Part shown: in pieces, positions 1 through 64,000 of the stretch
Layout of the letters: each line of letters opens with the position of its first letter
How positions within the stretch are numbered: position 1 is the stretch's first letter
Origin: an uncultured Dokdonia sp.
GTDB taxonomy: Bacteria; Bacteroidota; Bacteroidia; Flavobacteriales; Flavobacteriaceae
NCBI GenBank assembly: GCA_947503305.1
Contig: CANNDF010000003.1
Span: forward strand, 124,001 to 188,000
Length of the DNA stretch: 64,000 nucleotides
Direction of reading: 5' to 3'
Notes under the pieces: generated by a model
What the model saw: only the letters and a program-made list of their open reading frames with translations
The model's database searches: none
What the model was told of the DNA's origin: nothing
Program-made: the position numbers and the translations under genes

Positions 1-191
1 AGTCCATTGAGATTTGTAATATCAGGACCTTCTATAATAAGACTGGAAAGACTCGTACATCCTGGATAATCCGTAGCAAAAGAATCGATCTCTGCTTGAG
101 AAGTAATTGTTATGTTTGGATTATCTGGACATTGTCCATAACTTAAAAACGAAATTAATAATGCAAGAAATAATGTAGGATTTTTTTTCAT
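1..191 (-). CDS. Secreted leucine-rich-repeat-like protein, N-terminal part (cut by left edge)
   Basis: The reading frame starts at the ATG on the minus strand at 191 and runs off the left edge without a stop, so only about 63 residues are visible. Residues 1-19 form a typical signal peptide (MKKNPTLFLALLISFLSYG followed by Q). The mature start CPDNPNITITSQAEIDSFATD, followed by a segment resembling CTSLSSLIIEGPDITNLNG, resembles the opening of receptor-L-domain or leucine-rich secreted proteins of Flavobacteria, which often end in a type IX secretion sorting domain. That domain would lie outside the window. The protein is exported; its partner or ligand cannot be told. Confidence 0.7.
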   Translation of the reverse strand, partial: MKKNPTLFLALLISFLSYGQCPDNPNITITSQAEIDSFATDYPGCTSLSSLIIEGPDITNLNG

Positions 192-286
192 AATAAATTG
201 ATTGGTATAGTTATAGTTTAAATATACTATATATAACAGTCAAATTAAGAAGATACTTGTATTTTTACATAATCATTAAAAGAATT

Positions 287-1537
287 ATGAAACAACTTAG
301 TCACTGGATTTACGACTTTTTAATCGGTAAAGGACTCTCAGAAACGACTGCTACATATGTCAATGTTATTGTTTTGTCTATTTTTCTTTTACTTGTATTA
401 TGGGTTATAGATACGCTTTCGCGAAAAATATTACGTAAAGTATCCAATACTGTTGCAAAAGCATCAAAAACACAATTTGATGATCTTTTAATTTCCAATA
501 GTGTCCCAAGACGCATTGCGCATATTATCCCATTATTAATAGCTTACACAACGACGCCTCTTATTTTTCGCGATTTTCCTATCACACAAGTATGGATTCA
601 TAAATCCTTACAACTGTATGGTATCATCTTAACACTTTGGATAGTAAGAGCTTTACTAAATACCTTAAAAGATTATTTTAAAACACGACCAAGATTAAGA
701 GACAAACCTATAGATAGTTACATCCAGGTATTTATGATTTTTGCTTGGTTTGTAGGTATATTTTTGGCATTAGCTGTCATTGCTGATATTGATATTTGGA
801 AGTTCCTTACTGGACTAGGAGCTATTTCTGCTGTTATTATTTTAATTTTTAGAGATACGATTTTAGGTTTTGTAGCTAGTATTCAGGTGGCAACAAATGA
901 TATTGTACGTATAGGTGATTGGATCACTTTTGAAAAATATGGTGCAGATGGTGATGTTGTAGAGATTAACCTAGCTACAGTAAAAGTTCAAAATTTTGAC
1001 AAAACCATAACCACAATTCCCACCTATGCATTGATAGCCGACAGTTTTAAAAACTGGCGTGGTATGAATGACTCTCAGGGGCGTCGTATAAAAAGGGCGC
1101 TTCATATAAAACAAGAGAGTATTCATTTTTTGACTCCAGAAGCTATTGAAGAATTAAAAAAAATAAGTCTTATTACTACCTATTTAAAGGATAGGAGTTC
1201 AAAAATCATATCAGAAAATCAAGATAAACAGATCGATAAATCCATTGCTATTAATGGCCGTAACCTTACCAATCTAGGTGTTTTTAGAAAATATATAGAA
1301 ACCTATTTACAACAACACTCGGCTATCAATAAGGATATGATGATCATGACACGACAACTTGCGCCTACCGCTCAGGGAATCCCGTTAGAAGTCTATTGTT
1401 TTAGTAGCGACAAGCGCTGGGAAAATTATGAATATATCATGGCAGATATTTTTGATCATCTCCTAGCCTCTATATCCTATTTTGATCTTGAGGTATTTGA
1501 ATTTCCAAGTAGTAGTAACTTTATTCCGAAAAGTTAA
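287..1537 (+). CDS. ybdG: MscS-family mechanosensitive channel, YbdG type
   Basis: This is an inner-membrane mechanosensitive channel that opens on membrane tension during osmotic downshift. Hydrophobic segments lie at about residues 25-45, 75-95, 110-125, 145-165 and 170-195, with the pore helix and beta domain following. Diagnostic YbdG stretches are visible: KYGADGDVVEI, TVKVQNFDKTITTIPTYALI, DSFKNWRGM, GRRIKR and RQLAPTAQGIPLEVYCF. The roughly 416-residue length fits E. coli YbdG and is longer than small MscS. The frame is open from a TTG at 257, but the ATG at 287 gives the usual short N terminus. An imperfect copy of the iterated palindrome lies at 414-426 and encodes LSRK. Confidence 0.9.
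   Translation: MKQLSHWIYDFLIGKGLSETTATYVNVIVLSIFLLLVLWVIDTLSRKILRKVSNTVAKASKTQFDDLLISNSVPRRIAHIIPLLIAYTTTPLIFRDFPITQVWIHKSLQLYGIILTLWIVRALLNTLKDYFKTRPRLRDKPIDSYIQVFMIFAWFVGIFLALAVIADIDIWKFLTGLGAISAVIILIFRDTILGFVASIQVATNDIVRIGDWITFEKYGADGDVVEINLATVKVQNFDKTITTIPTYALIADSFKNWRGMNDSQGRRIKRALHIKQESIHFLTPEAIEELKKISLITTYLKDRSSKIISENQDKQIDKSIAINGRNLTNLGVFRKYIETYLQQHSAINKDMMIMTRQLAPTAQGIPLEVYCFSSDKRWENYEYIMADIFDHLLASISYFDLEVFEFPSSSNFIPKS
414..426. repeat. Iterated palindrome, partial copy inside ybdG
   Basis: CGCTTTCGCGAAA matches the left arm and centre of the iterated palindrome, but the right arm has drifted. It is read in the LSRK frame (residues TLSRKILRK). Confidence 0.6.
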
Positions 1538-1570
1538 TTTTTTTTCAATACGGCTGTAAATTAGTATTTT

Positions 1571-1585
1571 GTTAGAAAATCTAAC
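1571..1585. promoter_or_regulatory. Small perfect inverted repeat just before a start codon
   Basis: GTTAGA-AAA-TCTAAC is a six-base-pair inverted repeat with a three-base spacer. It ends three bases before the ATG at 1589, so a hairpin here or a bound protein would cover the ribosome landing site of the arylsulfotransferase-like gene. The structure is read directly; the role is inferred. Confidence 0.3.
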
Positions 1586-1588
1586 GCT

Positions 1589-3166
1589 ATGCTTCAAAGG
1601 ATCTCCCCCCTGCTTTTTTTGTTTTTTCTATTTGTAATAAGTTGTGATAATTCGGATGATAATTCAGATAGCACTCCTCAAGGACCAGACGTTGTTGTTG
1701 TAGATGATACTACAAATGATACATTTATTACAGATGAATCTGTACAATTAAATCCATCTGGACGAGCACCATTATCGGCAGAGATCGCCTTAACACTTTC
1801 AGAAAGTGCAACTATTGAAATGCGTATTGTGGGGCAAAACGGACAACCTTCAGATATTAATAAAGTGTTTTCTAACGACGAAACATCAGTAAGTATTCCT
1901 ATACATGGACTATATGCAGATTATGAAAATACAGTAATTTTAAGCTTTACAAGGCAAGATGGAACGAGTCTAGGCAGTAAAACGTATAGCATACAAACAG
2001 AGTCCCTCATCCCTGAAATGCCACAAATTTCTATAGATGTTGCAAATATTAATGAGATGGCACCAGGGCTTACTTTTGTAAGTTATTTTGGACATGTTGG
2101 GGTTGTACTTCCTCAAAGACCTTTTATGTTTGATGCCTATGGTGATATACGTTGGTACTTAAATTTTAGTTCCGATCCTGTATTAGGAAATCTTTTTTAT
2201 GACAATGGGATGGAACGGTTACAGAATGGAAACTTCTTTTTTGGAAATGGCAATAACGCTACTATTTATGAAATTGATCTTTTTGGGACTATTCTTAATA
2301 GTTGGGATATGCCAGGATATAGTTTCCATCATGAAGTCATAGAAAAACCAAACGGAAATTTTATTGCCACAGTAAACAAACTCGGGGCTGGCACTGTAGA
2401 AGATTATTTGATAGAAATAGACCGAACTAGTGGGAGTATTATTAATGAATGGAACCTTAATCAATCTCTTGATAATACACGTACCACACTTACAAATGAT
2501 GCTGTAGACTGGTTTCATGCAAATGCGGTAACCTATGATCCTGTAGATGATGCAATTATTGTCTCAGGAAGAACACAAGGGATGGTAAAACTTTCTGCAC
2601 AAAATGAGGTTATATGGATTATGAGTCCACATCTAGATTGGGGTACAGCTGGTAATGGTGAAGATTTAAATCAATTTTTATTACAACCTATTGCCAGTGA
2701 TAATAGTATAATTACTAATCAAGAAGTTCTAGATGGCTTTGAAAATCACCCTGATTTTGAGTGGAACTGGTATCAACATGCTCCCCAAATACTACCCAAT
2801 GGCAATATTATCTTATTTGATAATGGGGATAACAGAAATTACACCTTAGATGAAGTGTATAGTCGAGCTGTAGAGTATGAAATAGACCAAGAGTCTATGA
2901 CAATTAAACAGGTCTGGCAATATGGTAAAGAAAGAGGTGAAGAAACGTATTCACGTATCGTATCTGACGTAGATTATCTCCCTACAGAAGATCATGTGAT
3001 TGTGACTCCAGGCGCTATCGGAAATTCAAGTAATGGTACAGGAAAATCTATTGAAGTAGATTATGCTACTGGTGATGTGATTTTTGAAGCTACAATCACA
3101 CCTCCTCAAACTGTCGTTATTATTACAATGCATCGTACAGAGCGACTACCATTATACCCTAATTAA
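1589..3166 (+). CDS. Arylsulfotransferase-like (ASST family) lipoprotein
   Basis: Residues 1-18 form a lipoprotein signal with lipobox Cys19 followed by DNSDDNSD, the acidic tail seen in surface lipoproteins of Bacteroidota. The rest matches the ASST beta-propeller family, which moves sulfate from a phenolic sulfate ester to another phenol. An N-terminal beta domain (about 50-140) precedes the propeller. Conserved histidines sit in HHEVIEKPNGNF (247-248), DWFHANAVTYDP (His310, the position of the catalytic His in the family) and QHAPQILPNGN (His397). The length of 525 is usual. The stop overlaps the stop of the convergent next gene. Substrate is unknown; algal sulfated phenolics are only a guess. 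Confidence 0.8.
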   Translation: MLQRISPLLFLFFLFVISCDNSDDNSDSTPQGPDVVVVDDTTNDTFITDESVQLNPSGRAPLSAEIALTLSESATIEMRIVGQNGQPSDINKVFSNDETSVSIPIHGLYADYENTVILSFTRQDGTSLGSKTYSIQTESLIPEMPQISIDVANINEMAPGLTFVSYFGHVGVVLPQRPFMFDAYGDIRWYLNFSSDPVLGNLFYDNGMERLQNGNFFFGNGNNATIYEIDLFGTILNSWDMPGYSFHHEVIEKPNGNFIATVNKLGAGTVEDYLIEIDRTSGSIINEWNLNQSLDNTRTTLTNDAVDWFHANAVTYDPVDDAIIVSGRTQGMVKLSAQNEVIWIMSPHLDWGTAGNGEDLNQFLLQPIASDNSIITNQEVLDGFENHPDFEWNWYQHAPQILPNGNIILFDNGDNRNYTLDEVYSRAVEYEIDQESMTIKQVWQYGKERGEETYSRIVSDVDYLPTEDHVIVTPGAIGNSSNGTGKSIEVDYATGDVIFEATITPPQTVVIITMHRTERLPLYPN

Positions 3167-3744
3167 TCGCATGTAAACGCAAGATCAATAGCATTAAGTG
3201 TCTTCCATACATTATGTTCACGTGGTTGTGGCGAAATGGTAAATAATACGGTGTATTTTTCTTTTATGGGGCAATAATCTGAAACAGCATCTATTTGTAA
3301 AGTTATTAACTCTTTTGTAAAAAAAGCATCATATACTGTGGCTTCACCATGATACACCATGTCTTCTTTTGTAAAAGAAGTTTGTGTCTTTGGGATATCT
3401 TTTGTGTCCTTCCCTACCACATTCATAAGACCATCAAAATAAGCATTAATATCTGTTTTTAATTTGCTTTGAGAGAGTTGCGGGTCTTCATCTAAGTACC
3501 ATAAAAATGCATAGGTCCAAAATTCATCACTTTCAGGGGTTCCCCATCCTTTTGCAAATCGAACTTCTTCAATTCCTTTATAACCTAAGGAAGGGGCAAA
3601 TGATATAGGAAATGGAAGGTGTTCACTACGCCATGGTTCTTCAATTGCAAGTAATAAGGGGATTTCTTTTTTATTTTGGCTTATAACCTTCATAGATGTA
3701 GTCACAAAAACTAAAATATAAAGAAGAGTGATTATATTTTTCAT
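3163..3744 (-). CDS. Secreted protein of unknown function
   Basis: I chose the ATG at 3744 because it gives a clean signal peptide (MKNIITLLYILVFVTTSMKVISQ). The frame stays open to 3795, but that extension reads through a palindrome copy and adds a basic leader. The mature part has about 170 residues with two cysteines near the C terminus (DYCPIKEKY and LAFTCD) that could form a disulfide. No family was recognised. It converges on the arylsulfotransferase-like gene with a four-base overlap and follows another secreted unknown 37 bases upstream, so the two may be co-transcribed. Confidence 0.65.
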   Translation of the reverse strand: MKNIITLLYILVFVTTSMKVISQNKKEIPLLLAIEEPWRSEHLPFPISFAPSLGYKGIEEVRFAKGWGTPESDEFWTYAFLWYLDEDPQLSQSKLKTDINAYFDGLMNVVGKDTKDIPKTQTSFTKEDMVYHGEATVYDAFFTKELITLQIDAVSDYCPIKEKYTVLFTISPQPREHNVWKTLNAIDLAFTCD

Positions 3745-3756
3745 AAATAGTATTTT

Positions 3757-3770
3757 GCTTTCGCGAAAGC
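3757..3770. repeat. Iterated palindrome, exact core, intergenic
   Basis: GCTTTCGCGAAAGC lies in the 37-base gap between two minus-strand genes. As RNA it could fold into a GCTTT/AAAGC hairpin. Confidence 0.85.
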
Positions 3771-3781
3771 GTAAAAAACTT

Positions 3782-4516
3782 TTACTCTTTAACAATAATT
3801 ACGGTAGCAACTACACCAGTAGCAAGGTTCCATATATTAGAAGAAATGACTTGTCTATTATCATCATACATCACAAATTGAGCAGTATTAGGCCCTGAAC
3901 TCCCTTGATTTAATGCTTTGATATCTATCTTATTAAATCCTTTTGCGAGGTCTATATAAAATCCTTGAAACTCCCCAGCCAAATGAATATTAGGATGTAT
4001 TACAGTATCGTTTACAGATACACTTACACGATCACCATCTACAAACTCATGATCTCTGTATAAAAAACGGACAAACTTTGAGCCGCTTTTAAAATCACCT
4101 AAGTATTGATCATTATAAAATTCTGGCTTTAACCCTTTATCCTTAGAAAAATTAATAGCATTCCTATTATTGAATTTATTTTCTAATGCAGTATAATCTT
4201 TTTTAGCAAATTGATCCCCTTCCATGAAGCGAACCTCTTTCTTCTTGCTTCCGTCCGGTTCTCCTAAGCGAACTCTACTCTTTATAGAAACGGTTTCTGA
4301 AGTAATGGCATCTGTAGCTGTTTCTGGAGATAATAGAACTGACTTTTCAATATCGTTATCTTGAGTACCTCCTATTGCAATAGATTTTTGTGGAGCATCC
4401 AATTGACTATACCCTATAGATGTTACACATAAGAATAATAGCCATAAGCTATTTTTAAGAGTATATATGGAATCCGTAGTTTTCAATACAATTTTTTGAC
4501 CAGTAAATATACGCAT
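3782..4516 (-). CDS. Secreted protein of unknown function
   Basis: A 244-residue protein with a basic leader of about 20 residues before a hydrophobic segment (LKNSLWLLFLCVTSIGYS) ending before QLDAPQKS, which reads as a signal peptide cleaved near residue 37. A TTG at codon 11 would give a shorter leader. The middle is charged (KSRVRLGEPDGSKKKEVRF). The C-terminal half is beta-rich (KFVRFLYRDHEFVDGDRVSVSVNDTVIHPNIHLAGEFQGFYIDL), suggesting a jelly-roll or C2-like fold. No family was recognised. About 210 bases without a gene lie upstream. Confidence 0.65.
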   Translation of the reverse strand: MRIFTGQKIVLKTTDSIYTLKNSLWLLFLCVTSIGYSQLDAPQKSIAIGGTQDNDIEKSVLLSPETATDAITSETVSIKSRVRLGEPDGSKKKEVRFMEGDQFAKKDYTALENKFNNRNAINFSKDKGLKPEFYNDQYLGDFKSGSKFVRFLYRDHEFVDGDRVSVSVNDTVIHPNIHLAGEFQGFYIDLAKGFNKIDIKALNQGSSGPNTAQFVMYDDNRQVISSNIWNLATGVVATVIIVKE

Positions 4517-4729
4517 TGCTTCTAAAATAGGGAATTACTTTATATAACTATTAACAACAAGATTCATACCACACCCCATTTTTAGTAAGGATATTGATAT
4601 GAAAATTATATGTATATACGATTCTAATATCATTCATAGTCGTAATCATAAGGTACTCTTAACAATAAATATCAAAATAATATGTTTTTGAGTACGTTAT
4701 CATGTATACATCAATCATAACCCAATTTT

Positions 4730-5782
4730 ATGAAGTCTAATTTTTTATTTACTGTCCTTGTTTTAGCCCTAGTATGTTTTTCATGTAGTTCCAGAGATGA
4801 TGATGGTGCTTCCAATGCAATAGAGTGTCTTAATCTAGGGGAACAACAACTAGAACTTACCATACAAGAATCATTTACAACACCCCCATCCAAAGTATCT
4901 GTCTTTTTTAAAGTAAATGATATTCAAGGTAATGGAGTGCCTAATTTAAATGCAAGTAATTTTAAAATTTTTGAGCAAGGGCGTAATGATGATTGCTTTA
5001 ATGAAATTTCTTCCTTAGAATCATCTGCCGATATTTCTTCTAATTCTCAAATATTTGTGAATAATACACTTCTCATTTTAGATCTCAGTAATAGTGTATT
5101 AAGTACAAACTTACAAGAGTTGAAAGACGCGTCTATAAGCTTTATAAATAATGTAGTCCCCGCAATTCCCTCTCAGGCATTTCAAATGGGGATATATTGG
5201 TTTGATGGAGAAGACATATTACACCTTCTACAAGAACCAACTTCTGATGCTACTGTACTACAAGATGCAATCAATAGTATTACACCAGACATAAGCAATG
5301 ATCCATCTACAGATCTTTATGGAGCTGTAATAAAAGGAACGCAAGTAGCCGAGGATTTAATTGCCACTTTTGGACTTCTGGATATTTTTGCAGCAGCCTC
5401 TATCGTACTATTTACAGATGGTACTGATCAAGCTGCAAGATTTACAGAGCAAGAAGCGCTTAATAGTGTAAATAACGCAAGTGAAAACATTACGTTCTTT
5501 ACAATAGGCCTAGGAGAAGAGATAGACCCTATTGTACTTTCTAGCATAGGAACATCAGGTAGTGCGTTTGCTGTAGATAGTACAGAATTAGAAGCCGTAT
5601 TTAATCAAGTCTCTGATAATGTTGCTAGTCAAGCTAACAGTTTTTACCTTTTTGAATATTGCAGCCCAAAAAGGGATGGTAGTGGTTTGAATAATTTACT
5701 TATACAGGCAATATCACAAGATAGAAGTGGTCTTATTGAAACAGCATTTGATGCGACAGGCTTTACAAGTGGCTGTAATTAA
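4730..5782 (+). CDS. von Willebrand factor A domain lipoprotein
   Basis: The lipobox ends at Cys19 and is followed by SSRDDDG, typical of surface lipoproteins. A VWA domain runs from about 112 to 315. Its metal-ion-dependent adhesion site is intact: D118-x-S120-x-S122 (DLSNS), Thr194 in DPSTDLYG and Asp230 in LFTDGTDQ. It therefore probably binds a ligand through a divalent cation. A short beta domain with cysteines precedes it (about 40-105), and Cys residues near the C terminus (EYCSPKRDG, FTSGCN) could pair. The gene stands alone between genes of other function. The partner is unknown. Confidence 0.8.
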   Translation: MKSNFLFTVLVLALVCFSCSSRDDDGASNAIECLNLGEQQLELTIQESFTTPPSKVSVFFKVNDIQGNGVPNLNASNFKIFEQGRNDDCFNEISSLESSADISSNSQIFVNNTLLILDLSNSVLSTNLQELKDASISFINNVVPAIPSQAFQMGIYWFDGEDILHLLQEPTSDATVLQDAINSITPDISNDPSTDLYGAVIKGTQVAEDLIATFGLLDIFAAASIVLFTDGTDQAARFTEQEALNSVNNASENITFFTIGLGEEIDPIVLSSIGTSGSAFAVDSTELEAVFNQVSDNVASQANSFYLFEYCSPKRDGSGLNNLLIQAISQDRSGLIETAFDATGFTSGCN

Positions 5783-5900
5783 CACCCTTGTAATGTACTA
5801 AAATCGTGCATTTTACCGATAAAAAGACGTCACATAGCGACAAAGATCTATAAATTTAAAATGCAAACTTGATATAAAAAAAACTCTATACATTGTACGT

Positions 5901-6326
5901 ATGAGAGTTACACAATCTAACTTACCACATGAACTAGAAGATGTTTACATTTTAGAAAGTGGTATGTATTACTTCTTTAAAGACTTTATAATTTCAGAAG
6001 TCAATGAAGGTGTTTTATTTAACTGGGAAATGGGAGCAGATCTTATCGAGTTAGCCTATAATCATTATGGACCTGACGCAGAAGTTTCATATATATCAAA
6101 TCGAGTTAATCAATATTCAACAGTACCTCAAGATTGGTTAAAATTTTTTAATAAAAATCATCAAATAAAACGATTTGCAATTGTTACCTATACTGAAATA
6201 GGAATTGTAAATGTAATGCTGGAAAAAATATTTTTTAAATCTAAACTTAAACGATTTGATAATCTATATGAAGCCGTTCATTGGGTTACTGATCAAACTG
6301 AAATAAATAAATCGCAAACAGCTTAA
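5901..6326 (+). CDS. STAS/SpoIIAA-like small cytoplasmic protein
   Basis: A 141-residue soluble protein without signal or membrane segment. The alternation of strands and helices (YYFFKDFIISEVNEGVLFNWEMGADLIELA, then QIKRFAIVTYTEIGIVNVMLEKIFF, then YEAVHWV near the end) is like the STAS/SpoIIAA-like family widespread in Flavobacteria. Biochemical function is unknown. Its stop overlaps the stop of the convergent hexosaminidase gene by four bases. The family assignment rests on pattern only. Confidence 0.65.
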   Translation: MRVTQSNLPHELEDVYILESGMYYFFKDFIISEVNEGVLFNWEMGADLIELAYNHYGPDAEVSYISNRVNQYSTVPQDWLKFFNKNHQIKRFAIVTYTEIGIVNVMLEKIFFKSKLKRFDNLYEAVHWVTDQTEINKSQTA

Positions 6327-7894
6327 TCTGGAACTGTACTATCTTTAAAAACTTTATTGGATGCATAGTAATTGACATTGTTCAACTGTAATCGATTTGC
6401 ATGTCGCTGTAACCGCTCTTTATAAGAATTCCAATCAAGTATATCCCATGAAGACCAGCTAAGCTCTGCGTGGCCAATAATTCTTGGAAAAGCTAAGTAT
6501 TCTAATTCATCTATGGTCGATATGGTCTCACTCCATAATGGAGATTCTATACCTAGAATTTGAGATTGTGGAATGCTGTCTAGTAACAACTTGGGGTTCC
6601 ACACATAGGCACTATCTACCTCCACATAACCCGCCCATGTAAGTCCCAACTTCGTCTCTTTAGTATATTTCATATCCAGATACGTTCGCTTTGCAGGAGA
6701 GAGTACTACTTTTGCTCCTTGTCGAGCTCCTGAAATCGCATTTTTTGCACTTGTCCAATGTTGTATAATTGTATTATCAGATAAGGTAGCCGACTGAATA
6801 TCTTCCCATCCCATTGTGTATTTGCCGTGCTTCTTTACAATTTCTTGTGCTTTATTTATAAAGGTTATATAGTCATCTTTTTCTGTTGAGTGCGATTCAT
6901 CACCACCTATATGGATATAATTTCCCGGAGTCATACTTGCTACTTCACGTATTACATCATCAATAAATGTGTATGTAAGTGCTTTGTCAACACATAAACT
7001 ACTAAACCCAACCCGCATCCCAGTGTATAACTTTGGAGCCTTACCATCACAATTTAATTCTGGATATGATGCAAGAGCGGCATTGGTATGACCTGGCATA
7101 TCAATTTCAGGAATAACAGTGATAAATCGCTCAGAAGCATATGAAACAATAGCTTTGTATTGTTCTTGTGTATAAAACCCTCCTTCTCCACCACCTACTT
7201 CAGAACTGCCTCCAATTCCTGTAAGTTTAGGCCATGATTTGATTTCGATACGCCACCCTTGATCATCGGCGAGGTGTAAATGCAACGTGTTTAATTTATA
7301 TGAGGATATTAAATCTATATATCTTTTTACATCTTCTACAGAAAAAAAATGGCGAGCAACATCCAACATAGCGCCTCGATATTCAAACTCAGGGCTATCA
7401 GAAATATACACCCCAGGTAATGCCCATATAATACTATCGGTTACAGATGATTTTACAATTTCATCGGGTAATAACTGTACTAATGTCTGCATACCCCTAT
7501 ATAAGCCTTTGGGAGTATTACTTTTAAGTTCGACACGTTCTGTTGTAGTGGTGAGTTCATAATGTTCATCATGTGACTGAATACTGTCAGTATCCAACAC
7601 AAAATAAATTCCATCTTCATTACTCAAATCATTCGTTTGTATTTCTTCTACTTGCAGATTCATTCCAGAACTCCTGGCAAGTTGCCTTTTAAATGCTTGT
7701 GAGATTTGGAAAACTTCAGAATCGGTATCTGTATAAATAGTAGTTGACTCTTGTATTAAAAAGGCATTTTCTGTAGGGATAACTTTTTGTGGAAGCGGGA
7801 TAAGAACACGCTCATCTATCGATACCGTTGCTATAGGTTTTTGAGTGCAACTTATTATGAGTAGAATTCCCACCCATCCAAAAATATATTTCAT
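6323..7894 (-). CDS. Beta-N-acetylhexosaminidase lipoprotein, GH20
   Basis: It removes terminal GlcNAc or GalNAc from oligosaccharides such as chitin or peptidoglycan fragments. The lipobox ends at Cys16 (LLIISC), so it is membrane-anchored outside the cytoplasm. An N-terminal GH20b-type domain (about 30-165) precedes the TIM barrel (from about 170). The catalytic pair Asp332-Glu333 sits in IHIGGDESHS, and the substrate-binding motifs HLHLADDQGWRIEIKSWP and PEIDMPGHTNAAL are intact. The 523-residue length is normal. Together with the nearby D-Ala-D-Ala dipeptidase it could serve wall turnover or chitin use. Confidence 0.93.
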   Translation of the reverse strand: MKYIFGWVGILLIISCTQKPIATVSIDERVLIPLPQKVIPTENAFLIQESTTIYTDTDSEVFQISQAFKRQLARSSGMNLQVEEIQTNDLSNEDGIYFVLDTDSIQSHDEHYELTTTTERVELKSNTPKGLYRGMQTLVQLLPDEIVKSSVTDSIIWALPGVYISDSPEFEYRGAMLDVARHFFSVEDVKRYIDLISSYKLNTLHLHLADDQGWRIEIKSWPKLTGIGGSSEVGGGEGGFYTQEQYKAIVSYASERFITVIPEIDMPGHTNAALASYPELNCDGKAPKLYTGMRVGFSSLCVDKALTYTFIDDVIREVASMTPGNYIHIGGDESHSTEKDDYITFINKAQEIVKKHGKYTMGWEDIQSATLSDNTIIQHWTSAKNAISGARQGAKVVLSPAKRTYLDMKYTKETKLGLTWAGYVEVDSAYVWNPKLLLDSIPQSQILGIESPLWSETISTIDELEYLAFPRIIGHAELSWSSWDILDWNSYKERLQRHANRLQLNNVNYYASNKVFKDSTVPD

Positions 7895-7909
7895 AAATAA
7901 AGTATTATA

Positions 7910-9118
7910 CTAGTCCAAACGATAGTATCCACATTTTAAATAGGCGCCTTCAGGAAAACCAATGGGATGATCACTATCGTGAAATGTTTTTTCTAATACC
8001 TTAAAGTTACGATTTGTATTCCGAATGTTACGTTCAGAAATATCAAAAAAAGATTGTGCATGGATCCTAGATGAACACGAAGCAAGTATTAAAATGCCTT
8101 TTTTTGTAACCAATTGTGTTCCTAAAGTAGCAAGTCGGGCATAACTTCGCTTAGCCGTCTCTATTTCTTTTGTATTTTTTGCAAAACTAGGAGGATCAAT
8201 AACAACAATATCAAAGTATTTATTACTATCAATAAGCTTTTGCAATCCTATAAATGCATCTACCGCCATTGTCGTATGCACTCCGTTATGTGGATTGAGT
8301 TTTCCGTTTTCTACAGCTACAGCTAGTGCCTGCGCACTTATATCTAAGCTTATTACTTCGGTTGCGCCACCTGCCAAAGCATGTACAGAAAAGCCCCCTG
8401 CATAACTAAAAACGTCCAGAACTGTTTTCCCATTTGAAAGCTCCCCCACTCGCTTTCTATTATGACGATGGTCCAAAAAGTATCCTGTCTTATGACCATG
8501 GATCACATTTGCAGAAAAACGGATACCGTGCTCTTTAAAAAAAACGACTTCATTATCTAAAACCCCATGAATTACTTGTCCATCTGATAATCTATACGAT
8601 TCTGTTTTCTGTAGATTTCGACTTAATCGTAGTACTAATGTTTGACAACCTGAGACTTCTAATAATTGAGGAAAAATCATATCCAAATATGGATACCAAA
8701 TTGTACTATATAGCTTGACAACAAGTACAGAAGCATATACATCTGCAATCAACCCTGGAAATCCGTCATTTTCTCCAAAAATAAGTCTATAACTATCTGT
8801 TTCTGTTGCTAGTAATGTTTTTCTTATACGATATGCATTTTTGATTTTCTTTACATAAAAATCAAAGTCAACTGTAACGGGTTGTGAACTTATTACTTTA
8901 ATTCGAATAGGAGAATCAGGATCATATAATCCTATAGCAAATACTTTATCTGTACGTTGATCAAAAAGAATGGCTATATCTCCCGGATTACCTTCTCTAT
9001 TTTGCTTTGCAATACTATCCTCAAATACCCAAGGATGCCCTTGCTTAACAAATTTTTCTGCTTTTGCTTTCAATTTTATTGCTAAGCGTTGTGTTTTTAT
9101 CTTGGGAATGATATTCAT
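7910..9118 (-). CDS. rlmI: SAM-dependent rRNA (cytosine-C5) methyltransferase, RlmI type
   Basis: The family methylates 23S rRNA cytosine-1962 in E. coli. An N-terminal PUA-like domain (GHPWVFEDSIAKQNREGNPGD) binds RNA, then a central domain, then a Rossmann methyltransferase domain. The SAM loop is visible (VLDVFSYAGGFSVHAL), as is the acidic motif (VISLDIS) and the catalytic-site motif DIVVIDPPSF. The 402-residue length matches RlmI. The exact target base is inferred from the family. It ends 15 bases before the hexosaminidase start, so the two may be co-transcribed. Confidence 0.85.
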   Translation of the reverse strand: MNIIPKIKTQRLAIKLKAKAEKFVKQGHPWVFEDSIAKQNREGNPGDIAILFDQRTDKVFAIGLYDPDSPIRIKVISSQPVTVDFDFYVKKIKNAYRIRKTLLATETDSYRLIFGENDGFPGLIADVYASVLVVKLYSTIWYPYLDMIFPQLLEVSGCQTLVLRLSRNLQKTESYRLSDGQVIHGVLDNEVVFFKEHGIRFSANVIHGHKTGYFLDHRHNRKRVGELSNGKTVLDVFSYAGGFSVHALAGGATEVISLDISAQALAVAVENGKLNPHNGVHTTMAVDAFIGLQKLIDSNKYFDIVVIDPPSFAKNTKEIETAKRSYARLATLGTQLVTKKGILILASCSSRIHAQSFFDISERNIRNTNRNFKVLEKTFHDSDHPIGFPEGAYLKCGYYRLD

Positions 9119-9141
9119 AGAACAACAAGATTAGGAATTTT

Positions 9142-9161
9142 TATGCTTTCGCGAAAGCATA
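9142..9161. repeat. Iterated palindrome, exact core, 20-bp perfect palindrome
   Basis: An exact core extended to a 20-bp perfect palindrome. It lies between the divergent rlmI and dipeptidase genes, where it would be in both promoter regions. Confidence 0.85.
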
Positions 9162-9199
9162 CTCTCTTTAAATACATCAATTTATTGTAATTTACCCCT

Positions 9200-9811
9200 A
9201 TGAATAAATGGACCCTATTATATACAATCATTTTATATTCAACAATAGTATTAAGTCAAGATTCCCCGCTCGTAAATATTGAGGAATATACTGGAAAATA
9301 TGCTTATGATGTCAAGTACGCTACTGAAGATAATTTTTTAAAGACCGCTGTTTATGATTGTGTACAATGCTTACTACTCCCTGAAGTCGCTCAAGCAATT
9401 TCAGAAGCAAATCATGATTTTTGTGAGCTAGGATATAAAATTCAATTTTATGACTGTTATCGTCCTTTATCTGTGCAAAAAAAAATGTGGGAAATATTCC
9501 CTAATCCATCTTATGTAGGAAATCCTTATAAAAGTGGTTCTATTCATAACAGAGGTGCAGCTATAGATATGACTATAGTAAAACTTGATGGCACGCCCTT
9601 AGATATGGGTAGTGCTTATGATCATTTTGGAAAAGAAGCGCATATGGATCATCCGCATACCGATACTATTGTTGCAAATCGCAAATTACTCTGGGATATT
9701 ATGAAAAAGAATGGATTCTCCCCTATTCGAACAGAATGGTGGCACTTCAATTACGATGCAAAAAACTATGGATTAAAAGTATTGGACATTGATTTTGACT
9801 GTCACAAGTAA
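9200..9811 (+). CDS. D-alanyl-D-alanine dipeptidase, VanX/DdpX type (M15D)
   Basis: A zinc dipeptidase that splits D-Ala-D-Ala. Residues 1-19 are a signal peptide (LLYTIILYSTIVLS-Q), so it works in the periplasm. The zinc ligands and catalytic residues are all visible: Arg88 (CYRPLS), His116 (SIHNRGAAIDM), Asp123, Glu179 and His182 (TEWWHFNY). No vanA/vanH or vanRS is adjacent, so the role is more likely use of wall-derived dipeptide, as for E. coli DdpX, than glycopeptide resistance. Cys54 and Cys57 in YDCVQC form a CxxC pair that could bind metal or form a disulfide. It converges on the metalloprotease gene seven bases downstream. Confidence 0.9.
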   Translation: MNKWTLLYTIILYSTIVLSQDSPLVNIEEYTGKYAYDVKYATEDNFLKTAVYDCVQCLLLPEVAQAISEANHDFCELGYKIQFYDCYRPLSVQKKMWEIFPNPSYVGNPYKSGSIHNRGAAIDMTIVKLDGTPLDMGSAYDHFGKEAHMDHPHTDTIVANRKLLWDIMKKNGFSPIRTEWWHFNYDAKNYGLKVLDIDFDCHK

Positions 9812-9818
9812 TGATCTT

Positions 9819-12320
9819 TTACTTTGGATCTAATAGTAATTCTATTCTCGCAATTGCGTCTTCATAATGATACTTTGTAACTGTATTTACAGAACTGTTC
9901 CTTGCACTTCGCAATGTATTGCGAAGTAGTTTAAGCTCTCCACGTACAATAGAACGAACATCTGATGTGTTGACGTTATATACCAAAGTTCCTTCAAAAC
10001 CTGAACGACCAGATCTGCGTTCTGGTCCATCATTAGTCATAAGATATGCCATTCTATCTAAATAAGAACGTTGCAAATTCCTTCTATAAATATCTACACT
10101 TTCACCTCTAGAGGTTTCTTTCCACAACCCTTTACGAATATCTTTAAACATAGTAATAGCACTATAATAATCTTCATGTACTGTTTCGGCATCTATTAGT
10201 CTTCCGATACGATCAAAACTCAATAGCCTATCCAAATAGCGAGATTGCACACGTCGAATACGTTCAAAATAACCAGCATGATCAATATTTTGTAGTAACT
10301 CTTTATTAACCAACCAAGACTGAGTTTCAAATAAATTATTATGTAACCACTGCATCGATTCTTTTTGAGAGTTTTTATTTACATGACTGTACACAAATCC
10401 CTCTTGATCAGGGTTTTTGATATTTTCAAAAACTCCTCCTATATTGGTTACCACATGTCCAATATACCTTCCATACGTACTGATTAACTCACCGTATAAT
10501 TCTTCAAGATCTTGGTAATTATTGGTTTGATCTGAGGTCCATTTTGGTAAGTTTTGCGCTACATATTTTAAGTTTTTGATTCCGTATGTACTAGCCTTTA
10601 TTGGGTCATCTCCTATACATTCTGTTTGAGACTGAGGATCAAACCTACTAGATTGTCTTCCAAATTTATATACAGGATCATTTGCTTTTTCTAGAATCCA
10701 GCGATTTAATGTTTCTTTTTCTGCCTCTGGTGATGTCACATTGGGTAACCATCGATATCCCCAATTTGTAGCATAATGATCATAAGGCCCCATCTGGCGT
10801 ATAAATCGTATGTTTTGATCTCCGGGTTGTGCTATATAATTATAACGTGCATAATCCATAAGGCTAGCTGCAATACCATTTTTTTGAGTGAATGCTCCAT
10901 CACGATAGGACTCTACTGGATATGCATAGCTAGATGCCATATTATGTGGAAAACCTAATGCATGTCCTACTTCATGGGCAATTACCATACGCATCATTTC
11001 TCCTATTTCTTCTGGAGGTGTCTGTAATGTTCTTGCGCTTGGATTTGCTGCTCCTGTTTCTAACAAATATCGGTTTCTATAACTACGGAGGTGATTGTGA
11101 TACCATATAATATCACTTTCTATAATTTCTCCACTACGAGGGTCTGCAACACTAGGGCCTATTGCATTTCTTGTCGTACTTGCCACATAGCGTACCACAG
11201 AATACCTAATATCTTCGGGACTGAATTCAGGGTCTTCCTTTGGAGAAGGAGCCTCTTTTGCTATGATAGCATTTTTAAATCCTGCTGTTTCAAATGGTTT
11301 TTGCCAGTCTTCTATACCTTGTTTAATATATTTTTTAAGGTTTTCTGGAGTACCAGGGTCTAAATAATATACTATAGGTTTTACAGGATCTACGAGTTCT
11401 CCTCTAGCATATGCTTCTGGATCTTTAGGTTCTAATCGCCAGCGACTAATATATGTCCTTTGATCTGCTTTAAGTTCTTCACTTCCATAATCATATTGAC
11501 TTACAGTAAAAAAACCAACTCTTGGATCAAATACCCTGGGTTGCATGGGTTTTTCTGGTAAAAGAATCATTGATTGATTCATTTGTAAACTTATAGATCC
11601 CAAATCTTTATCCCCAGGAGGTTCGGAAGCTTCGTAGGTGAAATCTTGTTTTACTTCTATGTTTTTTGGAAAACTTTTAATCCCATATATAAAACTACGC
11701 TCGTTATCAAGTTTTTTTACTTTGTATTGCTTACGTAATCTGGAAGATAATCCACTGATGGCTTTTACATCTGACCCAAAAAGCTTAGAAACATTAATTA
11801 CTGCTGCTGTAGAATCCTTATTAAATGCCTTTATATCAAAAGCAAATAATGTAGGCTCATAATTATTTACACGTACTGAATTACTAATCGCCTTTGTACT
11901 ATCTGCAACACTAGTATAGGATTTTATTTTTAGTAAAATTTTATCATGAATACGAACCCAATGGACAACAGACTCATTGGTTTTTGTACCTGCATTAAAA
12001 TAACCACCTCCAAATCCTGATGGAATTTGAGCAATACGACTTACCCATAACATATCTTTCTTAAGATGATCAAAAGGAATTTCGTAAAAGAACTCTTTCT
12101 TTATTTTATGAACTTGAAATAGTCCACTATCGGTTACTGCTTCCTTTGTAATGACATCCGAATATTTTTTGATCCCATTTTTCTCTTTCTTTTCTTTTTC
12201 TTTTACAGGAGTTGTAACCTCTTTTGCATTTGCTTTTTTCTTTTTATTACGACGTTGTGCATATGTATTATCTATAGAAAATAGCGAAATAAAAATGCAT
12301 AAAATGTAAATTCTTTTCAT
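9819..12320 (-). CDS. Secreted zinc-dependent metalloprotease (DUF5117/DUF5118-like)
   Basis: An 833-residue exported protein. A signal peptide (IYILCIFISLFSIDNTYA-Q) is followed by a very basic segment (RRNKKKKANAK) and a Lys/Glu-rich linker. The N-terminal half looks like the DUF5118/DUF5117 domains of this Bacteroidota family. The catalytic site is HEVGHALGFPHNM (about residues 446-458), the extended HExxHxxGxxH zinc motif of metzincins, with the conserved SLMDYARYNYIAQPGD downstream as Met-turn. The last third is helical. Family members are large secreted proteases of unknown substrate. A 106-base gap separates it from the lipoprotein array upstream. Confidence 0.88.
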   Translation of the reverse strand: MKRIYILCIFISLFSIDNTYAQRRNKKKKANAKEVTTPVKEKEKKEKNGIKKYSDVITKEAVTDSGLFQVHKIKKEFFYEIPFDHLKKDMLWVSRIAQIPSGFGGGYFNAGTKTNESVVHWVRIHDKILLKIKSYTSVADSTKAISNSVRVNNYEPTLFAFDIKAFNKDSTAAVINVSKLFGSDVKAISGLSSRLRKQYKVKKLDNERSFIYGIKSFPKNIEVKQDFTYEASEPPGDKDLGSISLQMNQSMILLPEKPMQPRVFDPRVGFFTVSQYDYGSEELKADQRTYISRWRLEPKDPEAYARGELVDPVKPIVYYLDPGTPENLKKYIKQGIEDWQKPFETAGFKNAIIAKEAPSPKEDPEFSPEDIRYSVVRYVASTTRNAIGPSVADPRSGEIIESDIIWYHNHLRSYRNRYLLETGAANPSARTLQTPPEEIGEMMRMVIAHEVGHALGFPHNMASSYAYPVESYRDGAFTQKNGIAASLMDYARYNYIAQPGDQNIRFIRQMGPYDHYATNWGYRWLPNVTSPEAEKETLNRWILEKANDPVYKFGRQSSRFDPQSQTECIGDDPIKASTYGIKNLKYVAQNLPKWTSDQTNNYQDLEELYGELISTYGRYIGHVVTNIGGVFENIKNPDQEGFVYSHVNKNSQKESMQWLHNNLFETQSWLVNKELLQNIDHAGYFERIRRVQSRYLDRLLSFDRIGRLIDAETVHEDYYSAITMFKDIRKGLWKETSRGESVDIYRRNLQRSYLDRMAYLMTNDGPERRSGRSGFEGTLVYNVNTSDVRSIVRGELKLLRNTLRSARNSSVNTVTKYHYEDAIARIELLLDPK

Positions 12321-12408
12321 AAAACGATGTTATTGAGCATTCGAAATTAAGAATAACGTAATTCTCAATACATGATTTTATATAAAATTAACATAATTTA
12401 CAGGGTAT

Positions 12409-12424
12409 GTTTTCGCGAAAGCGT
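12409..12424. repeat. Iterated palindrome (one mismatch) abutting a stop codon
   Basis: GTTTTCGCGAAAGC lies directly after the stop codon of the last lipoprotein gene of the array. There is no long T-tract on the minus strand after it, so it is not a classical terminator. Confidence 0.7.
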
Positions 12425-12425
12425 A

Positions 12426-13343
12426 CTATTGTTTAGAAAACCTGTAGGTTACAGTTATAGGGTCTGATAATAAATCTCCTCCTACCCATCCATCATAACC
12501 TATAACAAAGTCTGCTTCAAAAACCGAGTCGTCTTGAAGATTTACAACTCCAAAGCTATTCTCCTTAGGGCCCCAAAAAACAATACCTCCACCAAAACGG
12601 CACGACCCCCCTCTGTCTTGATAAATATCTGGTAATACAAAACTCCCCCCTACTGTAAAGTCTAAAAACTCAGAACGTCTTTGATTAGGGTAAGCTCCAT
12701 TACTAATAGTAATAATACCAGACTCTGGGACTGCGTCAATATTTGATGCGGCAATGACTTCATAATTATATGTCCCTGTAAATAATGCATCTTGAATAGG
12801 ATTAATTACGTTTACTTGATAATAAAAAGGGGAGTTTTCACAAAAACTTGCTATAATACTAGGGCTTCTATTTGCGTACCCTATAATTCGTCCATCTTTT
12901 AAATGCATATCTGGACGAATATAAAACTGGTCGCCTGGAGCAACATCATCTATACTAAGCCCAAGTGCATCTATAGCCTCTTGAAAGCTATAATTCAATA
13001 ATGTACGAGGCCTCCCATATTCACCAATATAAAATTCTGATCTAGGTATATCTCTTAAAACTACCTCATCCCTATTAGTCAATCCATCAGTAGTATTACT
13101 CTTAAAACTAATGTATATTCTTATAAAATTAAAAAACTCGCCTCTTTCTTGATCGTTTGCTCGTACTTCTACAGAAAATTCACTTTGCAAGTCATTTATT
13201 ATAAAATTGTTATTTCCTATTTCTGTATTTATAAGCAAAGCTCCTTTAGGAGCGTTTAAAAAAATATCTATAGGTTTATCATCTGAACTACAACTTACTA
13301 GTGTGAATAGCATAATCAATAAAGAAGCTATTATATTTCTCAT
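12426..13343 (-). CDS. Tandem-array lipoprotein, copy 1 (last in transcription order)
   Basis: A 305-residue lipoprotein with lipobox Cys18 followed by SSDDKPID. It belongs to the family of eight paralogues in this block and has the shared landmarks: NAPKGALLIN near the N terminus, LKDGRIIGY in the middle, VNPIQDALFTGTYNYEV at about two thirds, LQDDSVFEADFVIGYDGW, and the C-terminal YRFSKQ. It is closest in type to copies 4 and 5 (DGW/EGW ending, IYQ motif) but is the most divergent of the three. It is separated from copy 2 by 259 bases that contain a gene remnant. Function is unknown. The fold looks all-beta and the acidic tail after Cys suggests surface exposure. Confidence 0.8.
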   Translation of the reverse strand: MRNIIASLLIMLFTLVSCSSDDKPIDIFLNAPKGALLINTEIGNNNFIINDLQSEFSVEVRANDQERGEFFNFIRIYISFKSNTTDGLTNRDEVVLRDIPRSEFYIGEYGRPRTLLNYSFQEAIDALGLSIDDVAPGDQFYIRPDMHLKDGRIIGYANRSPSIIASFCENSPFYYQVNVINPIQDALFTGTYNYEVIAASNIDAVPESGIITISNGAYPNQRRSEFLDFTVGGSFVLPDIYQDRGGSCRFGGGIVFWGPKENSFGVVNLQDDSVFEADFVIGYDGWVGGDLLSDPITVTYRFSKQ

Positions 13344-13440
13344 GCTGTATTTAATTTAGTTTATACTAATATTATCTGTAAATAAATAAAAGGTTGCGTC
13401 ACAAACTTTAAAAGATATTGAGTTAAAAAAATATCAATTG

Positions 13441-13557
13441 TTATTGTTTAGAGAATTGGTGTCTAGAAGAAGCTGTGCCATACCTACATTCAACATCAAA
13501 TTCTAAAAAATCTTCAACAAACCATAATTCAAATACGGCATCATCATATGAAGATAT
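13441..13557 (-). pseudogene. 3' remnant of a ninth array lipoprotein
   Basis: On the minus strand, 13557 down to the TAA at 13441 encodes a short stretch that begins around ISSYDDAVFELWFVED and ends SSRHQFSKQ. It matches the C-terminal end of copies 6 and 8 (DDTVFELWFVEG, then FDGxCGF, APSR, SKQ) almost residue for residue. A run of 20 bases is identical to copy 6. No start codon or N-terminal part remains, and the frame has a TAG at 13591-13593. It is a truncated copy left by deletion within the array. Confidence 0.8.
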
Positions 13558-13602
13558 GATCACAGAAAATATAGTATTAAAAGGATTTTCCTATGTGTCT
13601 TT

Positions 13603-14571
13603 TTACTGTTTTGACAGCCGTATTTTTGCAGGAAAGTTTTCAATATCACAGAATGCATTAAATCCTTCAAAGCCTTCCAAATAATGAAGTTCAAAAACAG
13701 TGTCATCATTTGAATTTGCTATACCAGGAGGACTATCTGGTCCAATAAGAACACGGTCAGATCGATCCATAGTACATCCCAAAAGGGTTTTTTGATATCT
13801 GGTAACTACAGCGATATCACAAACAATACTAAACTCAACTTCAACAGGTATTATGCCACTAGAGGTTTGAAATTGAATTTCAAAAACTCTCACATTATTA
13901 GAATGACCAACAGATATATCTACCAAACCTTCTTCACCATAAGTAGGCCCAAAAAATCCATCTTCTATACTTGTATACAAATAGGTTCCTATATATGCAT
14001 CATTGGATATAGGTTCTACGATATTAATTAAATATGAAAATGGTGATTTAAAGAACCCCGTTGTATTTACAATGGTTCCTGCTGAGTTACTTAGATTAAA
14101 GCTCAAACCGTCAATTAAATGAAGTGTGAGATCTAATCTAAATTGATCTGTACAATTGGTTTGACTTATTGTTAGACCTGTGGCATCTAATAATTCTTGA
14201 AATGAGTATTCTAAAGCCCCCACTGGCAATCCATTTTCTCCTGTTACAAAAGCAGATGGTTCAATACTTTCTACTAAAATAGGTGTCGTAGAAATATCAT
14301 TACCCTCTACTGTATTATCAATAAAAGACACAAAAACATCTACCCTTTCAAATACACCTCCATTTTGAATATCTTGTTCTTCTATATTTATACTAAACAA
14401 ACTTTCTGGATTACCTACTTCAAACTCTCCATTGTTAAAACCAAGTGTGCGTAAAACGGCACCACGTTCTACTTGTTCCAGTACAGTTTCAATTGCTTTC
14501 TCTTCTCCAGCGTCATCACAAGAATATATACTTGCTAAAAAACTTAGTATTAAAATTATTTTTCTATTCAT
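13603..14571 (-). CDS. Tandem-array lipoprotein, copy 2
   Basis: A 322-residue lipoprotein, with lipobox Cys18 followed by DDAGEEKAIETVLEQVERGAVLRT. The ATG at 14571 is chosen because it gives the lipoprotein signal; the frame is open to 14643, which would run into copy 3. It shares with copy 3 the motifs NSAGTIVN, GHSNNVR, VEFSIVCD, RYQK, GPDxPPGIANS and FPAKIRLSKQ, and the two are the closest pair in the array by eye. The start lies only four bases after the copy 3 stop. Function is unknown. Confidence 0.82.
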   Translation of the reverse strand: MNRKIILILSFLASIYSCDDAGEEKAIETVLEQVERGAVLRTLGFNNGEFEVGNPESLFSINIEEQDIQNGGVFERVDVFVSFIDNTVEGNDISTTPILVESIEPSAFVTGENGLPVGALEYSFQELLDATGLTISQTNCTDQFRLDLTLHLIDGLSFNLSNSAGTIVNTTGFFKSPFSYLINIVEPISNDAYIGTYLYTSIEDGFFGPTYGEEGLVDISVGHSNNVRVFEIQFQTSSGIIPVEVEFSIVCDIAVVTRYQKTLLGCTMDRSDRVLIGPDSPPGIANSNDDTVFELHYLEGFEGFNAFCDIENFPAKIRLSKQ

Positions 14572-14575
14572 ACTT

Positions 14576-15544
14576 TTATTGTTTTGACAAACGGATTTTA
14601 GCAGGGAAATCTGTAAAATCACATCCCGTATTATATCCTTCAAAACCTTCTAGAAAATAAAGTTCAAAAACAGTATCATCTTCTGAGTTTGCAATACCTG
14701 GAGGATTATCTGGTCCTAGTAAAATTCTATCTGAAATATCATGTGAATTGCAACTAGGGGCTTCTATCTTCTGATATCGTGTCATAATAGCAACATCACA
14801 AACGATACTAAACTCAACACTAAAGGTACCTGCATTTTCTTCTATAAATCTAAAAATGCGAACATTATTGGAATGCCCATTAAATACTTCAACCATCCTT
14901 ATAGGTGAAGTAAATGAGTTTTCAAAAAACCCGTCTTCAATTTGCTCCATTTGGTATACTCCTATAAAGCTATCTGTAGGAATAGGTTCTACTATATTAA
15001 TAAGGTATGTAAATGGAGAATTAAAAGAACCACTATTATTTACAATAGTACCTGCAGAATTTCTTGTGTTGAATGTACGGCCATCTGTAAGGTTAAGGTC
15101 TATATCAATTCTAAATTGATCCTTACAGGCTACAGAAGACACATCTATAGCCGTAGCTTCTAATAACTCTACAAATGTATAATCAATAGAGATTACAGGT
15201 AATCCGTTTGCTCCTGTTTGAAAATTCTCAGGTAAATATGTCTTAAATAAAAACCTGTTTACGGAACTATTATTACCATCTATAGTATTATCTATAAAAC
15301 TTAAGAATACATCCATAGAACTCATAAGAGCTCCATCCTCAATATCAGATTCTTCTAGGTCAATATTAAAAACTGATTGAGGATTTGTTATATCAAATTC
15401 GCCATTATTAATACTGGTCGTTCTTAGTACTGCTCCACGTTCAACAACCTCAAGTACTGTTTCTATTGGATTCTCATCTTCTGCATCATCACAAGAATAT
15501 AATATTATAAAAACAGGTATTAGTAAACATATTTTTCTAATCAT
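14576..15544 (-). CDS. Tandem-array lipoprotein, copy 3
   Basis: A 322-residue lipoprotein, lipobox Cys18 (ILYSC) followed by DDAEDENPIETVLEVVERGAVLRT. It contains LTDGRTFNTRNSAGTIVN, SPFTYLINIVEPIPTDSFIGVY, GHSNNVRIF and SEDDTVFELYFLEGFEGY, and ends FPAKIRLSKQ. Paired cysteines (CKDQF, SIVCD, APSCNS, GCDFTD) recur at like positions in copies 2, 6, 7 and 8, consistent with disulfides outside the cytoplasm. It is 11 bases downstream of copy 4. Confidence 0.82.
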   Translation of the reverse strand: MIRKICLLIPVFIILYSCDDAEDENPIETVLEVVERGAVLRTTSINNGEFDITNPQSVFNIDLEESDIEDGALMSSMDVFLSFIDNTIDGNNSSVNRFLFKTYLPENFQTGANGLPVISIDYTFVELLEATAIDVSSVACKDQFRIDIDLNLTDGRTFNTRNSAGTIVNNSGSFNSPFTYLINIVEPIPTDSFIGVYQMEQIEDGFFENSFTSPIRMVEVFNGHSNNVRIFRFIEENAGTFSVEFSIVCDVAIMTRYQKIEAPSCNSHDISDRILLGPDNPPGIANSEDDTVFELYFLEGFEGYNTGCDFTDFPAKIRLSKQ

Positions 15545-15555
15545 AGTATTAGTAT

Positions 15556-16500
15556 TTATTGTTTTGAAAAACGAATTTTATAACGTGTAGGTGCATCAAA
15601 ATCACCAGTTCCTCCCCAACCTTCATATCCTACTACAAGATCTAGGTCAAAGGCAGTATCATCAATATCATTTACTTGTCCAAAGTTTTGTTCATCGGGC
15701 CCTGTAAGAATATGCAATGCTGATTCTCTACAAAAAAGATTAAACGATTGATATATTTTTGGGTGTACATTAGTACCAGCTACTGTAAATTCTAGCCCTT
15801 CAGCAACGATACCTGTCAAACGTACATTAGGTGTATTTCCTACTCTTATAAAGACGACTCCCTGTTCTGCTATCCCAAAATTTGGGTTAGAGTCGCTAGA
15901 TATAATTTCATAATTATATGATCCTGTAAACAAATCATCTGCGATAGGTTCTATCACATTTACGACATATCTATAGGGAGACTTAAAAAAACAAAAATCT
16001 GTTAGTATAGAAGCACTTCCATTTTCAGTACTAAAGGTACGACCATCAGTGAGCGTAAGTTCCATTCGTAAATCAAATTGATCTCCCGGTAAAATAGAAT
16101 TTTGATTAAGATTTAAAGCATCGATAGCTTCTTGGTAGCTTACTTGTATAATTCCTCTAGGCAATGCATCAGGGCCAATTTGAAAATCTGTACTAGGTAC
16201 GTCCCTCAATACTTGTTCTGAAACACTATTAATTCCATTCTCAGGAGTTCTGTCTGCATATGCTATATGTAAACGTACAAAATCAAAAATACCACCTTCT
16301 TCTATATCCTGTTCTTCCAGTTCTACAGCAAATACACTCTGGAAGTTATTATGTTCAAAATTTGGACTTATTCTATCTATATTCCTTAATACAGCTCCAC
16401 GCTCTACTTGTTCTAAAACAATATCTATTGCTTTTTCATCATCACTACAACTCAGAGATAATATGACTATAAATAATGCAATGATTTTTTTTAAATTCAT
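15556..16500 (-). CDS. Tandem-array lipoprotein, copy 4
   Basis: A 314-residue lipoprotein, lipobox Cys18 followed by SDDEKAIDIVLEQVERGAVLRN. It belongs to the second sequence type of the array with copies 1 and 5: NFEHNNFQSVF, RDVPSTDFQIG, YQEAIDALNL, LPGDQFDL, a GNTPNVR-GLEFTVAGTNV stretch, KIYQSFNLFCRE, GPDEQNFGQV and VGYEGW. It ends KIRFSKQ. It is strikingly similar to copy 5, which points to a recent duplication or gene conversion. It sits 19 bases after copy 5. Confidence 0.82.
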   Translation of the reverse strand: MNLKKIIALFIVILSLSCSDDEKAIDIVLEQVERGAVLRNIDRISPNFEHNNFQSVFAVELEEQDIEEGGIFDFVRLHIAYADRTPENGINSVSEQVLRDVPSTDFQIGPDALPRGIIQVSYQEAIDALNLNQNSILPGDQFDLRMELTLTDGRTFSTENGSASILTDFCFFKSPYRYVVNVIEPIADDLFTGSYNYEIISSDSNPNFGIAEQGVVFIRVGNTPNVRLTGIVAEGLEFTVAGTNVHPKIYQSFNLFCRESALHILTGPDEQNFGQVNDIDDTAFDLDLVVGYEGWGGTGDFDAPTRYKIRFSKQ

Positions 16501-16519
16501 AAGGCTGGTATTTATACTA

Positions 16520-17458
16520 TTATTGTTTTGAAAATCGAAATTTATAGGGTATTGGGGTTCCTAAATCTTCTGCACCAATTAATCCTTCATATCCAAAGAT
16601 GATATCTAAATCAAACACGCTATCATCTGTAATATCAACTTGCCCAAAATTTTCTTCATCTGGCCCTGTAATTAATCGAAAAAATGTCATTCTACATAAT
16701 AAACCAAAAGACTGGTAGATTTTTGGATATACATTAGATCCCGCAATTGTAAATTCCAATCCTTCCCCTATAATCCCTGTTCTTCTGACATTAGAGGTAT
16801 TTCCTGTCGTAATTGTTACAATACCTTCGAATGGAAGCTCAAATCTTGGATCTTCTTCACCCTCAATAATTTCATAGCGATATACCCCTGTAAATAATGC
16901 ATCATCTATGGGGTCTATTACATTAATTACATAACGATACGGTGATTTAAAAGAACACGCATCTGTAAAAATACGAGAACTTCCATCTTCATTACTAAAT
17001 GTTCGACCATCAGTAAGATGTATTTCTACACCCAACATGAATTGATCTCCTATAGATATTGTAGTTGCATCTAAGTTTAAAAGATCTATAGCATCTTGAT
17101 ATACAATATTGATACTATCTCTTGGAAATCCATTAGGGCCTATTTCAAAATCAGAAGCAGGAATATCTCTTAAAATTAATTCTTGAGTAGTACTTAATCC
17201 ATTTTCTGGAGATCTATCTACATATTGAACAAACAAACGTAAAAAATCAAAAAGAAGACCTTCTTCTTCATCTTGTTCTTCTACAACAATAGAGAATGTA
17301 CTTTGAAAATTAGTATGTTCAAAATCAGGATTGATTCTATCAATAGTTCTTAAAATAGCGCCAAATTCAGTTTGCTCAACGACAACATCTATAGTCATCT
17401 CATCACTATCACATGATCCCAAAATAAATACTAAAATCAAAAAGCAAAACTTTCTCAT
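16520..17458 (-). CDS. Tandem-array lipoprotein, copy 5
   Basis: A 312-residue lipoprotein, lipobox Cys16 (ILGSC) followed by DSDEMTIDVVVEQTEFGAILRT. It is nearly collinear with copy 4 (NPDFEHTNFQSTF, GNTSNVRRTGIIGEGLEFTIAGSNV, KIYQSFGLLCR, GPDEENFGQV) and ends KFRFSKQ. Its start is 14 bases after the stop of copy 6. Like the others it has no catalytic motif I recognise. Confidence 0.82.
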   Translation of the reverse strand: MRKFCFLILVFILGSCDSDEMTIDVVVEQTEFGAILRTIDRINPDFEHTNFQSTFSIVVEEQDEEEGLLFDFLRLFVQYVDRSPENGLSTTQELILRDIPASDFEIGPNGFPRDSINIVYQDAIDLLNLDATTISIGDQFMLGVEIHLTDGRTFSNEDGSSRIFTDACSFKSPYRYVINVIDPIDDALFTGVYRYEIIEGEEDPRFELPFEGIVTITTGNTSNVRRTGIIGEGLEFTIAGSNVYPKIYQSFGLLCRMTFFRLITGPDEENFGQVDITDDSVFDLDIIFGYEGLIGAEDLGTPIPYKFRFSKQ

Positions 17459-17472
17459 AGCTATCTATACTA

Positions 17473-18459
17473 TTATTGTTTTGAAAATCTGTATCGTGAT
17501 GGAGCCGTAACAAATCCGCATTCGCCATCAAAGCCTAAAAACCCTTCTACAAACCATAATTCAAATACAGTATCGTCAGTAGGGCTAGCACCACCATTTT
17601 GAATATCTGGACCTAATAACAAAGGAGCGGCATCGCGTCTACAATACCCTTCTGGTGAAGACAATTGATTCTTACCCATTACTGCTTCATTTCCAACAAT
17701 AGAAAATTCCCATCGCCTCGGAAGTTCCAATCCTCTATGATGAAGATTATGAAATGCTCTAAACTCTCTTGTATTGGGAGAATGACCATTTATAATCTCA
17801 ATAAGCATCGTTTCTGGAACCTGGCCTAGTTCATCTACAAACGTTTCTCCGTTGGGACCTTCAAGTATTGATTCCATACGATATATTCCTGTAAACAAAT
17901 CTGGACTTATAGGATCAACAACATTTATTGTATAACAAAAAGGCGAACTAAAAAATGTATTAAATGCTATAATAATAGAACTTGCATTTGAAGCATCAAA
18001 AGACCTTCCATCTGTTAACTTTAAGTTTAGACTTACTATAAATTGATCCTTTACATTAATAGTTTCTATAGTTCTCTCTGTTGTCAGTAATAACTCTTCA
18101 AAACTATAGTTTAGAGAATTTCTAGGAAGCCCGTCAGGGCCTGTAGTCCACTCTGCCGCTGGAATAGTTTGTATGAGCACATTAGATGTCGATAGATCTC
18201 CATCTTCCATAGTATTATCTTTAAATCTAACAAACACTTCTACTTCTTCTAGTAAACCGCCATCTTCATTGTCTTGTTCTTCTATTTCAATATCAAAAGT
18301 GCTTTGCGTATTATTTATATCAAACTCACTATTATTAATGGTAACTGTACGGATCACAGCACCTCGCTCAACTTCTTCAAGAACAACTTCTATTGGTTTT
18401 TCATCATCAGAACAGGAAAATATAAATAGACTGACGATTAATAATAAAGTATTTTTCAT
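17473..18459 (-). CDS. Tandem-array lipoprotein, copy 6
   Basis: A 328-residue lipoprotein, lipobox Cys16 (FIFSC) followed by SDDEKPIEVVLEEVERGAVIRT. It shares with copy 8 the GHSPN-VRE/TRE motif, an RR-rich strand, LLGPD, DDTVFELWFVEGFLGFDGECGF and APSRYRFSKQ. Its 3' end is the closest relative of the ninth-copy remnant. It is 13 bases after copy 7. Function is unknown. Confidence 0.82.
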   Translation of the reverse strand: MKNTLLLIVSLFIFSCSDDEKPIEVVLEEVERGAVIRTVTINNSEFDINNTQSTFDIEIEEQDNEDGGLLEEVEVFVRFKDNTMEDGDLSTSNVLIQTIPAAEWTTGPDGLPRNSLNYSFEELLLTTERTIETINVKDQFIVSLNLKLTDGRSFDASNASSIIIAFNTFFSSPFCYTINVVDPISPDLFTGIYRMESILEGPNGETFVDELGQVPETMLIEIINGHSPNTREFRAFHNLHHRGLELPRRWEFSIVGNEAVMGKNQLSSPEGYCRRDAAPLLLGPDIQNGGASPTDDTVFELWFVEGFLGFDGECGFVTAPSRYRFSKQ

Positions 18460-18472
18460 AGGACTCTTTTTT

Positions 18473-19459
18473 TTATTGTTTTGAAAATCTAATTTTTGAT
18501 TCGTTTAGTGGCCAATCACAAAAACCATCATTGCCCTCAAAGGCTTCTAAAAAACTTAAATCAAAAACTGAGTCATCGTTTATAACCACAGTTCCGTTTA
18601 ATTGATTAGAAGGGCCCAAAAGCACATGAATATCACCTTCTACACCAAAACCACAAATGATAGCAGATCTGATATATCTGGTAAGAATAGCTTGATCACA
18701 AGCAATAGTAAATTCGACTTCAGCACGTACCAAAATGCCTCCTGGTGTTTGCTGTTCATCTCTAAAAATTTCAAAACGTCTAACATTAGAACGTTGTGTA
18801 CTTATTTCGATAATATCTGGTGATATAATTGTAGGGCCATCAAATCCATCTTCAATACTCGTATAGGTATATTCGCCTGTAAAAAGCGTATCATCTATCC
18901 CTTCTACAACAATAACATCATAGGTGAAAGGAGAATTTATAGCACCCCCAAAACTTATGATAGGTCCAATACTATTAGAATGCATAAAAGTTCTACCATC
19001 AGTAAGGTTAAGTTGTAAATCAATTACAAACTTATCGGTACAATTAATCTGAGACATCATTAAATCAAAAAAGGCTAACAACTCATCAGTAGTAATGCTA
19101 ATATCCGTTACTGGCAAACCATTATCTCCTTCAAAAAAGTCATTAACAGACAGTGTTTTAAAAAGAGTTGAAGGTTTAGAGTTATTCTCATTTTCTAGTG
19201 TATTATCTACAAATGAAATAAAGATATCTACAGTATTAAGTAGGGTGCCTTCTGCACTATCTGTGTTATCTTGATATTCTAATCTAAATTCTATAGGACG
19301 ATCTGCAAAAGTAGTATCAAAAGTAAGGTTACTAATAGATGCTGTACGTAAAATTGCGCCAGTTTCAGCACCATCAAAGACTAAGTCAATAGCTTTCTCA
19401 TCATTATTACAAGAAAGCAACATAACTAATCCTATGAGAATAATGTAGTGTTTTTTCAT
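18473..19459 (-). CDS. Tandem-array lipoprotein, copy 7
   Basis: A 328-residue lipoprotein, lipobox Cys17 (MLLSC) followed by NNDEKAIDLVFDGAETGAILRT. It keeps INCTDKFVIDLQLNLTDGRTF, SPFTYDVIVVEGIDDTLFTGEYTYTSIEDGFDGPT, VEFTIACDQAILTRY, VLLGPSN, DDSVFDLSFLEAFEG and SKIRFSKQ. It replaces the usual GHSxNVR motif by QRSNVR. It lies 56 bases after copy 8. Confidence 0.82.
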   Translation of the reverse strand: MKKHYIILIGLVMLLSCNNDEKAIDLVFDGAETGAILRTASISNLTFDTTFADRPIEFRLEYQDNTDSAEGTLLNTVDIFISFVDNTLENENNSKPSTLFKTLSVNDFFEGDNGLPVTDISITTDELLAFFDLMMSQINCTDKFVIDLQLNLTDGRTFMHSNSIGPIISFGGAINSPFTYDVIVVEGIDDTLFTGEYTYTSIEDGFDGPTIISPDIIEISTQRSNVRRFEIFRDEQQTPGGILVRAEVEFTIACDQAILTRYIRSAIICGFGVEGDIHVLLGPSNQLNGTVVINDDSVFDLSFLEAFEGNDGFCDWPLNESKIRFSKQ

Positions 19460-19515
19460 GTATATACTTTCTATCTTGATAATTATATATTTCCTAAATA
19501 TCTTATTATAATAAT

Positions 19516-20469
19516 CTATTGTTTTGATAATCGAATTCTAGATGGAGCGGTACCAAAGCCACAATTACCATCAAATCCTAGATATCCTTCTACAAACCAT
19601 AATTCAAAAACAGTATCATCAGACGAATTTATTGTTGCATTTAAAGTATCAGGACCCAATAAAATGGCTGGATCTACACCACAAAAGCCAATCTTGCTTG
19701 ACAGAAGGTCTTTACTAAAAATTGATTCGTCACAAGCAATAGTAAATCTAAAAATACGTGGTTGTTCTTGTTCTATAGATAATCTATGTCGTAATCGCAT
19801 CTCACGTACATTAGGAGAATGACCTCTATATATTTCTACGAGTTGTGTAGTACCAAAAGTTTCTCCTAGTGGACCATCAACAATACTCTCTAGGTTATAA
19901 ATTCCTGTAAAAGCATCTTCTGGAATAGGTTCTAAAACAGTAATGGTATAACAAAAAGGCGAACTCCAAAAATCATCTGCGGCAAGAATTTTAGAACTAG
20001 ATTGCCCAGTGGTAAATGACTTACCGTCGGTTAATTTTAAATTGATTCGTACTTCAAATTGATCTTTACAGACGACTTCGTCTATAGATAGATCAAAGAC
20101 ATCAATAGCTTCTTGAAATGAAATGGTAAGCGGGGCTCTTGGTTTTCCAAAATCTCCTATTTGAAATTCTGAAGCGGCTAATGTTTTTAAAAAACGCTCA
20201 TTGGAAGGTATAGCACCTGTAGGTTTATATGTGATAAATACTTCTATCTCTTCTAGAAGGCCACCATTTTCTTCATCATGCACTTCAAGTTCAACACCAA
20301 AAACATCGGTAGCGTTTCCAACAAAAAAGTCAGAATTAAATGTTTGTATGGTTCTCACATAAGCACCAATCTCACGGTCATCTGCATTTGTCAAAGCAAC
20401 TTTCTCATCACTGGAACATGATATAATAACATAAACAGTAGTTACTAGCAGAAGTAATTGTTTAAACAT
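19516..20469 (-). CDS. Tandem-array lipoprotein, copy 8 (first in transcription order)
   Basis: A 317-residue lipoprotein, lipobox Cys18 (VIISC) followed by SSDEKVALTNADDREIGAYVRT. It has the array motifs CKDQFEVRINLKLTDGKSF, SSPFCYTITVLEPIPEDAFTGIYNLES, GHSPNVREMRLRH, LLGPD, DDTVFELWFVEGYLGFDGNCGF and APSRIRLSKQ. As first gene it should carry the promoter of the array. Its leader holds a small perfect hairpin (TTTAGT-TATG-ACTAAA, 20480-20495), ten bases before the start. Confidence 0.82.
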   Translation of the reverse strand: MFKQLLLLVTTVYVIISCSSDEKVALTNADDREIGAYVRTIQTFNSDFFVGNATDVFGVELEVHDEENGGLLEEIEVFITYKPTGAIPSNERFLKTLAASEFQIGDFGKPRAPLTISFQEAIDVFDLSIDEVVCKDQFEVRINLKLTDGKSFTTGQSSSKILAADDFWSSPFCYTITVLEPIPEDAFTGIYNLESIVDGPLGETFGTTQLVEIYRGHSPNVREMRLRHRLSIEQEQPRIFRFTIACDESIFSKDLLSSKIGFCGVDPAILLGPDTLNATINSSDDTVFELWFVEGYLGFDGNCGFGTAPSRIRLSKQ

Positions 20470-20543
20470 TTAGTTAGAATTTAGTTATGACTAAACTATA
20501 TATAAACGTATTATAATAAGGTAGTACCGATAAAAGTTAACGG

Positions 20544-20942
20544 TTATTCTTTAAGATTACCTAATCGATCTTTTACATATTCAACAGCTGTTTTGCCATG
20601 TGGCAAAGCTTTTCCAGATGTATCTAGACCTACCATAACAATACGCTCTATAGTAATAATCACCTCCCGAGTCATTTTATTTCTAACTTCACAATGCAAT
20701 GTAAGAGAAGCCGTTCCAAAAGCTACAACCTCTAATCCTATTTCAATAATATCCCCTTTCCGTGCGCTTGCCCGAAAATCAATTTCACTCATATACTTAG
20801 TAACAGTACGGGGGTTTTCTAATTGTATAATCGCATATAATGCGGCCTCTTCATCTATCCATTCTAAGAGTCTACCGCCAAATAGAGTCCCATTAGGGTT
20901 TAAATCTTCAGGCTTTATCCATTTACGTGTATGAAAGTTCAT
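20544..20942 (-). CDS. Acyl-CoA thioesterase, hotdog fold (YciA/BACH type)
   Basis: It hydrolyses acyl-CoA thioesters in the cytoplasm. The 132-residue single hotdog domain shows the family signatures NPNGTLFGGRLLEWIDEEAALYA (helix with the catalytic Asp) and RTVTKYMSEIDFRASARKGDIIEI, then VGLDTSGKALPHGK near the C terminus. Chain preference cannot be told. It is 74 bases upstream of the lipoprotein array on the same strand. Confidence 0.88.
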   Translation of the reverse strand: MNFHTRKWIKPEDLNPNGTLFGGRLLEWIDEEAALYAIIQLENPRTVTKYMSEIDFRASARKGDIIEIGLEVVAFGTASLTLHCEVRNKMTREVIITIERIVMVGLDTSGKALPHGKTAVEYVKDRLGNLKE

Positions 20943-21030
20943 AGTCTATATGCAAAACACATTTATATGTCTTGACTTTTATAAATTTTAATTAATTGAT
21001 ATGTGTTTCAGAATGAGTCTGCAGTCATTT

Positions 21031-22377
21031 TTATACAAGATACCAAAGTATTGTAGAAACAACTAGTCCTACTAAAGCAATTAACGTAGTCATAACAGTC
21101 CATGAGGCAAAGGTTTCTTTTTCTGTAAGTCCTAAATATTGCTTAACAAGCCAAAAACCGCTGTCATTAACATGTGAAAAAACGGTTGCACCAGATGCAA
21201 TAGCTATCACTAATACTGCTAATTGTGGTGCACTAGTTTCTGACAATCCTAATAAAGGGGCTGTAATACCTGCCGCAGTAATCATAGCTACCGTTGCAGA
21301 TCCTTGTAATATTCGGACAATGGCAGCTACTACAAAACCAAAGACTACTGGAGGGAAAAAATCACCACTCAAAGCTTCGGCAATCATTTTTCCTGCGCCT
21401 GTATCAATTAATATCTGTTTAAAAGCACCTCCAGCACCTGTTAATAGAATAATAACACCTGCTGGATATAAAGATTTTGTAGAAATATCCAACAGTTGTT
21501 TTTTAGTAAACCCTTTTCGAACTCCCAAAAAATACCAGGCAACTAGATTTGCTATAATCAGTGCAACAAAAGGATGTCCTAACAGTCCTACCGCATAAAT
21601 AATTGCATTAGGTAGACTCCCTTCATCAAATAATGGACTTCCTAAAACCGTATTGCAAACAATTAACAATATAGGAATAGCAATAATAATTAATATCACT
21701 CTTGCAGAAGGAGCATTATCGGGTACTTTACTATCACTCACCATGTCATTTGGAGTGAGAATATGCATAGATTTTGATAGATGTTTTGCTAAGAGAGGTC
21801 CTGCAATGATAGCAGCAGGCAAACCTGCCAAAAAACCAAAAATAATAACATATCCAAGATCAGCACCTAGAATCTCTGCTACTGCAATAGGCCCTGGTGT
21901 CGGAGGAATAAATGTATGCGTAATAGCGAGCCCTGCAAGTAAAGGAATCGCATAGAGTAGTAAAGATTTACCGGTTTGTTTTTGTAAAGCATAAATTAAA
22001 GGAACCAAAATAATAAAAGCTACATCAAAAAAAACTGGGATGGCGACCAAAAACCCTGTTAGCATTACTGCCCATGGTGCTTTAGAAATACCAAAAAGCT
22101 TTAACATGGATTGTGCTAATCTCTGTGCCCCTCCTGAACGTTCTAAAATAGCACCAAATAGTGCTCCCAGACCTACTACTGTAGCAACAAAGCCCAGGGT
22201 GCCACCCATTCCATTCTTAACACTATTAAGAATAGATACAGGCTGCATTCCTGCAATAACCCCAACAACAATACATGTGATTAATAGAGCAAGAAATGCT
22301 TGTAGTTTTAATCTAAGAATAAGGAATAGAAGAATAGCTATTCCTATAATAACCGCAATAAGTAATTGTATATCCAT
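21031..22377 (-). CDS. gntP: Gluconate:H+ symporter, GntP family
   Basis: An inner-membrane permease of 448 residues with about 12 to 14 hydrophobic segments. Family motifs include GMGGTLGFVATVVGLGALFGAILERSGGA in the first third, FIPPTPGPIAVAEILGAD, and LQGSATVAMITAAGI and FSHVNDSGFWLVKQY near the C terminus, typical of GntP transporters. Its gene follows the fused gluconokinase/6-phosphogluconate dehydrogenase gene by 10 bases, which strongly supports gluconate as substrate. Confidence 0.93.
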   Translation of the reverse strand: MDIQLLIAVIIGIAILLFLILRLKLQAFLALLITCIVVGVIAGMQPVSILNSVKNGMGGTLGFVATVVGLGALFGAILERSGGAQRLAQSMLKLFGISKAPWAVMLTGFLVAIPVFFDVAFIILVPLIYALQKQTGKSLLLYAIPLLAGLAITHTFIPPTPGPIAVAEILGADLGYVIIFGFLAGLPAAIIAGPLLAKHLSKSMHILTPNDMVSDSKVPDNAPSARVILIIIAIPILLIVCNTVLGSPLFDEGSLPNAIIYAVGLLGHPFVALIIANLVAWYFLGVRKGFTKKQLLDISTKSLYPAGVIILLTGAGGAFKQILIDTGAGKMIAEALSGDFFPPVVFGFVVAAIVRILQGSATVAMITAAGITAPLLGLSETSAPQLAVLVIAIASGATVFSHVNDSGFWLVKQYLGLTEKETFASWTVMTTLIALVGLVVSTILWYLV

Positions 22378-22387
22378 AAGTTATATT

Positions 22388-24274
22388 TTAATCTTCCCAA
22401 AAGGTATGAAAGTGCCCCTTTTTATCCTTTCTTTCATACGTATGTGCCCCAAAGAAATCACGTTGTGCCTGTATCATATTCGATGCATTTTCTCCTTGAA
22501 TAAGTCCATTAAAATAATTTATAGAAGCACTACTCACTGGAACCGTTGCGCCAGATTTTATAGCTATACTTACAAAAACTCGTAATGAATCATAATTTTT
22601 ATTCATGATTTTTACAATGTCTGGATAAAAAAGAGCTGAAGCATCATTATTTTTATATACTGTGACTAATGATTCCATAAAAGTAGATCTAATGATACAG
22701 CCGTTAGTCCAAATACGGGCAATTTCAGAAAGATCTAATGACCAGTTATAGTGTTGAGAAGCAATACGTAAACTATCAAACCCAATTGCATGATTAATAA
22801 TACGCGCAGTACGATATCCTTTTTTTATAGTAGAAATAGAAAGGTTTTCTATACGCTTTCGCGAAAGCGTATATACCCCTTCTGCACGCAGACGTTCTTC
22901 TTTTTGTGATGATAAAATTCTTGCCAAAACAGCTTGTGCGACAGTATCAAAAGAGGCCCCTATCTGTAAAGCTGCTGTAGTACTCCAACTCCCCGTACCC
23001 TTTTGTCCGGCTTTATCTAAAATATAATCGATAATAGGAGAACCGTCGTCAGATTTTTTTTGAAGAATTTTTATTGTAATTTCAAGTAGGTAACTATTCA
23101 GATCCCCTGCATTCCAATGTTTAAATTCTCTAGCAATTTCATCAAGAGAATATCCACAATAATTGCGCAGTATATCATATACCTCTGTTATCAATTGCAT
23201 TTCTGCATATTCAATCCCATTATGGATCATTTTTACAAAATGTCCTGATCCACCGCCCCCTACCCTGGCACAACATGAATAACCATTTGCATCTTTTGCT
23301 GCGATGCTTTCTAAAAATCCTGCAATTTGAGTATAACCATAAGCAGTTCCACCTGGCATAATAGAGGGTCCGTGTAACGCTCCAGCTTCACCACCAGAAA
23401 CCCCAACACCCATAAAGTGCACACCTTTATCTTTTAATGCTATTATACGATTTTCTGTGTCTAAATAATGACTATTTCCACCATCCATAATCACATCTCC
23501 TTCAGATAAAAACGGAAGTAACTCACTTATTATAGTATCTACAGGAGAACCCGCACTTACCATAAGAAATATCTTTCTTGGTAGTTCTAATGAGTGTACA
23601 AATTTTTCTATAGTATCAAATCCCTGACTTGTATCCAATTCTGAAAAAGAAGACACAAAGTCTGTAGCTATGTTTTCTTCCTTTCCATCAATATGCCTAT
23701 TGTACAATGACATTGATACGCCATTTCGAGAAAAATTTCGCGCAAGCGATTTGCCCATAACTCCAAGCCCAATAAGTCCAAGTTGTGATTTAGAAGTAAT
23801 GATATTCATAATAGTAGCTAGAATCTTTTTTTCTGATTTGGTAGCATCCGTTATAATTCCCTCAGTTGGTTTTTCTAATGTATCAAATTGGGATTGTAAT
23901 AATGCCTTGTTAAAAAAATGCCCTTTACGTTCAGAAAGGCGCTTAGAAACCGTATCATATGTGGCATCTAAATATATCAATCGAATATTTTTATGATCAA
24001 TACGCAGACGTTTACGATATGATTTTTTTAATGCGGAGCATGCTAATACAGCACCATGTATTGCCCATGACTCGTATTGAGAAACCAATGAATCTAACCA
24101 CGGCCATCGATCCTTGTCTTGTAAAGGAATACCTGCAATCATTTTATCCTTATTAGACTGTGGATGAAAATCATCTGCATCATAAAAAGGAATATTCAAA
24201 GAAGTAGCCAAAAGCTTTCCAATAGTAGTTTTACCAACACCAGAAACCCCCATCACTATATAAATAGTCTCCAT
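22388..24274 (-). CDS. gntK-gnd: Fused gluconokinase and 6-phosphogluconate dehydrogenase
   Basis: One 628-residue protein with two complete enzymes. Residues 1-160 are a GntK-type gluconokinase with P-loop GVSGVGKTT (9-17), DADDFHP and the DRWPWL motif. Residues 163-628 are a full decarboxylating 6-phosphogluconate dehydrogenase: NADP fold GLIGLGVMG, NRH after strand 2, VSGGEAGALHGPSIMPGG, GSGHFVKMIHNGIEYAEMQLI, LDKAGQKGTGSWS and the C-terminal QRDFFGAHTYERKDKKGHFHT. It would turn gluconate into 6-phosphogluconate and then ribulose 5-phosphate, CO2 and NADPH. The hinge is short (KSQ). No internal stop or likely frameshift is seen. A perfect palindrome copy lies in the dehydrogenase part. The ATG overlaps the stop of the upstream DUF72 gene by one base. 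Confidence 0.95.
   Translation of the reverse strand: METIYIVMGVSGVGKTTIGKLLATSLNIPFYDADDFHPQSNKDKMIAGIPLQDKDRWPWLDSLVSQYESWAIHGAVLACSALKKSYRKRLRIDHKNIRLIYLDATYDTVSKRLSERKGHFFNKALLQSQFDTLEKPTEGIITDATKSEKKILATIMNIITSKSQLGLIGLGVMGKSLARNFSRNGVSMSLYNRHIDGKEENIATDFVSSFSELDTSQGFDTIEKFVHSLELPRKIFLMVSAGSPVDTIISELLPFLSEGDVIMDGGNSHYLDTENRIIALKDKGVHFMGVGVSGGEAGALHGPSIMPGGTAYGYTQIAGFLESIAAKDANGYSCCARVGGGGSGHFVKMIHNGIEYAEMQLITEVYDILRNYCGYSLDEIAREFKHWNAGDLNSYLLEITIKILQKKSDDGSPIIDYILDKAGQKGTGSWSTTAALQIGASFDTVAQAVLARILSSQKEERLRAEGVYTLSRKRIENLSISTIKKGYRTARIINHAIGFDSLRIASQHYNWSLDLSEIARIWTNGCIIRSTFMESLVTVYKNNDASALFYPDIVKIMNKNYDSLRVFVSIAIKSGATVPVSSASINYFNGLIQGENASNMIQAQRDFFGAHTYERKDKKGHFHTFWED
22850..22873. repeat. 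Iterated palindrome, exact core, 24-bp perfect palindrome inside gntK-gnd
   Basis: The longest perfect copy seen. It is in frame and encodes YTLSRKRI in a variable loop of the dehydrogenase domain. Confidence 0.88.
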
Positions 24275-25179
24275 TAAAATAACATAGGGTTAGAAGAAGG
24301 AGGTACTAAAGTCCTTGGAATTTTAAGGTCAATCGCTAGTGCTTTATTGAGTTTCTCGATAAAATATGCAGATAATAAAGGGGAAGCTAGTTCTACATTT
24401 TGATGAATAAAAAAATGAATCTTTGTCAATCCTTGATCTACCCATTGTTGTAAACGAATAATCCAATCATCTAATCGTTTATAATCACTTTCATGGTTAG
24501 CTCCAACAAAACGAATAAAAGCTTCATTATTAGTCAGTCGCATGTGCATAATATCGCGTCTTCCTGCAGTATCTACCAATACATTTGCCATACTGTGTTC
24601 TTCCAGCAAGTGATATAAACGGTCTGCAACATTTGGATTATTAAACCAATCTGTATGTCTGAATTCTATAGCAATGGGGACTTCAGAAGGCCAATGCTTT
24701 ACAAAATTATCTACGCGATCAAAATTCTTGGGCTGGAAATTATTATGCATTTGTAAAAATATCGTTCCTAATTTTTCTTTCAATGCTAAGGTATGGTCTA
24801 TATATTCAGGAATAAATTGCTCAGCATTTATTAATCTTTTTAAATGGCTGATGTTATTAGTGATTTTGGGAAAAAACTTAAAATCATCTGGGGTTTTTTC
24901 ATACCACTTTTCATATTGCTCTTTAGGAAAAAGTCTATAAAAAGTTGCATTGAGTTCTATGCTATTAAACTGACTTGCATAATATATTAACTCATCTTTA
25001 GTACCTCGTGGGTAAAAGTTTTTAAGATCCTGACGGTTCCATTTTGCACAACCTACATATACTTGTAATGGCTCATTTTTAGAATTACTGCTTTTTTGCA
25101 AAATACTTTTTGTCCCTATATGATCTGGTGGTAATGTAAAGTCTATCTGATCGGGGTTTTCTACTTTTCCAAATTTCAT
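24274..25179 (-). CDS. DUF72 (YecE-like) family protein
   Basis: A 301-residue cytoplasmic protein of the DUF72 family, a TIM-barrel-like fold of unknown activity. Visible signatures are QVYVGCAKWNRQDLKNFYP, FNSIELNATFYRLF, WYEKTPDDFKFFPKI, LGTIFLQMHNNF, AIEFRHTDWF, and FIRFVGANHESDYKRLDDW. Its stop overlaps the start of the fused gluconate enzyme by one base, so it is translationally coupled. A link with gluconate metabolism is suggested only by this arrangement. Confidence 0.88.
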   Translation of the reverse strand: MKFGKVENPDQIDFTLPPDHIGTKSILQKSSNSKNEPLQVYVGCAKWNRQDLKNFYPRGTKDELIYYASQFNSIELNATFYRLFPKEQYEKWYEKTPDDFKFFPKITNNISHLKRLINAEQFIPEYIDHTLALKEKLGTIFLQMHNNFQPKNFDRVDNFVKHWPSEVPIAIEFRHTDWFNNPNVADRLYHLLEEHSMANVLVDTAGRRDIMHMRLTNNEAFIRFVGANHESDYKRLDDWIIRLQQWVDQGLTKIHFFIHQNVELASPLLSAYFIEKLNKALAIDLKIPRTLVPPSSNPMLF

Positions 25180-25310
25180 TTTATCTACTGTATATTATCT
25201 AAAGGTAAAGCAATACAGAAATATTTAAAAATTAATTGTAAAACCTGTAACATTTTGGCATGATAATAGTCATATGGAAAGACATCAAACAATTAATATA
25301 TACACATTTT

Positions 25311-26063
25311 ATGAAAACGATTAAATTATTTATTGCCGTTGTACTACTAGCAGTTGCAATACCAACACAGGCTCAAACTGCAGAAGAAATTGTTGCAAAT
25401 TACATAGAAAACACTGGAGGAGAAGAAGCGTGGGCATCTATTAAAAGTATGAAAGCTACTGGTAAAGCTGGTTTTGGACCACAAGAATTTCCTTTTACTC
25501 AATATGCAATGTCAGATGGTCGTATGGCTGTCGAAATAGATTTACAAGGACAAAGATTTACACCTCAAGCGTTTGATGGTGAGACCATGTGGGGAACTAA
25601 CTTCCAAACAATGGAAGCAGAAGCCCAAGACTCAGAAGCATCTTTAAACTATAAAAATGAAGCCAAAGATGTAATAGACACCTTTTTTAACTATAAAGAA
25701 AAAGGGTATACTGTAGAAAAATTGGAAGACGAGGAAATTGAAGGTGTTGATTGCTTTAAAATAAAACTTACAAAAAAACCTACATTAGATGAAGGGAAAG
25801 AAGTAGATAATTTTACAGTATACTTCTTTGACAAAGAGAACTTTGTCCCTATTTTAAGTGAGTCTACGGTTAATTCAGGGCCACAGAAAGGAATAAAGAG
25901 TCAAACACTTTATAGTGAGTATTCAGAAGCAGGACCTGTATTCTTTGCATTTAGTGTTACTAATAAATTTAATGGACAAGTAGGACAAACAATTACAATA
26001 GAAAATGTTGAAATCAATCCAGAGATTGATGATGCTATTTTCAAAATGCCTGCAAAAGAATAA
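25311..26063 (+). CDS. Periplasmic LolA-like (outer-membrane lipoprotein-sorting) protein
   Basis: The ATG at 25311 gives a signal peptide cleaved after TQAQ (MKTIKLFIAVVLLAVAIPTQAQ); the frame is open from 25260. The mature 230 residues open with AEEIVANYIENTGGEEAWASIKSMKATGKA, the start typical of LolA/LolB-fold proteins in Flavobacteria, and continue as a beta sheet. A lipid-carrying role is a family expectation, not shown. A strong terminator follows the gene. Confidence 0.78.
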   Translation: MKTIKLFIAVVLLAVAIPTQAQTAEEIVANYIENTGGEEAWASIKSMKATGKAGFGPQEFPFTQYAMSDGRMAVEIDLQGQRFTPQAFDGETMWGTNFQTMEAEAQDSEASLNYKNEAKDVIDTFFNYKEKGYTVEKLEDEEIEGVDCFKIKLTKKPTLDEGKEVDNFTVYFFDKENFVPILSESTVNSGPQKGIKSQTLYSEYSEAGPVFFAFSVTNKFNGQVGQTITIENVEINPEIDDAIFKMPAKE

Positions 26064-26075
26064 ACATATACATTT

Positions 26076-26109
26076 AAAAAAGTCCCCATTTTCTATGGGG
26101 ATTTTTTTT
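26076..26109 (+). terminator. Rho-independent terminator
   Basis: Stem TCCCCAT/ATGGGGA (26083-26089 with 26095-26101), loop TTTCT, followed by eight T. It sits 12 bases after the LolA-like gene. Confidence 0.9.
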
Positions 26110-26143
26110 ACCTAATAAGTAATCAACCAAAAACAATATCATA

Positions 26144-29100
26144 ATGAAAAAAGGACATTTTTTGTTTGCATTCTGTATGGCTGCTATGAGTATGCAATCC
26201 TATGCTCAAGAAGTTACACTTAAAGGGAAACAACTTTTTGGAGATATTTCTGCACGTCAGATCGGACCAGCATTAATGAGTGGTCGAATCATAGACATGG
26301 AAGCACACCCTACAGATCCACAAACTATTTATACGGGTACTGCTGGTGGTGGTGTATGGAGATCAAATGATGGGGGCGCAAGTTATAAGCCTATTTTTGA
26401 TAAACATATGCAATCTATCGGTCAGGTAGCTGTAGATCCTAATGATCCCGATAATACGATTTGGGTAGGTACTGGCGAAATCTGGACACGTAATTCTGTC
26501 TCATTAGGTGATGGATTATATAGAACCAAAGATGGAGGATCTAGCTGGGATAAAATTGGATTTGAAAAAAGCGAACGTATTTCTGGAATAGAAATACACC
26601 CCGAAGATGGAAATACTGTTTATGTAGGTGTTTTAGGAGCATTATGGTCTTCAAGTGAAGAACGAGGTGTTTACAAAACAACAGATGGAGGAAAGACATG
26701 GGAAAATATCTTATATGTAGATGATACTACAGGGGTTTCAGATCTTATTATGGATCCGTCTAATCCAAACATTTTATATGCATCTATGTGGGAATTCAGG
26801 CGTACTGCTTGGAATTTTAATTCTGGAGGGACTAATAGCGGTCTTTATAAATCAACAGATGGAGGTACTACATGGAATAAAATACACAATGGATTTCCAG
26901 AAGGAAAATTAGGTCGTATAGGGATTGCTATAGCACCTTCAAATCCTAATCGTGTATATGCAGTTATAGAATCTGAACAAAATAAAGATAAAGGATTGTA
27001 TCGTTCTGATGACGGGGGAGCAAACTGGGAACGTACAAATGGTGATTTTGCACTTACAGTGCGACCGTTCTATTTTTCGCGTATTGTTGTGGATCCTAAA
27101 GACGAAGATGTTGTTGTTAAAGGAGGATTAAGTGGATCTATTTCTAGAGATGGAGGTAAAACGTTTAAAAGTCTTGGAAATATGCATTCGGACATCCATG
27201 ATATCCTATTTGATATTAATAACTCTGATGTCATGCATGTTGGAACCGATGGGGGTGTATATCGCTCATGGGACGGAGGCTCTAGTATGGAAATTGTAAG
27301 TAACTTACCGCTCTCACAATTTTACCAAATAAGCGTAGATGATGCAGAACCTTATCGCATTTATGGTGGATTACAAGATAATGGTTCTTGGTATGGACCT
27401 TCATCATCTCCTGGAGGAATTGAAGCTCGTGACTGGGTACGCGTAGGTGTAGGCGATGGTTTTAGAGTATTAAAGCATCCTACTAAAGAAATTCTATACT
27501 CAGAAATGCAAGGAGCAGAAAATGTATGGCGCTATGATATGGAGCGTAACTATACAAAAAATGTAAAACCACTTGCAGTTAAAGGATATGATGATTTACG
27601 ATTTAACTGGAATGCACCTATGGCAATAAGTGAGCACCAACCAGATCGTTTTTATATGGGAAGTCAATACCTTCATATAAGTAATGACATGGGAGATACT
27701 TGGAAAATCATTTCTCCAGATCTTACTACAAATGATCCCGCAAAACAAGATAAAAATTCTGGAGGCCTATCTGCCGATAATTCGGGAGCAGAAACACATA
27801 CTACTATATTTACGATTGCAGAATCCCCATTAGACGAAAAAATAATATGGGTAGGAACAGATGACGGGAATGTACAAGTTACAAGAGATGGTGGATCAAC
27901 CTGGACAAATGTAGTCGCAAATGTACAAGGGCTTCCAGAAAACACATGGGTATACCATATCGAAGCTAGTGTACATGGAAAAGGTACTGCATATGCGGTT
28001 TTTGATGGTCATGCACGTGGTGATATGAAACCATATGTGTATAAAACTTCAGACTACGGAGCTACATGGAAGGATATTACAAGTGATGATTTGAAAATGT
28101 TTGCACGTAATATCCAAGAAGATTATGAAAATGAAAATGTTCTCTTTTTAGGAGCCGAGGATGGATTACATATTACCGTAGACGGAGGTAAAAACTGGTC
28201 ACACTTTACAAATAACTTCCCTCCTACAGCAGTACACTTTGTTGATTTGCAAAAAAAGACCAATGATATTGTTTGTGGTACACACGGACGTGGGGTCATT
28301 ATTGTAAATGATATCAGCGTACTTAGGGATATTACACCAGAAGTATTAGCAAAAAAAGTGCATTTCTTTGATACCAAACCAGGCATTATGGTAGAAGAAG
28401 GAGGATTTGGAGGCGGAAGCACCGAACTACAGTTTGTAGGTGCTAACCCAGGAACTAGTGTCCGTATCAAATACTTTTTACAAAAACGTCATACGTTTGG
28501 AAAAATGAGTTTGGAAATACAAGACATGTCTGGAAATAAAATTGCAAACTTATCTCCTGGAAAGGCAAAAGGTATAAACATTGTTTCTTGGAATTATACA
28601 TCTAAACCTCCTAAACAAGCCAAAGGAAAAACTATCTCACGAGGAGGTTTTACTCCATTACGTGTAGAAGCTGGAACCTATAAGGCAGTTCTTAAAAAAG
28701 GAAAAGAGGTGTACGAGACTACATTTGAAGTAAAGAATGATCCTAGATCTTTAATTACTTCTTCAGAGCGTGATGCCCAATATAAGACAACAATGGAGTT
28801 GTATAATCTTCAAGAAGATCTAGCATATATGGTGTATCAAATAGACCAGATAAGTAACAAAGCGCAATCATTAATGAGCACAGATAGTAAAGCAAAAAAA
28901 GTGGCTCAACCGCTCATAGATGAGTTAGATGTATTAAAAAATACATTGGTTGTAACAACAGGAGATAATTATGTTGGTACAGCTCCTCCACAATTGCGTG
29001 AAAAATTAGGCGATATCTATAGTGATGTGGCGTCCAATTTTGAAGCACCTAGTGCAGCGCAAATTGAAAACATTAATTTAATGAAAGATCGATTTACAAA

Positions 29101-29227
29101 AGCAAAAACTTCTTTTGACAAAATCAAAGACAAGCGTTTAGGTAAATTTGAAAAATACCTAACCAAATCAGGCATAGAGGCTATCAAGTACCAAACGAGA
29201 GCTGAGTATGTAGATGCAAAAGAGTAA
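26144..29227 (+). CDS. Secreted BNR/VPS10-like beta-propeller protein (glycosyl-hydrolase-like)
   Basis: A 1027-residue exported protein. A signal peptide ends at SYAQ. From about 35 to 720 there are many Asp-box repeats (SNDGGASYKP, TKDGGSSWDK, TTDGGKTWEN, STDGGTTWNK, SDDGGANWER, SRDGGKTFKS, SWDGGSS, TRDGGSTWTN, TVDGGKNWSH), the signature of sialidase/sortilin-type propellers. Such proteins are often called glycosyl hydrolases, but I see no clear catalytic set. A beta domain (about 740-860, GGFGGGSTELQFVG) and a helical C terminus follow. No type IX sorting domain is seen. Its own terminator follows. Confidence 0.85.
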   Translation: MKKGHFLFAFCMAAMSMQSYAQEVTLKGKQLFGDISARQIGPALMSGRIIDMEAHPTDPQTIYTGTAGGGVWRSNDGGASYKPIFDKHMQSIGQVAVDPNDPDNTIWVGTGEIWTRNSVSLGDGLYRTKDGGSSWDKIGFEKSERISGIEIHPEDGNTVYVGVLGALWSSSEERGVYKTTDGGKTWENILYVDDTTGVSDLIMDPSNPNILYASMWEFRRTAWNFNSGGTNSGLYKSTDGGTTWNKIHNGFPEGKLGRIGIAIAPSNPNRVYAVIESEQNKDKGLYRSDDGGANWERTNGDFALTVRPFYFSRIVVDPKDEDVVVKGGLSGSISRDGGKTFKSLGNMHSDIHDILFDINNSDVMHVGTDGGVYRSWDGGSSMEIVSNLPLSQFYQISVDDAEPYRIYGGLQDNGSWYGPSSSPGGIEARDWVRVGVGDGFRVLKHPTKEILYSEMQGAENVWRYDMERNYTKNVKPLAVKGYDDLRFNWNAPMAISEHQPDRFYMGSQYLHISNDMGDTWKIISPDLTTNDPAKQDKNSGGLSADNSGAETHTTIFTIAESPLDEKIIWVGTDDGNVQVTRDGGSTWTNVVANVQGLPENTWVYHIEASVHGKGTAYAVFDGHARGDMKPYVYKTSDYGATWKDITSDDLKMFARNIQEDYENENVLFLGAEDGLHITVDGGKNWSHFTNNFPPTAVHFVDLQKKTNDIVCGTHGRGVIIVNDISVLRDITPEVLAKKVHFFDTKPGIMVEEGGFGGGSTELQFVGANPGTSVRIKYFLQKRHTFGKMSLEIQDMSGNKIANLSPGKAKGINIVSWNYTSKPPKQAKGKTISRGGFTPLRVEAGTYKAVLKKGKEVYETTFEVKNDPRSLITSSERDAQYKTTMELYNLQEDLAYMVYQIDQISNKAQSLMSTDSKAKKVAQPLIDELDVLKNTLVVTTGDNYVGTAPPQLREKLGDIYSDVASNFEAPSAAQIENINLMKDRFTKAKTSFDKIKDKRLGKFEKYLTKSGIEAIKYQTRAEYVDAKE

Positions 29228-29240
29228 TTATATCTCTCAT

Positions 29241-29280
29241 ACCTATAAAAAGCCTCCATTTAGGGGGCTTTTTTTTAGGT
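29241..29280 (+). terminator. Rho-independent terminator
   Basis: Stem AAAAAGCCTCC/GGGGGCTTTTT with one G-T pair, loop ATTTA, then a T-run. The outer ACCTA and TAGGT also pair. It lies just after the BNR-repeat gene. Confidence 0.9.
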
Positions 29281-29328
29281 ATAATGATCAAATAATACAT
29301 GTTTATAAGTAGTTAAAAAGTATTTACG

Positions 29329-29344
29329 CGCTTTCGCGAAAGCG
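29329..29344. repeat. Iterated palindrome, exact core, upstream of a gene
   Basis: CGCTTTCGCGAAAGCG, a 16-bp perfect palindrome, about 37 bases before the start at 29381. Confidence 0.85.
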
Positions 29345-29380
29345 TACCTCCTATTTGTACATTTAAAAAACCTAAAAGTT

Positions 29381-29800
29381 ATGAATGATAGACCTAATGA
29401 TATTAAGCGCATTCGTCCAGAAATTCCATCAGCAAAAATAAATGATCAAATGAGTAGTGAGGAGCGTTTTCAAAATGCTACGATCCGCCCTGTGGTTAAG
29501 CTTCAAAGTCCTCTTCTTATAGAGGTTTTACGCAATTATATATCCAAACACAAAAATGTATTCTATGATTTATCACTGGAAAAACGCCAGGATTATATAG
29601 AAAATGCAATACATAAGGATATGAAATTCCGAAACAGTGTTAAAGGAATCATCATTGGTCAATTTACTGTAGAAGAATATTTGGAATATATTACCAATTC
29701 TTCTTCACTTAATAAACGTATGATGAACATTGTAAAAGAGCGATTACTTAGTAATATTCTATTATTTGACCGCCCTTTACAATTTACGAAGGCTAGTTAA
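29381..29800 (+). CDS. Conserved flavobacterial protein of unknown function
   Basis: A 139-residue cytoplasmic protein with no signal or membrane segment. It opens with IKRIRPEIPSAKINDQMSSEERFQNATIRPVVKLQSPLL and is helical afterwards (HKNVFYDLSLEKRQDYIENAIHKD). I recall similar proteins, sometimes misnamed glyoxalase, across Flavobacteria, but no glyoxalase metal site is visible. Its stop overlaps the ATG of a small membrane protein by one base, indicating co-translation. Confidence 0.7.
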   Translation: MNDRPNDIKRIRPEIPSAKINDQMSSEERFQNATIRPVVKLQSPLLIEVLRNYISKHKNVFYDLSLEKRQDYIENAIHKDMKFRNSVKGIIIGQFTVEEYLEYITNSSSLNKRMMNIVKERLLSNILLFDRPLQFTKAS

Positions 29801-29973
29801 TGCAAGAAATACCAAGGCCTCAAAACAATAGCCCTATAGATCCATCGTCCCCTATAGAGTTGTTGGTTTTTATTGCACTTCCAATTCTACTAATCGTCGT
29901 CTATTTTATTGCTCGTAGAAAGCAAAAGAAAAATAACATTAATCGATCAAAGAAACACCATTCAGATCTGTAG
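29800..29973 (+). CDS. Small single-pass membrane protein (57 residues)
   Basis: This short frame begins at the ATG overlapping the last base of the upstream stop (TAATG) and ends at TAG 29971-29973. It encodes MQEIPRPQNNSPIDPSSPIE, one hydrophobic helix (LLVFIALPILLIVVYFIA) and a basic tail (RRKQKKNNINRSKKHH). The topology should be N-out, C-in. Its 3' end overlaps the convergent DUF2461 gene by 35 bases. Proteins with the same layout occur in other Flavobacteria as far as I recall. Function is unknown. Confidence 0.65.
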   Translation: MQEIPRPQNNSPIDPSSPIELLVFIALPILLIVVYFIARRKQKKNNINRSKKHHSDL

Positions 29974-30622
29974 TCAGTACGTCGCTCATGTAATCAAAAA
30001 AGGGCCTGAGGAGTTGGTAATTATATAATACACGATCTTTAAAATCTTTTGCATGTACTTCTTTGTCTGTAAATTTATGAGTGACTACAAAATTTTTAAG
30101 GCGTATTAAATCTATATTTGGATCGTCCTTGCTAAACCCTTTTGGAGCTGTCTTAACAGGGTCCCAGGCATCAAATTTTCCTTGATATGCTTTGGCAAAA
30201 TCTGGTTCCGCAAGAATACCTCTTATCTCATCGCTGTCCATTTGAAATTCTGTACGTATACGTAATAAATCTTTAGGCTCTGGCCCAAAGAAACCGCCAG
30301 CGACTACAGATTTATCTCCTGGTTCCAAACGTAAATAATATCCCCCTCGACGATGTGCTCCTGCTCTGCTAAAACTTACACTACGATGAACATTATACGG
30401 TGTTTTATCTTTGCTAAACCGAATGTCTCTATTAATACGAAAGATTTTTAGTTTCTCTATCTCATCCGTTGTGTTAAGCCCTGTTTCAATCTCTGCATAA
30501 AAGGCCTTCAATGCTTTTTCACTTGCCTGATAGGTCTTTTTATGCTCTGTCATCCAGTCACGATGATTATTTTTTTTTAAGGCTTTTAAAAAGTCAAAAG
30601 AGGATCTAGGAATCGTACTCAT
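29939..30622 (-). CDS. DUF2461 family protein
   Basis: A 227-residue cytoplasmic protein of the DUF2461 (TIGR02453) family. Signatures are FDFLKALKKNNHRDWMTEHKKTYQASEKAL at the N terminus, FRINRDIRFSKDKTPYNVH, GAHRRGGYYLRLEPG and VAGGFFGPEPKDLLRIR. The family has no known activity. The length is normal. It lies 44 bases downstream of the TruA-like gene on the same strand. Confidence 0.88.
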   Translation of the reverse strand: MSTIPRSSFDFLKALKKNNHRDWMTEHKKTYQASEKALKAFYAEIETGLNTTDEIEKLKIFRINRDIRFSKDKTPYNVHRSVSFSRAGAHRRGGYYLRLEPGDKSVVAGGFFGPEPKDLLRIRTEFQMDSDEIRGILAEPDFAKAYQGKFDAWDPVKTAPKGFSKDDPNIDLIRLKNFVVTHKFTDKEVHAKDFKDRVLYNYQLLRPFFDYMSDVLTTDLNGVSLID

Positions 30623-30666
30623 ATCGTATTACTATTTATAATTTAAAGATAGGGATTTTACAAGAA

Positions 30667-31446
30667 TTATATAACTACATCATGTAGCATTAATCCACTT
30701 GCTTGTGCTATATGTTCAAGTTTTATAATGCTTCCATCGGCCAACGTTTTGTTTATAAAATCTAGGGTGATTTTTCCTTGTCCTAAATCAAACAAAACCC
30801 CCATCATTAAACGTACTTGGTGCCGCTTAAACCCTTTACCTTTTACACGAAAGATATAACTCTCCTCTGGAAAGAAACTTGCTGTATAGATATCATTAGT
30901 AACAATCTCACTACTGATGAGCCTATTAATTGTTTTAGTTTCTGGGTTTGCTTTATATGCATAATTCCGAAAATCATGAGTGCCTACAAAAAGTGAAGCA
31001 CCTTTTTTCATAAGCTCAATATCTAATATCCCTGCTATGTTCACCATATATGGTGCTGTAAATGGATGTTTTTTGTCTCCATATGAAAACAGATAGATAT
31101 ACTCTTTTTGTATAGGAGCATTCATCACATTAAAGCTTTTATCAACTTCTGTAATGCTTAAACATCGAATATCTTGAGGAAGATTTGCATTAAAAAGGTC
31201 TAAAAAATCCCCATTGGGTAATGGAGTGTCGTTTAAAAACAACTCCACATAAGCAACATTTGCAGATACTTTTGCATCGGTACGTCCTGAAGCTAATAGT
31301 TTAAAATTCTTATGTCCTAATACATAAGAAAATGTACGTTCCATCATACGCTCTACAGTAAGAACATCAGGTTGTTTTTGCCACCCGTGATATCGGAATC
31401 CTAAATATTGAATTTTAAGTAAATAATAATATCGCTTATCGAACAT
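30667..31446 (-). CDS. TruA-family tRNA pseudouridine synthase (divergent)
   Basis: The fold signatures of TruA are present: LKIQYLGFRYHGWQKQP at the N terminus, the catalytic loop ASGRTDAKVSAN with the nucleophilic Asp, LPQDIRCLSI, and FRVKGKGFKRHQVRLMMGVLFDLGQGK near the C terminus. The usual GRTDAGVHA is changed to GRTDAKVSA, so this is a divergent member. Flavobacteria often carry a second TruA-like protein besides true TruA, and this may be it. TruA modifies positions 38-40 of tRNA. The target here is uncertain. Confidence 0.85.
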   Translation of the reverse strand: MFDKRYYYLLKIQYLGFRYHGWQKQPDVLTVERMMERTFSYVLGHKNFKLLASGRTDAKVSANVAYVELFLNDTPLPNGDFLDLFNANLPQDIRCLSITEVDKSFNVMNAPIQKEYIYLFSYGDKKHPFTAPYMVNIAGILDIELMKKGASLFVGTHDFRNYAYKANPETKTINRLISSEIVTNDIYTASFFPEESYIFRVKGKGFKRHQVRLMMGVLFDLGQGKITLDFINKTLADGSIIKLEHIAQASGLMLHDVVI

Positions 31447-31648
31447 ATATATGCAACTTGTTGACTTAAATAAAGAACTATATCTAATTATAATAGCAAG
31501 ATACTTTATCGTTTCTAAAAAATCGTTTATTTAATAATTAACTAAACATATTTACTATTTTTTAGAGAACATCATTAGTGCATTTAATATGTTGTAAATT
31601 CTAAAATTTGTAACTTGTTTGTAATAACAACCTAAAAAACTAACTAAA

Positions 31649-32083
31649 ATGACAACAACAAACAAACCAAACACAGGATTTTGGATTATTGGTATTATTG
31701 CGCTCATATGGAACCTTATGGGTGTAGGTGCTTTTTTAGGGCAATCTTTTGTCTCTGATGAAGCAAAGGCATTATTGCCTCCCGAACAGGTAGAACTTCT
31801 TGAGAATATACCCTCATGGATTGTTATTGTATTTGCAATTGCAGTATTTACGGGCTTGCTAGGGTGCATTTTATTGCTATTAAAAAAGAAATTTGCTATT
31901 AGTTTATTTATGATTTCCCTTTTAGCCGTAATTGTTCATCAAGGACATTTTTTCTTAACTGCGGATGGTATAGGAATTTATGGGTATGTGCAGGGACTTA
32001 TTATGCCAGTTATTGTGATACTAATAGCTATGTTTTTATACATGTATAGTAAATCTGCTGCAAGTAAAGGGTGGCTTCATTAA
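31649..32083 (+). CDS. Four-helix inner-membrane protein of unknown function
   Basis: A 144-residue protein with four hydrophobic segments at about residues 12-30 (FWIIGIIALIWNLMGVGAFL), 56-77, 82-100 and 108-130. The loop between helix 1 and 2 is acidic (SDEAKALLPPEQVELLENIP). It resembles small membrane proteins common in marine Flavobacteria. No catalytic motif is seen. A strong terminator follows. Confidence 0.75.
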   Translation: MTTTNKPNTGFWIIGIIALIWNLMGVGAFLGQSFVSDEAKALLPPEQVELLENIPSWIVIVFAIAVFTGLLGCILLLLKKKFAISLFMISLLAVIVHQGHFFLTADGIGIYGYVQGLIMPVIVILIAMFLYMYSKSAASKGWLH

Positions 32084-32104
32084 ACTATTTTAGTATATAA
32101 AAAA

Positions 32105-32146
32105 GAAAAGGTTGAAATGCCATGTGTGTATTTCAACCTTTTTTGT
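32105..32146 (+). terminator. Rho-independent terminator
   Basis: AAAAGGTTGAAAT pairs with ATTTCAACCTTTT around an 11-base loop, followed by T residues. It lies about 22 bases after the four-helix membrane protein. Confidence 0.88.
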
Positions 32147-32188
32147 AGATTCCTCTTATTACTTAACGTTTCATAGTATATTTAGAGT

Positions 32189-32992
32189 GTGGTAAAAGAT
32201 ATTCAAGCCCTTCTAGACAGTCCTCCGCTATGGAAAGATACCCAGTTTGATCTTAAACAATTTGTAGTACCATCTATTGACCTTACGACATTCATACCAC
32301 AACCGATACCAGAAAACATACGGTTAGGACATCGTATTGAACATCTGTTCTATCAGATATTATCTCATTCTGATAACTATGAAGTACTTGCTCATAATAT
32401 TCAGATAAAAAATAGCAATCATACGTTAGGCGAGTTAGATTTTATAGTACGCTTTCGCGAAAGCGTACACCCCATTCATATAGAATTAACGTATAAATTT
32501 TACATCATAGACCCTGCAATTTCCGATCCTATTCATCGCCTCATGGGACCAAATCGAAACGATTTTTTTCACGCAAAACTTCATAAAACAAAACAAAAAC
32601 AATTACCTCTTGCCTATACAAATGAGGCAGTAACAGCTCTAGAAACTCAAGAGATAAATGTTTCCTCATTAGAACAACAAGTATGTTTTTTAGGACAGCT
32701 TTTTATTCCATATGGACAGTCATCACCATCCATTCATCCACTTAATTCGGCATGTATTGTTGGATTTTGGATACAAATGAAAGATTTTGAAATATCGCCT
32801 TTTGTTTCATATACCTATTACATCACTCATAAATACGAATGGATTCATGCCCCTCATAATAATGTAGTATGGAGTTCCCATCATGAGGTATTATCAGAAA
32901 TTCAAATAAAACATGTACAAAAACGTGCTCCTATCGTATGGATTAAAAAGAATGACAATACCATAGAAAAGTGTTTTGTTGTATGGTGGTAA
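32189..32992 (+). CDS. DUF1853 family protein
   Basis: A 267-residue cytoplasmic protein with a GTG start at 32189, the only start that covers the domain. DUF1853 signatures are LGHRIEHLFYQIL, NHTLGELDFIVRF, HIELTYKFYI, GPNRNDFFHAKLHK and the C-terminal KCFVVWW. The ELDF and HIELTYKF positions look like a PD-(D/E)xK nuclease core, but activity is not proven. A perfect 22-bp palindrome copy is in frame and supplies VRFRESV right after the conserved LGELDFI segment. Confidence 0.85.
   Translation: MVKDIQALLDSPPLWKDTQFDLKQFVVPSIDLTTFIPQPIPENIRLGHRIEHLFYQILSHSDNYEVLAHNIQIKNSNHTLGELDFIVRFRESVHPIHIELTYKFYIIDPAISDPIHRLMGPNRNDFFHAKLHKTKQKQLPLAYTNEAVTALETQEINVSSLEQQVCFLGQLFIPYGQSSPSIHPLNSACIVGFWIQMKDFEISPFVSYTYYITHKYEWIHAPHNNVVWSSHHEVLSEIQIKHVQKRAPIVWIKKNDNTIEKCFVVWW
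32447..32468. repeat. Iterated palindrome, exact core, 22-bp perfect palindrome inside DUF1853 gene
   Basis: In frame; encodes VRFRESV directly after the conserved GELDFI segment. Confidence 0.88.
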
Positions 32993-33060
32993 TTTTTTTG
33001 AGTAAAACAAATTTTAGAAATTCATAAGATATAGTATATTTAAGTATCCAAATAGTTTAT

Positions 33061-33855
33061 TTGAAAACGTATCCCTTTGATCCTCTCATAAAACACCATT
33101 TATTTATTGCATTAGGTCTTGCAATATGGATTTTTGTGTTTCTTTATTTTACTGAACCACTAGATGTCAATGAGTTTGGTGATACAGAAAAACTTATTTA
33201 TCTACCCCTTTATGGCTTGATAGGTGCGACATGTTATATGTTATCACTATCTATACAAAACTTGTTGTATAAAAAATCTAATCAAGTATGGTATCTAAGA
33301 AATGAAGCTATTTTTATAGCATCTTTCCTTATTTTTTCTTTTGTTGTTGTAAGAACCTTTTATTTATATGTTATCGTTTATGGAGAATCAAATCCATACA
33401 CATTATCCTATTATACAACTAATATATTCTTTCCTTCAGTGGTGACGATTCTTCCTATTGTAGTATCGGGTCGATACGCATTGGGTCGTTATAAAACAAA
33501 ACGTATTGAAGCTTCTAAAATTGAAATACTAGGGGAAGGTAATTATGAAAGCTTACGATTATTATTTGATGATCTGATATGTATACAATCATCAGACAAT
33601 TATGTTGAGATTTCTTTTTTGGATACTGGAAATCTTAAAAAACAATTGATCCGAAATAAACTGTCTGTAATCGCTACTCAATTTCCAGATCTTATTCGTA
33701 CACACCGTTCGTATTTGATTCATCCTACTCATTTTCAATCATGGAAAACAGAAAACGGCAAACTAGGGCTTATACTTACTGCAAATATTTTCGTCCCAAT
33801 ATCAAAGACGTACGCCACTGCTGTAAAAACAGCAATACATCCTACCACAAAATAG
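33061..33855 (+). CDS. Membrane-linked LytTR transcription regulator
   Basis: A 264-residue protein, TTG start. Four hydrophobic segments (about 12-30, 45-65, 82-105, 120-138) are followed by a LytTR DNA-binding domain (about 165-258): DDLICIQSSDNYVEISFLDTGNLKKQLIRNKLSVIATQFPDLIRTHRSYLIHP, with the typical R-x-HRSYLVN-like turn and a C-terminal VPISKTYATAVK. No receiver domain is present, so the membrane part probably senses the signal. The lytic or other target genes are not evident from context. Confidence 0.85.
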   Translation: MKTYPFDPLIKHHLFIALGLAIWIFVFLYFTEPLDVNEFGDTEKLIYLPLYGLIGATCYMLSLSIQNLLYKKSNQVWYLRNEAIFIASFLIFSFVVVRTFYLYVIVYGESNPYTLSYYTTNIFFPSVVTILPIVVSGRYALGRYKTKRIEASKIEILGEGNYESLRLLFDDLICIQSSDNYVEISFLDTGNLKKQLIRNKLSVIATQFPDLIRTHRSYLIHPTHFQSWKTENGKLGLILTANIFVPISKTYATAVKTAIHPTTK

Positions 33856-33945
33856 CTGTATTTCACCCCAAAGCCCTATAAATAGTAGCTTAACTGATCT
33901 GTGAAAAATACATTTGATCCTGAAGTCAAACTTAAAATCACAATC

Positions 33946-34911
33946 ATGAATGCATCATTAATTACCTTAAAGCAATTAGTTATTTGTATCGTATCTTGTT
34001 TTACGATGACATGTATTGGTCAGAATACAACTCCCATTTCTGAGCAAGCAGAAATATTTATCATAGGCACTATGCATGAAGTTCCTAAGATTGTAAAACA
34101 TAGCTACAAACCTCTTCTTAAAATTGCAAAAAAATATAAGCCAGATGCCATCTATGTGGAACGTCAACGCCCAGAAGATACACTAAGTGTTATCAATTAT
34201 GAAAGCTCTTATTTTATTCCGCTAGGAGATAGTATTTCTAAAACATTTAAAAAAGACGTACAGCGTTATAGACAATTACGCAAAACCAGTATTTATAAAA
34301 TGTCGAAAGAAGATTTTAAATTTTTAGCAGATCATTATGCCGTATATAGAGATCGAGCAAACTATGCCTACTATAAATACTTATTTAAGTTTGGAATAAA
34401 TGGAAGTAAAAAGCCGCTTCGTAATGAGAATTACGACTTGACTGCTCCGCTAGCTATTGCTATGGATATGAATTTTATATATGCTATGGATCATCAACAT
34501 GAAACACAGTTATATACACAACTAAGTAAATTATGTTATAGAGAAAGTAGTAAAGATGGGCAATTAAAAAAATTGAAAAAGCATAATAAAAGAGATTATC
34601 GTAAACATATGATCCCTGCTATTTTTGGGAACTTAGGTGTATATACAAATCGTATCAAGACTGTAAAACGGTATGAATATGCAAATCGGTTTGAATTTCG
34701 TGAGACTCCGTGTACATCTTGTGATGATGCCGCAAATGTATGGGATAGACGTAATGAAGGTATGGCAAGAAATATAGGAACACAAGTAGTTAAAAATAAC
34801 CATAAAAAGGCGGTCATTATTGTAGGTGCAGGACATTTATTAGGTATTAAAAAAGAACTAGAAGAGCAATTTCCTGGTATTAGAATAAAAATCATTGATC
34901 AGAAGAGATAA
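33946..34911 (+). CDS. Secreted TraB/GumN-like protein (DUF5694-like)
   Basis: The ATG at 33946 gives a signal peptide (ASLITLKQLVICIVSCFTMTCIGQ) cleaved before NTTPISE; a GTG at 33901 is also open. The mature protein starts EIFIIGTMHEVPKIVKHSY and ends with AVIIVGAGHLLGIKKELEEQFPGIRIKIID, the two GTxH and GAGHL motifs of the TraB/PrgY/GumN and EreA-ChaN-like superfamily. An ERQRPED stretch follows the first motif. Metal-dependent hydrolase activity is possible but not shown. A terminator follows. Confidence 0.72.
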   Translation: MNASLITLKQLVICIVSCFTMTCIGQNTTPISEQAEIFIIGTMHEVPKIVKHSYKPLLKIAKKYKPDAIYVERQRPEDTLSVINYESSYFIPLGDSISKTFKKDVQRYRQLRKTSIYKMSKEDFKFLADHYAVYRDRANYAYYKYLFKFGINGSKKPLRNENYDLTAPLAIAMDMNFIYAMDHQHETQLYTQLSKLCYRESSKDGQLKKLKKHNKRDYRKHMIPAIFGNLGVYTNRIKTVKRYEYANRFEFRETPCTSCDDAANVWDRRNEGMARNIGTQVVKNNHKKAVIIVGAGHLLGIKKELEEQFPGIRIKIIDQKR

Positions 34912-34921
34912 GTATATTGAG

Positions 34922-34966
34922 AGACCACCACACTCGAGTCTGACTTCTCGATAGTGGTGGTTTTCT
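34922..34966 (+). terminator. Rho-independent terminator
   Basis: ACCACCAC pairs with GTGGTGGT, with an inner TCGAG/CTCGA stem after a two-base mismatch, followed by TTTT. It lies between convergent genes, so it may act in both directions. Confidence 0.85.
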
Positions 34967-34988
34967 CTACTTATAAAAATATTATTAT

Positions 34989-36728
34989 TTACCGCCTAAG
35001 CGCAAAATGTCCCACAAGCACTCGATTACTAAGTGTAGATGCTTTATACCAGAAACCACTATCAAGTAATCTATGACCATTAAATGTTCCATCCCATCCT
35101 ATATCAAAAGGAGTAAATGCAATAATCCGTTTTCCAAAACGATCAAATACTTCGATACGAGTAATTGTCTCTCCATTTACAACTCTGCCACGTACTTGCC
35201 AAAAATCATTTATACCATCTCCGTTAGGAGTAAAATACTTTGGAAATCCTAAGTCAAAATCTGGATCAATACGATCACTTACAATACCACATCCATTTTT
35301 ATCTCTCACAAATACTTCTATAGGGCCTATAGGTAAGCCTGTAAAAATTGGACTATCTTGATATGGACCATCAATAGAATTTATGGAATATTCATAATCT
35401 CCAGAGCCAGTCACGTCTACAGATAAGTTGATTAAAAGCCCTTGTAATTGAGGATTAAGGGACTGTAATGTAGGGGCTTCAGAGCTAATAACTTCAAAAG
35501 TATGTGTGCTTTCACAAATAATAATCCCATCTTCTATAGGGACTTCGGTAGCTACATCAAAACGATATATACCCGATTCAGAAATAGTGATATTATTTTC
35601 TGTAGAAAGTTCAATCTCTCCGGTATCTGTTATTTGTGTCCAAGAAAATATTTCTCCTATACCTACATGAATTAATTGTAATGGAGGATCATTAAGACAT
35701 ATTTGATATAGTTCTTCCAAATTAATAACCGGATTGAGATCTACAATTTCTCCTGTTATAGCATCTAGATATGGACCACACCCAAGTGTTGTGGTAAAAC
35801 TAGTTATGGGACAATCTTCTGCGGGTCCAAATGAGTTATAGGGTGTAATCAATACATAATACATAATTCCTTCATCAAAATCCAATACCAATGTTGAAGT
35901 CACATTTCCTAAATCTGCATTATCTAGAACGTCATTACCTCCCGGTGTTGTTCCAATAGTTACTCTATATCCATCGGCATTTGCAACGGGCGCCCATTCT
36001 AATAAAGGAGTAAGTGCTACTTCTATTTGCCCATTTTCTGGAGTTATTAATACGGTACATTCAGGAGGAGAAGTATCTAAAACGAGCGTTGTAAAAGAAT
36101 TTTCATTGCTACAACTTGTATTTGCCCCTACTCCATTGCGTGGAGTAATCCTAACAAAATATTGAGTCCCTTCATTTAAATCAAATGGAACTAGAAATGA
36201 TAATACATCTCCACTTATAACTTCATTTGCAATCACATCTGATGCTCCCGAAGTTGTACCCAAATCAAGTACATATTCGGTTGCACGTGGTGCATATGTC
36301 CAAGAAATCAAAGGAGTAAGTGACGTATCTATATCCCCATCTGGTGGGGTAGTTATAATGTTACAATCGGGTATGGTAGTTATTATTGCTGTATCAAAGG
36401 ATTGCTCATCGCATATAGTGGTAGGATCGGGGTCTCCTGGATCTTCACGAAGACCTATAGTCACATATATAGTTTCATTTTCTGGCCACCCTGTGGTAGG
36501 AAAGTACGTAGGATTAATCACTTGAATATTAGATCCTAGATCGTTCCCTCCAGGGGTTGTGCCTATTGTAAGTACATACCCTACAGCCGTAGGCTCTGCA
36601 GTCCACGTAAGAGGATCTTCTACGGGTAGAGGATCTGCGCTTGTAAGTACTGCACAAGATTGCGCTTTCGCGAAAAGCGAAAACCCCATAATAAAAAATA
36701 TTACAAAATAGTTTCTATGAAAGCTCAT
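34989..36728 (-). CDS. Type IX secreted protein with fibronectin-like repeats and type B sorting domain
   Basis: A 579-residue exported protein. The signal peptide ends SLFAKA before QSC; its last residues are encoded by a palindrome copy. Three repeats of about 95 residues follow, each with a PLLEW/PLISW-xxxxA-x-Y-x-L-x-(I/L)GTTxGxxD and YFVRITPxN pattern, like fibronectin type III modules. The C-terminal 90 residues are a type B (gliding-motility-associated) sorting domain: FPKYFTPNGDGINDFWQVRG, then ITRIEVFDRFGKRI and GWDGTFNGHRLLDSGFWYKA. It is therefore exported through the type IX system, onto the surface or into the medium. Ligand unknown. Confidence 0.92.
   Translation of the reverse strand: MSFHRNYFVIFFIMGFSLFAKAQSCAVLTSADPLPVEDPLTWTAEPTAVGYVLTIGTTPGGNDLGSNIQVINPTYFPTTGWPENETIYVTIGLREDPGDPDPTTICDEQSFDTAIITTIPDCNIITTPPDGDIDTSLTPLISWTYAPRATEYVLDLGTTSGASDVIANEVISGDVLSFLVPFDLNEGTQYFVRITPRNGVGANTSCSNENSFTTLVLDTSPPECTVLITPENGQIEVALTPLLEWAPVANADGYRVTIGTTPGGNDVLDNADLGNVTSTLVLDFDEGIMYYVLITPYNSFGPAEDCPITSFTTTLGCGPYLDAITGEIVDLNPVINLEELYQICLNDPPLQLIHVGIGEIFSWTQITDTGEIELSTENNITISESGIYRFDVATEVPIEDGIIICESTHTFEVISSEAPTLQSLNPQLQGLLINLSVDVTGSGDYEYSINSIDGPYQDSPIFTGLPIGPIEVFVRDKNGCGIVSDRIDPDFDLGFPKYFTPNGDGINDFWQVRGRVVNGETITRIEVFDRFGKRIIAFTPFDIGWDGTFNGHRLLDSGFWYKASTLSNRVLVGHFALRR
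36663..36679. repeat. Iterated palindrome with one extra A, inside a signal peptide
   Basis: CGCTTTCGCGAAAAGCG. Read on the minus strand it codes LFAKAQS at the signal peptidase site of the type IX secreted protein. Confidence 0.75.
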
Positions 36729-36869
36729 TAAGAAATACCCAACTTTTTTACTTAAAGATAATTGAAAACCTACTATGTAAGCAAGAATTTAACAGTTTTA
36801 CTACTTCAATCGCCTATCTATGAAACGAATATACTTTTACAAACGTATTCAATCTCTATATCTATTTAT

Positions 36870-39572
36870 TTAAAATAAGGTGATCTGACCTTCATCATCT
36901 AGTGGATTCCCATCGGTTATTTCTTTTGAAGATGGGGTTTCTTTAGAAGCGGTACTTTCCGATGCTTTTGTAGAAGGCACAGTTTCTTCATCTATAACTT
37001 CAAGTTCTTCTTTTGGAACGTCCTCAGGAACTTCATATGGTAAAGATTCCAGCCAGTTAAGTTGTTTTAATTTTTGTGCAAAAAATTGATTCCCTAATGC
37101 CGTAATCCCTTTAATAGAAATAAAGTCTTCCATAGAAACAGATTCGTTAGCACGTTGATCTTTTCCTCTTTCTTTATAAAATACCATTTCTGCTACTGGA
37201 CGATATTCTGTAGAAACTAATTCCAATTGACTATTAGAATGATCAGAAATAAACACCTCGCTTTTGTCCGGATTTTCGATAAGAAAACGTTTCCCATAAT
37301 AACGCTCTTTTTCTCCATCCCAATAGATTGCTGTAATTGGTTTTTTAGGTTCCCATTTTTCTAAAACAATCATATCACTGTCAAAATGTGCCGTAACATC
37401 AGGAATAATAGTTTTTGCATTCCCGTGTTGGTTTATAATCAATAATCGGTCATCAGATCTGAATTCTCCTAATAAATCACCACGGCCATCCACATTGAGA
37501 CGTTGTACAGTGTCATCAAACCAGATTTTACGTGGTTTCAATGTAGATAATCCTTTTTCTTTGAGCTCTACAGATTTTACAGAATGTTTTGTGACAATAT
37601 TGCCTTTGGAAGCTCTCCCTTTTATTAATATATCTGCAAAGTCTATTTCTAAGCGTAATTTTTTAACACTAGCGACTGCACGTAAGTATACCGTAACTGT
37701 TTCTGCCTCTCCATTAGGGTTAGCAGTAAAGTAATACATTACAGAACCTTTTTTACCGTTTGTAAGATCATATTCTTTGTCGCGAGTAATTGATGTAACA
37801 TTAAAACGTTTGACATACGTGGCGCCTCCTGTTCCATCTTTATAAATCATATTATAGGTAGTACGCTTATCTTTCTTTTTAAATACTGCAACATGTACAA
37901 TATCTTTACCTATAAAAGTTTTTGTATCTACTCTGGTTACCATCATTTTTCCTTGCTTTGTAAAAACAATGATATCATCTATATCAGAACAATCTGTCAC
38001 ATATTCATCTCTTCGCAAAGATGTCCCTATAAACCCTTCTTCTCTATTTACATAGAGTTTTGTATTACGTAAAACCACTTTTGTAGCTTGAATATCATCA
38101 AACACTTTAATTTCGGTTTTACGTTCTTTTCCTTTACCGTAATCTTTTTTCAAACGAGTAAAGTAATCTATCGCATATTGAGTAAGATTATCAAGATGGT
38201 AATTTACCTGAGCTATTTGCTCTTCTAAAGCATCAATTTTCTGTTGCGCTTTATCGATATCAAATTTTGATATACGTTTAATTCTTATTTCAGTAAGTCT
38301 AACGATGTCGTCTTCTACAACAGGGCGTTTTAAATGCCCTATATGTGGTAACAATCCTTTATCTATAGCATTTATAACACCTTCCCATGTCTCTTCTTCT
38401 TCTATATCGCGATAGATTCTGTTTTCTATAAAAATACGCTCTAGTGATGCATAATGCCATTGATTCTCAAACTCATTACGTTGTATTTCTAATTCTTGTC
38501 GTAATAGTTCCTTTGTACGATCGGTACTACGCCTAAGCATTTCTGTAACCCCAACAAAGAGAGGCTTATTATCTTCTATTACACAACCTAATGGAGAGAT
38601 AGAGGTTTCACAATTTGTGAAAGCATATAGAGCATCTATCGTTTTATCTGGAGAAATTCCTGATGGGAGGTGAACTAGTATTTCGACATTTGCAGAGGTA
38701 TTATCTTCTATTTTTTTGATCTTGATTTTACCCTTATCATTTGCTTTTAGTATAGAATCTATTAATGAGCCTGTCGTTTGTCCAAATGGAACTTCTGTAA
38801 TAACAAGTTTATTTTTATCATGCTGACTTATACGTGCTCTTATACGCACTTTTCCTCCTCGTAATCCATCATTATAGTTTGAAAAATCTGCAATCCCTGC
38901 TGTTGGAAAATCAGGTACCAGTGTAAAGCGTTTTTCTTTAAGATGCTTAATAGAAGCATCAATCAATTCTATAAAATTATGAGGTAAGACCTTTGTACTT
39001 AAACCCACTGCAATACCCTCTGCTCCTTGCGCTAGCAATAAAGGAAACATAACGGGTAAGTTTATAGGTTCTTTTTTACGTCCGTCATAAGAGGCTTGCC
39101 AGTCTGTGATTTTTGGGTTATATACAACATCTAGAGCAAATTTAGATAGACGAGCTTCTATATACCTAGAAGCCGCGGCACGATCACCTGTAAGTATATT
39201 ACCCCAATTCCCTTGAGTATCAATAAGCAAGTCTTTCTGACCTATTTGTACCATCGCATCTCCTATACTTGCATCTCCATGGGGATGATACTGCATAGTA
39301 TGCCCTACAACATTTGCTACTTTATTATATCGACCATCATCTAGCTCTTTGAGGGCATGCATAATACGCCTTTGAACTGGTTTAAAACCGTCCTCTATTG
39401 CAGGAACTGCTCGTTCAAGTATTACATATGAGGCATAGTCTAAGAACCAATCCTTAAACATTCCTGTAACTCGAGTAATTGTCTCTCCACTCCCTTCTAC
39501 TCCATCTGAGGAGTGAGACGTATTTGAGTTTAATTCTTCTTCGTTGTTATGTTCGTTTATTTCTTCGCTCAT
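36870..39572 (-). CDS. parC: DNA topoisomerase IV subunit A
   Basis: It breaks and rejoins DNA in the ParC2ParE2 complex that unlinks daughter chromosomes. The breakage domain has the catalytic tyrosine at Tyr137 (RAAASRYIEARLS) and the helix YHPHGDASIGDAMVQIG (95-111), in which the position equal to Ser83 of E. coli GyrA is alanine (Ala101). A coiled-coil and beta-pinwheel domain follow. The last 60 residues are acidic and low in complexity (EVPEDVPKEELEVIDEE). The 900-residue length is usual for Bacteroidota ParC. It begins three bases after the parE stop, so the two are one operon. Confidence 0.95.
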   Translation of the reverse strand: MSEEINEHNNEEELNSNTSHSSDGVEGSGETITRVTGMFKDWFLDYASYVILERAVPAIEDGFKPVQRRIMHALKELDDGRYNKVANVVGHTMQYHPHGDASIGDAMVQIGQKDLLIDTQGNWGNILTGDRAAASRYIEARLSKFALDVVYNPKITDWQASYDGRKKEPINLPVMFPLLLAQGAEGIAVGLSTKVLPHNFIELIDASIKHLKEKRFTLVPDFPTAGIADFSNYNDGLRGGKVRIRARISQHDKNKLVITEVPFGQTTGSLIDSILKANDKGKIKIKKIEDNTSANVEILVHLPSGISPDKTIDALYAFTNCETSISPLGCVIEDNKPLFVGVTEMLRRSTDRTKELLRQELEIQRNEFENQWHYASLERIFIENRIYRDIEEEETWEGVINAIDKGLLPHIGHLKRPVVEDDIVRLTEIRIKRISKFDIDKAQQKIDALEEQIAQVNYHLDNLTQYAIDYFTRLKKDYGKGKERKTEIKVFDDIQATKVVLRNTKLYVNREEGFIGTSLRRDEYVTDCSDIDDIIVFTKQGKMMVTRVDTKTFIGKDIVHVAVFKKKDKRTTYNMIYKDGTGGATYVKRFNVTSITRDKEYDLTNGKKGSVMYYFTANPNGEAETVTVYLRAVASVKKLRLEIDFADILIKGRASKGNIVTKHSVKSVELKEKGLSTLKPRKIWFDDTVQRLNVDGRGDLLGEFRSDDRLLIINQHGNAKTIIPDVTAHFDSDMIVLEKWEPKKPITAIYWDGEKERYYGKRFLIENPDKSEVFISDHSNSQLELVSTEYRPVAEMVFYKERGKDQRANESVSMEDFISIKGITALGNQFFAQKLKQLNWLESLPYEVPEDVPKEELEVIDEETVPSTKASESTASKETPSSKEITDGNPLDDEGQITLF

Positions 39573-39575
39573 GAA

Positions 39576-41432
39576 TTATAGCTCGTCTACTCGATCCAAC
39601 TCTACTTTCAAATTATTAATAATAAACTTCTGACGGTCTGGTGTATTTTTCCCCATATAAAAAGATAATAGCTCTTCTATCATCAATGCTTTGTCAAGCA
39701 TGACAGGTGCAAGACGAATATCTTCTCCTATAAAGTGTTTAAATTCATCTGGAGATATTTCTCCTAATCCCTTGAATCGAGTAATTTCAGGTTTAGCTCC
39801 TAGTTTTGCCATAGCATCTATGCGCTCTTGTTCACTATAACAATAGATAGTTTCTTTTTTATTACGCACTCTAAACAAAGGTGTTTCTAATATATATAAA
39901 TGCCCTTCTTTAATGAGTTCTGGAAAGAATTGTAAAAAGAATGTAATTAGTAATAATCGAATATGCATCCCATCTACATCGGCATCTGTTGCAATTACAA
40001 TATTGTTATATCTCAAGTCTTCTATGGACTCTTCTATATTAAGTGCTGCTTGTAACAGATTAAACTCTTCATTTTCATATACAATCTTTTTTGTAAGACC
40101 ATAACTATTCAGTGGTTTTCCTTTGAGACTAAATACTGCTTGTGTATTTACATCTCTTGATTTTGTAATTGACCCACTTGCAGAGTCTCCCTCTGTTATA
40201 AAAAGTGTTGTTTCAAGATTTCGTTCCTTTTTACTATCTGTCAAATGAATACGACAATCTCTTAATTTTTTATTGTGAAGACTTGCTTTTTTTGCACGTT
40301 CACGTGCTAGTTTCCTGATTCCAGAAAGATCTTTTCGCTCACGTTCAGCTTGTAATATCTTTCGTTGTAAGGCATCAGTAACTTCAGGATTTTTGTGTAA
40401 AAAATTATCTAGTGCTCTTTTAAGAAAATCATTAATATAGGTGCGTACTGTAGGCAATCCTCCTCCCATATCAGTACTACCTAGTTTTGTTTTGGTCTGT
40501 GATTCAAAAACAGGTTCCATAACTTTAATACTAATAGCAGAAACGATAGATTTTCTAATATCTGAAGCATCGTAATTCTTTCCATAGTATTCTCTAATAG
40601 TACGCACTAAGCTTTCGCGAAAAGCAGCTTGATGCGTTCCCCCTTGTGTTGTATTTTGACCATTTACAAAGGAGTGATATTCTTCAGAATATTGTGTGCG
40701 ACTATGTGTAATCGCAACTTCTATATCATCTCCCCTTAGATGTATGATAGGATACAAACGATCACCATCTGCTATACTGTCTGAGAGAAGGTCTTTTAAT
40801 CCATTTTCTGAAAAGAATTTTTCACCATTAAAGACAATCGTTAATCCAGGATTAAGATAAACATAGTTCTTAATAAGACGCTCTATATATTCATTCCTGA
40901 ATTTATAATTCTTAAAAATACTTTCGTCTGGAATAAAAGAAACTTTTGTCCCTCTACGACGTGAGGTTTCATCAAGATGTTCTTGGTGAGTGAGTTCTCC
41001 ACGCTCAAATTCTGCAGAAGCAGACTTTCCATCTCGAGTAGATTCGACTCTAAAATAATTTGAAAGCGCATTTACAGCTTTTGTTCCTACCCCATTAAGT
41101 CCTACAGATTTTTTAAAGGCGCGTGAATCATACTTCCCACCTGTATTCATTTTTGATACGACATCTACTACTTTTCCTAAAGGAATTCCTCGACCATAAT
41201 CACGCACAATAACTTTATCTCCCTGGATAGAAATTTCTATAGTCTTCCCAGCACCCATTACAAACTCATCAATACAGTTATCCAAGACTTCTTTGACAAG
41301 AATATAAATACCATCATCAGCGCTAGAACCATCGCCAAGTTTACCGATATACATCCCAGGACGCATACGGATATGTTCTTTCCAATCAAGTGATCGAATA
41401 TTATCCTCGTTATATTGTGTCTCTTTAGTCAT
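39576..41432 (-). CDS. parE: DNA topoisomerase IV subunit B
   Basis: The ATPase subunit that drives strand passage. GHKL motifs are visible: [20 protein letters not shown] and [18 protein letters not shown]. The transducer has [17 protein letters not shown], and the TOPRIM domain has [10 protein letters not shown] and [26 protein letters not shown] with the metal-binding DADVD. The C terminus ends [19 protein letters not shown]. Length 618 is normal. Its AAFRES stretch is encoded by a near copy of the iterated palindrome at 40611-40625. It is the first gene of the parE-parC operon. Confidence 0.95.
40611..40625. repeat. Iterated palindrome with one extra A, inside parE
   Basis: GCTTTCGCGAAAAGC, in frame, coding AFRES. 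The protein segment is conserved in ParE/GyrB, so the match may be partly chance. Confidence 0.6.
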
Positions 41433-41485
41433 AATAGTAGGTAGGATGGCTAATATAAGACTTCAATACCGCTTATAAAATGGGT

Positions 41486-41535
41486 AAAAAGAGAAGTAAT
41501 CAACAATTTGTTAAAAAAAATGTTGATTGCTTCTC
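41486..41535 (-). terminator. Rho-independent terminator of the TPR/LuxR-like regulator gene
   Basis: GAGAAGTAATCAACA (41491-41505) pairs with TGTTGATTGCTTCTC (41521-41535), 15 base pairs with one mismatch. On the minus strand the stem is followed by TTTTT. It separates the regulator from parE. Confidence 0.85.
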
Positions 41536-41578
41536 TTCTTCTAAAAAAAATAAAAATTTAAGGGGGATGAATATCAAA

Positions 41579-41736
41579 AATTCCTCAAGATTTTTGTTTC
41601 TACAAATCATTACAACACTTAAATCCCAAATCTAAGCGACTCACTTTGCATTAGACTCCCCAAATCTTTTATGGCCCTACTTGTATAAAAACAACCATAT
41701 ATTATTGATGTCTACATTGCGAATTCTTGAGGAATT
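41579..41736. repeat. Spaced 12-base inverted repeat
   Basis: AATTCCTCAAGA at 41579-41590 and its exact complement TCTTGAGGAATT at 41725-41736 bound about 134 AT-rich bases without a coding frame. It could be the ends of a decayed small mobile element or a long RNA stem. Confidence 0.4.
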
Positions 41737-41808
41737 ATTGTTTAGCGCACTTTCAATTTGCTAACTGGCTATAAAACTAATAATCAATTATCTAGACTCA
41801 AAAAAAAG

Positions 41809-41830
41809 TGTATATACAATATATATACAA
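41809..41830. promoter_or_regulatory. AT-rich palindrome, operator-like, copy 1
   Basis: A 22-base element with arms TGTATATA and TATATACA. It is identical to copy 2 at 43711-43732 except for the base after TGTATATACA. It lies immediately downstream of the regulator stop. Confidence 0.45.
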
Positions 41831-41832
41831 CC

Positions 41833-43653
41833 CTAAAATGTATTGATATATTGTGACAAACTATCTTCTGTATTAAGTCCTAGTTTTTTACGCAGTCTAG
41901 ATCTTGCAATAAGTATACTGTGTGGTGTTTGATTTGTTATTGCAGAAATATCTTTGGTAGACATTCCAAGTTTTATAAATGCGCTTAATTTTTTTTCATT
42001 GGGGGTTATACTAGGAAACTTCATGAGTAATTTATTATAAAAGTCTATGTGTACTTTTTCAAATACATATTGAAATTCTTCCCAATTATAACTTCGCAGG
42101 GATGCTTTAGTTTCATTTATGAGAGCGCTTATCTTATTACTAGCCTCTTCTCCACTAGCGTCTACATGTATAGATTTTAATTTTTTAATCAATGATTCAT
42201 AATGCTCTTTTTGTTGCAAAAGTGACATCGCATTTGTAGTAAGCTCTTTATCCTTTAGTTTTAACTCTAACTCCATAATATCTTTTTCTTGACGCTGTTT
42301 CTCCGAAAGGATTTGCTCATTTTTAAGACGCAATGCAATTAGATTTTTTTCATCTTCTTGGGTTCTAATTTTTAATTCTTTTTGTGATACAATAAAACTA
42401 TTCTTCTTTTTTTGATAGAACCATACAGAAACTAATAATCCAATAATAAGTGTAAAGGTTAACATCCAGATTACTTTATCTCTTTTATTAATAGAGTTTA
42501 TAGCTGTTAATTGTTGAATTCTTTTTTCTTTTTCACTCGTTTGGTATTTAGCATCTAAATCAAGCATTAAGCTATTCTTATCATCATTAAAAATATCTTT
42601 AATAATAGCTATATATTCTTTTTTCAGAGAAAGACTTTTCTGATATTGCCCATTGAGCTCATAAGCATTACTTAAATTACGAGTGGCATCTTCTATATGA
42701 TATTGTACTTCCAGTTGACATGCCATTTCATAGGCTTGCTCCCCCATTAATACGGCTTCTTTTGGTCGATCTGTTTCTACATACAATGTGGTGAGTTCTT
42801 TAAGTGTTGCAGCTTTACGTCTAGGAATCTCAGACCATTCTGGTATTACCATAGCCTTAAGTAAGTATGCCTCTGCTTCTTCAAACTTTTTATTTAAAAT
42901 GTACATACGGCCAAGATTATGATAAACAATTGCTTCTGTAAAAGGACCTTCTTTTGTAGCGCTAGTAACAAGATCTTTCATCAACTCAATGCCTTTTACC
43001 CTTTGATTATTTCCGTCATATGCCAATGCAAGATTTACTCCAATTTTTATTTTAGTAAGCAATTGCGTCGAATCCAAGTGATCTATCGTTTCTTTTGCAA
43101 GCTCCATATACTCGACTGCTTTTATCCCATTCTTTTGTAGTCGATATACATCTGCAATACCAGAAAAGGAAAACGCTTTTTTCTTATAGCTTTTTATAGA
43201 ATCTGCAATTGCAATATTTTGAAGATGTAATTCAATTGCATTGTCAAATCTTCCAGTACTTTCATATATATAGGCTCTTATCGTATGCAATTTATAACGT
43301 TGTTCAGAATCGTTTACTTTATTATTTATAGCATACCCCAAATCAAGATAATGATCGGTAGAATCTATGTCAGATACCTGGTGATAGTATTTTTTACTAA
43401 GGGCAACACATGTTTTTAACCGTATTGAATCTATCTCTTTATCTGTAGCAATAGCATAGCTTTTTTTAAGATAGTAAATTGTAGAATCTATATTCTTGCT
43501 TGAAAAACTATGAGCATATGTATAATATGTATCTGCAATAACAGCAGGGTTCTTAGAACTGTTAATTATATTTATTAAACTGTCTTTAGTTTTATTTTGC
43601 GCGTTCAATTGACACACAATCAGAAAACCTAGTAGTGCAATGAATCTTGTCAT
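41833..43653 (-). CDS. TPR-repeat, membrane-anchored LuxR-like regulator
   Basis: A sensor-regulator in one chain. The ATG at 43653 gives a signal peptide (MTRFIALLGFLIVCQLNAQ); the frame is open from 43674. A periplasmic region of about 330 residues carries TPR-like helix pairs (for example AEAYLLKAMVIPEWSEIPRRKAATLKELTTLY). One transmembrane helix follows (KVIWMLTFTLIIGLLVSVWFY, about 388-408), then a long coiled coil rich in Lys/Glu, then a C-terminal helix-turn-helix of LuxR type (TPNEKKLSAFIKLGMSTKDISAITNQTPHSILIARSRLRKKLGL). Such proteins are common in Flavobacteria. The targets are unknown. Confidence 0.85.
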   Translation of the reverse strand: MTRFIALLGFLIVCQLNAQNKTKDSLINIINSSKNPAVIADTYYTYAHSFSSKNIDSTIYYLKKSYAIATDKEIDSIRLKTCVALSKKYYHQVSDIDSTDHYLDLGYAINNKVNDSEQRYKLHTIRAYIYESTGRFDNAIELHLQNIAIADSIKSYKKKAFSFSGIADVYRLQKNGIKAVEYMELAKETIDHLDSTQLLTKIKIGVNLALAYDGNNQRVKGIELMKDLVTSATKEGPFTEAIVYHNLGRMYILNKKFEEAEAYLLKAMVIPEWSEIPRRKAATLKELTTLYVETDRPKEAVLMGEQAYEMACQLEVQYHIEDATRNLSNAYELNGQYQKSLSLKKEYIAIIKDIFNDDKNSLMLDLDAKYQTSEKEKRIQQLTAINSINKRDKVIWMLTFTLIIGLLVSVWFYQKKKNSFIVSQKELKIRTQEDEKNLIALRLKNEQILSEKQRQEKDIMELELKLKDKELTTNAMSLLQQKEHYESLIKKLKSIHVDASGEEASNKISALINETKASLRSYNWEEFQYVFEKVHIDFYNKLLMKFPSITPNEKKLSAFIKLGMSTKDISAITNQTPHSILIARSRLRKKLGLNTEDSLSQYINTF

Positions 43654-43710
43654 GTTTCTTAAGTTGGGTAGCATAAATGTGCATAATTAAATAACAATTA
43701 AGCACATAGC

Positions 43711-43732
43711 TGTATATACATTATATATACAA
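43711..43732. promoter_or_regulatory. AT-rich palindrome, operator-like, copy 2
   Basis: The same 22-base element as at 41809-41830 with one base changed. It lies in the intergenic region between the divergent TPR/LuxR-like regulator (start 43653) and the anchored protein (start 43787), where it could control both. Confidence 0.5.
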
Positions 43733-43786
43733 TCTATAAAAAAGATTCATCAACAACAATTGCAGTATATTTATAAAAAATTATTT

Positions 43787-44551
43787 ATGAGCTCAAAAAA
43801 TACATCTGATCGCTTTTTATTTATCATCGGAATTCTTGTTATTGGGTTTTTAGTTTTTCAATTAATAGGTTATTTATTACCTGATAAAGAACCCGTATAT
43901 GATACATTTACATTACTGGAAGAAGTAATGGATCAAAGCGGAGGTAAACAAAACTGGAATGATATCCAAAAAATGTCATATACAAAATCCTTTCAACTTT
44001 ATACAGAAGATGCTGCTATAGAGATAGATAGAAATGAAAAACATTTTTATGATTTTACAAATGGTACAGAAAGAGTCATAGAATGGATGGATAATGATAC
44101 CCTTTTCAGTCTGGTACGCAATGATTCTACTATATATCAAACAAAAAACAACCAAAAAGACACCCTAGTATCTAATAAGGTTTTACAATCAAAACTTGAC
44201 GCTGCAACATTTGTAGTAGGATTACCCTACACTTTGGATAATCCATCGGCATCAAAGTTTTATAAAGGGATTGTATCTTTTCAGGGAGAAAATTGTCATG
44301 TACTTCAAGTACAGTTTGAAGGTTCTGACGATATATGGAAACATTATTACACAGTAGATGATTTGGATTGGAAAGGATACTGGGTAAAAACATCAGATCA
44401 TTATAGCCTTGTAATTAATGAAGAACTGATTAATGTGAATGGGTTTATGCTTTCGCGAAAGCGTAAGAGCTATCGAACTGATTCTCTACAAAACATTACG
44501 TATTTAAGGGCTACTTATGATTATAGCCAGTTTTATATCAACAAACTATGA
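43787..44551 (+). CDS. Membrane-anchored protein, DUF6503-like
   Basis: The ATG at 43787 is preferred over an upstream TTG (43760). One N-terminal hydrophobic helix (RFLFIIGILVIGFLVFQLIGYLL) is an uncleaved anchor or signal. The following 220 residues begin DTFTLLEEVMDQSGGKQNWNDIQKMSYTKSFQLYT, similar in layout to the LolA-like protein at 25311 and to DUF6503 proteins. A palindrome copy encodes MLSRKRK near the C terminus. The stop overlaps the convergent AraC gene by six bases. Function is unknown. Confidence 0.7.
   Translation: MSSKNTSDRFLFIIGILVIGFLVFQLIGYLLPDKEPVYDTFTLLEEVMDQSGGKQNWNDIQKMSYTKSFQLYTEDAAIEIDRNEKHFYDFTNGTERVIEWMDNDTLFSLVRNDSTIYQTKNNQKDTLVSNKVLQSKLDAATFVVGLPYTLDNPSASKFYKGIVSFQGENCHVLQVQFEGSDDIWKHYYTVDDLDWKGYWVKTSDHYSLVINEELINVNGFMLSRKRKSYRTDSLQNITYLRATYDYSQFYINKL
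44449..44462. repeat. Iterated palindrome, exact core, inside a gene
   Basis: GCTTTCGCGAAAGC, in frame, coding LSRKR in the membrane-anchored DUF6503-like protein. Confidence 0.85.
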
Positions 44552-45958
44552 AGCCCCTTCTAATCGCATAAATTGCGATGGTGTCAAGTTACTAAAACGC
44601 TTAAAAGATTTATTAAAGGTTACTTTATTATTGTAGCCTACTTCATAAGCGATATCAATAATATTAAGGTTATCCTTATTATCTTTAAGAAGTTCCATCG
44701 CTTCTTCTACTCTAAACTTATTAATCAATTCAAAAAAGTTAAGTCCAAAATGTTCATTGATTACTTGAGAAGCATTATGCCGTGTAGTACCAAGTCTATT
44801 TGCAATTGTTTCAAGTTTAATTGAGTTTTGACGATACACTTTTTCTTCTTCCATAAGTTTTACTAGTTGCTCTTTGAGTTCATTAGAAAAACTAACTGTA
44901 AGGCCTGAGTTCCTATACTTAGGTGCTCTACTTACTATAGCTTTTGCAGTACCTACTAAAATTTGTGGATTAGAATATGCAATATATCCTATATAAAGTA
45001 CCAGCGAAGTCATTGAGAATAATTGCGCATGGAAAATAGGGCTATTAAAGTCATCATTAATAATAAGAATTCCATATACAGCGTAGGAAATGGCATAAAT
45101 CGCATGGATGGTAATAATGATGCGATGTAAGCGTATCTTTTTAGGAGAGGTTTTAGAGTTTTTCTTTTTATTCTTAATGTATAATCGTAAGGTTAAATAC
45201 CCATATATTAGCAACGATACTAGTTTTATAATAGTAACAGAGTTTTTATAAGGATGTGCAGCATACTCTCCTACTCCCAGCATTACTTGTAACTTTTCTT
45301 CAGAAGATAAGCTATATATAGGCATAAATACAGCAATAAAAATTAAAGTAGGAATTAAATGTAATGCATCAGATCGTTTGAATGTATAATTTTCAGTAAT
45401 CCGTTTAAAATAAAAATATAAAACTGGCCCATACAAAAAAGAAAATAGGGTAGACATGGATAGTGTATGTGGCTCTTGAAAAGTGTAATTTGTCAAATAA
45501 AGGGATATATGAATTAAGAAGAATGAATGCATAAACACAAAAACCCCAATCAATCCATTTGCTACTCGATCAGTACGTTTTCTTATGTTCAGTACAAAAG
45601 CAATAAAAAACCCTATCAATCCAACATATAGATAAAAAAATGTACTCATATTAAATTTGAGCAGGTATTTATCTTTTAGAGCAATAAATCCATCGCTGTG
45701 TTTTATTCCTTCATAAACACTGTTTTCTAAAATTGAAAAGTCCCCAGTTTCAAGTATATAATTACTAAGGTTTAAAACAGCAACATCTGCGTTTCCTTCT
45801 TTTGCAGAAAGAATAGCATCTTTCTCATACTGATCTGCTTTTGAAAGTTGAAAACTTCCTTCTGGCCCTGTCGGATTTACTATTGATGTAACTGCAAACA
45901 TCGAAGTACAGCATAATAGAAATATAAAAACGATGGTGGGGGTTCTAAAAAAATGCAT
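44546..45958 (-). CDS. Membrane-spanning AraC-family regulator (7TM-like)
   Basis: The ATG at 45958 gives a signal peptide (MHFFRTPTIVFIFLLCCTSMFA); the frame is open to 46015. After an exported segment of about 90 residues come seven or so hydrophobic helices (for example TFFYLYVGLIGFFIAFVLNI, LIGVFVFMHSFFLIHISLYL, TLIFIAVFMPIYSL), then a cytoplasmic AraC domain (about 385-470) with VYRQNSIKLETIANRLGTTRHNASQVINEHFGLNF and NIIDIAYEVGYNNKVTFNKSFKRFSNLTPSQF. It may read a signal in the membrane or periplasm and act directly on DNA. The targets are unknown. Confidence 0.88.
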   Translation of the reverse strand: MHFFRTPTIVFIFLLCCTSMFAVTSIVNPTGPEGSFQLSKADQYEKDAILSAKEGNADVAVLNLSNYILETGDFSILENSVYEGIKHSDGFIALKDKYLLKFNMSTFFYLYVGLIGFFIAFVLNIRKRTDRVANGLIGVFVFMHSFFLIHISLYLTNYTFQEPHTLSMSTLFSFLYGPVLYFYFKRITENYTFKRSDALHLIPTLIFIAVFMPIYSLSSEEKLQVMLGVGEYAAHPYKNSVTIIKLVSLLIYGYLTLRLYIKNKKKNSKTSPKKIRLHRIIITIHAIYAISYAVYGILIINDDFNSPIFHAQLFSMTSLVLYIGYIAYSNPQILVGTAKAIVSRAPKYRNSGLTVSFSNELKEQLVKLMEEEKVYRQNSIKLETIANRLGTTRHNASQVINEHFGLNFFELINKFRVEEAMELLKDNKDNLNIIDIAYEVGYNNKVTFNKSFKRFSNLTPSQFMRLEGAS

Positions 45959-46266
45959 ATGGTTTGGATTAACAGTCAACCTAAAGGTACAAAATTGTCG
46001 TGTATATAAAAGCAAATAGGTATACCCCGATAAATGTTTACGTATTAGAACATTAAAATAGAATTCAGTTTAAAAATTAAAAATTAATATAAATAACTAC
46101 TAATCAAATATTTAAAAGGTAACTTTTTGTCGGTTATTTAAATTTTAGAAGTAAAAAAAAGTCGGTAAAAAAATGAAGTAAAACTTATGCTTATTACATC
46201 TATACATCAAAAAATGTGGTAGTATGAATAAAATCCATAACTATTAAGCAATTATAATTATAACAA
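45959..46266. other. Gene-free 308-base AT-rich region
   Basis: It lies between the AraC-type gene and the acyl carrier protein gene, which are both on the minus strand, so it holds the end of the polyketide operon and the promoter of the AraC-type gene. Two GTCGGT motifs occur (46138 and 46161 area). No clear terminator or coding frame was seen. Confidence 0.5.
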
Positions 46267-46512
46267 TTAGTTAAGTTTTAATGCAATTATTTCTAACGCA
46301 TTTGCTACAGTATCCATTTTTTCGATTTCACTATCTTCAATGGTGATATCAAAATGATCTTCTACATCTAATACTATGTCTACTAGATTTGCAGAGTTTA
46401 TATTGAGCTCGTTAATTAAGTGACTATTAGGATTTATGTCATCTATAGTGACATCTGTTGGTAAGTAAATTTTGATCACATTCTTTAATGCCTCATAATG
46501 TTCTGAATTCAT
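46267..46512 (-). CDS. Acyl carrier protein of the type III PKS operon
   Basis: An 81-residue carrier protein that should hold acyl chains on a phosphopantetheine arm. The context LINELNINSANLVDIVLDVEDHFDITIEDSEIEKMDTVANALEII matches helices II and III of acyl carrier proteins. The attachment Ser is Ser40, but the usual DSLD is replaced by NSAN. It is the last gene of the operon, six bases after the ketosynthase. It probably serves the operon enzymes rather than bulk fatty-acid synthesis, since housekeeping AcpP keeps DSLD. Confidence 0.88.
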   Translation of the reverse strand: MNSEHYEALKNVIKIYLPTDVTIDDINPNSHLINELNINSANLVDIVLDVEDHFDITIEDSEIEKMDTVANALEIIALKLN

Positions 46513-46518
46513 ACGGTT

Positions 46519-47802
46519 CTATTCTTTATTTGGTAAATATTTTTTAAACAACATACAACAATTTACATCCCCAAAACCAAAACTAGCTTTAGCAACAATA
46601 TCAACTTCTCTATATAATGTTTTTGAAGGAATCCTTTCTTTATCGACAATATCTAAAATATCTTGATGTATATCATCAGAATTTACATTTCCAAAAATCA
46701 TATTCTGTTCTATTTCTATAATTGCCGCAACACTCTCTATACTGCCAGCAGCAGCTAAGCAATGTCCCGTCATACTTTTAAGAGAATTAATATATGGAAA
46801 CTCTTTTCCAGCGAGCCCTAGTGCAGTACTCCAGTTTTTTATTTCTGTAGGACACATTCCTGTTGCAGTAAGGTGTCCATTAATTGTACTTATCATTTCT
46901 GGTTTAACATATGTATTAGTCAATGCATCTTTTATACAACGTTGAACTGCCTTACTATTAGGCGCTGTCATACTGCCATTTTGCCGTTGCCCGCCACTAT
47001 TTACAGCACCTCCTAATATTTCGGCATAAATATATGCGCCTCGATTTAATGCACTCTCTAAGCTTTCTAACAATAGAGCTCCTGCCCCACTTCCAGGCAC
47101 AAAACCACTTGCATCTGTTTGCATAGGCCTACTACCAGCTTCTGGTTGATAATTATGTTTTTTATTAAGTACTCGCATTGCATCAAAACCTCCCCAAATA
47201 TAGGGCCCAGAATCATTACAGCCTCCTACTAACATACGTTTTGAATACCCATTTGCAATTCGGTCATATCCCATCAAGATACTTTCTGTTCCTGTAGTAC
47301 AAGCGCTTGAATTTGTTGTAACTTGATTTCCTGCACCCAAATACCCTCCTAAATATGCACTTATTCCACTCGCCATTGTCTGAATTACCGTTGTGCTTCC
47401 TAAACGTTTTACTCTCCCTTCATCTGTAAGATAAATAGCCTTCCTGAATTTATCTGCTCCTAGCAATGAGGTTCCAAAAATAATTCCACTATCATAATCG
47501 ACATCGTCTTTACTCATTATAGATAAACCAGCATCTTTCCAAGCATCTACTCCAGCTATCATACCATACATAATTCCAGTCGCGTCCATATCACGAAGTT
47601 GTAATGGTGAAAAATATGTAGATAGCATTTCTTCTGGTATTTTAGGTTGACCCGCTATCTGGCAACCAAAATTAAGATCTGCGAGCTCTTGATGATATCG
47701 GACTCCAGAAATCCCTTTTTTTATTGCCTCTGTAAAATCAGATATGCCTATCCCATTGGGAGCACAAACCCCTAATCCCGTAACAACAACTCTTCGTTTC
47801 AT
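46519..47802 (-). CDS. Beta-ketoacyl-ACP synthase, FabF type
   Basis: It condenses acyl groups with malonyl-ACP. The active site is complete: Cys168 (SSACTTGTES), His310 (NGHLTATG), Lys342 and His347 (KSMTGHCLAAAGS). The start MKRRVVVTGLGVCAPNGIG and the GFGDVNCCMLF end are those of FabF-type enzymes; the length of 427 is normal. It follows the dehydratase by three bases and precedes the carrier protein. In this operon it should extend or prime the acyl chain that feeds the polyketide synthase. Confidence 0.92.
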   Translation of the reverse strand: MKRRVVVTGLGVCAPNGIGISDFTEAIKKGISGVRYHQELADLNFGCQIAGQPKIPEEMLSTYFSPLQLRDMDATGIMYGMIAGVDAWKDAGLSIMSKDDVDYDSGIIFGTSLLGADKFRKAIYLTDEGRVKRLGSTTVIQTMASGISAYLGGYLGAGNQVTTNSSACTTGTESILMGYDRIANGYSKRMLVGGCNDSGPYIWGGFDAMRVLNKKHNYQPEAGSRPMQTDASGFVPGSGAGALLLESLESALNRGAYIYAEILGGAVNSGGQRQNGSMTAPNSKAVQRCIKDALTNTYVKPEMISTINGHLTATGMCPTEIKNWSTALGLAGKEFPYINSLKSMTGHCLAAAGSIESVAAIIEIEQNMIFGNVNSDDIHQDILDIVDKERIPSKTLYREVDIVAKASFGFGDVNCCMLFKKYLPNKE

Positions 47803-47805
47803 ATA

Positions 47806-48240
47806 TTATATTGAAAACATCCCTGATAATGTTCCTTCGCTTGCTACATCTCCATTTTCGTTTGTCAATGTAACATTACACTTTAACTTATTAAACCTAA
47901 AATACTCTATATCGGATACTACAGTTACTTTTTCTCCAGGAAACACTGGCTTTATATAATCTGTTGTAGCATTTGTAAATGCAACCTTTAATCCTTTCAG
48001 TTTTTCTAAATCGTTGATCAAATAAATACCTAAGCACACCAATCCTATTTGTGCCATACATTCTGTAAGAATAACTCCTGGTGTTACTGGATATTCTTTA
48101 AAATGCCCCTTATAAAAAAAAGACTCTTTCTGAAATGTATATACACCCTCTACGCCCCTATTATTTATACGTATAATCTCATCTACAAAAAGAAAAGGTT
48201 CTTTATATGGCAACAACGATATGATTTCTTCACCACTCAT
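47806..48240 (-). CDS. 3-hydroxyacyl-ACP dehydratase-like hotdog protein
   Basis: A 144-residue single hotdog domain. The FabZ-like segment FFYKGHFKEYPVTPGVILTECMAQIG contains the catalytic His and, in helix, Glu in the usual positions (H-x-x-x-x-x-x-P-G then E-x-M-A-Q). LLPYKEPFLFVDEI at the N terminus is also typical. It would dehydrate 3-hydroxyacyl-ACP. The start overlaps the reductase stop by four bases, showing translational coupling. Confidence 0.88.
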   Translation of the reverse strand: MSGEEIISLLPYKEPFLFVDEIIRINNRGVEGVYTFQKESFFYKGHFKEYPVTPGVILTECMAQIGLVCLGIYLINDLEKLKGLKVAFTNATTDYIKPVFPGEKVTVVSDIEYFRFNKLKCNVTLTNENGDVASEGTLSGMFSI

Positions 48241-49043
48241 CGTATATGTTCTCCTCCATCTACAGGTAGTACAACTCCGTTAATCCATGAGGCTTCATCT
48301 CTGCATAATAGATATACCGCGTTTGCAACATCTTTGGGTACTGTCAAACGATGATATGGATTCCTTTTAAGAGTGGTTGTTTTCATTTGATCACTACCAG
48401 GTATTAATCGTAGACTCTCTGTATCTGTAACTCCAGCTTGTATACAATTTGCTTTAATACATAGTGGCGCAAATTCTAGCGCGATACTTCTTACAATACT
48501 CTCTAATGCAGCTTTAGCTGCGGCTACTGCGCCATACTGATGCCATGCTCTTGTACTTCCTTCGCTAGTAAATACAAGGACTCTGGAATCTTTTGAAAAT
48601 AATCCAGCGTTGGCAATAGAAACAACCCAATCATATACACTTATTGCCATAGCATCAATAGTCAATTTAAAATCATCGTTATTAAGTGTTCTATCATTAT
48701 CTTCACTATAAAGAGGTTTTAAGTTTCCTCTGGCAATACTATGTACTACCACTTTTACTTGTCCCTTGCCTAATTTTTTTAAAAGATCGTTTATAACATT
48801 TTTCCTCTTTTCTGGATGAATAGCATCTGTATTATATGTAAGCACTTGTACTTTATTTGATTTCATAATGGCAACTTCATCCTCAAAAGTAGTCAATACA
48901 CTTCGTCTACTTCTATGAAGTATACATATGTGCATCCCTTCTGAAGCTAGTTTTTTTGCTGTAGCGAGACCTAAGCCACTACTACCCCCTAAAATAATAG
49001 CCCATTTACCAATATAATCTTGTACTTTATTCATTGTTACCAT
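48237..49043 (-). CDS. FabL-like enoyl-ACP reductase (short-chain dehydrogenase fold)
   Basis: A 268-residue NAD(P)H-dependent reductase. The nucleotide loop is GGSSGLGLA (19-27). The active site is Tyr170-x6-Lys177 (YGAVAAAK), the spacing of enoyl reductases FabI/FabL, not the Tyr-x3-Lys of ketoreductases. KAALESIVRSIALEFAPLCIKANCIQAGVTDTESLRLIPG resembles Bacillus FabL. An ATG at 49034 would remove a seven-base overlap with the polyketide synthase gene. It should reduce the enoyl chain made by the dehydratase next to it. Confidence 0.85.
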   Translation of the reverse strand: MVTMNKVQDYIGKWAIILGGSSGLGLATAKKLASEGMHICILHRSRRSVLTTFEDEVAIMKSNKVQVLTYNTDAIHPEKRKNVINDLLKKLGKGQVKVVVHSIARGNLKPLYSEDNDRTLNNDDFKLTIDAMAISVYDWVVSIANAGLFSKDSRVLVFTSEGSTRAWHQYGAVAAAKAALESIVRSIALEFAPLCIKANCIQAGVTDTESLRLIPGSDQMKTTTLKRNPYHRLTVPKDVANAVYLLCRDEASWINGVVLPVDGGEHIR

Positions 49044-50089
49044 TTGAGTAAAACACGTTGTGCAGAAAATCCAGGACCAAAACTCAACATAATGCCTAAA
49101 TCGCCTTTTGGGAGTCTTTTATCCATAAATCTTTCTAAAACATACAGTACAGTCGCACTACTCATATTTCCATAAAGACGTAATACTTCCTTTGTATCAT
49201 CTATATTCTTTCCTAATTTCCCAAAGAGTTCTTCCACAGTCTCAATAATTTTACGCCCTCCTGGATGAAAAATTAAGTGATCAATTTGATCTATTATTAG
49301 ATTATTTTTCTTTAAGAATGGATGTATAATATCTGGAAACTGACTAGCAATTGTTTCTGGAACTTGTTGGTCCAATATCATTTGTAATCCTGTATTTACG
49401 AGTTTAAAGCCCATCATATGCTGTGCATCATAAAAATGATACATTTCTGTATCAATTATCTCTACACCTTGATCTTCTTCATGTGAAGATAATAAAACAC
49501 AAGCAGCTCCATCACCAAATATAGCCGCACTTACGATATTAACCATAGAAAAATCTGAATGCTGAAAAGTAGCTGTTGGACTTTCAATAGCAATAACTGC
49601 AGCTCGTTTCCCAGGGTTTGCTTTAAGAAATTCATTTGCATATACAACCCCAGAAACTCCAGCGGCACAACCCATTTCTGTAACTGGCAACCTTACAATA
49701 TCTTGCCGTAGGTTTAATGCATTGATCAAATATGCATCTAGGGACGGGATCATAATTCCTGTGCAACTCACTGTTATTATAAAATCTAATGTTTGAGGTT
49801 CCCAGTTTGCTTTCGCAAAAGCGTTATTTAAAACTTGTTTTCCAAGAGTAACAACTTCTCTAGTGTAAATGTCATTTTTTTCTTCAAAACTTGTTGCCGT
49901 AAAAACTTCTTCTGGAGACATAATACTATAACGTTTGTCTACAGCCGCATTACCAAATATTTTTTTTACTTTTCGTTTAAAACGATCATCTTGATCATAA
50001 AGCCAACTGTCTAAAAACGGTAGTATTTCATCCGTAGATCTATGATATTTTGGTAATTGTTTTGCTACAGTAGCAATTTTTACGTTCAT
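49037..50089 (-). CDS. Type III polyketide synthase (chalcone/alkylresorcinol synthase family)
   Basis: A homodimeric ketosynthase that extends a starter with malonyl-CoA and cyclises it. The catalytic triad is complete: Cys141 (TEMGCAAGVSG), His275 (IFHPGGRKI) and Asn308 (YGNMSSATV), with the family spacing. FGDGAACVLLSS and LSFGPGFSAQRVLLKW are also diagnostic. The 350-residue length is normal. Neighbouring fatty-acid enzymes suggest a fatty acyl starter, giving an alkylresorcinol, alkylpyrone or similar. A palindrome variant encodes NAFAKAN. It overlaps the methyltransferase stop by four bases. Confidence 0.95.
   Translation of the reverse strand: MNVKIATVAKQLPKYHRSTDEILPFLDSWLYDQDDRFKRKVKKIFGNAAVDKRYSIMSPEEVFTATSFEEKNDIYTREVVTLGKQVLNNAFAKANWEPQTLDFIITVSCTGIMIPSLDAYLINALNLRQDIVRLPVTEMGCAAGVSGVVYANEFLKANPGKRAAVIAIESPTATFQHSDFSMVNIVSAAIFGDGAACVLLSSHEEDQGVEIIDTEMYHFYDAQHMMGFKLVNTGLQMILDQQVPETIASQFPDIIHPFLKKNNLIIDQIDHLIFHPGGRKIIETVEELFGKLGKNIDDTKEVLRLYGNMSSATVLYVLERFMDKRLPKGDLGIMLSFGPGFSAQRVLLKW
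49809..49822. repeat. Iterated palindrome (one mismatch) inside the type III PKS gene
   Basis: GCTTTCGCAAAAGC, in frame, coding AFAKA within a variable helix. Confidence 0.65.
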
Positions 50090-50799
50090 ACAGTTTTAAT
50101 TAACCACAAATATCGAAACGCCCATTTCCATGTTACTTTAGAAGTTTTGAGTTTCAATTTTTTTGCAAATGTTTCTAATTCATGTTTTTTAAATGCGCTA
50201 GCTATAGATACAAGTCCGTCATTTTTTGCAACATAGCTCCTTATAAAAATACGACTAAAAAGCATATAGAGTACATATGCTACTCGGCTTCTATGTAAGT
50301 CGTTTATAATGATGCCAACTTTCGTGAAAAGTGTGAACTGTTTTATAAACTTAAGAATCTCCTCATCTGTAAAATGATGTATTGTTAATGTACATATTAC
50401 TATATCACATGTAAATGAATTAACATCGATCATCATAACATCTTTTTTTATAAAAGATATCTCTGGATAGTTCTTAGACATTGATCTGGCTATATCTATA
50501 CTTTGAGAGTTGATATCTAACCCTATTAGATTTAACTCAAGATCGTCATCCTTACATTTATCCACAATAAGTCGTAGCATCTCTCCATCACCACAACCTA
50601 TATCTACAATAGTCCATTTTCTTTTTTTAGAATTTTCTTTAAATAGTTTTTCTATAGCTCTTATCGTAATCAAATTACCGCCGAGCATTCTATTTACTTT
50701 AGAAATATCTAAAAGTGCATCTTTAAGAGCCTTTTCTGGAACGTTTGGGTCATCCATAAGCTCTATCTCTGTACTACGATTCCGTAAATTTCTCATCAT
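50086..50799 (-). CDS. Class I SAM-dependent methyltransferase of the PKS operon
   Basis: A 237-residue Rossmann methyltransferase. Motif I is IVDIGCGDGEML, motif II LIGLDINSQSI, and the ICTLTIHHFTDEE stretch is common in small-molecule O- or C-methyltransferases. A C-terminal hydrophobic part (VAYVLYMLFSRIFI, WAFRYLWLIKTV) could bind a lipid or the membrane. It sits between an FAD oxidoreductase and the type III synthase, with four-base overlaps on each side. By analogy with alkylresorcinol-modifying methyltransferases, it probably methylates the polyketide product. The substrate is inferred. Confidence 0.85.
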   Translation of the reverse strand: MMRNLRNRSTEIELMDDPNVPEKALKDALLDISKVNRMLGGNLITIRAIEKLFKENSKKRKWTIVDIGCGDGEMLRLIVDKCKDDDLELNLIGLDINSQSIDIARSMSKNYPEISFIKKDVMMIDVNSFTCDIVICTLTIHHFTDEEILKFIKQFTLFTKVGIIINDLHRSRVAYVLYMLFSRIFIRSYVAKNDGLVSIASAFKKHELETFAKKLKLKTSKVTWKWAFRYLWLIKTV

Positions 50800-51914
50800 A
50801 TAGCACTTCCATGTGTTGATTGTATGATTCTTTGTAAAAGATATGGGGATTTACTAATTATTGCTACCCCAGCACGTGTAAGGCTTTTATATTGTAATGC
50901 ATTTTGAATCCACCAACCAGCTTTTAATCGTTTTTGAAATGCAGCATTCCATTGTTTTTTATACCTGTCTTCTAATTCTAATCGAGGTCTCTTTTCTGAT
51001 CGTTGCTCTATCAATAATATAGATATAATTTTTGCACTATGAATTGCCATAGCCATACCATTACCGCATAATGGATGTATTAAACCTGCACTATCTCCTA
51101 TCATAAAAATATGGTTTTCAATAGGGGCTTTTTTTTCAAAAGATATCTGACTTATAGTTAAAGGTTTTTCAAAAACGATTTCACTTTCTTTAAAAAAAGA
51201 ACGTAATGCATTGTTCCTACAAAGAACTTCTGTCTGGTAATTTTCTACATTCTTATACTTTTTAAAAGACTTATAATCTGCCAAATAACATACATTTACA
51301 TAATCCGTTTCTACTTTTGACAATCCGCAATATCCGCCACTAAAATTATGTAAAGCAACAAGATTATTAGGAAATGGAGCTTTATAATGTGCTTTAACAC
51401 CTAGCCAAGGTGACTTTTGTTGTATAAACTTTCGCGAAAGCTTAATATCCATACCACTCCGTTTTCCATAAGCCCCTAAAACATACGTAGACACAAAAGA
51501 ATCTCCTTTTGCCGTTGTGATTTCAAAATGATCTTTTATAAATGAAACATTATTTACAGTTGCTTGAAGAATAGTCACTCCTAACAATAAGGCTCTATCG
51601 ACCATAAGCTTGTCCAAGGTATATCTACTGATACCAAAACCTCCTAAGGGTAATGCAACATTTAATACCACGTCAGACAATCCTGAGAATTGGAATCTAT
51701 CTATCTTTTTTGCTCCTTTTTCAAAAGGGAAAATACCAAGTGTTTCTAAATAGGGCAATACCTCATTAGATACATATTCGCCACATACTTTATGTTTTGG
51801 AAATGTATTCTTCTCTATAAGCACTATTTCAAAACCTTCTTGAGCAAGATGTATAGCACTGGTCAAACCAGCCAGACCTCCGCCAATAATCAAAATTGAA
51901 ACTTCCTTATTCAC
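50796..51914 (-). CDS. FAD-dependent oxidoreductase, geranylgeranyl-reductase/monooxygenase family
   Basis: A flavoprotein of about 372 residues. The FAD fold is ILIIGGGLAGLTSAIHLAQEGFEIVLIEK, followed by KHKVCGEYVSNEV (typical of the geranylgeranyl-reductase-like group) and MIGDSAGLIHPLCGNGMAMAIHSAKI. I chose the GTG at 51914 because it begins right before the FAD fold; the frame is open from a TTG at 51932, which lies in the terminator of ompA. It is first in the operon. It likely hydroxylates or reduces the polyketide lipid, as SrsC-type flavoproteins do after type III synthases in Streptomyces. A palindrome variant codes LSRKF. Confidence 0.88.
   Translation of the reverse strand: MNKEVSILIIGGGLAGLTSAIHLAQEGFEIVLIEKNTFPKHKVCGEYVSNEVLPYLETLGIFPFEKGAKKIDRFQFSGLSDVVLNVALPLGGFGISRYTLDKLMVDRALLLGVTILQATVNNVSFIKDHFEITTAKGDSFVSTYVLGAYGKRSGMDIKLSRKFIQQKSPWLGVKAHYKAPFPNNLVALHNFSGGYCGLSKVETDYVNVCYLADYKSFKKYKNVENYQTEVLCRNNALRSFFKESEIVFEKPLTISQISFEKKAPIENHIFMIGDSAGLIHPLCGNGMAMAIHSAKIISILLIEQRSEKRPRLELEDRYKKQWNAAFQKRLKAGWWIQNALQYKSLTRAGVAIISKSPYLLQRIIQSTHGSAI
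51426..51443. repeat. Iterated palindrome (one mismatch) inside the FAD oxidoreductase gene
   Basis: ACTTTCGCGAAAGC, in frame, coding LSRKF. Confidence 0.7.
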
Positions 51915-51933
51915 AGCAAGTGAAGTTAGCAAT

Positions 51934-51966
51934 AAAAAAATCCTTAGAAAAAATTCTAAGGATTTT
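51934..51966 (-). terminator. Rho-independent terminator after the OmpA gene
   Basis: AAAATCCTTAGAA pairs with TTCTAAGGATTTT (13 base pairs, loop AAAA); on the minus strand it ends in seven T. It lies 20 bases before the PKS operon start codon, so the operon needs either its own promoter or leaky read-through from the OmpA gene. Confidence 0.9.
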
Positions 51967-51991
51967 GAATACTGTAATATAAATTAGAGTA

Positions 51992-52690
51992 CTATTTACC
52001 TCCCGATTCTTTAATGGCTTCTTGTTTCATGGTTTCGTTAGGAACAATCGCAAGACTTACTCTTCTGTTTTGAGCTCTTCCTGCGGCTGTATTATTATCT
52101 CCTATAGGCTGTGTTTCTCCATACCATACCGTGGTAAAACGCCCTCCAGATACGCCTTTACTCACTAAGTAATTTGTAACAGCGTTTGCTCTGTTTTCTG
52201 ATAATGTCAAATTATAAGAATCTGGCCCTGAACTATCGGTATGACCTGCAACAATAATATTTGTCTCATTGTATTCCTTCATCACATTTGCCATTCTAGT
52301 AAGCAACTCTTGTGATGCACTATTAATGTTATACTTATTTGTGTCAAAATAGACTCCAGAATTTTCATCAAAAGTGACTACAATCCCATCATCGATACGC
52401 TCAACTTTTGCTCCAGGAATTTCTTCTTCAATTTTCTGAGCTTGTTTATCCATTTTTGCTCCTATAAGTACTCCAGCTCCTCCACCTAGAACACCTCCTA
52501 TAACAGCTCCTAGCTCTCCATTACCACCTTTACCAACATTATTACCTATAACAGCGCCTAATATGGCTCCACCTGCTGCACCAATAACAGCTCCTTTTTG
52601 TTTATTATTTGCATTTTTTGTGGCTTCACAACCTATTAGCATCATTCCTGCTATAAAGAGTAATACCCCATTTCTTAGTATCATTTTCAT
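51992..52690 (-). CDS. OmpA-family lipoprotein with glycine zipper (YiaD-like)
   Basis: A 232-residue outer-membrane lipoprotein. The lipobox ends at Cys21 (MMLIGC). A glycine-zipper segment (GAVIGAAGGAILGAVIGNNVG to VLIGAKMD, about 33-80) is followed by an OmpA peptidoglycan-binding domain (about 105-222) with YFDTNKYNI, VAGHTDSSGPDSYNLTLSENRANAV and AQNRRVSLAI, including the Asp and Arg that contact diaminopimelate. It probably links outer membrane and wall. It follows the lipocalin gene by 19 bases and ends in a strong terminator. Confidence 0.92.
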   Translation of the reverse strand: MKMILRNGVLLFIAGMMLIGCEATKNANNKQKGAVIGAAGGAILGAVIGNNVGKGGNGELGAVIGGVLGGGAGVLIGAKMDKQAQKIEEEIPGAKVERIDDGIVVTFDENSGVYFDTNKYNINSASQELLTRMANVMKEYNETNIIVAGHTDSSGPDSYNLTLSENRANAVTNYLVSKGVSGGRFTTVWYGETQPIGDNNTAAGRAQNRRVSLAIVPNETMKQEAIKESGGK

Positions 52691-52709
52691 AATGAATATA
52701 TTTAATTTG

Positions 52710-53189
52710 TTATTCTGATGTTTTTGTAAAATTCATAGAGATTGTAAATGGACTCCCATCTACTTGCACAGTTTGATTTATCTGTAAATCGGTATCAGAC
52801 AAATATGAAAGCTGTAATCTAAACCCTTGATTTGTTACTGATTTAAGTTTTTCATTGGTAGGTTTTAAAAGAATGTCATAATTAGTATCGCTACCATTAT
52901 TGTTTGGAATACTCCAGATAAAATAACGTTTACCTGTAGTACAATCACTTGATGTAACATCATAATTACCCGAATTATTATTTGGAATAAATCGCCATGT
53001 ACTACCTGCAAGACATTCTGAACTTACATCATTAAATAGAGTTACATTGTATTCACCAGCTTCACTATAGGAAATATTATTAAGTGTCCAATACCCTTTT
53101 AAAGTCTTCTTAGAGGTCTGTATGACATTGCTTGTTCCGCAAGAAATTAAAGGCAAACTTGCAAGAAATAGAATAAATAGTCTTTTCAT
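52710..53189 (-). CDS. Lipocalin-like lipoprotein
   Basis: A 159-residue lipoprotein, lipobox Cys17 (LPLISC). The KGYWTLNNISYSEAGEYNVTLFND start and the CLAGSTWRFIPNNNSGNYDVT motif are those of lipocalin-like proteins of Flavobacteria, which form a small beta barrel. Two cysteines (CLAG, DCTTG) could pair. It is the first gene of the pair with the OmpA lipoprotein. The ligand is unknown. About 290 gene-free bases lie upstream. Confidence 0.82.
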   Translation of the reverse strand: MKRLFILFLASLPLISCGTSNVIQTSKKTLKGYWTLNNISYSEAGEYNVTLFNDVSSECLAGSTWRFIPNNNSGNYDVTSSDCTTGKRYFIWSIPNNNGSDTNYDILLKPTNEKLKSVTNQGFRLQLSYLSDTDLQINQTVQVDGSPFTISMNFTKTSE

Positions 53190-53478
53190 GTTTTATGATT
53201 TTCTTTGTTAAATATATGATGGTTTTTAGTCATGACATAAACAAGTAAAATAGCTGTCTCATTTCCTATCAAAATTGCATTTTATCCAGATTTTGTATAC
53301 ATATGTCGTAATTATATGCCTAAAACAAGGTGTGATTATTTTTAATACAAAGTGATAGTACACAAGTAAAAAAATTACTTCTTATGATTTACAAAAGATA
53401 CGCTATAAATGCCAGAAAAGATGTCATATAGATAAATTTCAAATGATTATCTATTAAAAAACTTGTGAATGTCTTCGA

Positions 53479-55485
53479 TTAGTATGCTATCAATTCTTTA
53501 AGTATTAGTGAAAGCCTTTTTTTAGAAAGATAGAGTTCTTCCAGTTGCCCTGCAAAAGGGATTGGCGTATCTAAGCTTGTTACTCTTCGTATAGGGGCAT
53601 CTAAATATTCAAAGCATTCTTCAGTAATCATTGCAGAAATATCAGACATAATACTACCAAATCCAGAGTCTTCCGTTAGCAATAAAACCTTACCAGTTTT
53701 CTTAACAGAATTAAAAATGGCATCTACATCTAAGGGTTGTAGTGTACGTAAATCAATAAGGTCTATAGCTATGTCTGAATGTTCTTCAATTAAACTTAGT
53801 GACCAATGTACACCTGCGCCATACGTAATGATTGTAATATCTGTTCCTTCACTTAATATAGCTGCTTTCCCAAGAGGAAGCGTATAATAGTCTGTAGGCA
53901 CTTCTTGACGAATACTTCGATACAAGGCTTTATGTTCAAAAAACAATACAGGATTTGGGTCAACTATTGCTGTAGCTAGTAATCCTTTTGCATCGTAAGG
54001 AAAAGCAGGATATACCACTTTGAGTCCAGGAGTATGTGTAAACCAGGCTTCGTTAGTTTGTGAATGATAAGGGCCTGCTCCTACACCAGCTCCACAAGGC
54101 ATTCTCACAACCACATCTGCAGCTTGTGCCCATCTATAATGGGATTTTGCAAGATAGTTTACAATAGGATTAAAACCAGAAGTTGCAAAATCTGCAAACT
54201 GCATTTCCATTACGGCTTTCTTACCATTTATAGCAAGTCCCATTGCAGCCTCTACAATAGCACTCTCACATATTGGAGTATTACGTACACGATCTTTACC
54301 AAACTGATCTATAAATCCATCTGTGATTTTAAAAACTCCGCCATACTCAGCAATATCTTGCCCCATAATTACAATCGAATCATCATGTTCCATTGCTTGT
54401 CGTAAGCTATCAGAAATGGCATCTATTAAGCGTATTTCTTCTTTCGTATCATTGGGGAGTATTTCATTATAATCATAAGAGGCATATACATCAGATAATT
54501 CTATATCCATATTCGGGATAATTGCTTCTTCGTTATATGCTATAGACAGGTGATCATTAATTTCATCTTTTATACCTATCTCCATTTCATTATGGAGTGC
54601 ATCTGTAAGAATACCTTCTCCTATTAAATAGTTTTTATAATTTAAGATAGGATCTTTCTTTGCCCATAAATCCATAAGGTCTTTAGGCACATATTTAGTA
54701 CCACTAGCCTCTTCATGCCCGCGCATCCTAAAAGTTTTAAACTCTATTAGAACTGGTCTGGGGTTCTTTCGGATATCTGCTGTTAGCTTTTGAATAGTTG
54801 TATAGGTTTCAAGAATATTATTTCCATCGAGAATATGACTCTCCATTCCATATCCCAAAGCTCTATCTGCAAGATTTTTACAATTATATTGTTCTGTAGT
54901 TGGCGTAGATAAACCATACCCATTATTCTCAATGCAAAATAGGACAGGTAATTGCCATACTGATGCAACATTAAGTGCTTCATGAAAATCACCTTCACTT
55001 GTCCCTCCTTCACCTGTAAAGACAGCAGTTACTGCTTCTTCTTTTCTTAATTTATGTGCAAGAGCAATTCCATCTGCAACTCCTAGTTGTGGGCCCAAAT
55101 GTGAGATCATCCCCACAATATTATATTCTTGAGTGCCAAAATGGAAACTACGATCTCTACCTTTTGTAAATCCACTTGCTTTACCCTGCCATTGTGCAAA
55201 AAGTCTGTAAAGAGGTATCTCTCTTGTCGTAAACACGCCTAAATTGCGATGCATAGGCAATATATACTCTTCATCAAGCATTGCAGAAGTTACGCCTACA
55301 GATATTGCTTCCTGTCCAATTCCAGAAAACCATTTTGAAATTTTCCCCTGACGGAGTAAAATAAGCATTTTCTCTTCTATTAATCGAGGTTTAAGCATTG
55401 CCTTATATAACTGTAAAAGCTGAGTATCACTTAAGTCTTTTCGATCGTAATCAATATGTATATCAAGATTTGTTGCTGTAGCCAT
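53479..55485 (-). CDS. 2-oxoacid dehydrogenase E1, fused alpha and beta subunits
   Basis: One 668-residue chain. The first half (about 15-330) is an E1 alpha subunit with thiamine-diphosphate motif AVFTGEGGTSEGDFHEALN ending in ENNGYGLSTP and RMRGHEEASG. The second half (about 345-668) is an E1 beta subunit: IVMGQDIAEYGGVFKIT, NTPICESAIVEAAMGLAINGKKAVMEMQFADF and HSQTNEAWFTHTPGLKVVYP. It decarboxylates a branched-chain or related 2-oxoacid in a complex with E2 and E3, which are not in this window. Fused E1 is usual in Flavobacteria. The likely promoter is a TACATTTG element just upstream. Confidence 0.93.
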   Translation of the reverse strand: MATATNLDIHIDYDRKDLSDTQLLQLYKAMLKPRLIEEKMLILLRQGKISKWFSGIGQEAISVGVTSAMLDEEYILPMHRNLGVFTTREIPLYRLFAQWQGKASGFTKGRDRSFHFGTQEYNIVGMISHLGPQLGVADGIALAHKLRKEEAVTAVFTGEGGTSEGDFHEALNVASVWQLPVLFCIENNGYGLSTPTTEQYNCKNLADRALGYGMESHILDGNNILETYTTIQKLTADIRKNPRPVLIEFKTFRMRGHEEASGTKYVPKDLMDLWAKKDPILNYKNYLIGEGILTDALHNEMEIGIKDEINDHLSIAYNEEAIIPNMDIELSDVYASYDYNEILPNDTKEEIRLIDAISDSLRQAMEHDDSIVIMGQDIAEYGGVFKITDGFIDQFGKDRVRNTPICESAIVEAAMGLAINGKKAVMEMQFADFATSGFNPIVNYLAKSHYRWAQAADVVVRMPCGAGVGAGPYHSQTNEAWFTHTPGLKVVYPAFPYDAKGLLATAIVDPNPVLFFEHKALYRSIRQEVPTDYYTLPLGKAAILSEGTDITIITYGAGVHWSLSLIEEHSDIAIDLIDLRTLQPLDVDAIFNSVKKTGKVLLLTEDSGFGSIMSDISAMITEECFEYLDAPIRRVTSLDTPIPFAGQLEELYLSKKRLSLILKELIAY

Positions 55486-55506
55486 TATAGGATTTTAAAA
55501 TCTCAC

Positions 55507-55514
55507 CAAATGTA
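55507..55514 (-). promoter_or_regulatory. Likely -7 promoter element of the E1 gene
   Basis: CAAATGTA, which reads TACATTTG on the minus strand, fits the Bacteroidota -7 consensus TAnnTTTG, 22 bases before the E1 start. No clear -33 TTG was found. Confidence 0.35.
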
Positions 55515-55577
55515 GAAAAATATGTTACATAAATTACGTTATATACAGATTTAGAAACATCAAAAATAGTTTTAGTA

Positions 55578-55593
55578 CGCTTTCGCGAAAGCG
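55578..55593. repeat. Iterated palindrome, exact core, between divergent genes
   Basis: CGCTTTCGCGAAAGCG, a 16-bp perfect palindrome midway between the divergent E1 and oxygenase genes. Confidence 0.88.
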
Positions 55594-55615
55594 CAAACTC
55601 ACATCCTAAATTGTG

Positions 55616-55623
55616 TATATTTG
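55616..55623 (+). promoter_or_regulatory. Likely -7 promoter element of the oxygenase gene
   Basis: TATATTTG fits TAnnTTTG exactly, 23 bases before the ATG at 55646. Confidence 0.35.
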
Positions 55624-55645
55624 TATATGAACAGTTAAGTGATAA

Positions 55646-56599
55646 ATGATGAATAATATCCCCAGTGTAGATCTTGCAGATTTTATAAGTGAAGATCCCG
55701 TACGCAAACAAAAATTTGTAAACGAAATAGGGACTGCATATGAAGAAATAGGCTTTGTATCTTTAAAAAACCATTTCTTGGATGATTCCCTTGTTGATAG
55801 TTTATATTCAGAAGTAAAAGACTTTTTTGCGCTCCCCCTAGAAGAAAAATCAAAATATGAAATTGAAGGTCTTGGCGGACAGCGTGGGTATATATCTTTT
55901 GGGAAAGAACATGCAAAAGGAAAAAAAGAAGGTGATTTAAAAGAATTTTGGCATTTTGGGCAAGAACCCTCTGAAGATGCAAACTTAATAGAAGATTATC
56001 CTGAAAATGTTATCGTAAATGAGCTTCCAAATTTTAATAAAACTGGTATGGAAGCCTATCGAATGCTTGAAAAAACAGGAATATATGTCCTTAGAGCGCT
56101 ATCATTATATATAGGCCTTGATGAATTTTATTTTGATCATTGGGCAAGTAATGGAAATAGTATATTACGTCCTATCCATTATCCTCCTATAACCGAAGAG
56201 CCTAAAGGGGCTGTACGAGCAGGTGCGCATGGTGATATTAATCTAATAACATTATTAATGGGAGCCTCTGCAGGCGGTCTACAAGTATTACGTATGGATG
56301 GCAAGTGGATTGATGCTATTCCTAACGAAGATGAACTTGTTATTAATGTAGGAGATATGTTAGAGCGTCATACCAATAATAAATTGCGATCAACAATACA
56401 TCGAGTTGTAAACCCTCCAAAAGAGCAATGGCATACTCCTAGATATTCTATCCCGTTTTTTATGCACCCTAGAAGTGATATGAAATTAAATTGTCTTAAA
56501 GAATGTGTAGATGATCAACATCCAAAAGCATTTGATGACATCACAGCAGGTGATTTTTTACATCAAAGACTAGTAGAGATAGGATTGATAAAAGAATAA
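55646..56599 (+). CDS. 2-oxoglutarate/Fe(II)-dependent oxygenase, isopenicillin N synthase family
   Basis: A 317-residue non-haem iron oxygenase. The N-terminal helix domain has IPSVDLADFI and YEEIGFVSLKNHF, and GQRGYISFGKEHAKG is a family landmark. The iron site is His-x-Asp in GAHGDINLITLL and a distal His in RSTIHRVVNP, with the R-x-S pair RYSIPFF for 2-oxoglutarate. The length is standard. The substrate is unknown; Flavobacteria carry this gene widely outside antibiotic clusters. The gene is divergent from E1. Confidence 0.92.
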   Translation: MMNNIPSVDLADFISEDPVRKQKFVNEIGTAYEEIGFVSLKNHFLDDSLVDSLYSEVKDFFALPLEEKSKYEIEGLGGQRGYISFGKEHAKGKKEGDLKEFWHFGQEPSEDANLIEDYPENVIVNELPNFNKTGMEAYRMLEKTGIYVLRALSLYIGLDEFYFDHWASNGNSILRPIHYPPITEEPKGAVRAGAHGDINLITLLMGASAGGLQVLRMDGKWIDAIPNEDELVINVGDMLERHTNNKLRSTIHRVVNPPKEQWHTPRYSIPFFMHPRSDMKLNCLKECVDDQHPKAFDDITAGDFLHQRLVEIGLIKE

Positions 56600-56617
56600 G
56601 TAGCACATACGTAATTT

Positions 56618-56947
56618 ATGGACTTACAAGATCAACTTAAAAATCTCTTTCCTGATCATATCCCAGAAGAACCTGAAATCACATCAGAAGAAGACAATAC
56701 GCTATGGATGCAAGATGAACCGTTAATTTGCAAATACGAAAAGCGAAAAGGGAAACCAATTACTATTATAGAAGGTTATACAGGCGCAGACTCTGACTTT
56801 AAAGTCCTCGCAAAAGAAATCAAAAAATTACTAAGTGTAGGAGGAAGTTTCAAAAATGAACAAATCATTATTCAAGGTGATTACCGTGATAAAATTATGA
56901 CTTTTTTAAAACAAAAAGGGTTCAAAGTAAAACGCGTAGGAGGATAA
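56618..56947 (+). CDS. Translation initiation factor SUI1 (YciH/eIF1-like)
   Basis: A 109-residue cytoplasmic protein. The eIF1/SUI1 domain (about 38-108) has KRKGKPITIIEGYTGADSDFKVLAKEIKKLLSVGGSFK and IIIQGDYRDKIMTFLKQKGFKVKRVGG. In bacteria YciH resembles eIF1 and affects start-site choice, with a non-essential role. An acidic leader (PEEPEITSEEDN) precedes it. It follows the oxygenase by 18 bases. Confidence 0.93.
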   Translation: MDLQDQLKNLFPDHIPEEPEITSEEDNTLWMQDEPLICKYEKRKGKPITIIEGYTGADSDFKVLAKEIKKLLSVGGSFKNEQIIIQGDYRDKIMTFLKQKGFKVKRVGG

Positions 56948-56984
56948 ATGATCTCCCCTCTAATCAAATTATAAAATAAATATA

Positions 56985-57920
56985 GTGTCTATAAAAACGT
57001 TTCATATAACTAATGGTGATAGTATTAATGAGAGACTTAAAGAATTACAGATAGAAGGTGATTTTGCCGTGTGGCGTGAAATGCTTTGTGAAGGAAAAAC
57101 TGTATTCCAAATTGGAAATGCATCCTTTATAAACGCACGAAAAAAGTTTCTTGAACAAGATTATACTATAGATGCTTCCCATTATGAAGAAAAATTCATA
57201 AGTCAATTAAAACGTATTGATCAAGTACATGCATATGACGAAGTCATCTTATGGTTTGAATATGATCTTTTTTGTCATATTAATCTCATAGCTGCTATCA
57301 GTTATCTTTTACAAATAGATTGTAAAGTGCCCGTTTATTTAGTTTGTAGTGGTCGTGTTTCTGGAGAGAAAGAATTAAAAGGACTTGCAGAGCTCACAGA
57401 AAAGCAGCTAAAAAAACATTATACAGATAAGGTATTGCTTTCTAAAAATGATCTTTTATTAGCAGATCATATATGGCGTCTATATTGTGGAGAAGATCAT
57501 ACATTACTTAATCCTAAGCTAGCAAAAGATAGCGGTTTTAAATACCTCTCTAATTGTATCAGTGCTCACAAAGAACGCTTTCCTTCACAACATTCTGGAT
57601 TAAATACGTTAGAAACAAACTTGCTCAAACTTATACAAAAACACAAAATCACCAGTGAAAATCAACTATGTGGATATGCCTTAAACTATCAAGGGTATTA
57701 TGGATATGGGGATATGCAAATTTTTAAAATGATAAAAAGAATGCATAGCTATTTTATAAACAACGGAGATCAAATCGTACTCACAGATAAGGGAATACAT
57801 GCAATAGAATTGCAACAAAACATGTATGAAGATTTAAAAAAACCATGTTACTTTGGCGGTGTTTCCAAATATGAATACCTCTATCAGACAGATTCACATC
57901 AACTAGTAAAAATTGAGTAA
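56985..57920 (+). CDS. DUF1835 family protein
   Basis: A 311-residue cytoplasmic protein; GTG start at 56985 is needed because the domain begins at residue 4. DUF1835 signatures are FHITNGDSINERLKELQIEGDFAVWREMLCEG and VILWFEYDLFCHINLIAAISYLL. The family has no assigned reaction. C-terminal residues include an HTH-like part (TSENQLCGYALNYQGYYGYGDMQIFKMIKRM). Its stop is one base before the ATG of the nucleoside phosphorylase, so the two are co-transcribed. Confidence 0.85.
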   Translation: MSIKTFHITNGDSINERLKELQIEGDFAVWREMLCEGKTVFQIGNASFINARKKFLEQDYTIDASHYEEKFISQLKRIDQVHAYDEVILWFEYDLFCHINLIAAISYLLQIDCKVPVYLVCSGRVSGEKELKGLAELTEKQLKKHYTDKVLLSKNDLLLADHIWRLYCGEDHTLLNPKLAKDSGFKYLSNCISAHKERFPSQHSGLNTLETNLLKLIQKHKITSENQLCGYALNYQGYYGYGDMQIFKMIKRMHSYFINNGDQIVLTDKGIHAIELQQNMYEDLKKPCYFGGVSKYEYLYQTDSHQLVKIE

Positions 57921-57921
57921 T

Positions 57922-58794
57922 ATGTCTATTCCTGCTTCTGAACTTATTTTAAATGAAGATGGTAGCGTTTATCATCTCCATTTACGACCAGAGCATATTG
58001 CAAAAACTATCATTACTGTAGGCGACCCAGATCGAGTAAATACGGTTACTTCACATTTTGATCATATCGAGTTTACTATTCAAAAAAGAGAATTTAAAAC
58101 AACTACAGGTTCTTATAAAGGAAAACGTATTACGGTTATATCTACGGGTATTGGCACAGATAATATTGATATCGTTCTCAATGAACTAGATGCCCTAGTT
58201 AATATTGATTTACAGACTCAAAAAGTAAAAGAAAAACATACATCTCTGGATATTATACGTATAGGCACTAGCGGTTCTATTCAAAAAGACATTCCTGTAA
58301 ATTCGTTTCTTATAAGTACGATTGCTATAGGACTAGATGCGTTATTACATTTTTATGACAGCACTCATATACAAGATCAAGAAATGCAAAAAGCATTTGT
58401 TAAGCATATGAATTGGCTTCCGACTAAGAGTGAGCCTTATGTTGTTTCTTGTGATGAAGAACTCGCGCATATTTTTTACTCAGATAAAATTATCAAAGGC
58501 TGTACCGCAACAAATATCGGTTTTTATGGACCTCAGGGACGTAGACTTAGATTGTCTACTTCGGATCCAGCAATGAATACAAAACTTGAAACATTCCGCT
58601 TTCGCGAAAGCGCAATTACTAATCTTGAAATGGAAACAGCTGGGATTTATGGATTATCAAAACTACTAGGACATAGAGCAATTTCTCTAAATGCGATATT
58701 GGCAAATAGAGCAAATGGTACTTTTAGTACCCGTCCAAATCAAACAATACAAGAGCTTATCACTTTTACTCTTGAACATATTTCAAATAGTTAA
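57922..58794 (+). CDS. Nucleoside phosphorylase (uridine/purine phosphorylase superfamily)
   Basis: A cytoplasmic enzyme that splits nucleosides with phosphate, releasing a base and ribose 1-phosphate. The ATG at 57922 is used instead of a TTG nine bases earlier. Motifs are ITVGDPDRVNTV, IRIGTSGSIQKDIPVNSFLISTIAIGLDALLHFY and NLEMETAGIYGLSKLLGHRAISLNAILANRA, typical of the PNP/UDP superfamily with the E-M-E-x-A loop that grips ribose. Which base it prefers is not clear. A palindrome copy encodes FRFRESA just before the EME motif. Confidence 0.88.
   Translation: MSIPASELILNEDGSVYHLHLRPEHIAKTIITVGDPDRVNTVTSHFDHIEFTIQKREFKTTTGSYKGKRITVISTGIGTDNIDIVLNELDALVNIDLQTQKVKEKHTSLDIIRIGTSGSIQKDIPVNSFLISTIAIGLDALLHFYDSTHIQDQEMQKAFVKHMNWLPTKSEPYVVSCDEELAHIFYSDKIIKGCTATNIGFYGPQGRRLRLSTSDPAMNTKLETFRFRESAITNLEMETAGIYGLSKLLGHRAISLNAILANRANGTFSTRPNQTIQELITFTLEHISNS
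58597..58612. repeat. Iterated palindrome, exact core, inside the nucleoside phosphorylase gene
   Basis: CGCTTTCGCGAAAGCG, in frame, coding RFRES eight residues before the conserved EMETAG motif. Confidence 0.88.
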
Positions 58795-58827
58795 GTTTTA
58801 CTATTTTTAAAAATAGAATTAATACAT

Positions 58828-59679
58828 ATGCAGCATATACGAATAGGTGGAGTTCCTGAACATTTTAATTTACCATGGCATCTGGCTCTTGAAGAAGGCT
58901 TATTTATACAAGCTGGTGTCTCTGTAGAATGGATAGATTTTCCTGAGGGTACTGGAGCGATGAATAAAGCACTAAGAGCTCGTGAGATAGATCTTGCCGT
59001 AATACTTACGGGTGGTGTCATAAAAGATATAGCCAATGGAAATCCATCAAAAATACTACAGCTTTATGTTTCCTCTCCTTTACAATGGGGGGTTCATGTA
59101 GCTAGTGATAGTCCATTTACAAATATAGATGAACTACAATACGCAAAAGCCGCTATAAGCCGTTTTGGGTCTGGTTCTCATGTAATGGCCTATGTACAAG
59201 CACAACAACGAGGTTGGGATACTACACAATTAAACTTTGAAGTTGTAAATACATTAGAAAACGCAGTAACCGCACTCACAAAAGGAAAAGCAGATTACTT
59301 TATGTGGGAGCATTTTACCACAAAACCAATTGTAGATGCAGGCATTTTTAGAAGGTTAGGAGATTTTCCTACTCCATGGAGTTGTTTTGTGATTGCTGCT
59401 CATGATGAAGTTATAAAAACAAAAGCAGATGCTATTACTAAAGTACTTGAAGTTATAAATCTTGTTACTAAAGATTTTAAAAATATACCCTCTATAGATC
59501 GCACACTTGCACATCGCTATGAACAACGACTTGAAGACATTCAAGAATGGCTTTCCGGAACAATCTGGTCACAAAATCTGATATCTGAAGAAGAAATTGA
59601 TACAATTCAATCAAGATTAGTAGATTTGCAAATGATTGAAAAACAAATAGATGCAAAGTTTTATCGTAAAAAGTTATAA
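58828..59679 (+). CDS. Orphan NMT1/SsuA-like substrate-binding protein without signal peptide
   Basis: A 283-residue type 2 periplasmic-binding-protein fold: IRIGGVPEHFNLPWHLALEEGLFIQAGVSVEWIDFPEGTGAMNKALRAREIDLAVILTGGVIKDIANG matches the SsuA/ThiY/NMT1 group. It has no signal peptide or lipobox, and no permease or ATPase is adjacent, so it is not an ordinary ABC importer part. It could act in the cytoplasm as a binding or THI5-like biosynthetic protein. It follows the nucleoside phosphorylase by 33 bases. I see no direct evidence for the ligand. Confidence 0.8.
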   Translation: MQHIRIGGVPEHFNLPWHLALEEGLFIQAGVSVEWIDFPEGTGAMNKALRAREIDLAVILTGGVIKDIANGNPSKILQLYVSSPLQWGVHVASDSPFTNIDELQYAKAAISRFGSGSHVMAYVQAQQRGWDTTQLNFEVVNTLENAVTALTKGKADYFMWEHFTTKPIVDAGIFRRLGDFPTPWSCFVIAAHDEVIKTKADAITKVLEVINLVTKDFKNIPSIDRTLAHRYEQRLEDIQEWLSGTIWSQNLISEEEIDTIQSRLVDLQMIEKQIDAKFYRKKL

Positions 59680-59747
59680 TTTTTTTAACTTTTTACGCAA
59701 CCTTTTACAATTTTAGACATCTAATAGGTGTTAAATAATAGGGGGAT

Positions 59748-59852
59748 ATGATTACATTTTTTATAATAATAGGAATATTGATAGTAATAAATTTTTTATT
59801 GCTTAAGTTCAGTTGTAACAAAATTACAGAACCTGAACCTGGAGAAGAATAA
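59748..59852 (+). CDS. Small membrane protein (34 residues)
   Basis: The frame starts at ATG 59748, after a purine-rich AGGGGGAT, and stops at TAA 59850-59852. It codes for one hydrophobic helix (MITFFIIIGILIVINFLLLK), a short FSCNKITEP and an acidic tail. It resembles small helix proteins next to household genes in other Flavobacteria. A terminator follows 25 bases later, which supports a real gene. Confidence 0.55.
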   Translation: MITFFIIIGILIVINFLLLKFSCNKITEPEPGEE

Positions 59853-59877
59853 GTTTAGTTTATATATAACACAATTT

Positions 59878-59922
59878 AAAATGGCGCTGAGGCTTAATTC
59901 AAATTTTCGGCGTCATTTTTTT
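59878..59922 (+). terminator. Rho-independent terminator
   Basis: AAAATGGCGCTGA pairs with TCGGCGTCATTTT (13 base pairs with two G-T pairs), followed by a T-run. It ends the transcript running from 58828 or earlier. Confidence 0.88.
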
Positions 59923-59970
59923 ATTCCATACATACAGGTCAACAAGTAGTATTCTCCTACCAATAACCTA

Positions 59971-60636
59971 CTACCATTGAATCGTACTATTACCTATTGA
60001 TTTTAGCAACATATTTGTTTTACTAAAATGCTTGTTTCCGAACCAATACCCTCGATTAGCACTCAAAGGGGATGGATGTCCTGAGGTTAATATATGGTGT
60101 TTTGATGTATTAATTTTTGCTCCCTTTTTTTTGGCAAAACCTCCCCATAAAAGAAAAACAATATTTTCTCGCTTTTGCGAAAGCACACTTATAACCGCAT
60201 CAGTAAAGATTTCCCATCCTTGTTTTTGATGTGACCCAGCCTCATGCGCTCTTACTGTAAGTGTTGCATTCAATAATAATACCCCCTGTGATGCCCACCG
60301 TTCTAAATTCCCTGTTTGAGGATAAGGTAGAGCTAGGTCGGTTTCAATCTCTTTAAAAATATTAACTAATGAAGGAGGCATAGGTATCCCATCATTTACA
60401 GAAAAACATAATCCATTTGCCTGTCCTACTCCATGATAAGGATCTTGACCTATGATCACTACTTTTACATCTTGAAAGGGGCAATGGTCAAAAGCATTAA
60501 ATATCTGACTACCCTTAGGAAAACATTGATGAGATCCATATTCAGTTTTAATAAAGTTGATTAATTTTTTAAAATAATCTTTTTCAAACTCTGCAGATAA
60601 TTCTTGCTTCCAACTTGGGTGTATTTTTACATCCAT
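59971..60636 (-). CDS. ung: Uracil-DNA glycosylase, family 1
   Basis: It removes uracil from DNA. Family 1 motifs are complete: GQDPYHGVGQANGLCFSV with catalytic Asp65, LLLNATLTVRAHEAGSH, NIVFLLWGGFAKKKG, and TSGHPSPLSANRGYWFGNKHFSKTN with the catalytic His and the minor-groove Leu/Pro loop. Length 221 is standard. The start is 105 bases from the divergent mutS2. A variant palindrome lies inside the gene. Confidence 0.97.
   Translation of the reverse strand: MDVKIHPSWKQELSAEFEKDYFKKLINFIKTEYGSHQCFPKGSQIFNAFDHCPFQDVKVVIIGQDPYHGVGQANGLCFSVNDGIPMPPSLVNIFKEIETDLALPYPQTGNLERWASQGVLLLNATLTVRAHEAGSHQKQGWEIFTDAVISVLSQKRENIVFLLWGGFAKKKGAKINTSKHHILTSGHPSPLSANRGYWFGNKHFSKTNMLLKSIGNSTIQW
60171..60184. 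repeat. Iterated palindrome (one mismatch) inside ung
   Basis: GCTTTTGCGAAAGC, in frame on the minus strand, coding LSQKRE. Confidence 0.65.
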
Positions 60637-60644
60637 TTATTCTG

Positions 60645-60652
60645 TACTTTTG
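60645..60652 (+). promoter_or_regulatory. Likely -7 element of mutS2
   Basis: TACTTTTG fits TAnnTTTG exactly, about 90 bases before the mutS2 ATG. No TTG box was placed with confidence. Confidence 0.3.
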
Positions 60653-60661
60653 TTATGCATT

Positions 60662-60669
60662 CAAAGCTA
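60662..60669 (-). promoter_or_regulatory. Likely -7 element of ung
   Basis: CAAAGCTA reads TAGCTTTG on the minus strand, fits TAnnTTTG, and lies 26 bases before the ung start. Confidence 0.35.
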
Positions 60670-60740
60670 TGCATTAAACTCAAAAAGAAAAACACTATAC
60701 GTCAAGAAATATAAATTCAGAATAAGACGTAATCCCTACG

Positions 60741-62915
60741 ATGATTAATATACATCAAAAAACACTTAACGATCTTGAATTCCCAACTATTTGTAATCAT
60801 ATTGCAGAGCGTTGTGTTACTCAACATGGCAAAATAAAAGCACTTGCCATTACTCCTTACCCTACTTCGCAAGAAGTGCTTTTTGGATTGCAACAAACCA
60901 ATGAGTACGTATCATCACGATTACATGAAACTGTAATTCCAAATCATGGATATGATCCTATAGATAGAGAGATAAAATTTTTAGATATAGAAGACAGCGT
61001 ATTAGATAAAGGTAGTTTTAAAAAACTATCAACTATTTCTGAAACTGTAAATATACATCTGCGATTTTTTAAAAAATATCAAGAACAATACCCAACGCTT
61101 TTTAAAACAGTAGACCCTATAGAATATACAACTGCTATAATAGATGCTGTTAATGCAATTTTTGATAAATATGGAGAGTTACGAGATGATGCCTCTCCCC
61201 TATTACAAACGACTAGAAGGCGTATTAATCAAGTAAAAGCAAAGATTAATACTAGTTTTGCTTCTGCACTATCACAATATAATGGCTATGGGTACTTAGA
61301 TGATATACGAGAATCTGTAGTAGATAATGTGCGCGTACTTGCCGTTACAGCAATGCACAGGCGTAAAGTAAAAGGGGCTATCATGGGGAGCTCCAAAACT
61401 GGTAGTATCGTATACATACAACCAGAAGCTACCCTACAAGCGCAACGAGAACTTAACAACCTTCTTTTTGAAGAAGATGAAGAAATAAAGCGAATACTAA
61501 AGGCACTTACTAACACCGTTAGACCCTATACGCCACTATTTACTGTATATCAAGATATTTTAAGCGCTATTGATGTCATTGCAGCAAAAGCGGGTTATGC
61601 AGAAAAGTTAAATGCAGTGTTGCCTACGATCACAAAAGATAGAGAGCTTACACTAAAAGATGCTTATCACCCATTACTCTTAATAAGTAATACATCAAAG
61701 GGAGAAAAAACATTTCCTCAAGACATACAACTTACTACTGATAGTAGGATTATTGTGATTTCTGGACCTAATGCCGGAGGAAAAAGTATCACCCTTAAAA
61801 CTGTAGGCCTTTTACAATTGATGCTTCAAAGTGGTATGCTCATCCCTGTACATGCCTATTCTAGAATGTGTTTGTTTAATAAAGTCCTCACAGATATAGG
61901 TGATAATCAAAGTATAGAAAATCATTTAAGCACGTACAGTTATCGCCTTAAGAACATGAATTATTTTCTTAAAAAATGTGATAAACATACCATGTTCTTA
62001 ATAGATGAATTTGGGACTGGATCGGATCCTGAACTCGGAGGAGCCCTAGCAGAAACATTTCTTGAAGTATTTCATGAGCGTAATAGTTTTGGGATTATTA
62101 CTACCCATTATGCAAATCTCAAAATGATGGCAAATGAAACCCCAGAAATTGTAAATGCAAATATGCTTTTTGATGCAAGAACTTTAGAACCACTATTTAA
62201 ATTACATTTAGGAGAAGCAGGAAGCTCTTTTACCTTTGAAGTAGCTCAAAAAAATGGAATCCCCTATTCTTTAATTAATCGCTCCAAAAAGAAGGTAGAA
62301 CGCGGTAAGATTCGATTTGATAAAAGTATAGCAAACCTTCAAAAAGAACGTAGCAAACTCGCCAAAACGACCTCTACTCTTAAAGAAAAAGAGCAGAAAG
62401 CAGCACAACGTGATCAAAAACTACAAGAAGTAAATGCTAAGGTACAGTCAAAGTTAGAAAGCTATCAAGAATTATATGACAGCAACCAAAGGCTTATTTA
62501 CTTAGGTCAAAAACTAGATACAATCAGTGAAAAGTTTTTTCATGACAAGAAAAAAAGAGAACTAGTCGCCGAGCTTATGAAAGTCGTCCAAATAGAAAAT
62601 TCTAAACGAAAAAAACAATCAGTAAAAGCTGCCCGAGCAAAAAAAGCAAAAGAAACCCAAGTAAAAAAAGAAGTTCAAAAGGAAGTTGCAGTCATTCGTA
62701 AAAAGAAACAACAGGCAAAGAAAACGGCTCCAAAACCTATTGAAAAGCCAAAACCTATCTTAAAAATAGGAGATCATGTACGCATGCAAGACGGCAAAGC
62801 AGTAGGAACTATAGATGAACTAACAAAAGGAAAGGCAATTGTCAATTATGGCATATTTACAACCAATGTATCTGTAGATCAACTAGAATTAGTAACTAGG
62901 TCAAAAAAGAAATAA
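60741..62915 (+). CDS. mutS2: MutS2 family ATPase lacking the Smr nuclease domain
   Basis: A 724-residue MutS-like protein without the mismatch-recognition domains. The clamp and lever region is followed by the ATPase (about 325-520): Walker A ISGPNAGGKSITLKT, ST-rich DIGDNQSIENHLSTYSYRL, Walker B TMFLIDEFGTGSDPELGGAL, and ITTHYANLK. A long, highly charged coiled coil (about 535-665) follows. The protein ends with a KOW-like DHVRMQDGKAVGTIDELTKGKAIVNYG and ELVTRSKKK, with no Smr domain. MutS2 affects recombination or collided ribosomes in other bacteria; without Smr it should lack nuclease activity. Confidence 0.93.
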   Translation: MINIHQKTLNDLEFPTICNHIAERCVTQHGKIKALAITPYPTSQEVLFGLQQTNEYVSSRLHETVIPNHGYDPIDREIKFLDIEDSVLDKGSFKKLSTISETVNIHLRFFKKYQEQYPTLFKTVDPIEYTTAIIDAVNAIFDKYGELRDDASPLLQTTRRRINQVKAKINTSFASALSQYNGYGYLDDIRESVVDNVRVLAVTAMHRRKVKGAIMGSSKTGSIVYIQPEATLQAQRELNNLLFEEDEEIKRILKALTNTVRPYTPLFTVYQDILSAIDVIAAKAGYAEKLNAVLPTITKDRELTLKDAYHPLLLISNTSKGEKTFPQDIQLTTDSRIIVISGPNAGGKSITLKTVGLLQLMLQSGMLIPVHAYSRMCLFNKVLTDIGDNQSIENHLSTYSYRLKNMNYFLKKCDKHTMFLIDEFGTGSDPELGGALAETFLEVFHERNSFGIITTHYANLKMMANETPEIVNANMLFDARTLEPLFKLHLGEAGSSFTFEVAQKNGIPYSLINRSKKKVERGKIRFDKSIANLQKERSKLAKTTSTLKEKEQKAAQRDQKLQEVNAKVQSKLESYQELYDSNQRLIYLGQKLDTISEKFFHDKKKRELVAELMKVVQIENSKRKKQSVKAARAKKAKETQVKKEVQKEVAVIRKKKQQAKKTAPKPIEKPKPILKIGDHVRMQDGKAVGTIDELTKGKAIVNYGIFTTNVSVDQLELVTRSKKK

Positions 62916-62945
62916 CGTGTGGAGACAACTCCTTCTAATACTGAA

Positions 62946-63356
62946 ATGAGTATCCCAAAGGATAAAAAAATTATTCTATTTGATGGCGTTTGTAATCTAT
63001 GCAACGATGCCATTACATTTGTTATTAAAAGAGATCCTCATGATCACTTTAGATATGCCCCTTTACAAGGAGAAACCGGTGCTCACTTCATAAAGAAGTA
63101 CAATATAGACACCACAAAAGTAGATTCTATAATTCTTATTGATCAAGACAATGTCTATATAAAAGCCACAGCAGCTCTTAAAATTGCATGTCATCTGTCT
63201 GGTGCATACCCACTAATGAGAATCTTTTTTATTATTCCTTCATTTGTTCGAAACTGGGCATATGATTATATCGCAAAAAACAGATACAAATGGTATGGTA
63301 AAAAAGAGGCATGTATGATCCCTACACCAGAATTAAAAGCAAAATTTTTGCAATAG
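62946..63356 (+). CDS. DCC-family thiol-disulfide oxidoreductase (DUF393)
   Basis: A 136-residue protein. The ATG at 62946 puts DKKIILFDGVCNLCNDAITFVIKRDP near the start, as in relatives; a GTG at 62919 is also open right behind the mutS2 stop. The CNLC motif is the redox or binding site of the DCC family, with HFRYAPLQGETG and YIKATAALKIACHLSGAYPLMRIFFIIPSFVRNWAYDYIAKNRYKWYG following. The middle is hydrophobic. The physiological partner is unknown. It is probably co-transcribed with mutS2. Confidence 0.9.
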   Translation: MSIPKDKKIILFDGVCNLCNDAITFVIKRDPHDHFRYAPLQGETGAHFIKKYNIDTTKVDSIILIDQDNVYIKATAALKIACHLSGAYPLMRIFFIIPSFVRNWAYDYIAKNRYKWYGKKEACMIPTPELKAKFLQ

Positions 63357-63460
63357 CCTCAGGCATATACATCATTTACGTAAATTACTAACTACTTCCC
63401 TCATTCTTGGTTTTATAAAGTAGATACACCCACTAGTTTTGGTATATCAAAAACAGAACC

Positions 63461-64000
63461 ATGAAAAAAAGAATTCTATTACTTCTAGTATGTGTTGTTT
63501 ATTCCGCTTTTGCGAAAGCAACCTCCAAACCTCCTCAATCCCCTATAACGACAATAGATCGTGTAACTGTATACCTCAATGGGGCTCAAGTTGAAAGAAT
63601 GGGAACCATAAATGTGACTACAGGAACAAACCATTATGTATTTGAAGGGCTTTCAAGTACAATAGATGAAAGTAGTATTCAAGTATCTGGACTAGGAGAT
63701 GCGACGATTTTATCCATCAATTACGGGTTAAATTATTTGACAAAACAAAAGAACTCTCAAAAAGTCGAACAATTAAAAGATCAAAAGAAACTGATAGAGC
63801 GTAAAATACATCTTCTTAATAACCGTATACAAGGTCTTAAAAAAGAAGAAGAAGTTATAAGTGTAAATCAGCGATTAGGAAGTGATGTCAATGAAATAGA
63901 TCTCGAGAAAGTAAAAGCGATCGCCACATACTATCGAGAAAGAGTTACAGCTATACGAGATGCAATCCTAGAAGCCGAAATAGAAAAAACAGAATTACAA
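63461..64000 (+). CDS. MuiA-like DUF4139 protein, N-terminal part (cut by right edge)
   Basis: The frame from the ATG at 63461 is open to the right edge, 180 residues. A signal peptide (MKKRILLLLVCVVYSAFAKA) ends in a palindrome-coded AFAKA. The mature start TTIDRVTVYLNGAQVERMGTINV and FEGLSSTIDESSIQVSGLGDATILSINY match the N-terminal DUF4140 domain of the mucoidy-inhibitor MuiA-like (DUF4139) family, and a coiled coil follows (KDQKKLIERKIHLLNNRIQGLKKEEEVI). The rest is outside the window. The family is exported and of unknown activity. Confidence 0.85.
   Translation, partial: MKKRILLLLVCVVYSAFAKATSKPPQSPITTIDRVTVYLNGAQVERMGTINVTTGTNHYVFEGLSSTIDESSIQVSGLGDATILSINYGLNYLTKQKNSQKVEQLKDQKKLIERKIHLLNNRIQGLKKEEEVISVNQRLGSDVNEIDLEKVKAIATYYRERVTAIRDAILEAEIEKTELQ
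63506..63519. repeat. Iterated palindrome (one mismatch) inside a signal peptide
   Basis: GCTTTTGCGAAAGC, in frame, coding AFAKA at the end of the MuiA-like signal peptide. Confidence 0.7.

Follow-up and report, generated by a model that had tools for sequence, protein, structure and literature searches.

Does the type III polyketide synthase (PKS) of an uncultured Dokdonia sp. receive its acyl starter from fatty acid enzymes encoded beside it, and what kind of compound would such an operon make? The window (the whole stretch of 64,000 nucleotides that was analysed) carries seven genes on its minus strand at 46267–51914, with all seven reading frames present as originally described; they are listed here from first to last, after the hairpin that precedes them.

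51934..51963, minus strand, terminator-like hairpin with a T-run (perfect 12-base arms, found by script)
50796..51914, minus strand, FAD-dependent oxidoreductase (group A flavin monooxygenase/halogenase/geranylgeranyl-reductase superfamily; PF01494)
50086..50799, minus strand, class I SAM-dependent methyltransferase (PRK06202-like; PF13649)
49037..50089, minus strand, type III polyketide synthase (PF00195 + PF02797; best solved relative Pks11)
48237..49043, minus strand, short-chain reductase (SDR), FabL-like (best NCBIfam family FabL; best solved relative FabL 3oic)
47806..48240, minus strand, FabZ-like 3-hydroxyacyl-ACP dehydratase (PF07977)
46519..47802, minus strand, FabF/FabB-like beta-ketoacyl-ACP synthase, KS (PF00109 + PF02801)
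46267..46512, minus strand, acyl carrier protein, ACP (PF00550)

The spacings from the FAD gene to the ACP gene are −4, −4, −7, −4, +3 and +6 bases, in agreement with the original prediction of four-base overlaps or gaps of no more than six bases; the choice that it left at the PKS/reductase junction, a seven-base overlap or a two-base gap, is also real, as the reductase has a second ATG at 49034. The FAD gene may start at either GTG 51914 or TTG 51932, and the candidate terminator lies between it and an upstream OmpA-like gene. A strict search by script, which accepts perfect arms alone, places a terminator ahead of the FAD gene in the window and in 5 of the 25 loci screened, a weak comparison given the approximate anchor. 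The Pfam cut-offs were passed for FAD_binding_3, Methyltransf_25, Chal_sti_synt N and C, adh_short_C2, FabA-like, ketoacyl-synt N and C, and PP-binding. The expected catalytic residues, including Cys141/His275/Asn308 of the synthase and the Tyr-x6-Lys of the reductase, can be read in the sequence, and each catalytic residue of the operon is at least 99% conserved in its own alignment (28 to 81 rows).

The gene set is not peculiar to the window strain, but recurs across many Bacteroidota. A synthase orthologue is present in all 17 other genomes of the genus, with at least 79% identity over the aligned part, and in 8 of 18 genomes of the same family. In a sample of 395 genomes from the phylum, the synthase forms a sharp clade of 33 genomes at 67–100% identity, outside which the best identity among the matches listed is 37%; a KS at 57% identity or more is found in exactly those 33 genomes, less than 3 kb from the synthase by coordinates in each. 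Gene order, compared across 80 named loci, holds throughout: in 80/80, whatever genes a locus has lie colinearly on the same strand, which excludes chance as the cause of the grouping. The FAD, methyltransferase and PKS genes occur in all 80, KS and FabZ in 75, and the ACP in 74; the six loci without the full core comprise two at a contig end and four in which the operon is split. The AraC-type gene following the ACP gene was rejected as an eighth member, since the neighbouring-gene clusters place it in 6/80 loci, all Dokdonia or Dokdonia-like; nor were the OmpA-like and lipocalin-like genes upstream accepted as members (15/80 loci and 0/47 Flavobacterium loci). A plasmid search returned 177 records, all below 60% identity, with 35% the best among the matches listed.

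The four genes at the downstream end make up the putative acyl supply module. The KS has Cys168, His310, Lys342 and His347, and in the KS tree it stands apart from the clade holding the genome's other FabF-like KS. The FabZ-like enzyme, with His46 and Glu60, scores 48.5 bits against PF07977 (cut-off 23) and 66.4 bits against NCBIfam FabZ, below that family's cut-off of 113. The ACP scores 27.5 bits against PF00550 (cut-off 20.8), and its phosphopantetheine site Ser40, in an N-S-A motif, is shared by at least 99% of 67 rows. Thus the C-H-K-H of the KS, the H-E of the dehydratase and the serine of the ACP are all intact. Enoyl-ACP reductases of the FabI/FabL kind have Tyr-x6-Lys instead of the Tyr-x3-Lys of FabG. 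The SDR has Tyr170-x6-Lys177 in 28/28 rows and scores best, out of 214 NCBIfam families, against FabL (NF005975; 143.1 bits, below the cut-off of 328), so that, by motif and profile, it is likely an enoyl-ACP reductase. It was rejected as the missing ketoreductase both on this motif and on its FabG score of 92.7 against a cut-off of 297.75. The operon does lack a ketoreductase, as originally predicted: Pfam finds no ketoreductase or malonyl transferase family among the seven genes, while one FabG over cut-off (341.4 bits) is encoded elsewhere in the genome. A phosphopantetheinyl transferase (PPTase) gene is part of 57/80 loci and is absent from the window operon. The genome's only PPTase found by Pfam is not of the kind that accompanies the module in other genomes (best blastp E 0.002 over 65 residues).

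On balance, we think that the operon probably encodes a type II module of discrete proteins that supplies acyl-ACP to a type III synthase, the product of which would then be methylated and oxidised. The KS would lengthen an acyl chain carried by the ACP encoded in the operon, the FabZ-like enzyme would dehydrate the ACP-bound chain, and the Tyr-x6-Lys SDR would reduce the enoyl bond, with the malonyl transferase, FabG and phosphopantetheinyl transferase borrowed from housekeeping metabolism. The synthase would take the acyl group, most likely straight from the ACP, add about three malonyl units and close an alkylresorcinol or alkylpyrone ring; ring type and chain length are both predictions. 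Methylation and hydroxylation or oxidation of the ring product by the methyltransferase and the flavoprotein would then give a methylated phenolic lipid or a quinone. We know of no characterised case in which a module of discrete type II proteins passes a chain on to a type III synthase, and the operon offers a clean test for a starter delivered by a dedicated discrete carrier protein. The transfer itself has parallels: the available part of PMC6274091 reports acyl-ACP use by germicidin synthase, SCO7671, ArsB and ArsC, and that of PMC8086630 proposes a C14 acyl-ACP starter for HidC.

The tie between module and synthase is supported by their co-occurrence, in 33/33 genomes as judged by the KS, and by retention of the module where the operon has been split. 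FAD-MT-PKS (MT, methyltransferase) without an adjacent KS is found in three Leeuwenhoekiella genomes and one Dokdonia metagenome-assembled genome, and in all four FabZ-KS-ACP is found elsewhere as a unit, in one case with the SDR; loss of the module from these genomes was therefore rejected. The original prediction, that the starter is made on the spot by KS, dehydratase, reductase and carrier, is thus partly supported, by a module tied to the synthase through co-occurrence; the reductase is an optional part of the operon family and is encoded in 0/47 Flavobacterium loci.

Which ring the synthase closes is less certain. It scores 72.1 and 67.9 bits against Chal_sti_synt N and C (cut-off 27), and its nearest solved relatives are Pks11 (Z 43.1) and CylI (Z 41.9), with plant enzymes at 37.9 or less; a chalcone-type placement, which would have spoken against the original prediction, is therefore not what is seen, the nearest enzymes being of lipid type. 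It falls below the cut-offs of the DpgA equivalog (NF042429; 172.6 bits against 425) and of DarB (NF053539; 22.3 against 550), and the latter score rules out membership of the Dar type. Phe228, conserved in the clade, occupies the position of a Trp in Pks11, and also in ArsB, FtpA and SrsA according to portions of PMC5916927, so resorcinol formation is not assured. An alkylpyrone in place of a phenol, with the flavoprotein acting on the pyrone or the side chain, is accordingly possible though on the unlikely side, and would be compatible with the supply of acyl groups by the module: the entry title of Pks11 names it as a maker of methyl-branched alkylpyrones, and the Trp replaced here is associated with resorcinols. 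Neither feature is a firm marker, since CylI, solved with acyl and resorcinol ligands (entry title), has Leu at the equivalent position, and Pks11 itself is counted among alkylresorcinol formers in the same portions of PMC5916927. The fold of the flavoprotein, that of aromatic hydroxylases and halogenases, also suits a phenol better.

The state of the chain is bound up with the SDR, which is present in 27/80 loci. The window and 9/10 Dokdonia or Dokdonia-like loci have it, the split one included and the tenth cut at a contig end, but none of the 47 Flavobacterium loci does, nor does that of Aquimarina. At E 1e-50 no SDR was found in 20 of the 33 synthase-clade genomes, and eight genomes with SDR-less loci, searched whole at E 1e-20, gave only two matches, at 33% and 32% identity. 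The chain therefore need not be saturated across the family. Taken further, the KS, the dehydratase and a borrowed FabG might build a conjugated, aryl-polyene-like polyene or enoyl chain, to be capped with a ring by the synthase; an SDR, in lineages that have one, would remove one or more double bonds, and SDR-less lineages would make the polyene. We regard this special case of the preferred reading as rather unlikely. Besides the SDR gaps, it would explain why a KS and dehydratase are dedicated to the pathway at all, as an ordinary saturated chain would not need them. On the other hand, a housekeeping enoyl reductase may serve in Flavobacterium, the operon has a single KS and no ketoreductase, unlike aryl polyene clusters, and the presence of an SDR with the enoyl-reductase motif in the window and in 9/10 loci of Dokdonia or Dokdonia-like genomes means that the chain is probably reduced here. 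An Aequorivita cluster with a related synthase was labelled “T3pks-arylpolyene” by antiSMASH, in a passing mention (“data not shown”) that gives no product in the available text of PMC6139392; it possibly belongs to the same operon family, as the full set of seven genes, in order, is present in 6/6 Aequorivita loci here.

Returning to the supply module, the operon resolves into two parts that other genomes carry separately, FAD-MT-PKS and SDR-FabZ-KS-ACP(-PPTase). In two genomes (L197 and L199), an SDR-FabZ-KS-ACP-PPTase-like cassette in the same order adjoins dialkylresorcinol (dar) genes; DarB is over cut-off in both, and DarG and DarH in the one tested. The DarA-like neighbours of DarB match no Pfam or NCBIfam family in either genome, and we therefore claim no DarA. 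The PPTase-like genes score 49 bits (L197) and 63 bits (L199) against our own profile, and that of L197 matches no NCBIfam family. In a third setting, seen in three genomes, the KS cassette accompanies GNAT-like and GT2-like genes with no adjacent ring synthase within the stretch fetched, and the cassette is thus not tied to ring synthases alone. In the KS tree, the five cassette KSs that fall outside the PKS clade form a group supported at only 81/72, with very long branches in L195 and L191, which leaves their history unsettled, and no direction of transfer is claimed. A more speculative idea, which we put forward only tentatively, is of a portable SDR-FabZ-KS-ACP-PPTase cassette plugged into two unrelated ring formers of Bacteroidota, DarB-type and type III PKS, with loss or gain of the reductase deciding whether the phenolic lipid is saturated or polyenyl; the operon family offers natural reductase-plus and reductase-minus versions.

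Improbable, finally, is that the synthase draws on housekeeping acyl-CoA or acyl-ACP while KS-FabZ-ACP makes a second acyl group for another use, such as later attachment to the phenol: the FAD-MT-PKS triads without an adjacent KS, the other partners of the KS module in five genomes, and the planctomycetal synthases that need no private supply module to be active in Corynebacterium (PMC10896814) would fit it, but the module persists in the split genomes, synthase and KS co-occur in 33/33 genomes, and none of the operon's seven genes encodes an acyltransferase. Against the supply of the synthase by its neighbours, the reading we prefer, stand this same activity in Corynebacterium, Phe228, the lack of a ketoreductase, malonyl transferase and PPTase in the operon, the SDR gaps, and the third setting of the cassette.

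The methyltransferase scores 52.3 bits against PF13649 (cut-off 27) and 137.4 against PRK06202, below the cut-off of 243. Its 9 Pfam families are of the class I SAM kind and do not include the isoprenylcysteine-type (ICMT) family, and a PDB profile search gave general class I enzymes only, with nothing pointing to C- or O-methylation; it likely methylates the polyketide product. The FAD protein scores 45.2 bits against PF01494 (cut-off 22), and its model (mean pLDDT 85.1) has flavin halogenases as its nearest folds (Z 36.3 to 34.5), with aromatic hydroxylases at about 33. P39, H41-K42-V43-C44-G45-E46-Y47 and G273-D274 are conserved over 81 rows. Flavin-dependent halogenases have a conserved catalytic Lys; a check by row conservation finds no Lys between residues 43 and 150 that is conserved in 99% of the 81 rows. 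Ring oxidation is the likely role.

Among characterised systems, the original prediction pointed to SrsABC of Streptomyces, which does combine a type III synthase, a methyltransferase and a flavoprotein monooxygenase. SrsB is, however, an isoprenylcysteine-type methyltransferase, as the accessible part of PMC6669644 states, while that of the window is a class I SAM enzyme, which rules out Srs-type membership and makes SrsABC not the best analogue; nor is a fatty acid module described for it. Hierridin-type and planctomycetal MT-FAD-PKS operons are closer in make-up (PMC10896814): hidABC and the planctomycetal operons likewise unite methyltransferase, FAD oxidoreductase and type III PKS, with a lipid starter and product methylation, as far as the available text of PMC10896814 and PMC8086630 goes. 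The planctomycetal synthases produced alkylresorcinols; when the Gimesia methyltransferase and oxidoreductase were expressed as well, a methyl group was gained (PMC10896814). The window triad is adjacent on one strand as in hidABC, a likeness judged by gene make-up; its order, FAD-MT-PKS, differs from that in PMC10896814, and, unlike these triads, the operon continues with SDR, FabZ, KS and ACP. The proposed relay resembles Azotobacter Ars, where chains pass from the ACP of a fatty acid synthase to a type III synthase (PMC6274091, in part). There, however, the multidomain type I synthase ArsA feeds ArsB and ArsC, whereas the window has separate type II proteins, a methyltransferase and a flavoprotein, and Phe at the Trp of ArsB. 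Flexirubin/dialkylresorcinol clusters share the cassette, in the two genomes that have it beside darB, their ring former DarB being a KAS III relative.

The product is most likely a fatty phenol-type compound new to characterisation, both the ring type and the compound being predictions; no product for this operon family was found in the open-access literature searched, and the available part of PMC3098273 has nothing on this operon. The retention of the synthase in 17/17 congeners, with identities of at least 67% in the phylum sample, points to a fixed role for the compound. If the tentative idea of a portable cassette holds, the compounds would form a class of membrane lipids or pigments, so far unseen, that is core to Dokdonia and widespread in Flavobacterium and Chitinophaga. 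In Flavobacteriaceae, type III synthase clusters make up 9% of predicted clusters in one survey (PMC7440613) and 10.74% in a second (PMC10734526), by the portions of each available.

The original prediction of a seven-gene operon holds, as does the kind of protein it gave for each gene, which in all seven is also the Pfam assignment. The operon and its surroundings comprise the following features.

46267-51914, minus strand: operon, read from 51914 to 46267 in the order FAD oxidoreductase, methyltransferase (MT), type III PKS, SDR, FabZ-like protein, ketosynthase (KS) and ACP
49037-50089, minus strand: the type III PKS gene (synthase)
51934-51963, minus strand: hairpin with a T-run
51992-55485, minus strand: OmpA-like, lipocalin-like and two-part dehydrogenase E1 genes (names assigned by eye)
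44546-46015, minus strand: gene for an AraC-type regulator (Pfam HTH_18)

All reading frames are present, with spacings of -4, -4, -7, -4, +3 and +6 bases from FAD to ACP, and the catalytic residues are intact in the window sequence; in alignments of 28 to 81 sequences, each is conserved in no fewer than 99% of rows. The host genome (4.26 Mb, 57 contigs) has a single match to the Pfam C-terminal type III synthase model, and the nearest named relatives by synthase protein, in a scan of named genomes, are Dokdonia. We infer, with good support, that the operon's own acyl supply module (SDR-FabZ-KS-ACP) feeds the type III synthase and that tailoring follows, as had been proposed.

Other strains share the gene set, which belongs to a common Bacteroidota operon family. 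The scan of named genomes found 496 stretches encoding a synthase relative, and the best 80, which were kept as loci, come from Dokdonia, Flavobacterium, Aequorivita, Leeuwenhoekiella, Chitinophaga, Kaistella, Winogradskyella, Aquimarina, Frigoriflavimonas, a Saprospiraceae MAG and others. When gene order was compared, the genes present were colinear in 80/80 of these loci: FAD, MT and PKS are found in all 80, FabZ and KS in 75, and ACP in 74. The full core is incomplete in six: L034 and L062 reach the end of a contig, and the other four are split, with the synthase and KS modules at separate places. In one Flavobacterium MAG (L104), the KS gene at about 9639-10986 of the locus is matched by tblastn in two pieces, of 71 and 349 residues, reflecting either an assembly frameshift or a broken gene. 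The variable members are the SDR (27/80) and a PPTase (57/80), the latter following ACP in 47/47 Flavobacterium and 5/5 Chitinophaga loci and in 0/10 Dokdonia or Dokdonia-like loci; Pfam ACPS was over cut-off in both examples tested. The single PPTase that Pfam finds in the window genome is on a different contig and is not of the cassette kind.

Across 59 genomes compared by genus, family and order, synthase orthologues (at least 79% identity over the aligned part) occur in 17/17 other genomes of the genus and 8/18 other genomes of the family; for the 23 genomes from the order's other families, the best synthase match has E 6e-20, and two genomes have none. In a phylum sample of 395 Bacteroidota genomes, 168 have a synthase match at E 1e-30 or better, 33 of which form a sharp clade at 67% identity or more. 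Ranked by E-value, the match that follows stands at 36%, and among the matches listed none after the clade exceeds 37%. The synthase is evolving at a much slower pace than the other operon genes: outside Dokdonia, PKS has a median identity to the window of 77%, against 62% for KS, 53% for FAD and 42% for MT.

The two halves of the operon go together. KS at 57% or more is found in 33/395 phylum genomes, a set identical to the synthase clade, and lies less than 3 kb from the synthase in each of the 33 (printed coordinates). The four split genomes retain the KS at another place: in three Leeuwenhoekiella FabZ-KS-ACP is apart and the SDR remains beside PKS, while in a Dokdonia MAG (L037) the module apart is SDR-FabZ-KS-ACP. 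Two different break points with neither half lost argue for shared function rather than mere linkage.

Each half is also found alone, so the window operon is a junction of two separately existing modules. The second half stands apart from the first in five further phylum genomes, whose KS is at 44 to 50%. In genomes G155 and G446 the SDR-FabZ-KS-ACP-PPTase-like cassette, ordered as in the operon, lies divergently beside a gene for DarB, the ring former of the dialkylresorcinol cluster (634.8 and 614.7 against an NCBIfam cut-off of 550); at the G155 locus, the only one tested, DarG (197.8 against 170) and DarH (453.7 against 300) are also over cut-off. In G134, G183 and G103 the cassette lacks the PPTase, has the SDR in G134 alone, and adjoins a GNAT-like and a GT2-like gene, each homologous across the three genomes and supported by Pfam in G134 and G183, respectively; this arrangement (L201, L203, L205) is a third, unexplained use. 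The first half occurs without the second as a PKS-MT-FAD set in G446; G134 and G183 have sets of this type but with another FAD family, and two other Bacteroidota synthases inspected (L198, L210) have an ICMT gene in place of this MT. The KS tree separates cassette KS from a clade with housekeeping-like FabF (100/100) and does not settle which cassette context is older.

A chalcone- or phloroglucinol-type synthase that makes no use of acyl-ACP would have spoken against this pathway. In the profile comparison the solved relatives rank Pks11 (193 bits), THNS (169), CylI (160), an Ectocarpus enzyme (142) and Steely1 (137), with plant enzymes at 135 bits or less; the predicted fold (mean pLDDT 86.6) is likewise nearest Pks11 (Z 43.1, 2.0 Å over 342 residues) and then CylI (Z 41.9, 2.1 Å over 344), with plant enzymes at Z 37.9 or less. 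The best NCBIfam model, DpgA, scores far under its cut-off. Sequence and model thus favour a lipid starter over that outcome. In ArsB a Trp is reported to be required for making resorcinols, and FtpA, SrsA, PKS10 and PKS11 are reported to share it (PMC5916927, PMC6274091). This Trp aligns through Pks11 with Phe228 in the window synthase, and CylI has Leu there, so the marker does not assure a resorcinol ring.

Acyl-ACP is reported to be accepted by germicidin synthase, SCO7671 and ArsB/ArsC, the last two receiving their chains from a type I FAS (PMC6274091). Operons that combine an MT, an FAD oxidoreductase and a type III synthase are described in picocyanobacteria (hierridins) and planctomycetes (PMC10896814, PMC8086630); such synthases reportedly give pentadecyl- and heptadecylresorcinols in Corynebacterium, and the Gimesia MT/oxidoreductase pair adds a methyl, probably on carbon, the oxidoreductase's part there not being known (PMC10896814). 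SrsABC, as far as PMC6669644 describes it, has a methyltransferase unlike that of the window operon. The operon type is a variant of the phenolic-lipid type III pathway with a private acyl supply; what makes it interesting is that it is built from modules and comes in versions with and without the reductase. Within the literature searched the family is uncharacterised so far: Bacteroidota type III PKS appear as cluster counts (PMC7440613, PMC10734526) and in a remark, data not shown, on an Aequorivita 'T3pks-arylpolyene' cluster (PMC6139392), and no product was found in the open literature, a scope outside which most subscription journals fall.

For the flavoprotein, the predicted fold (mean pLDDT 85.1) has its closest matches among flavin halogenases (Z 36.3 to 34.5), ahead of aromatic hydroxylases and squalene epoxidase (Z about 33 to 34). 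Residues 43-150 contain no Lys conserved in 99% of alignment rows, which makes a halogenase role unlikely.

The SDR carries Tyr-x6-Lys, the motif of enoyl reductases, and both its best family and its best solved relative are FabL, at a score under the family cut-off; a FabG over cut-off (341.4 against 297.75) is encoded elsewhere in the window genome. At E 1e-50 the SDR is found in 13/33 clade genomes. It is absent from the locus in 47/47 Flavobacterium, and whole-genome searches of SDR-less genomes (seven Flavobacterium and Aquimarina) gave none at E 1e-20 bar two matches, at 33% and 32%. Outside the clade, 74 phylum genomes (89 SDR-holding genomes minus 13 clade and two dar-side genomes) have one SDR each, 36 to 44% identical to that of the operon (E 1e-50). 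The motif is present in 9/9 of those inspected (L235-L243, SDR near the centre of each), four of which lie near large DNA-polymerase-like and thioredoxin-like genes (by eye), and the one tested has FabL as its best NCBIfam family, under cut-off. These may be the housekeeping enoyl reductases of their lineages.

About 250 bases past the ACP gene, the AraC-type gene, a possible regulator of the operon, recurs in 6/80 loci, every one Dokdonia or Dokdonia-like. The hairpin ends about 20 bases ahead of the FAD gene's GTG start and may terminate the transcript of the OmpA-like gene upstream or serve as a leader element; with a strict script, comparable hairpins were detected in 5/25 related loci. 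Relatives of the OmpA-like and lipocalin-like genes occur in 15/80 loci and of the dehydrogenase E1 gene in 16/80, a fixed genome neighbourhood ahead of the operon in Dokdonia, Aequorivita, Leeuwenhoekiella and others.
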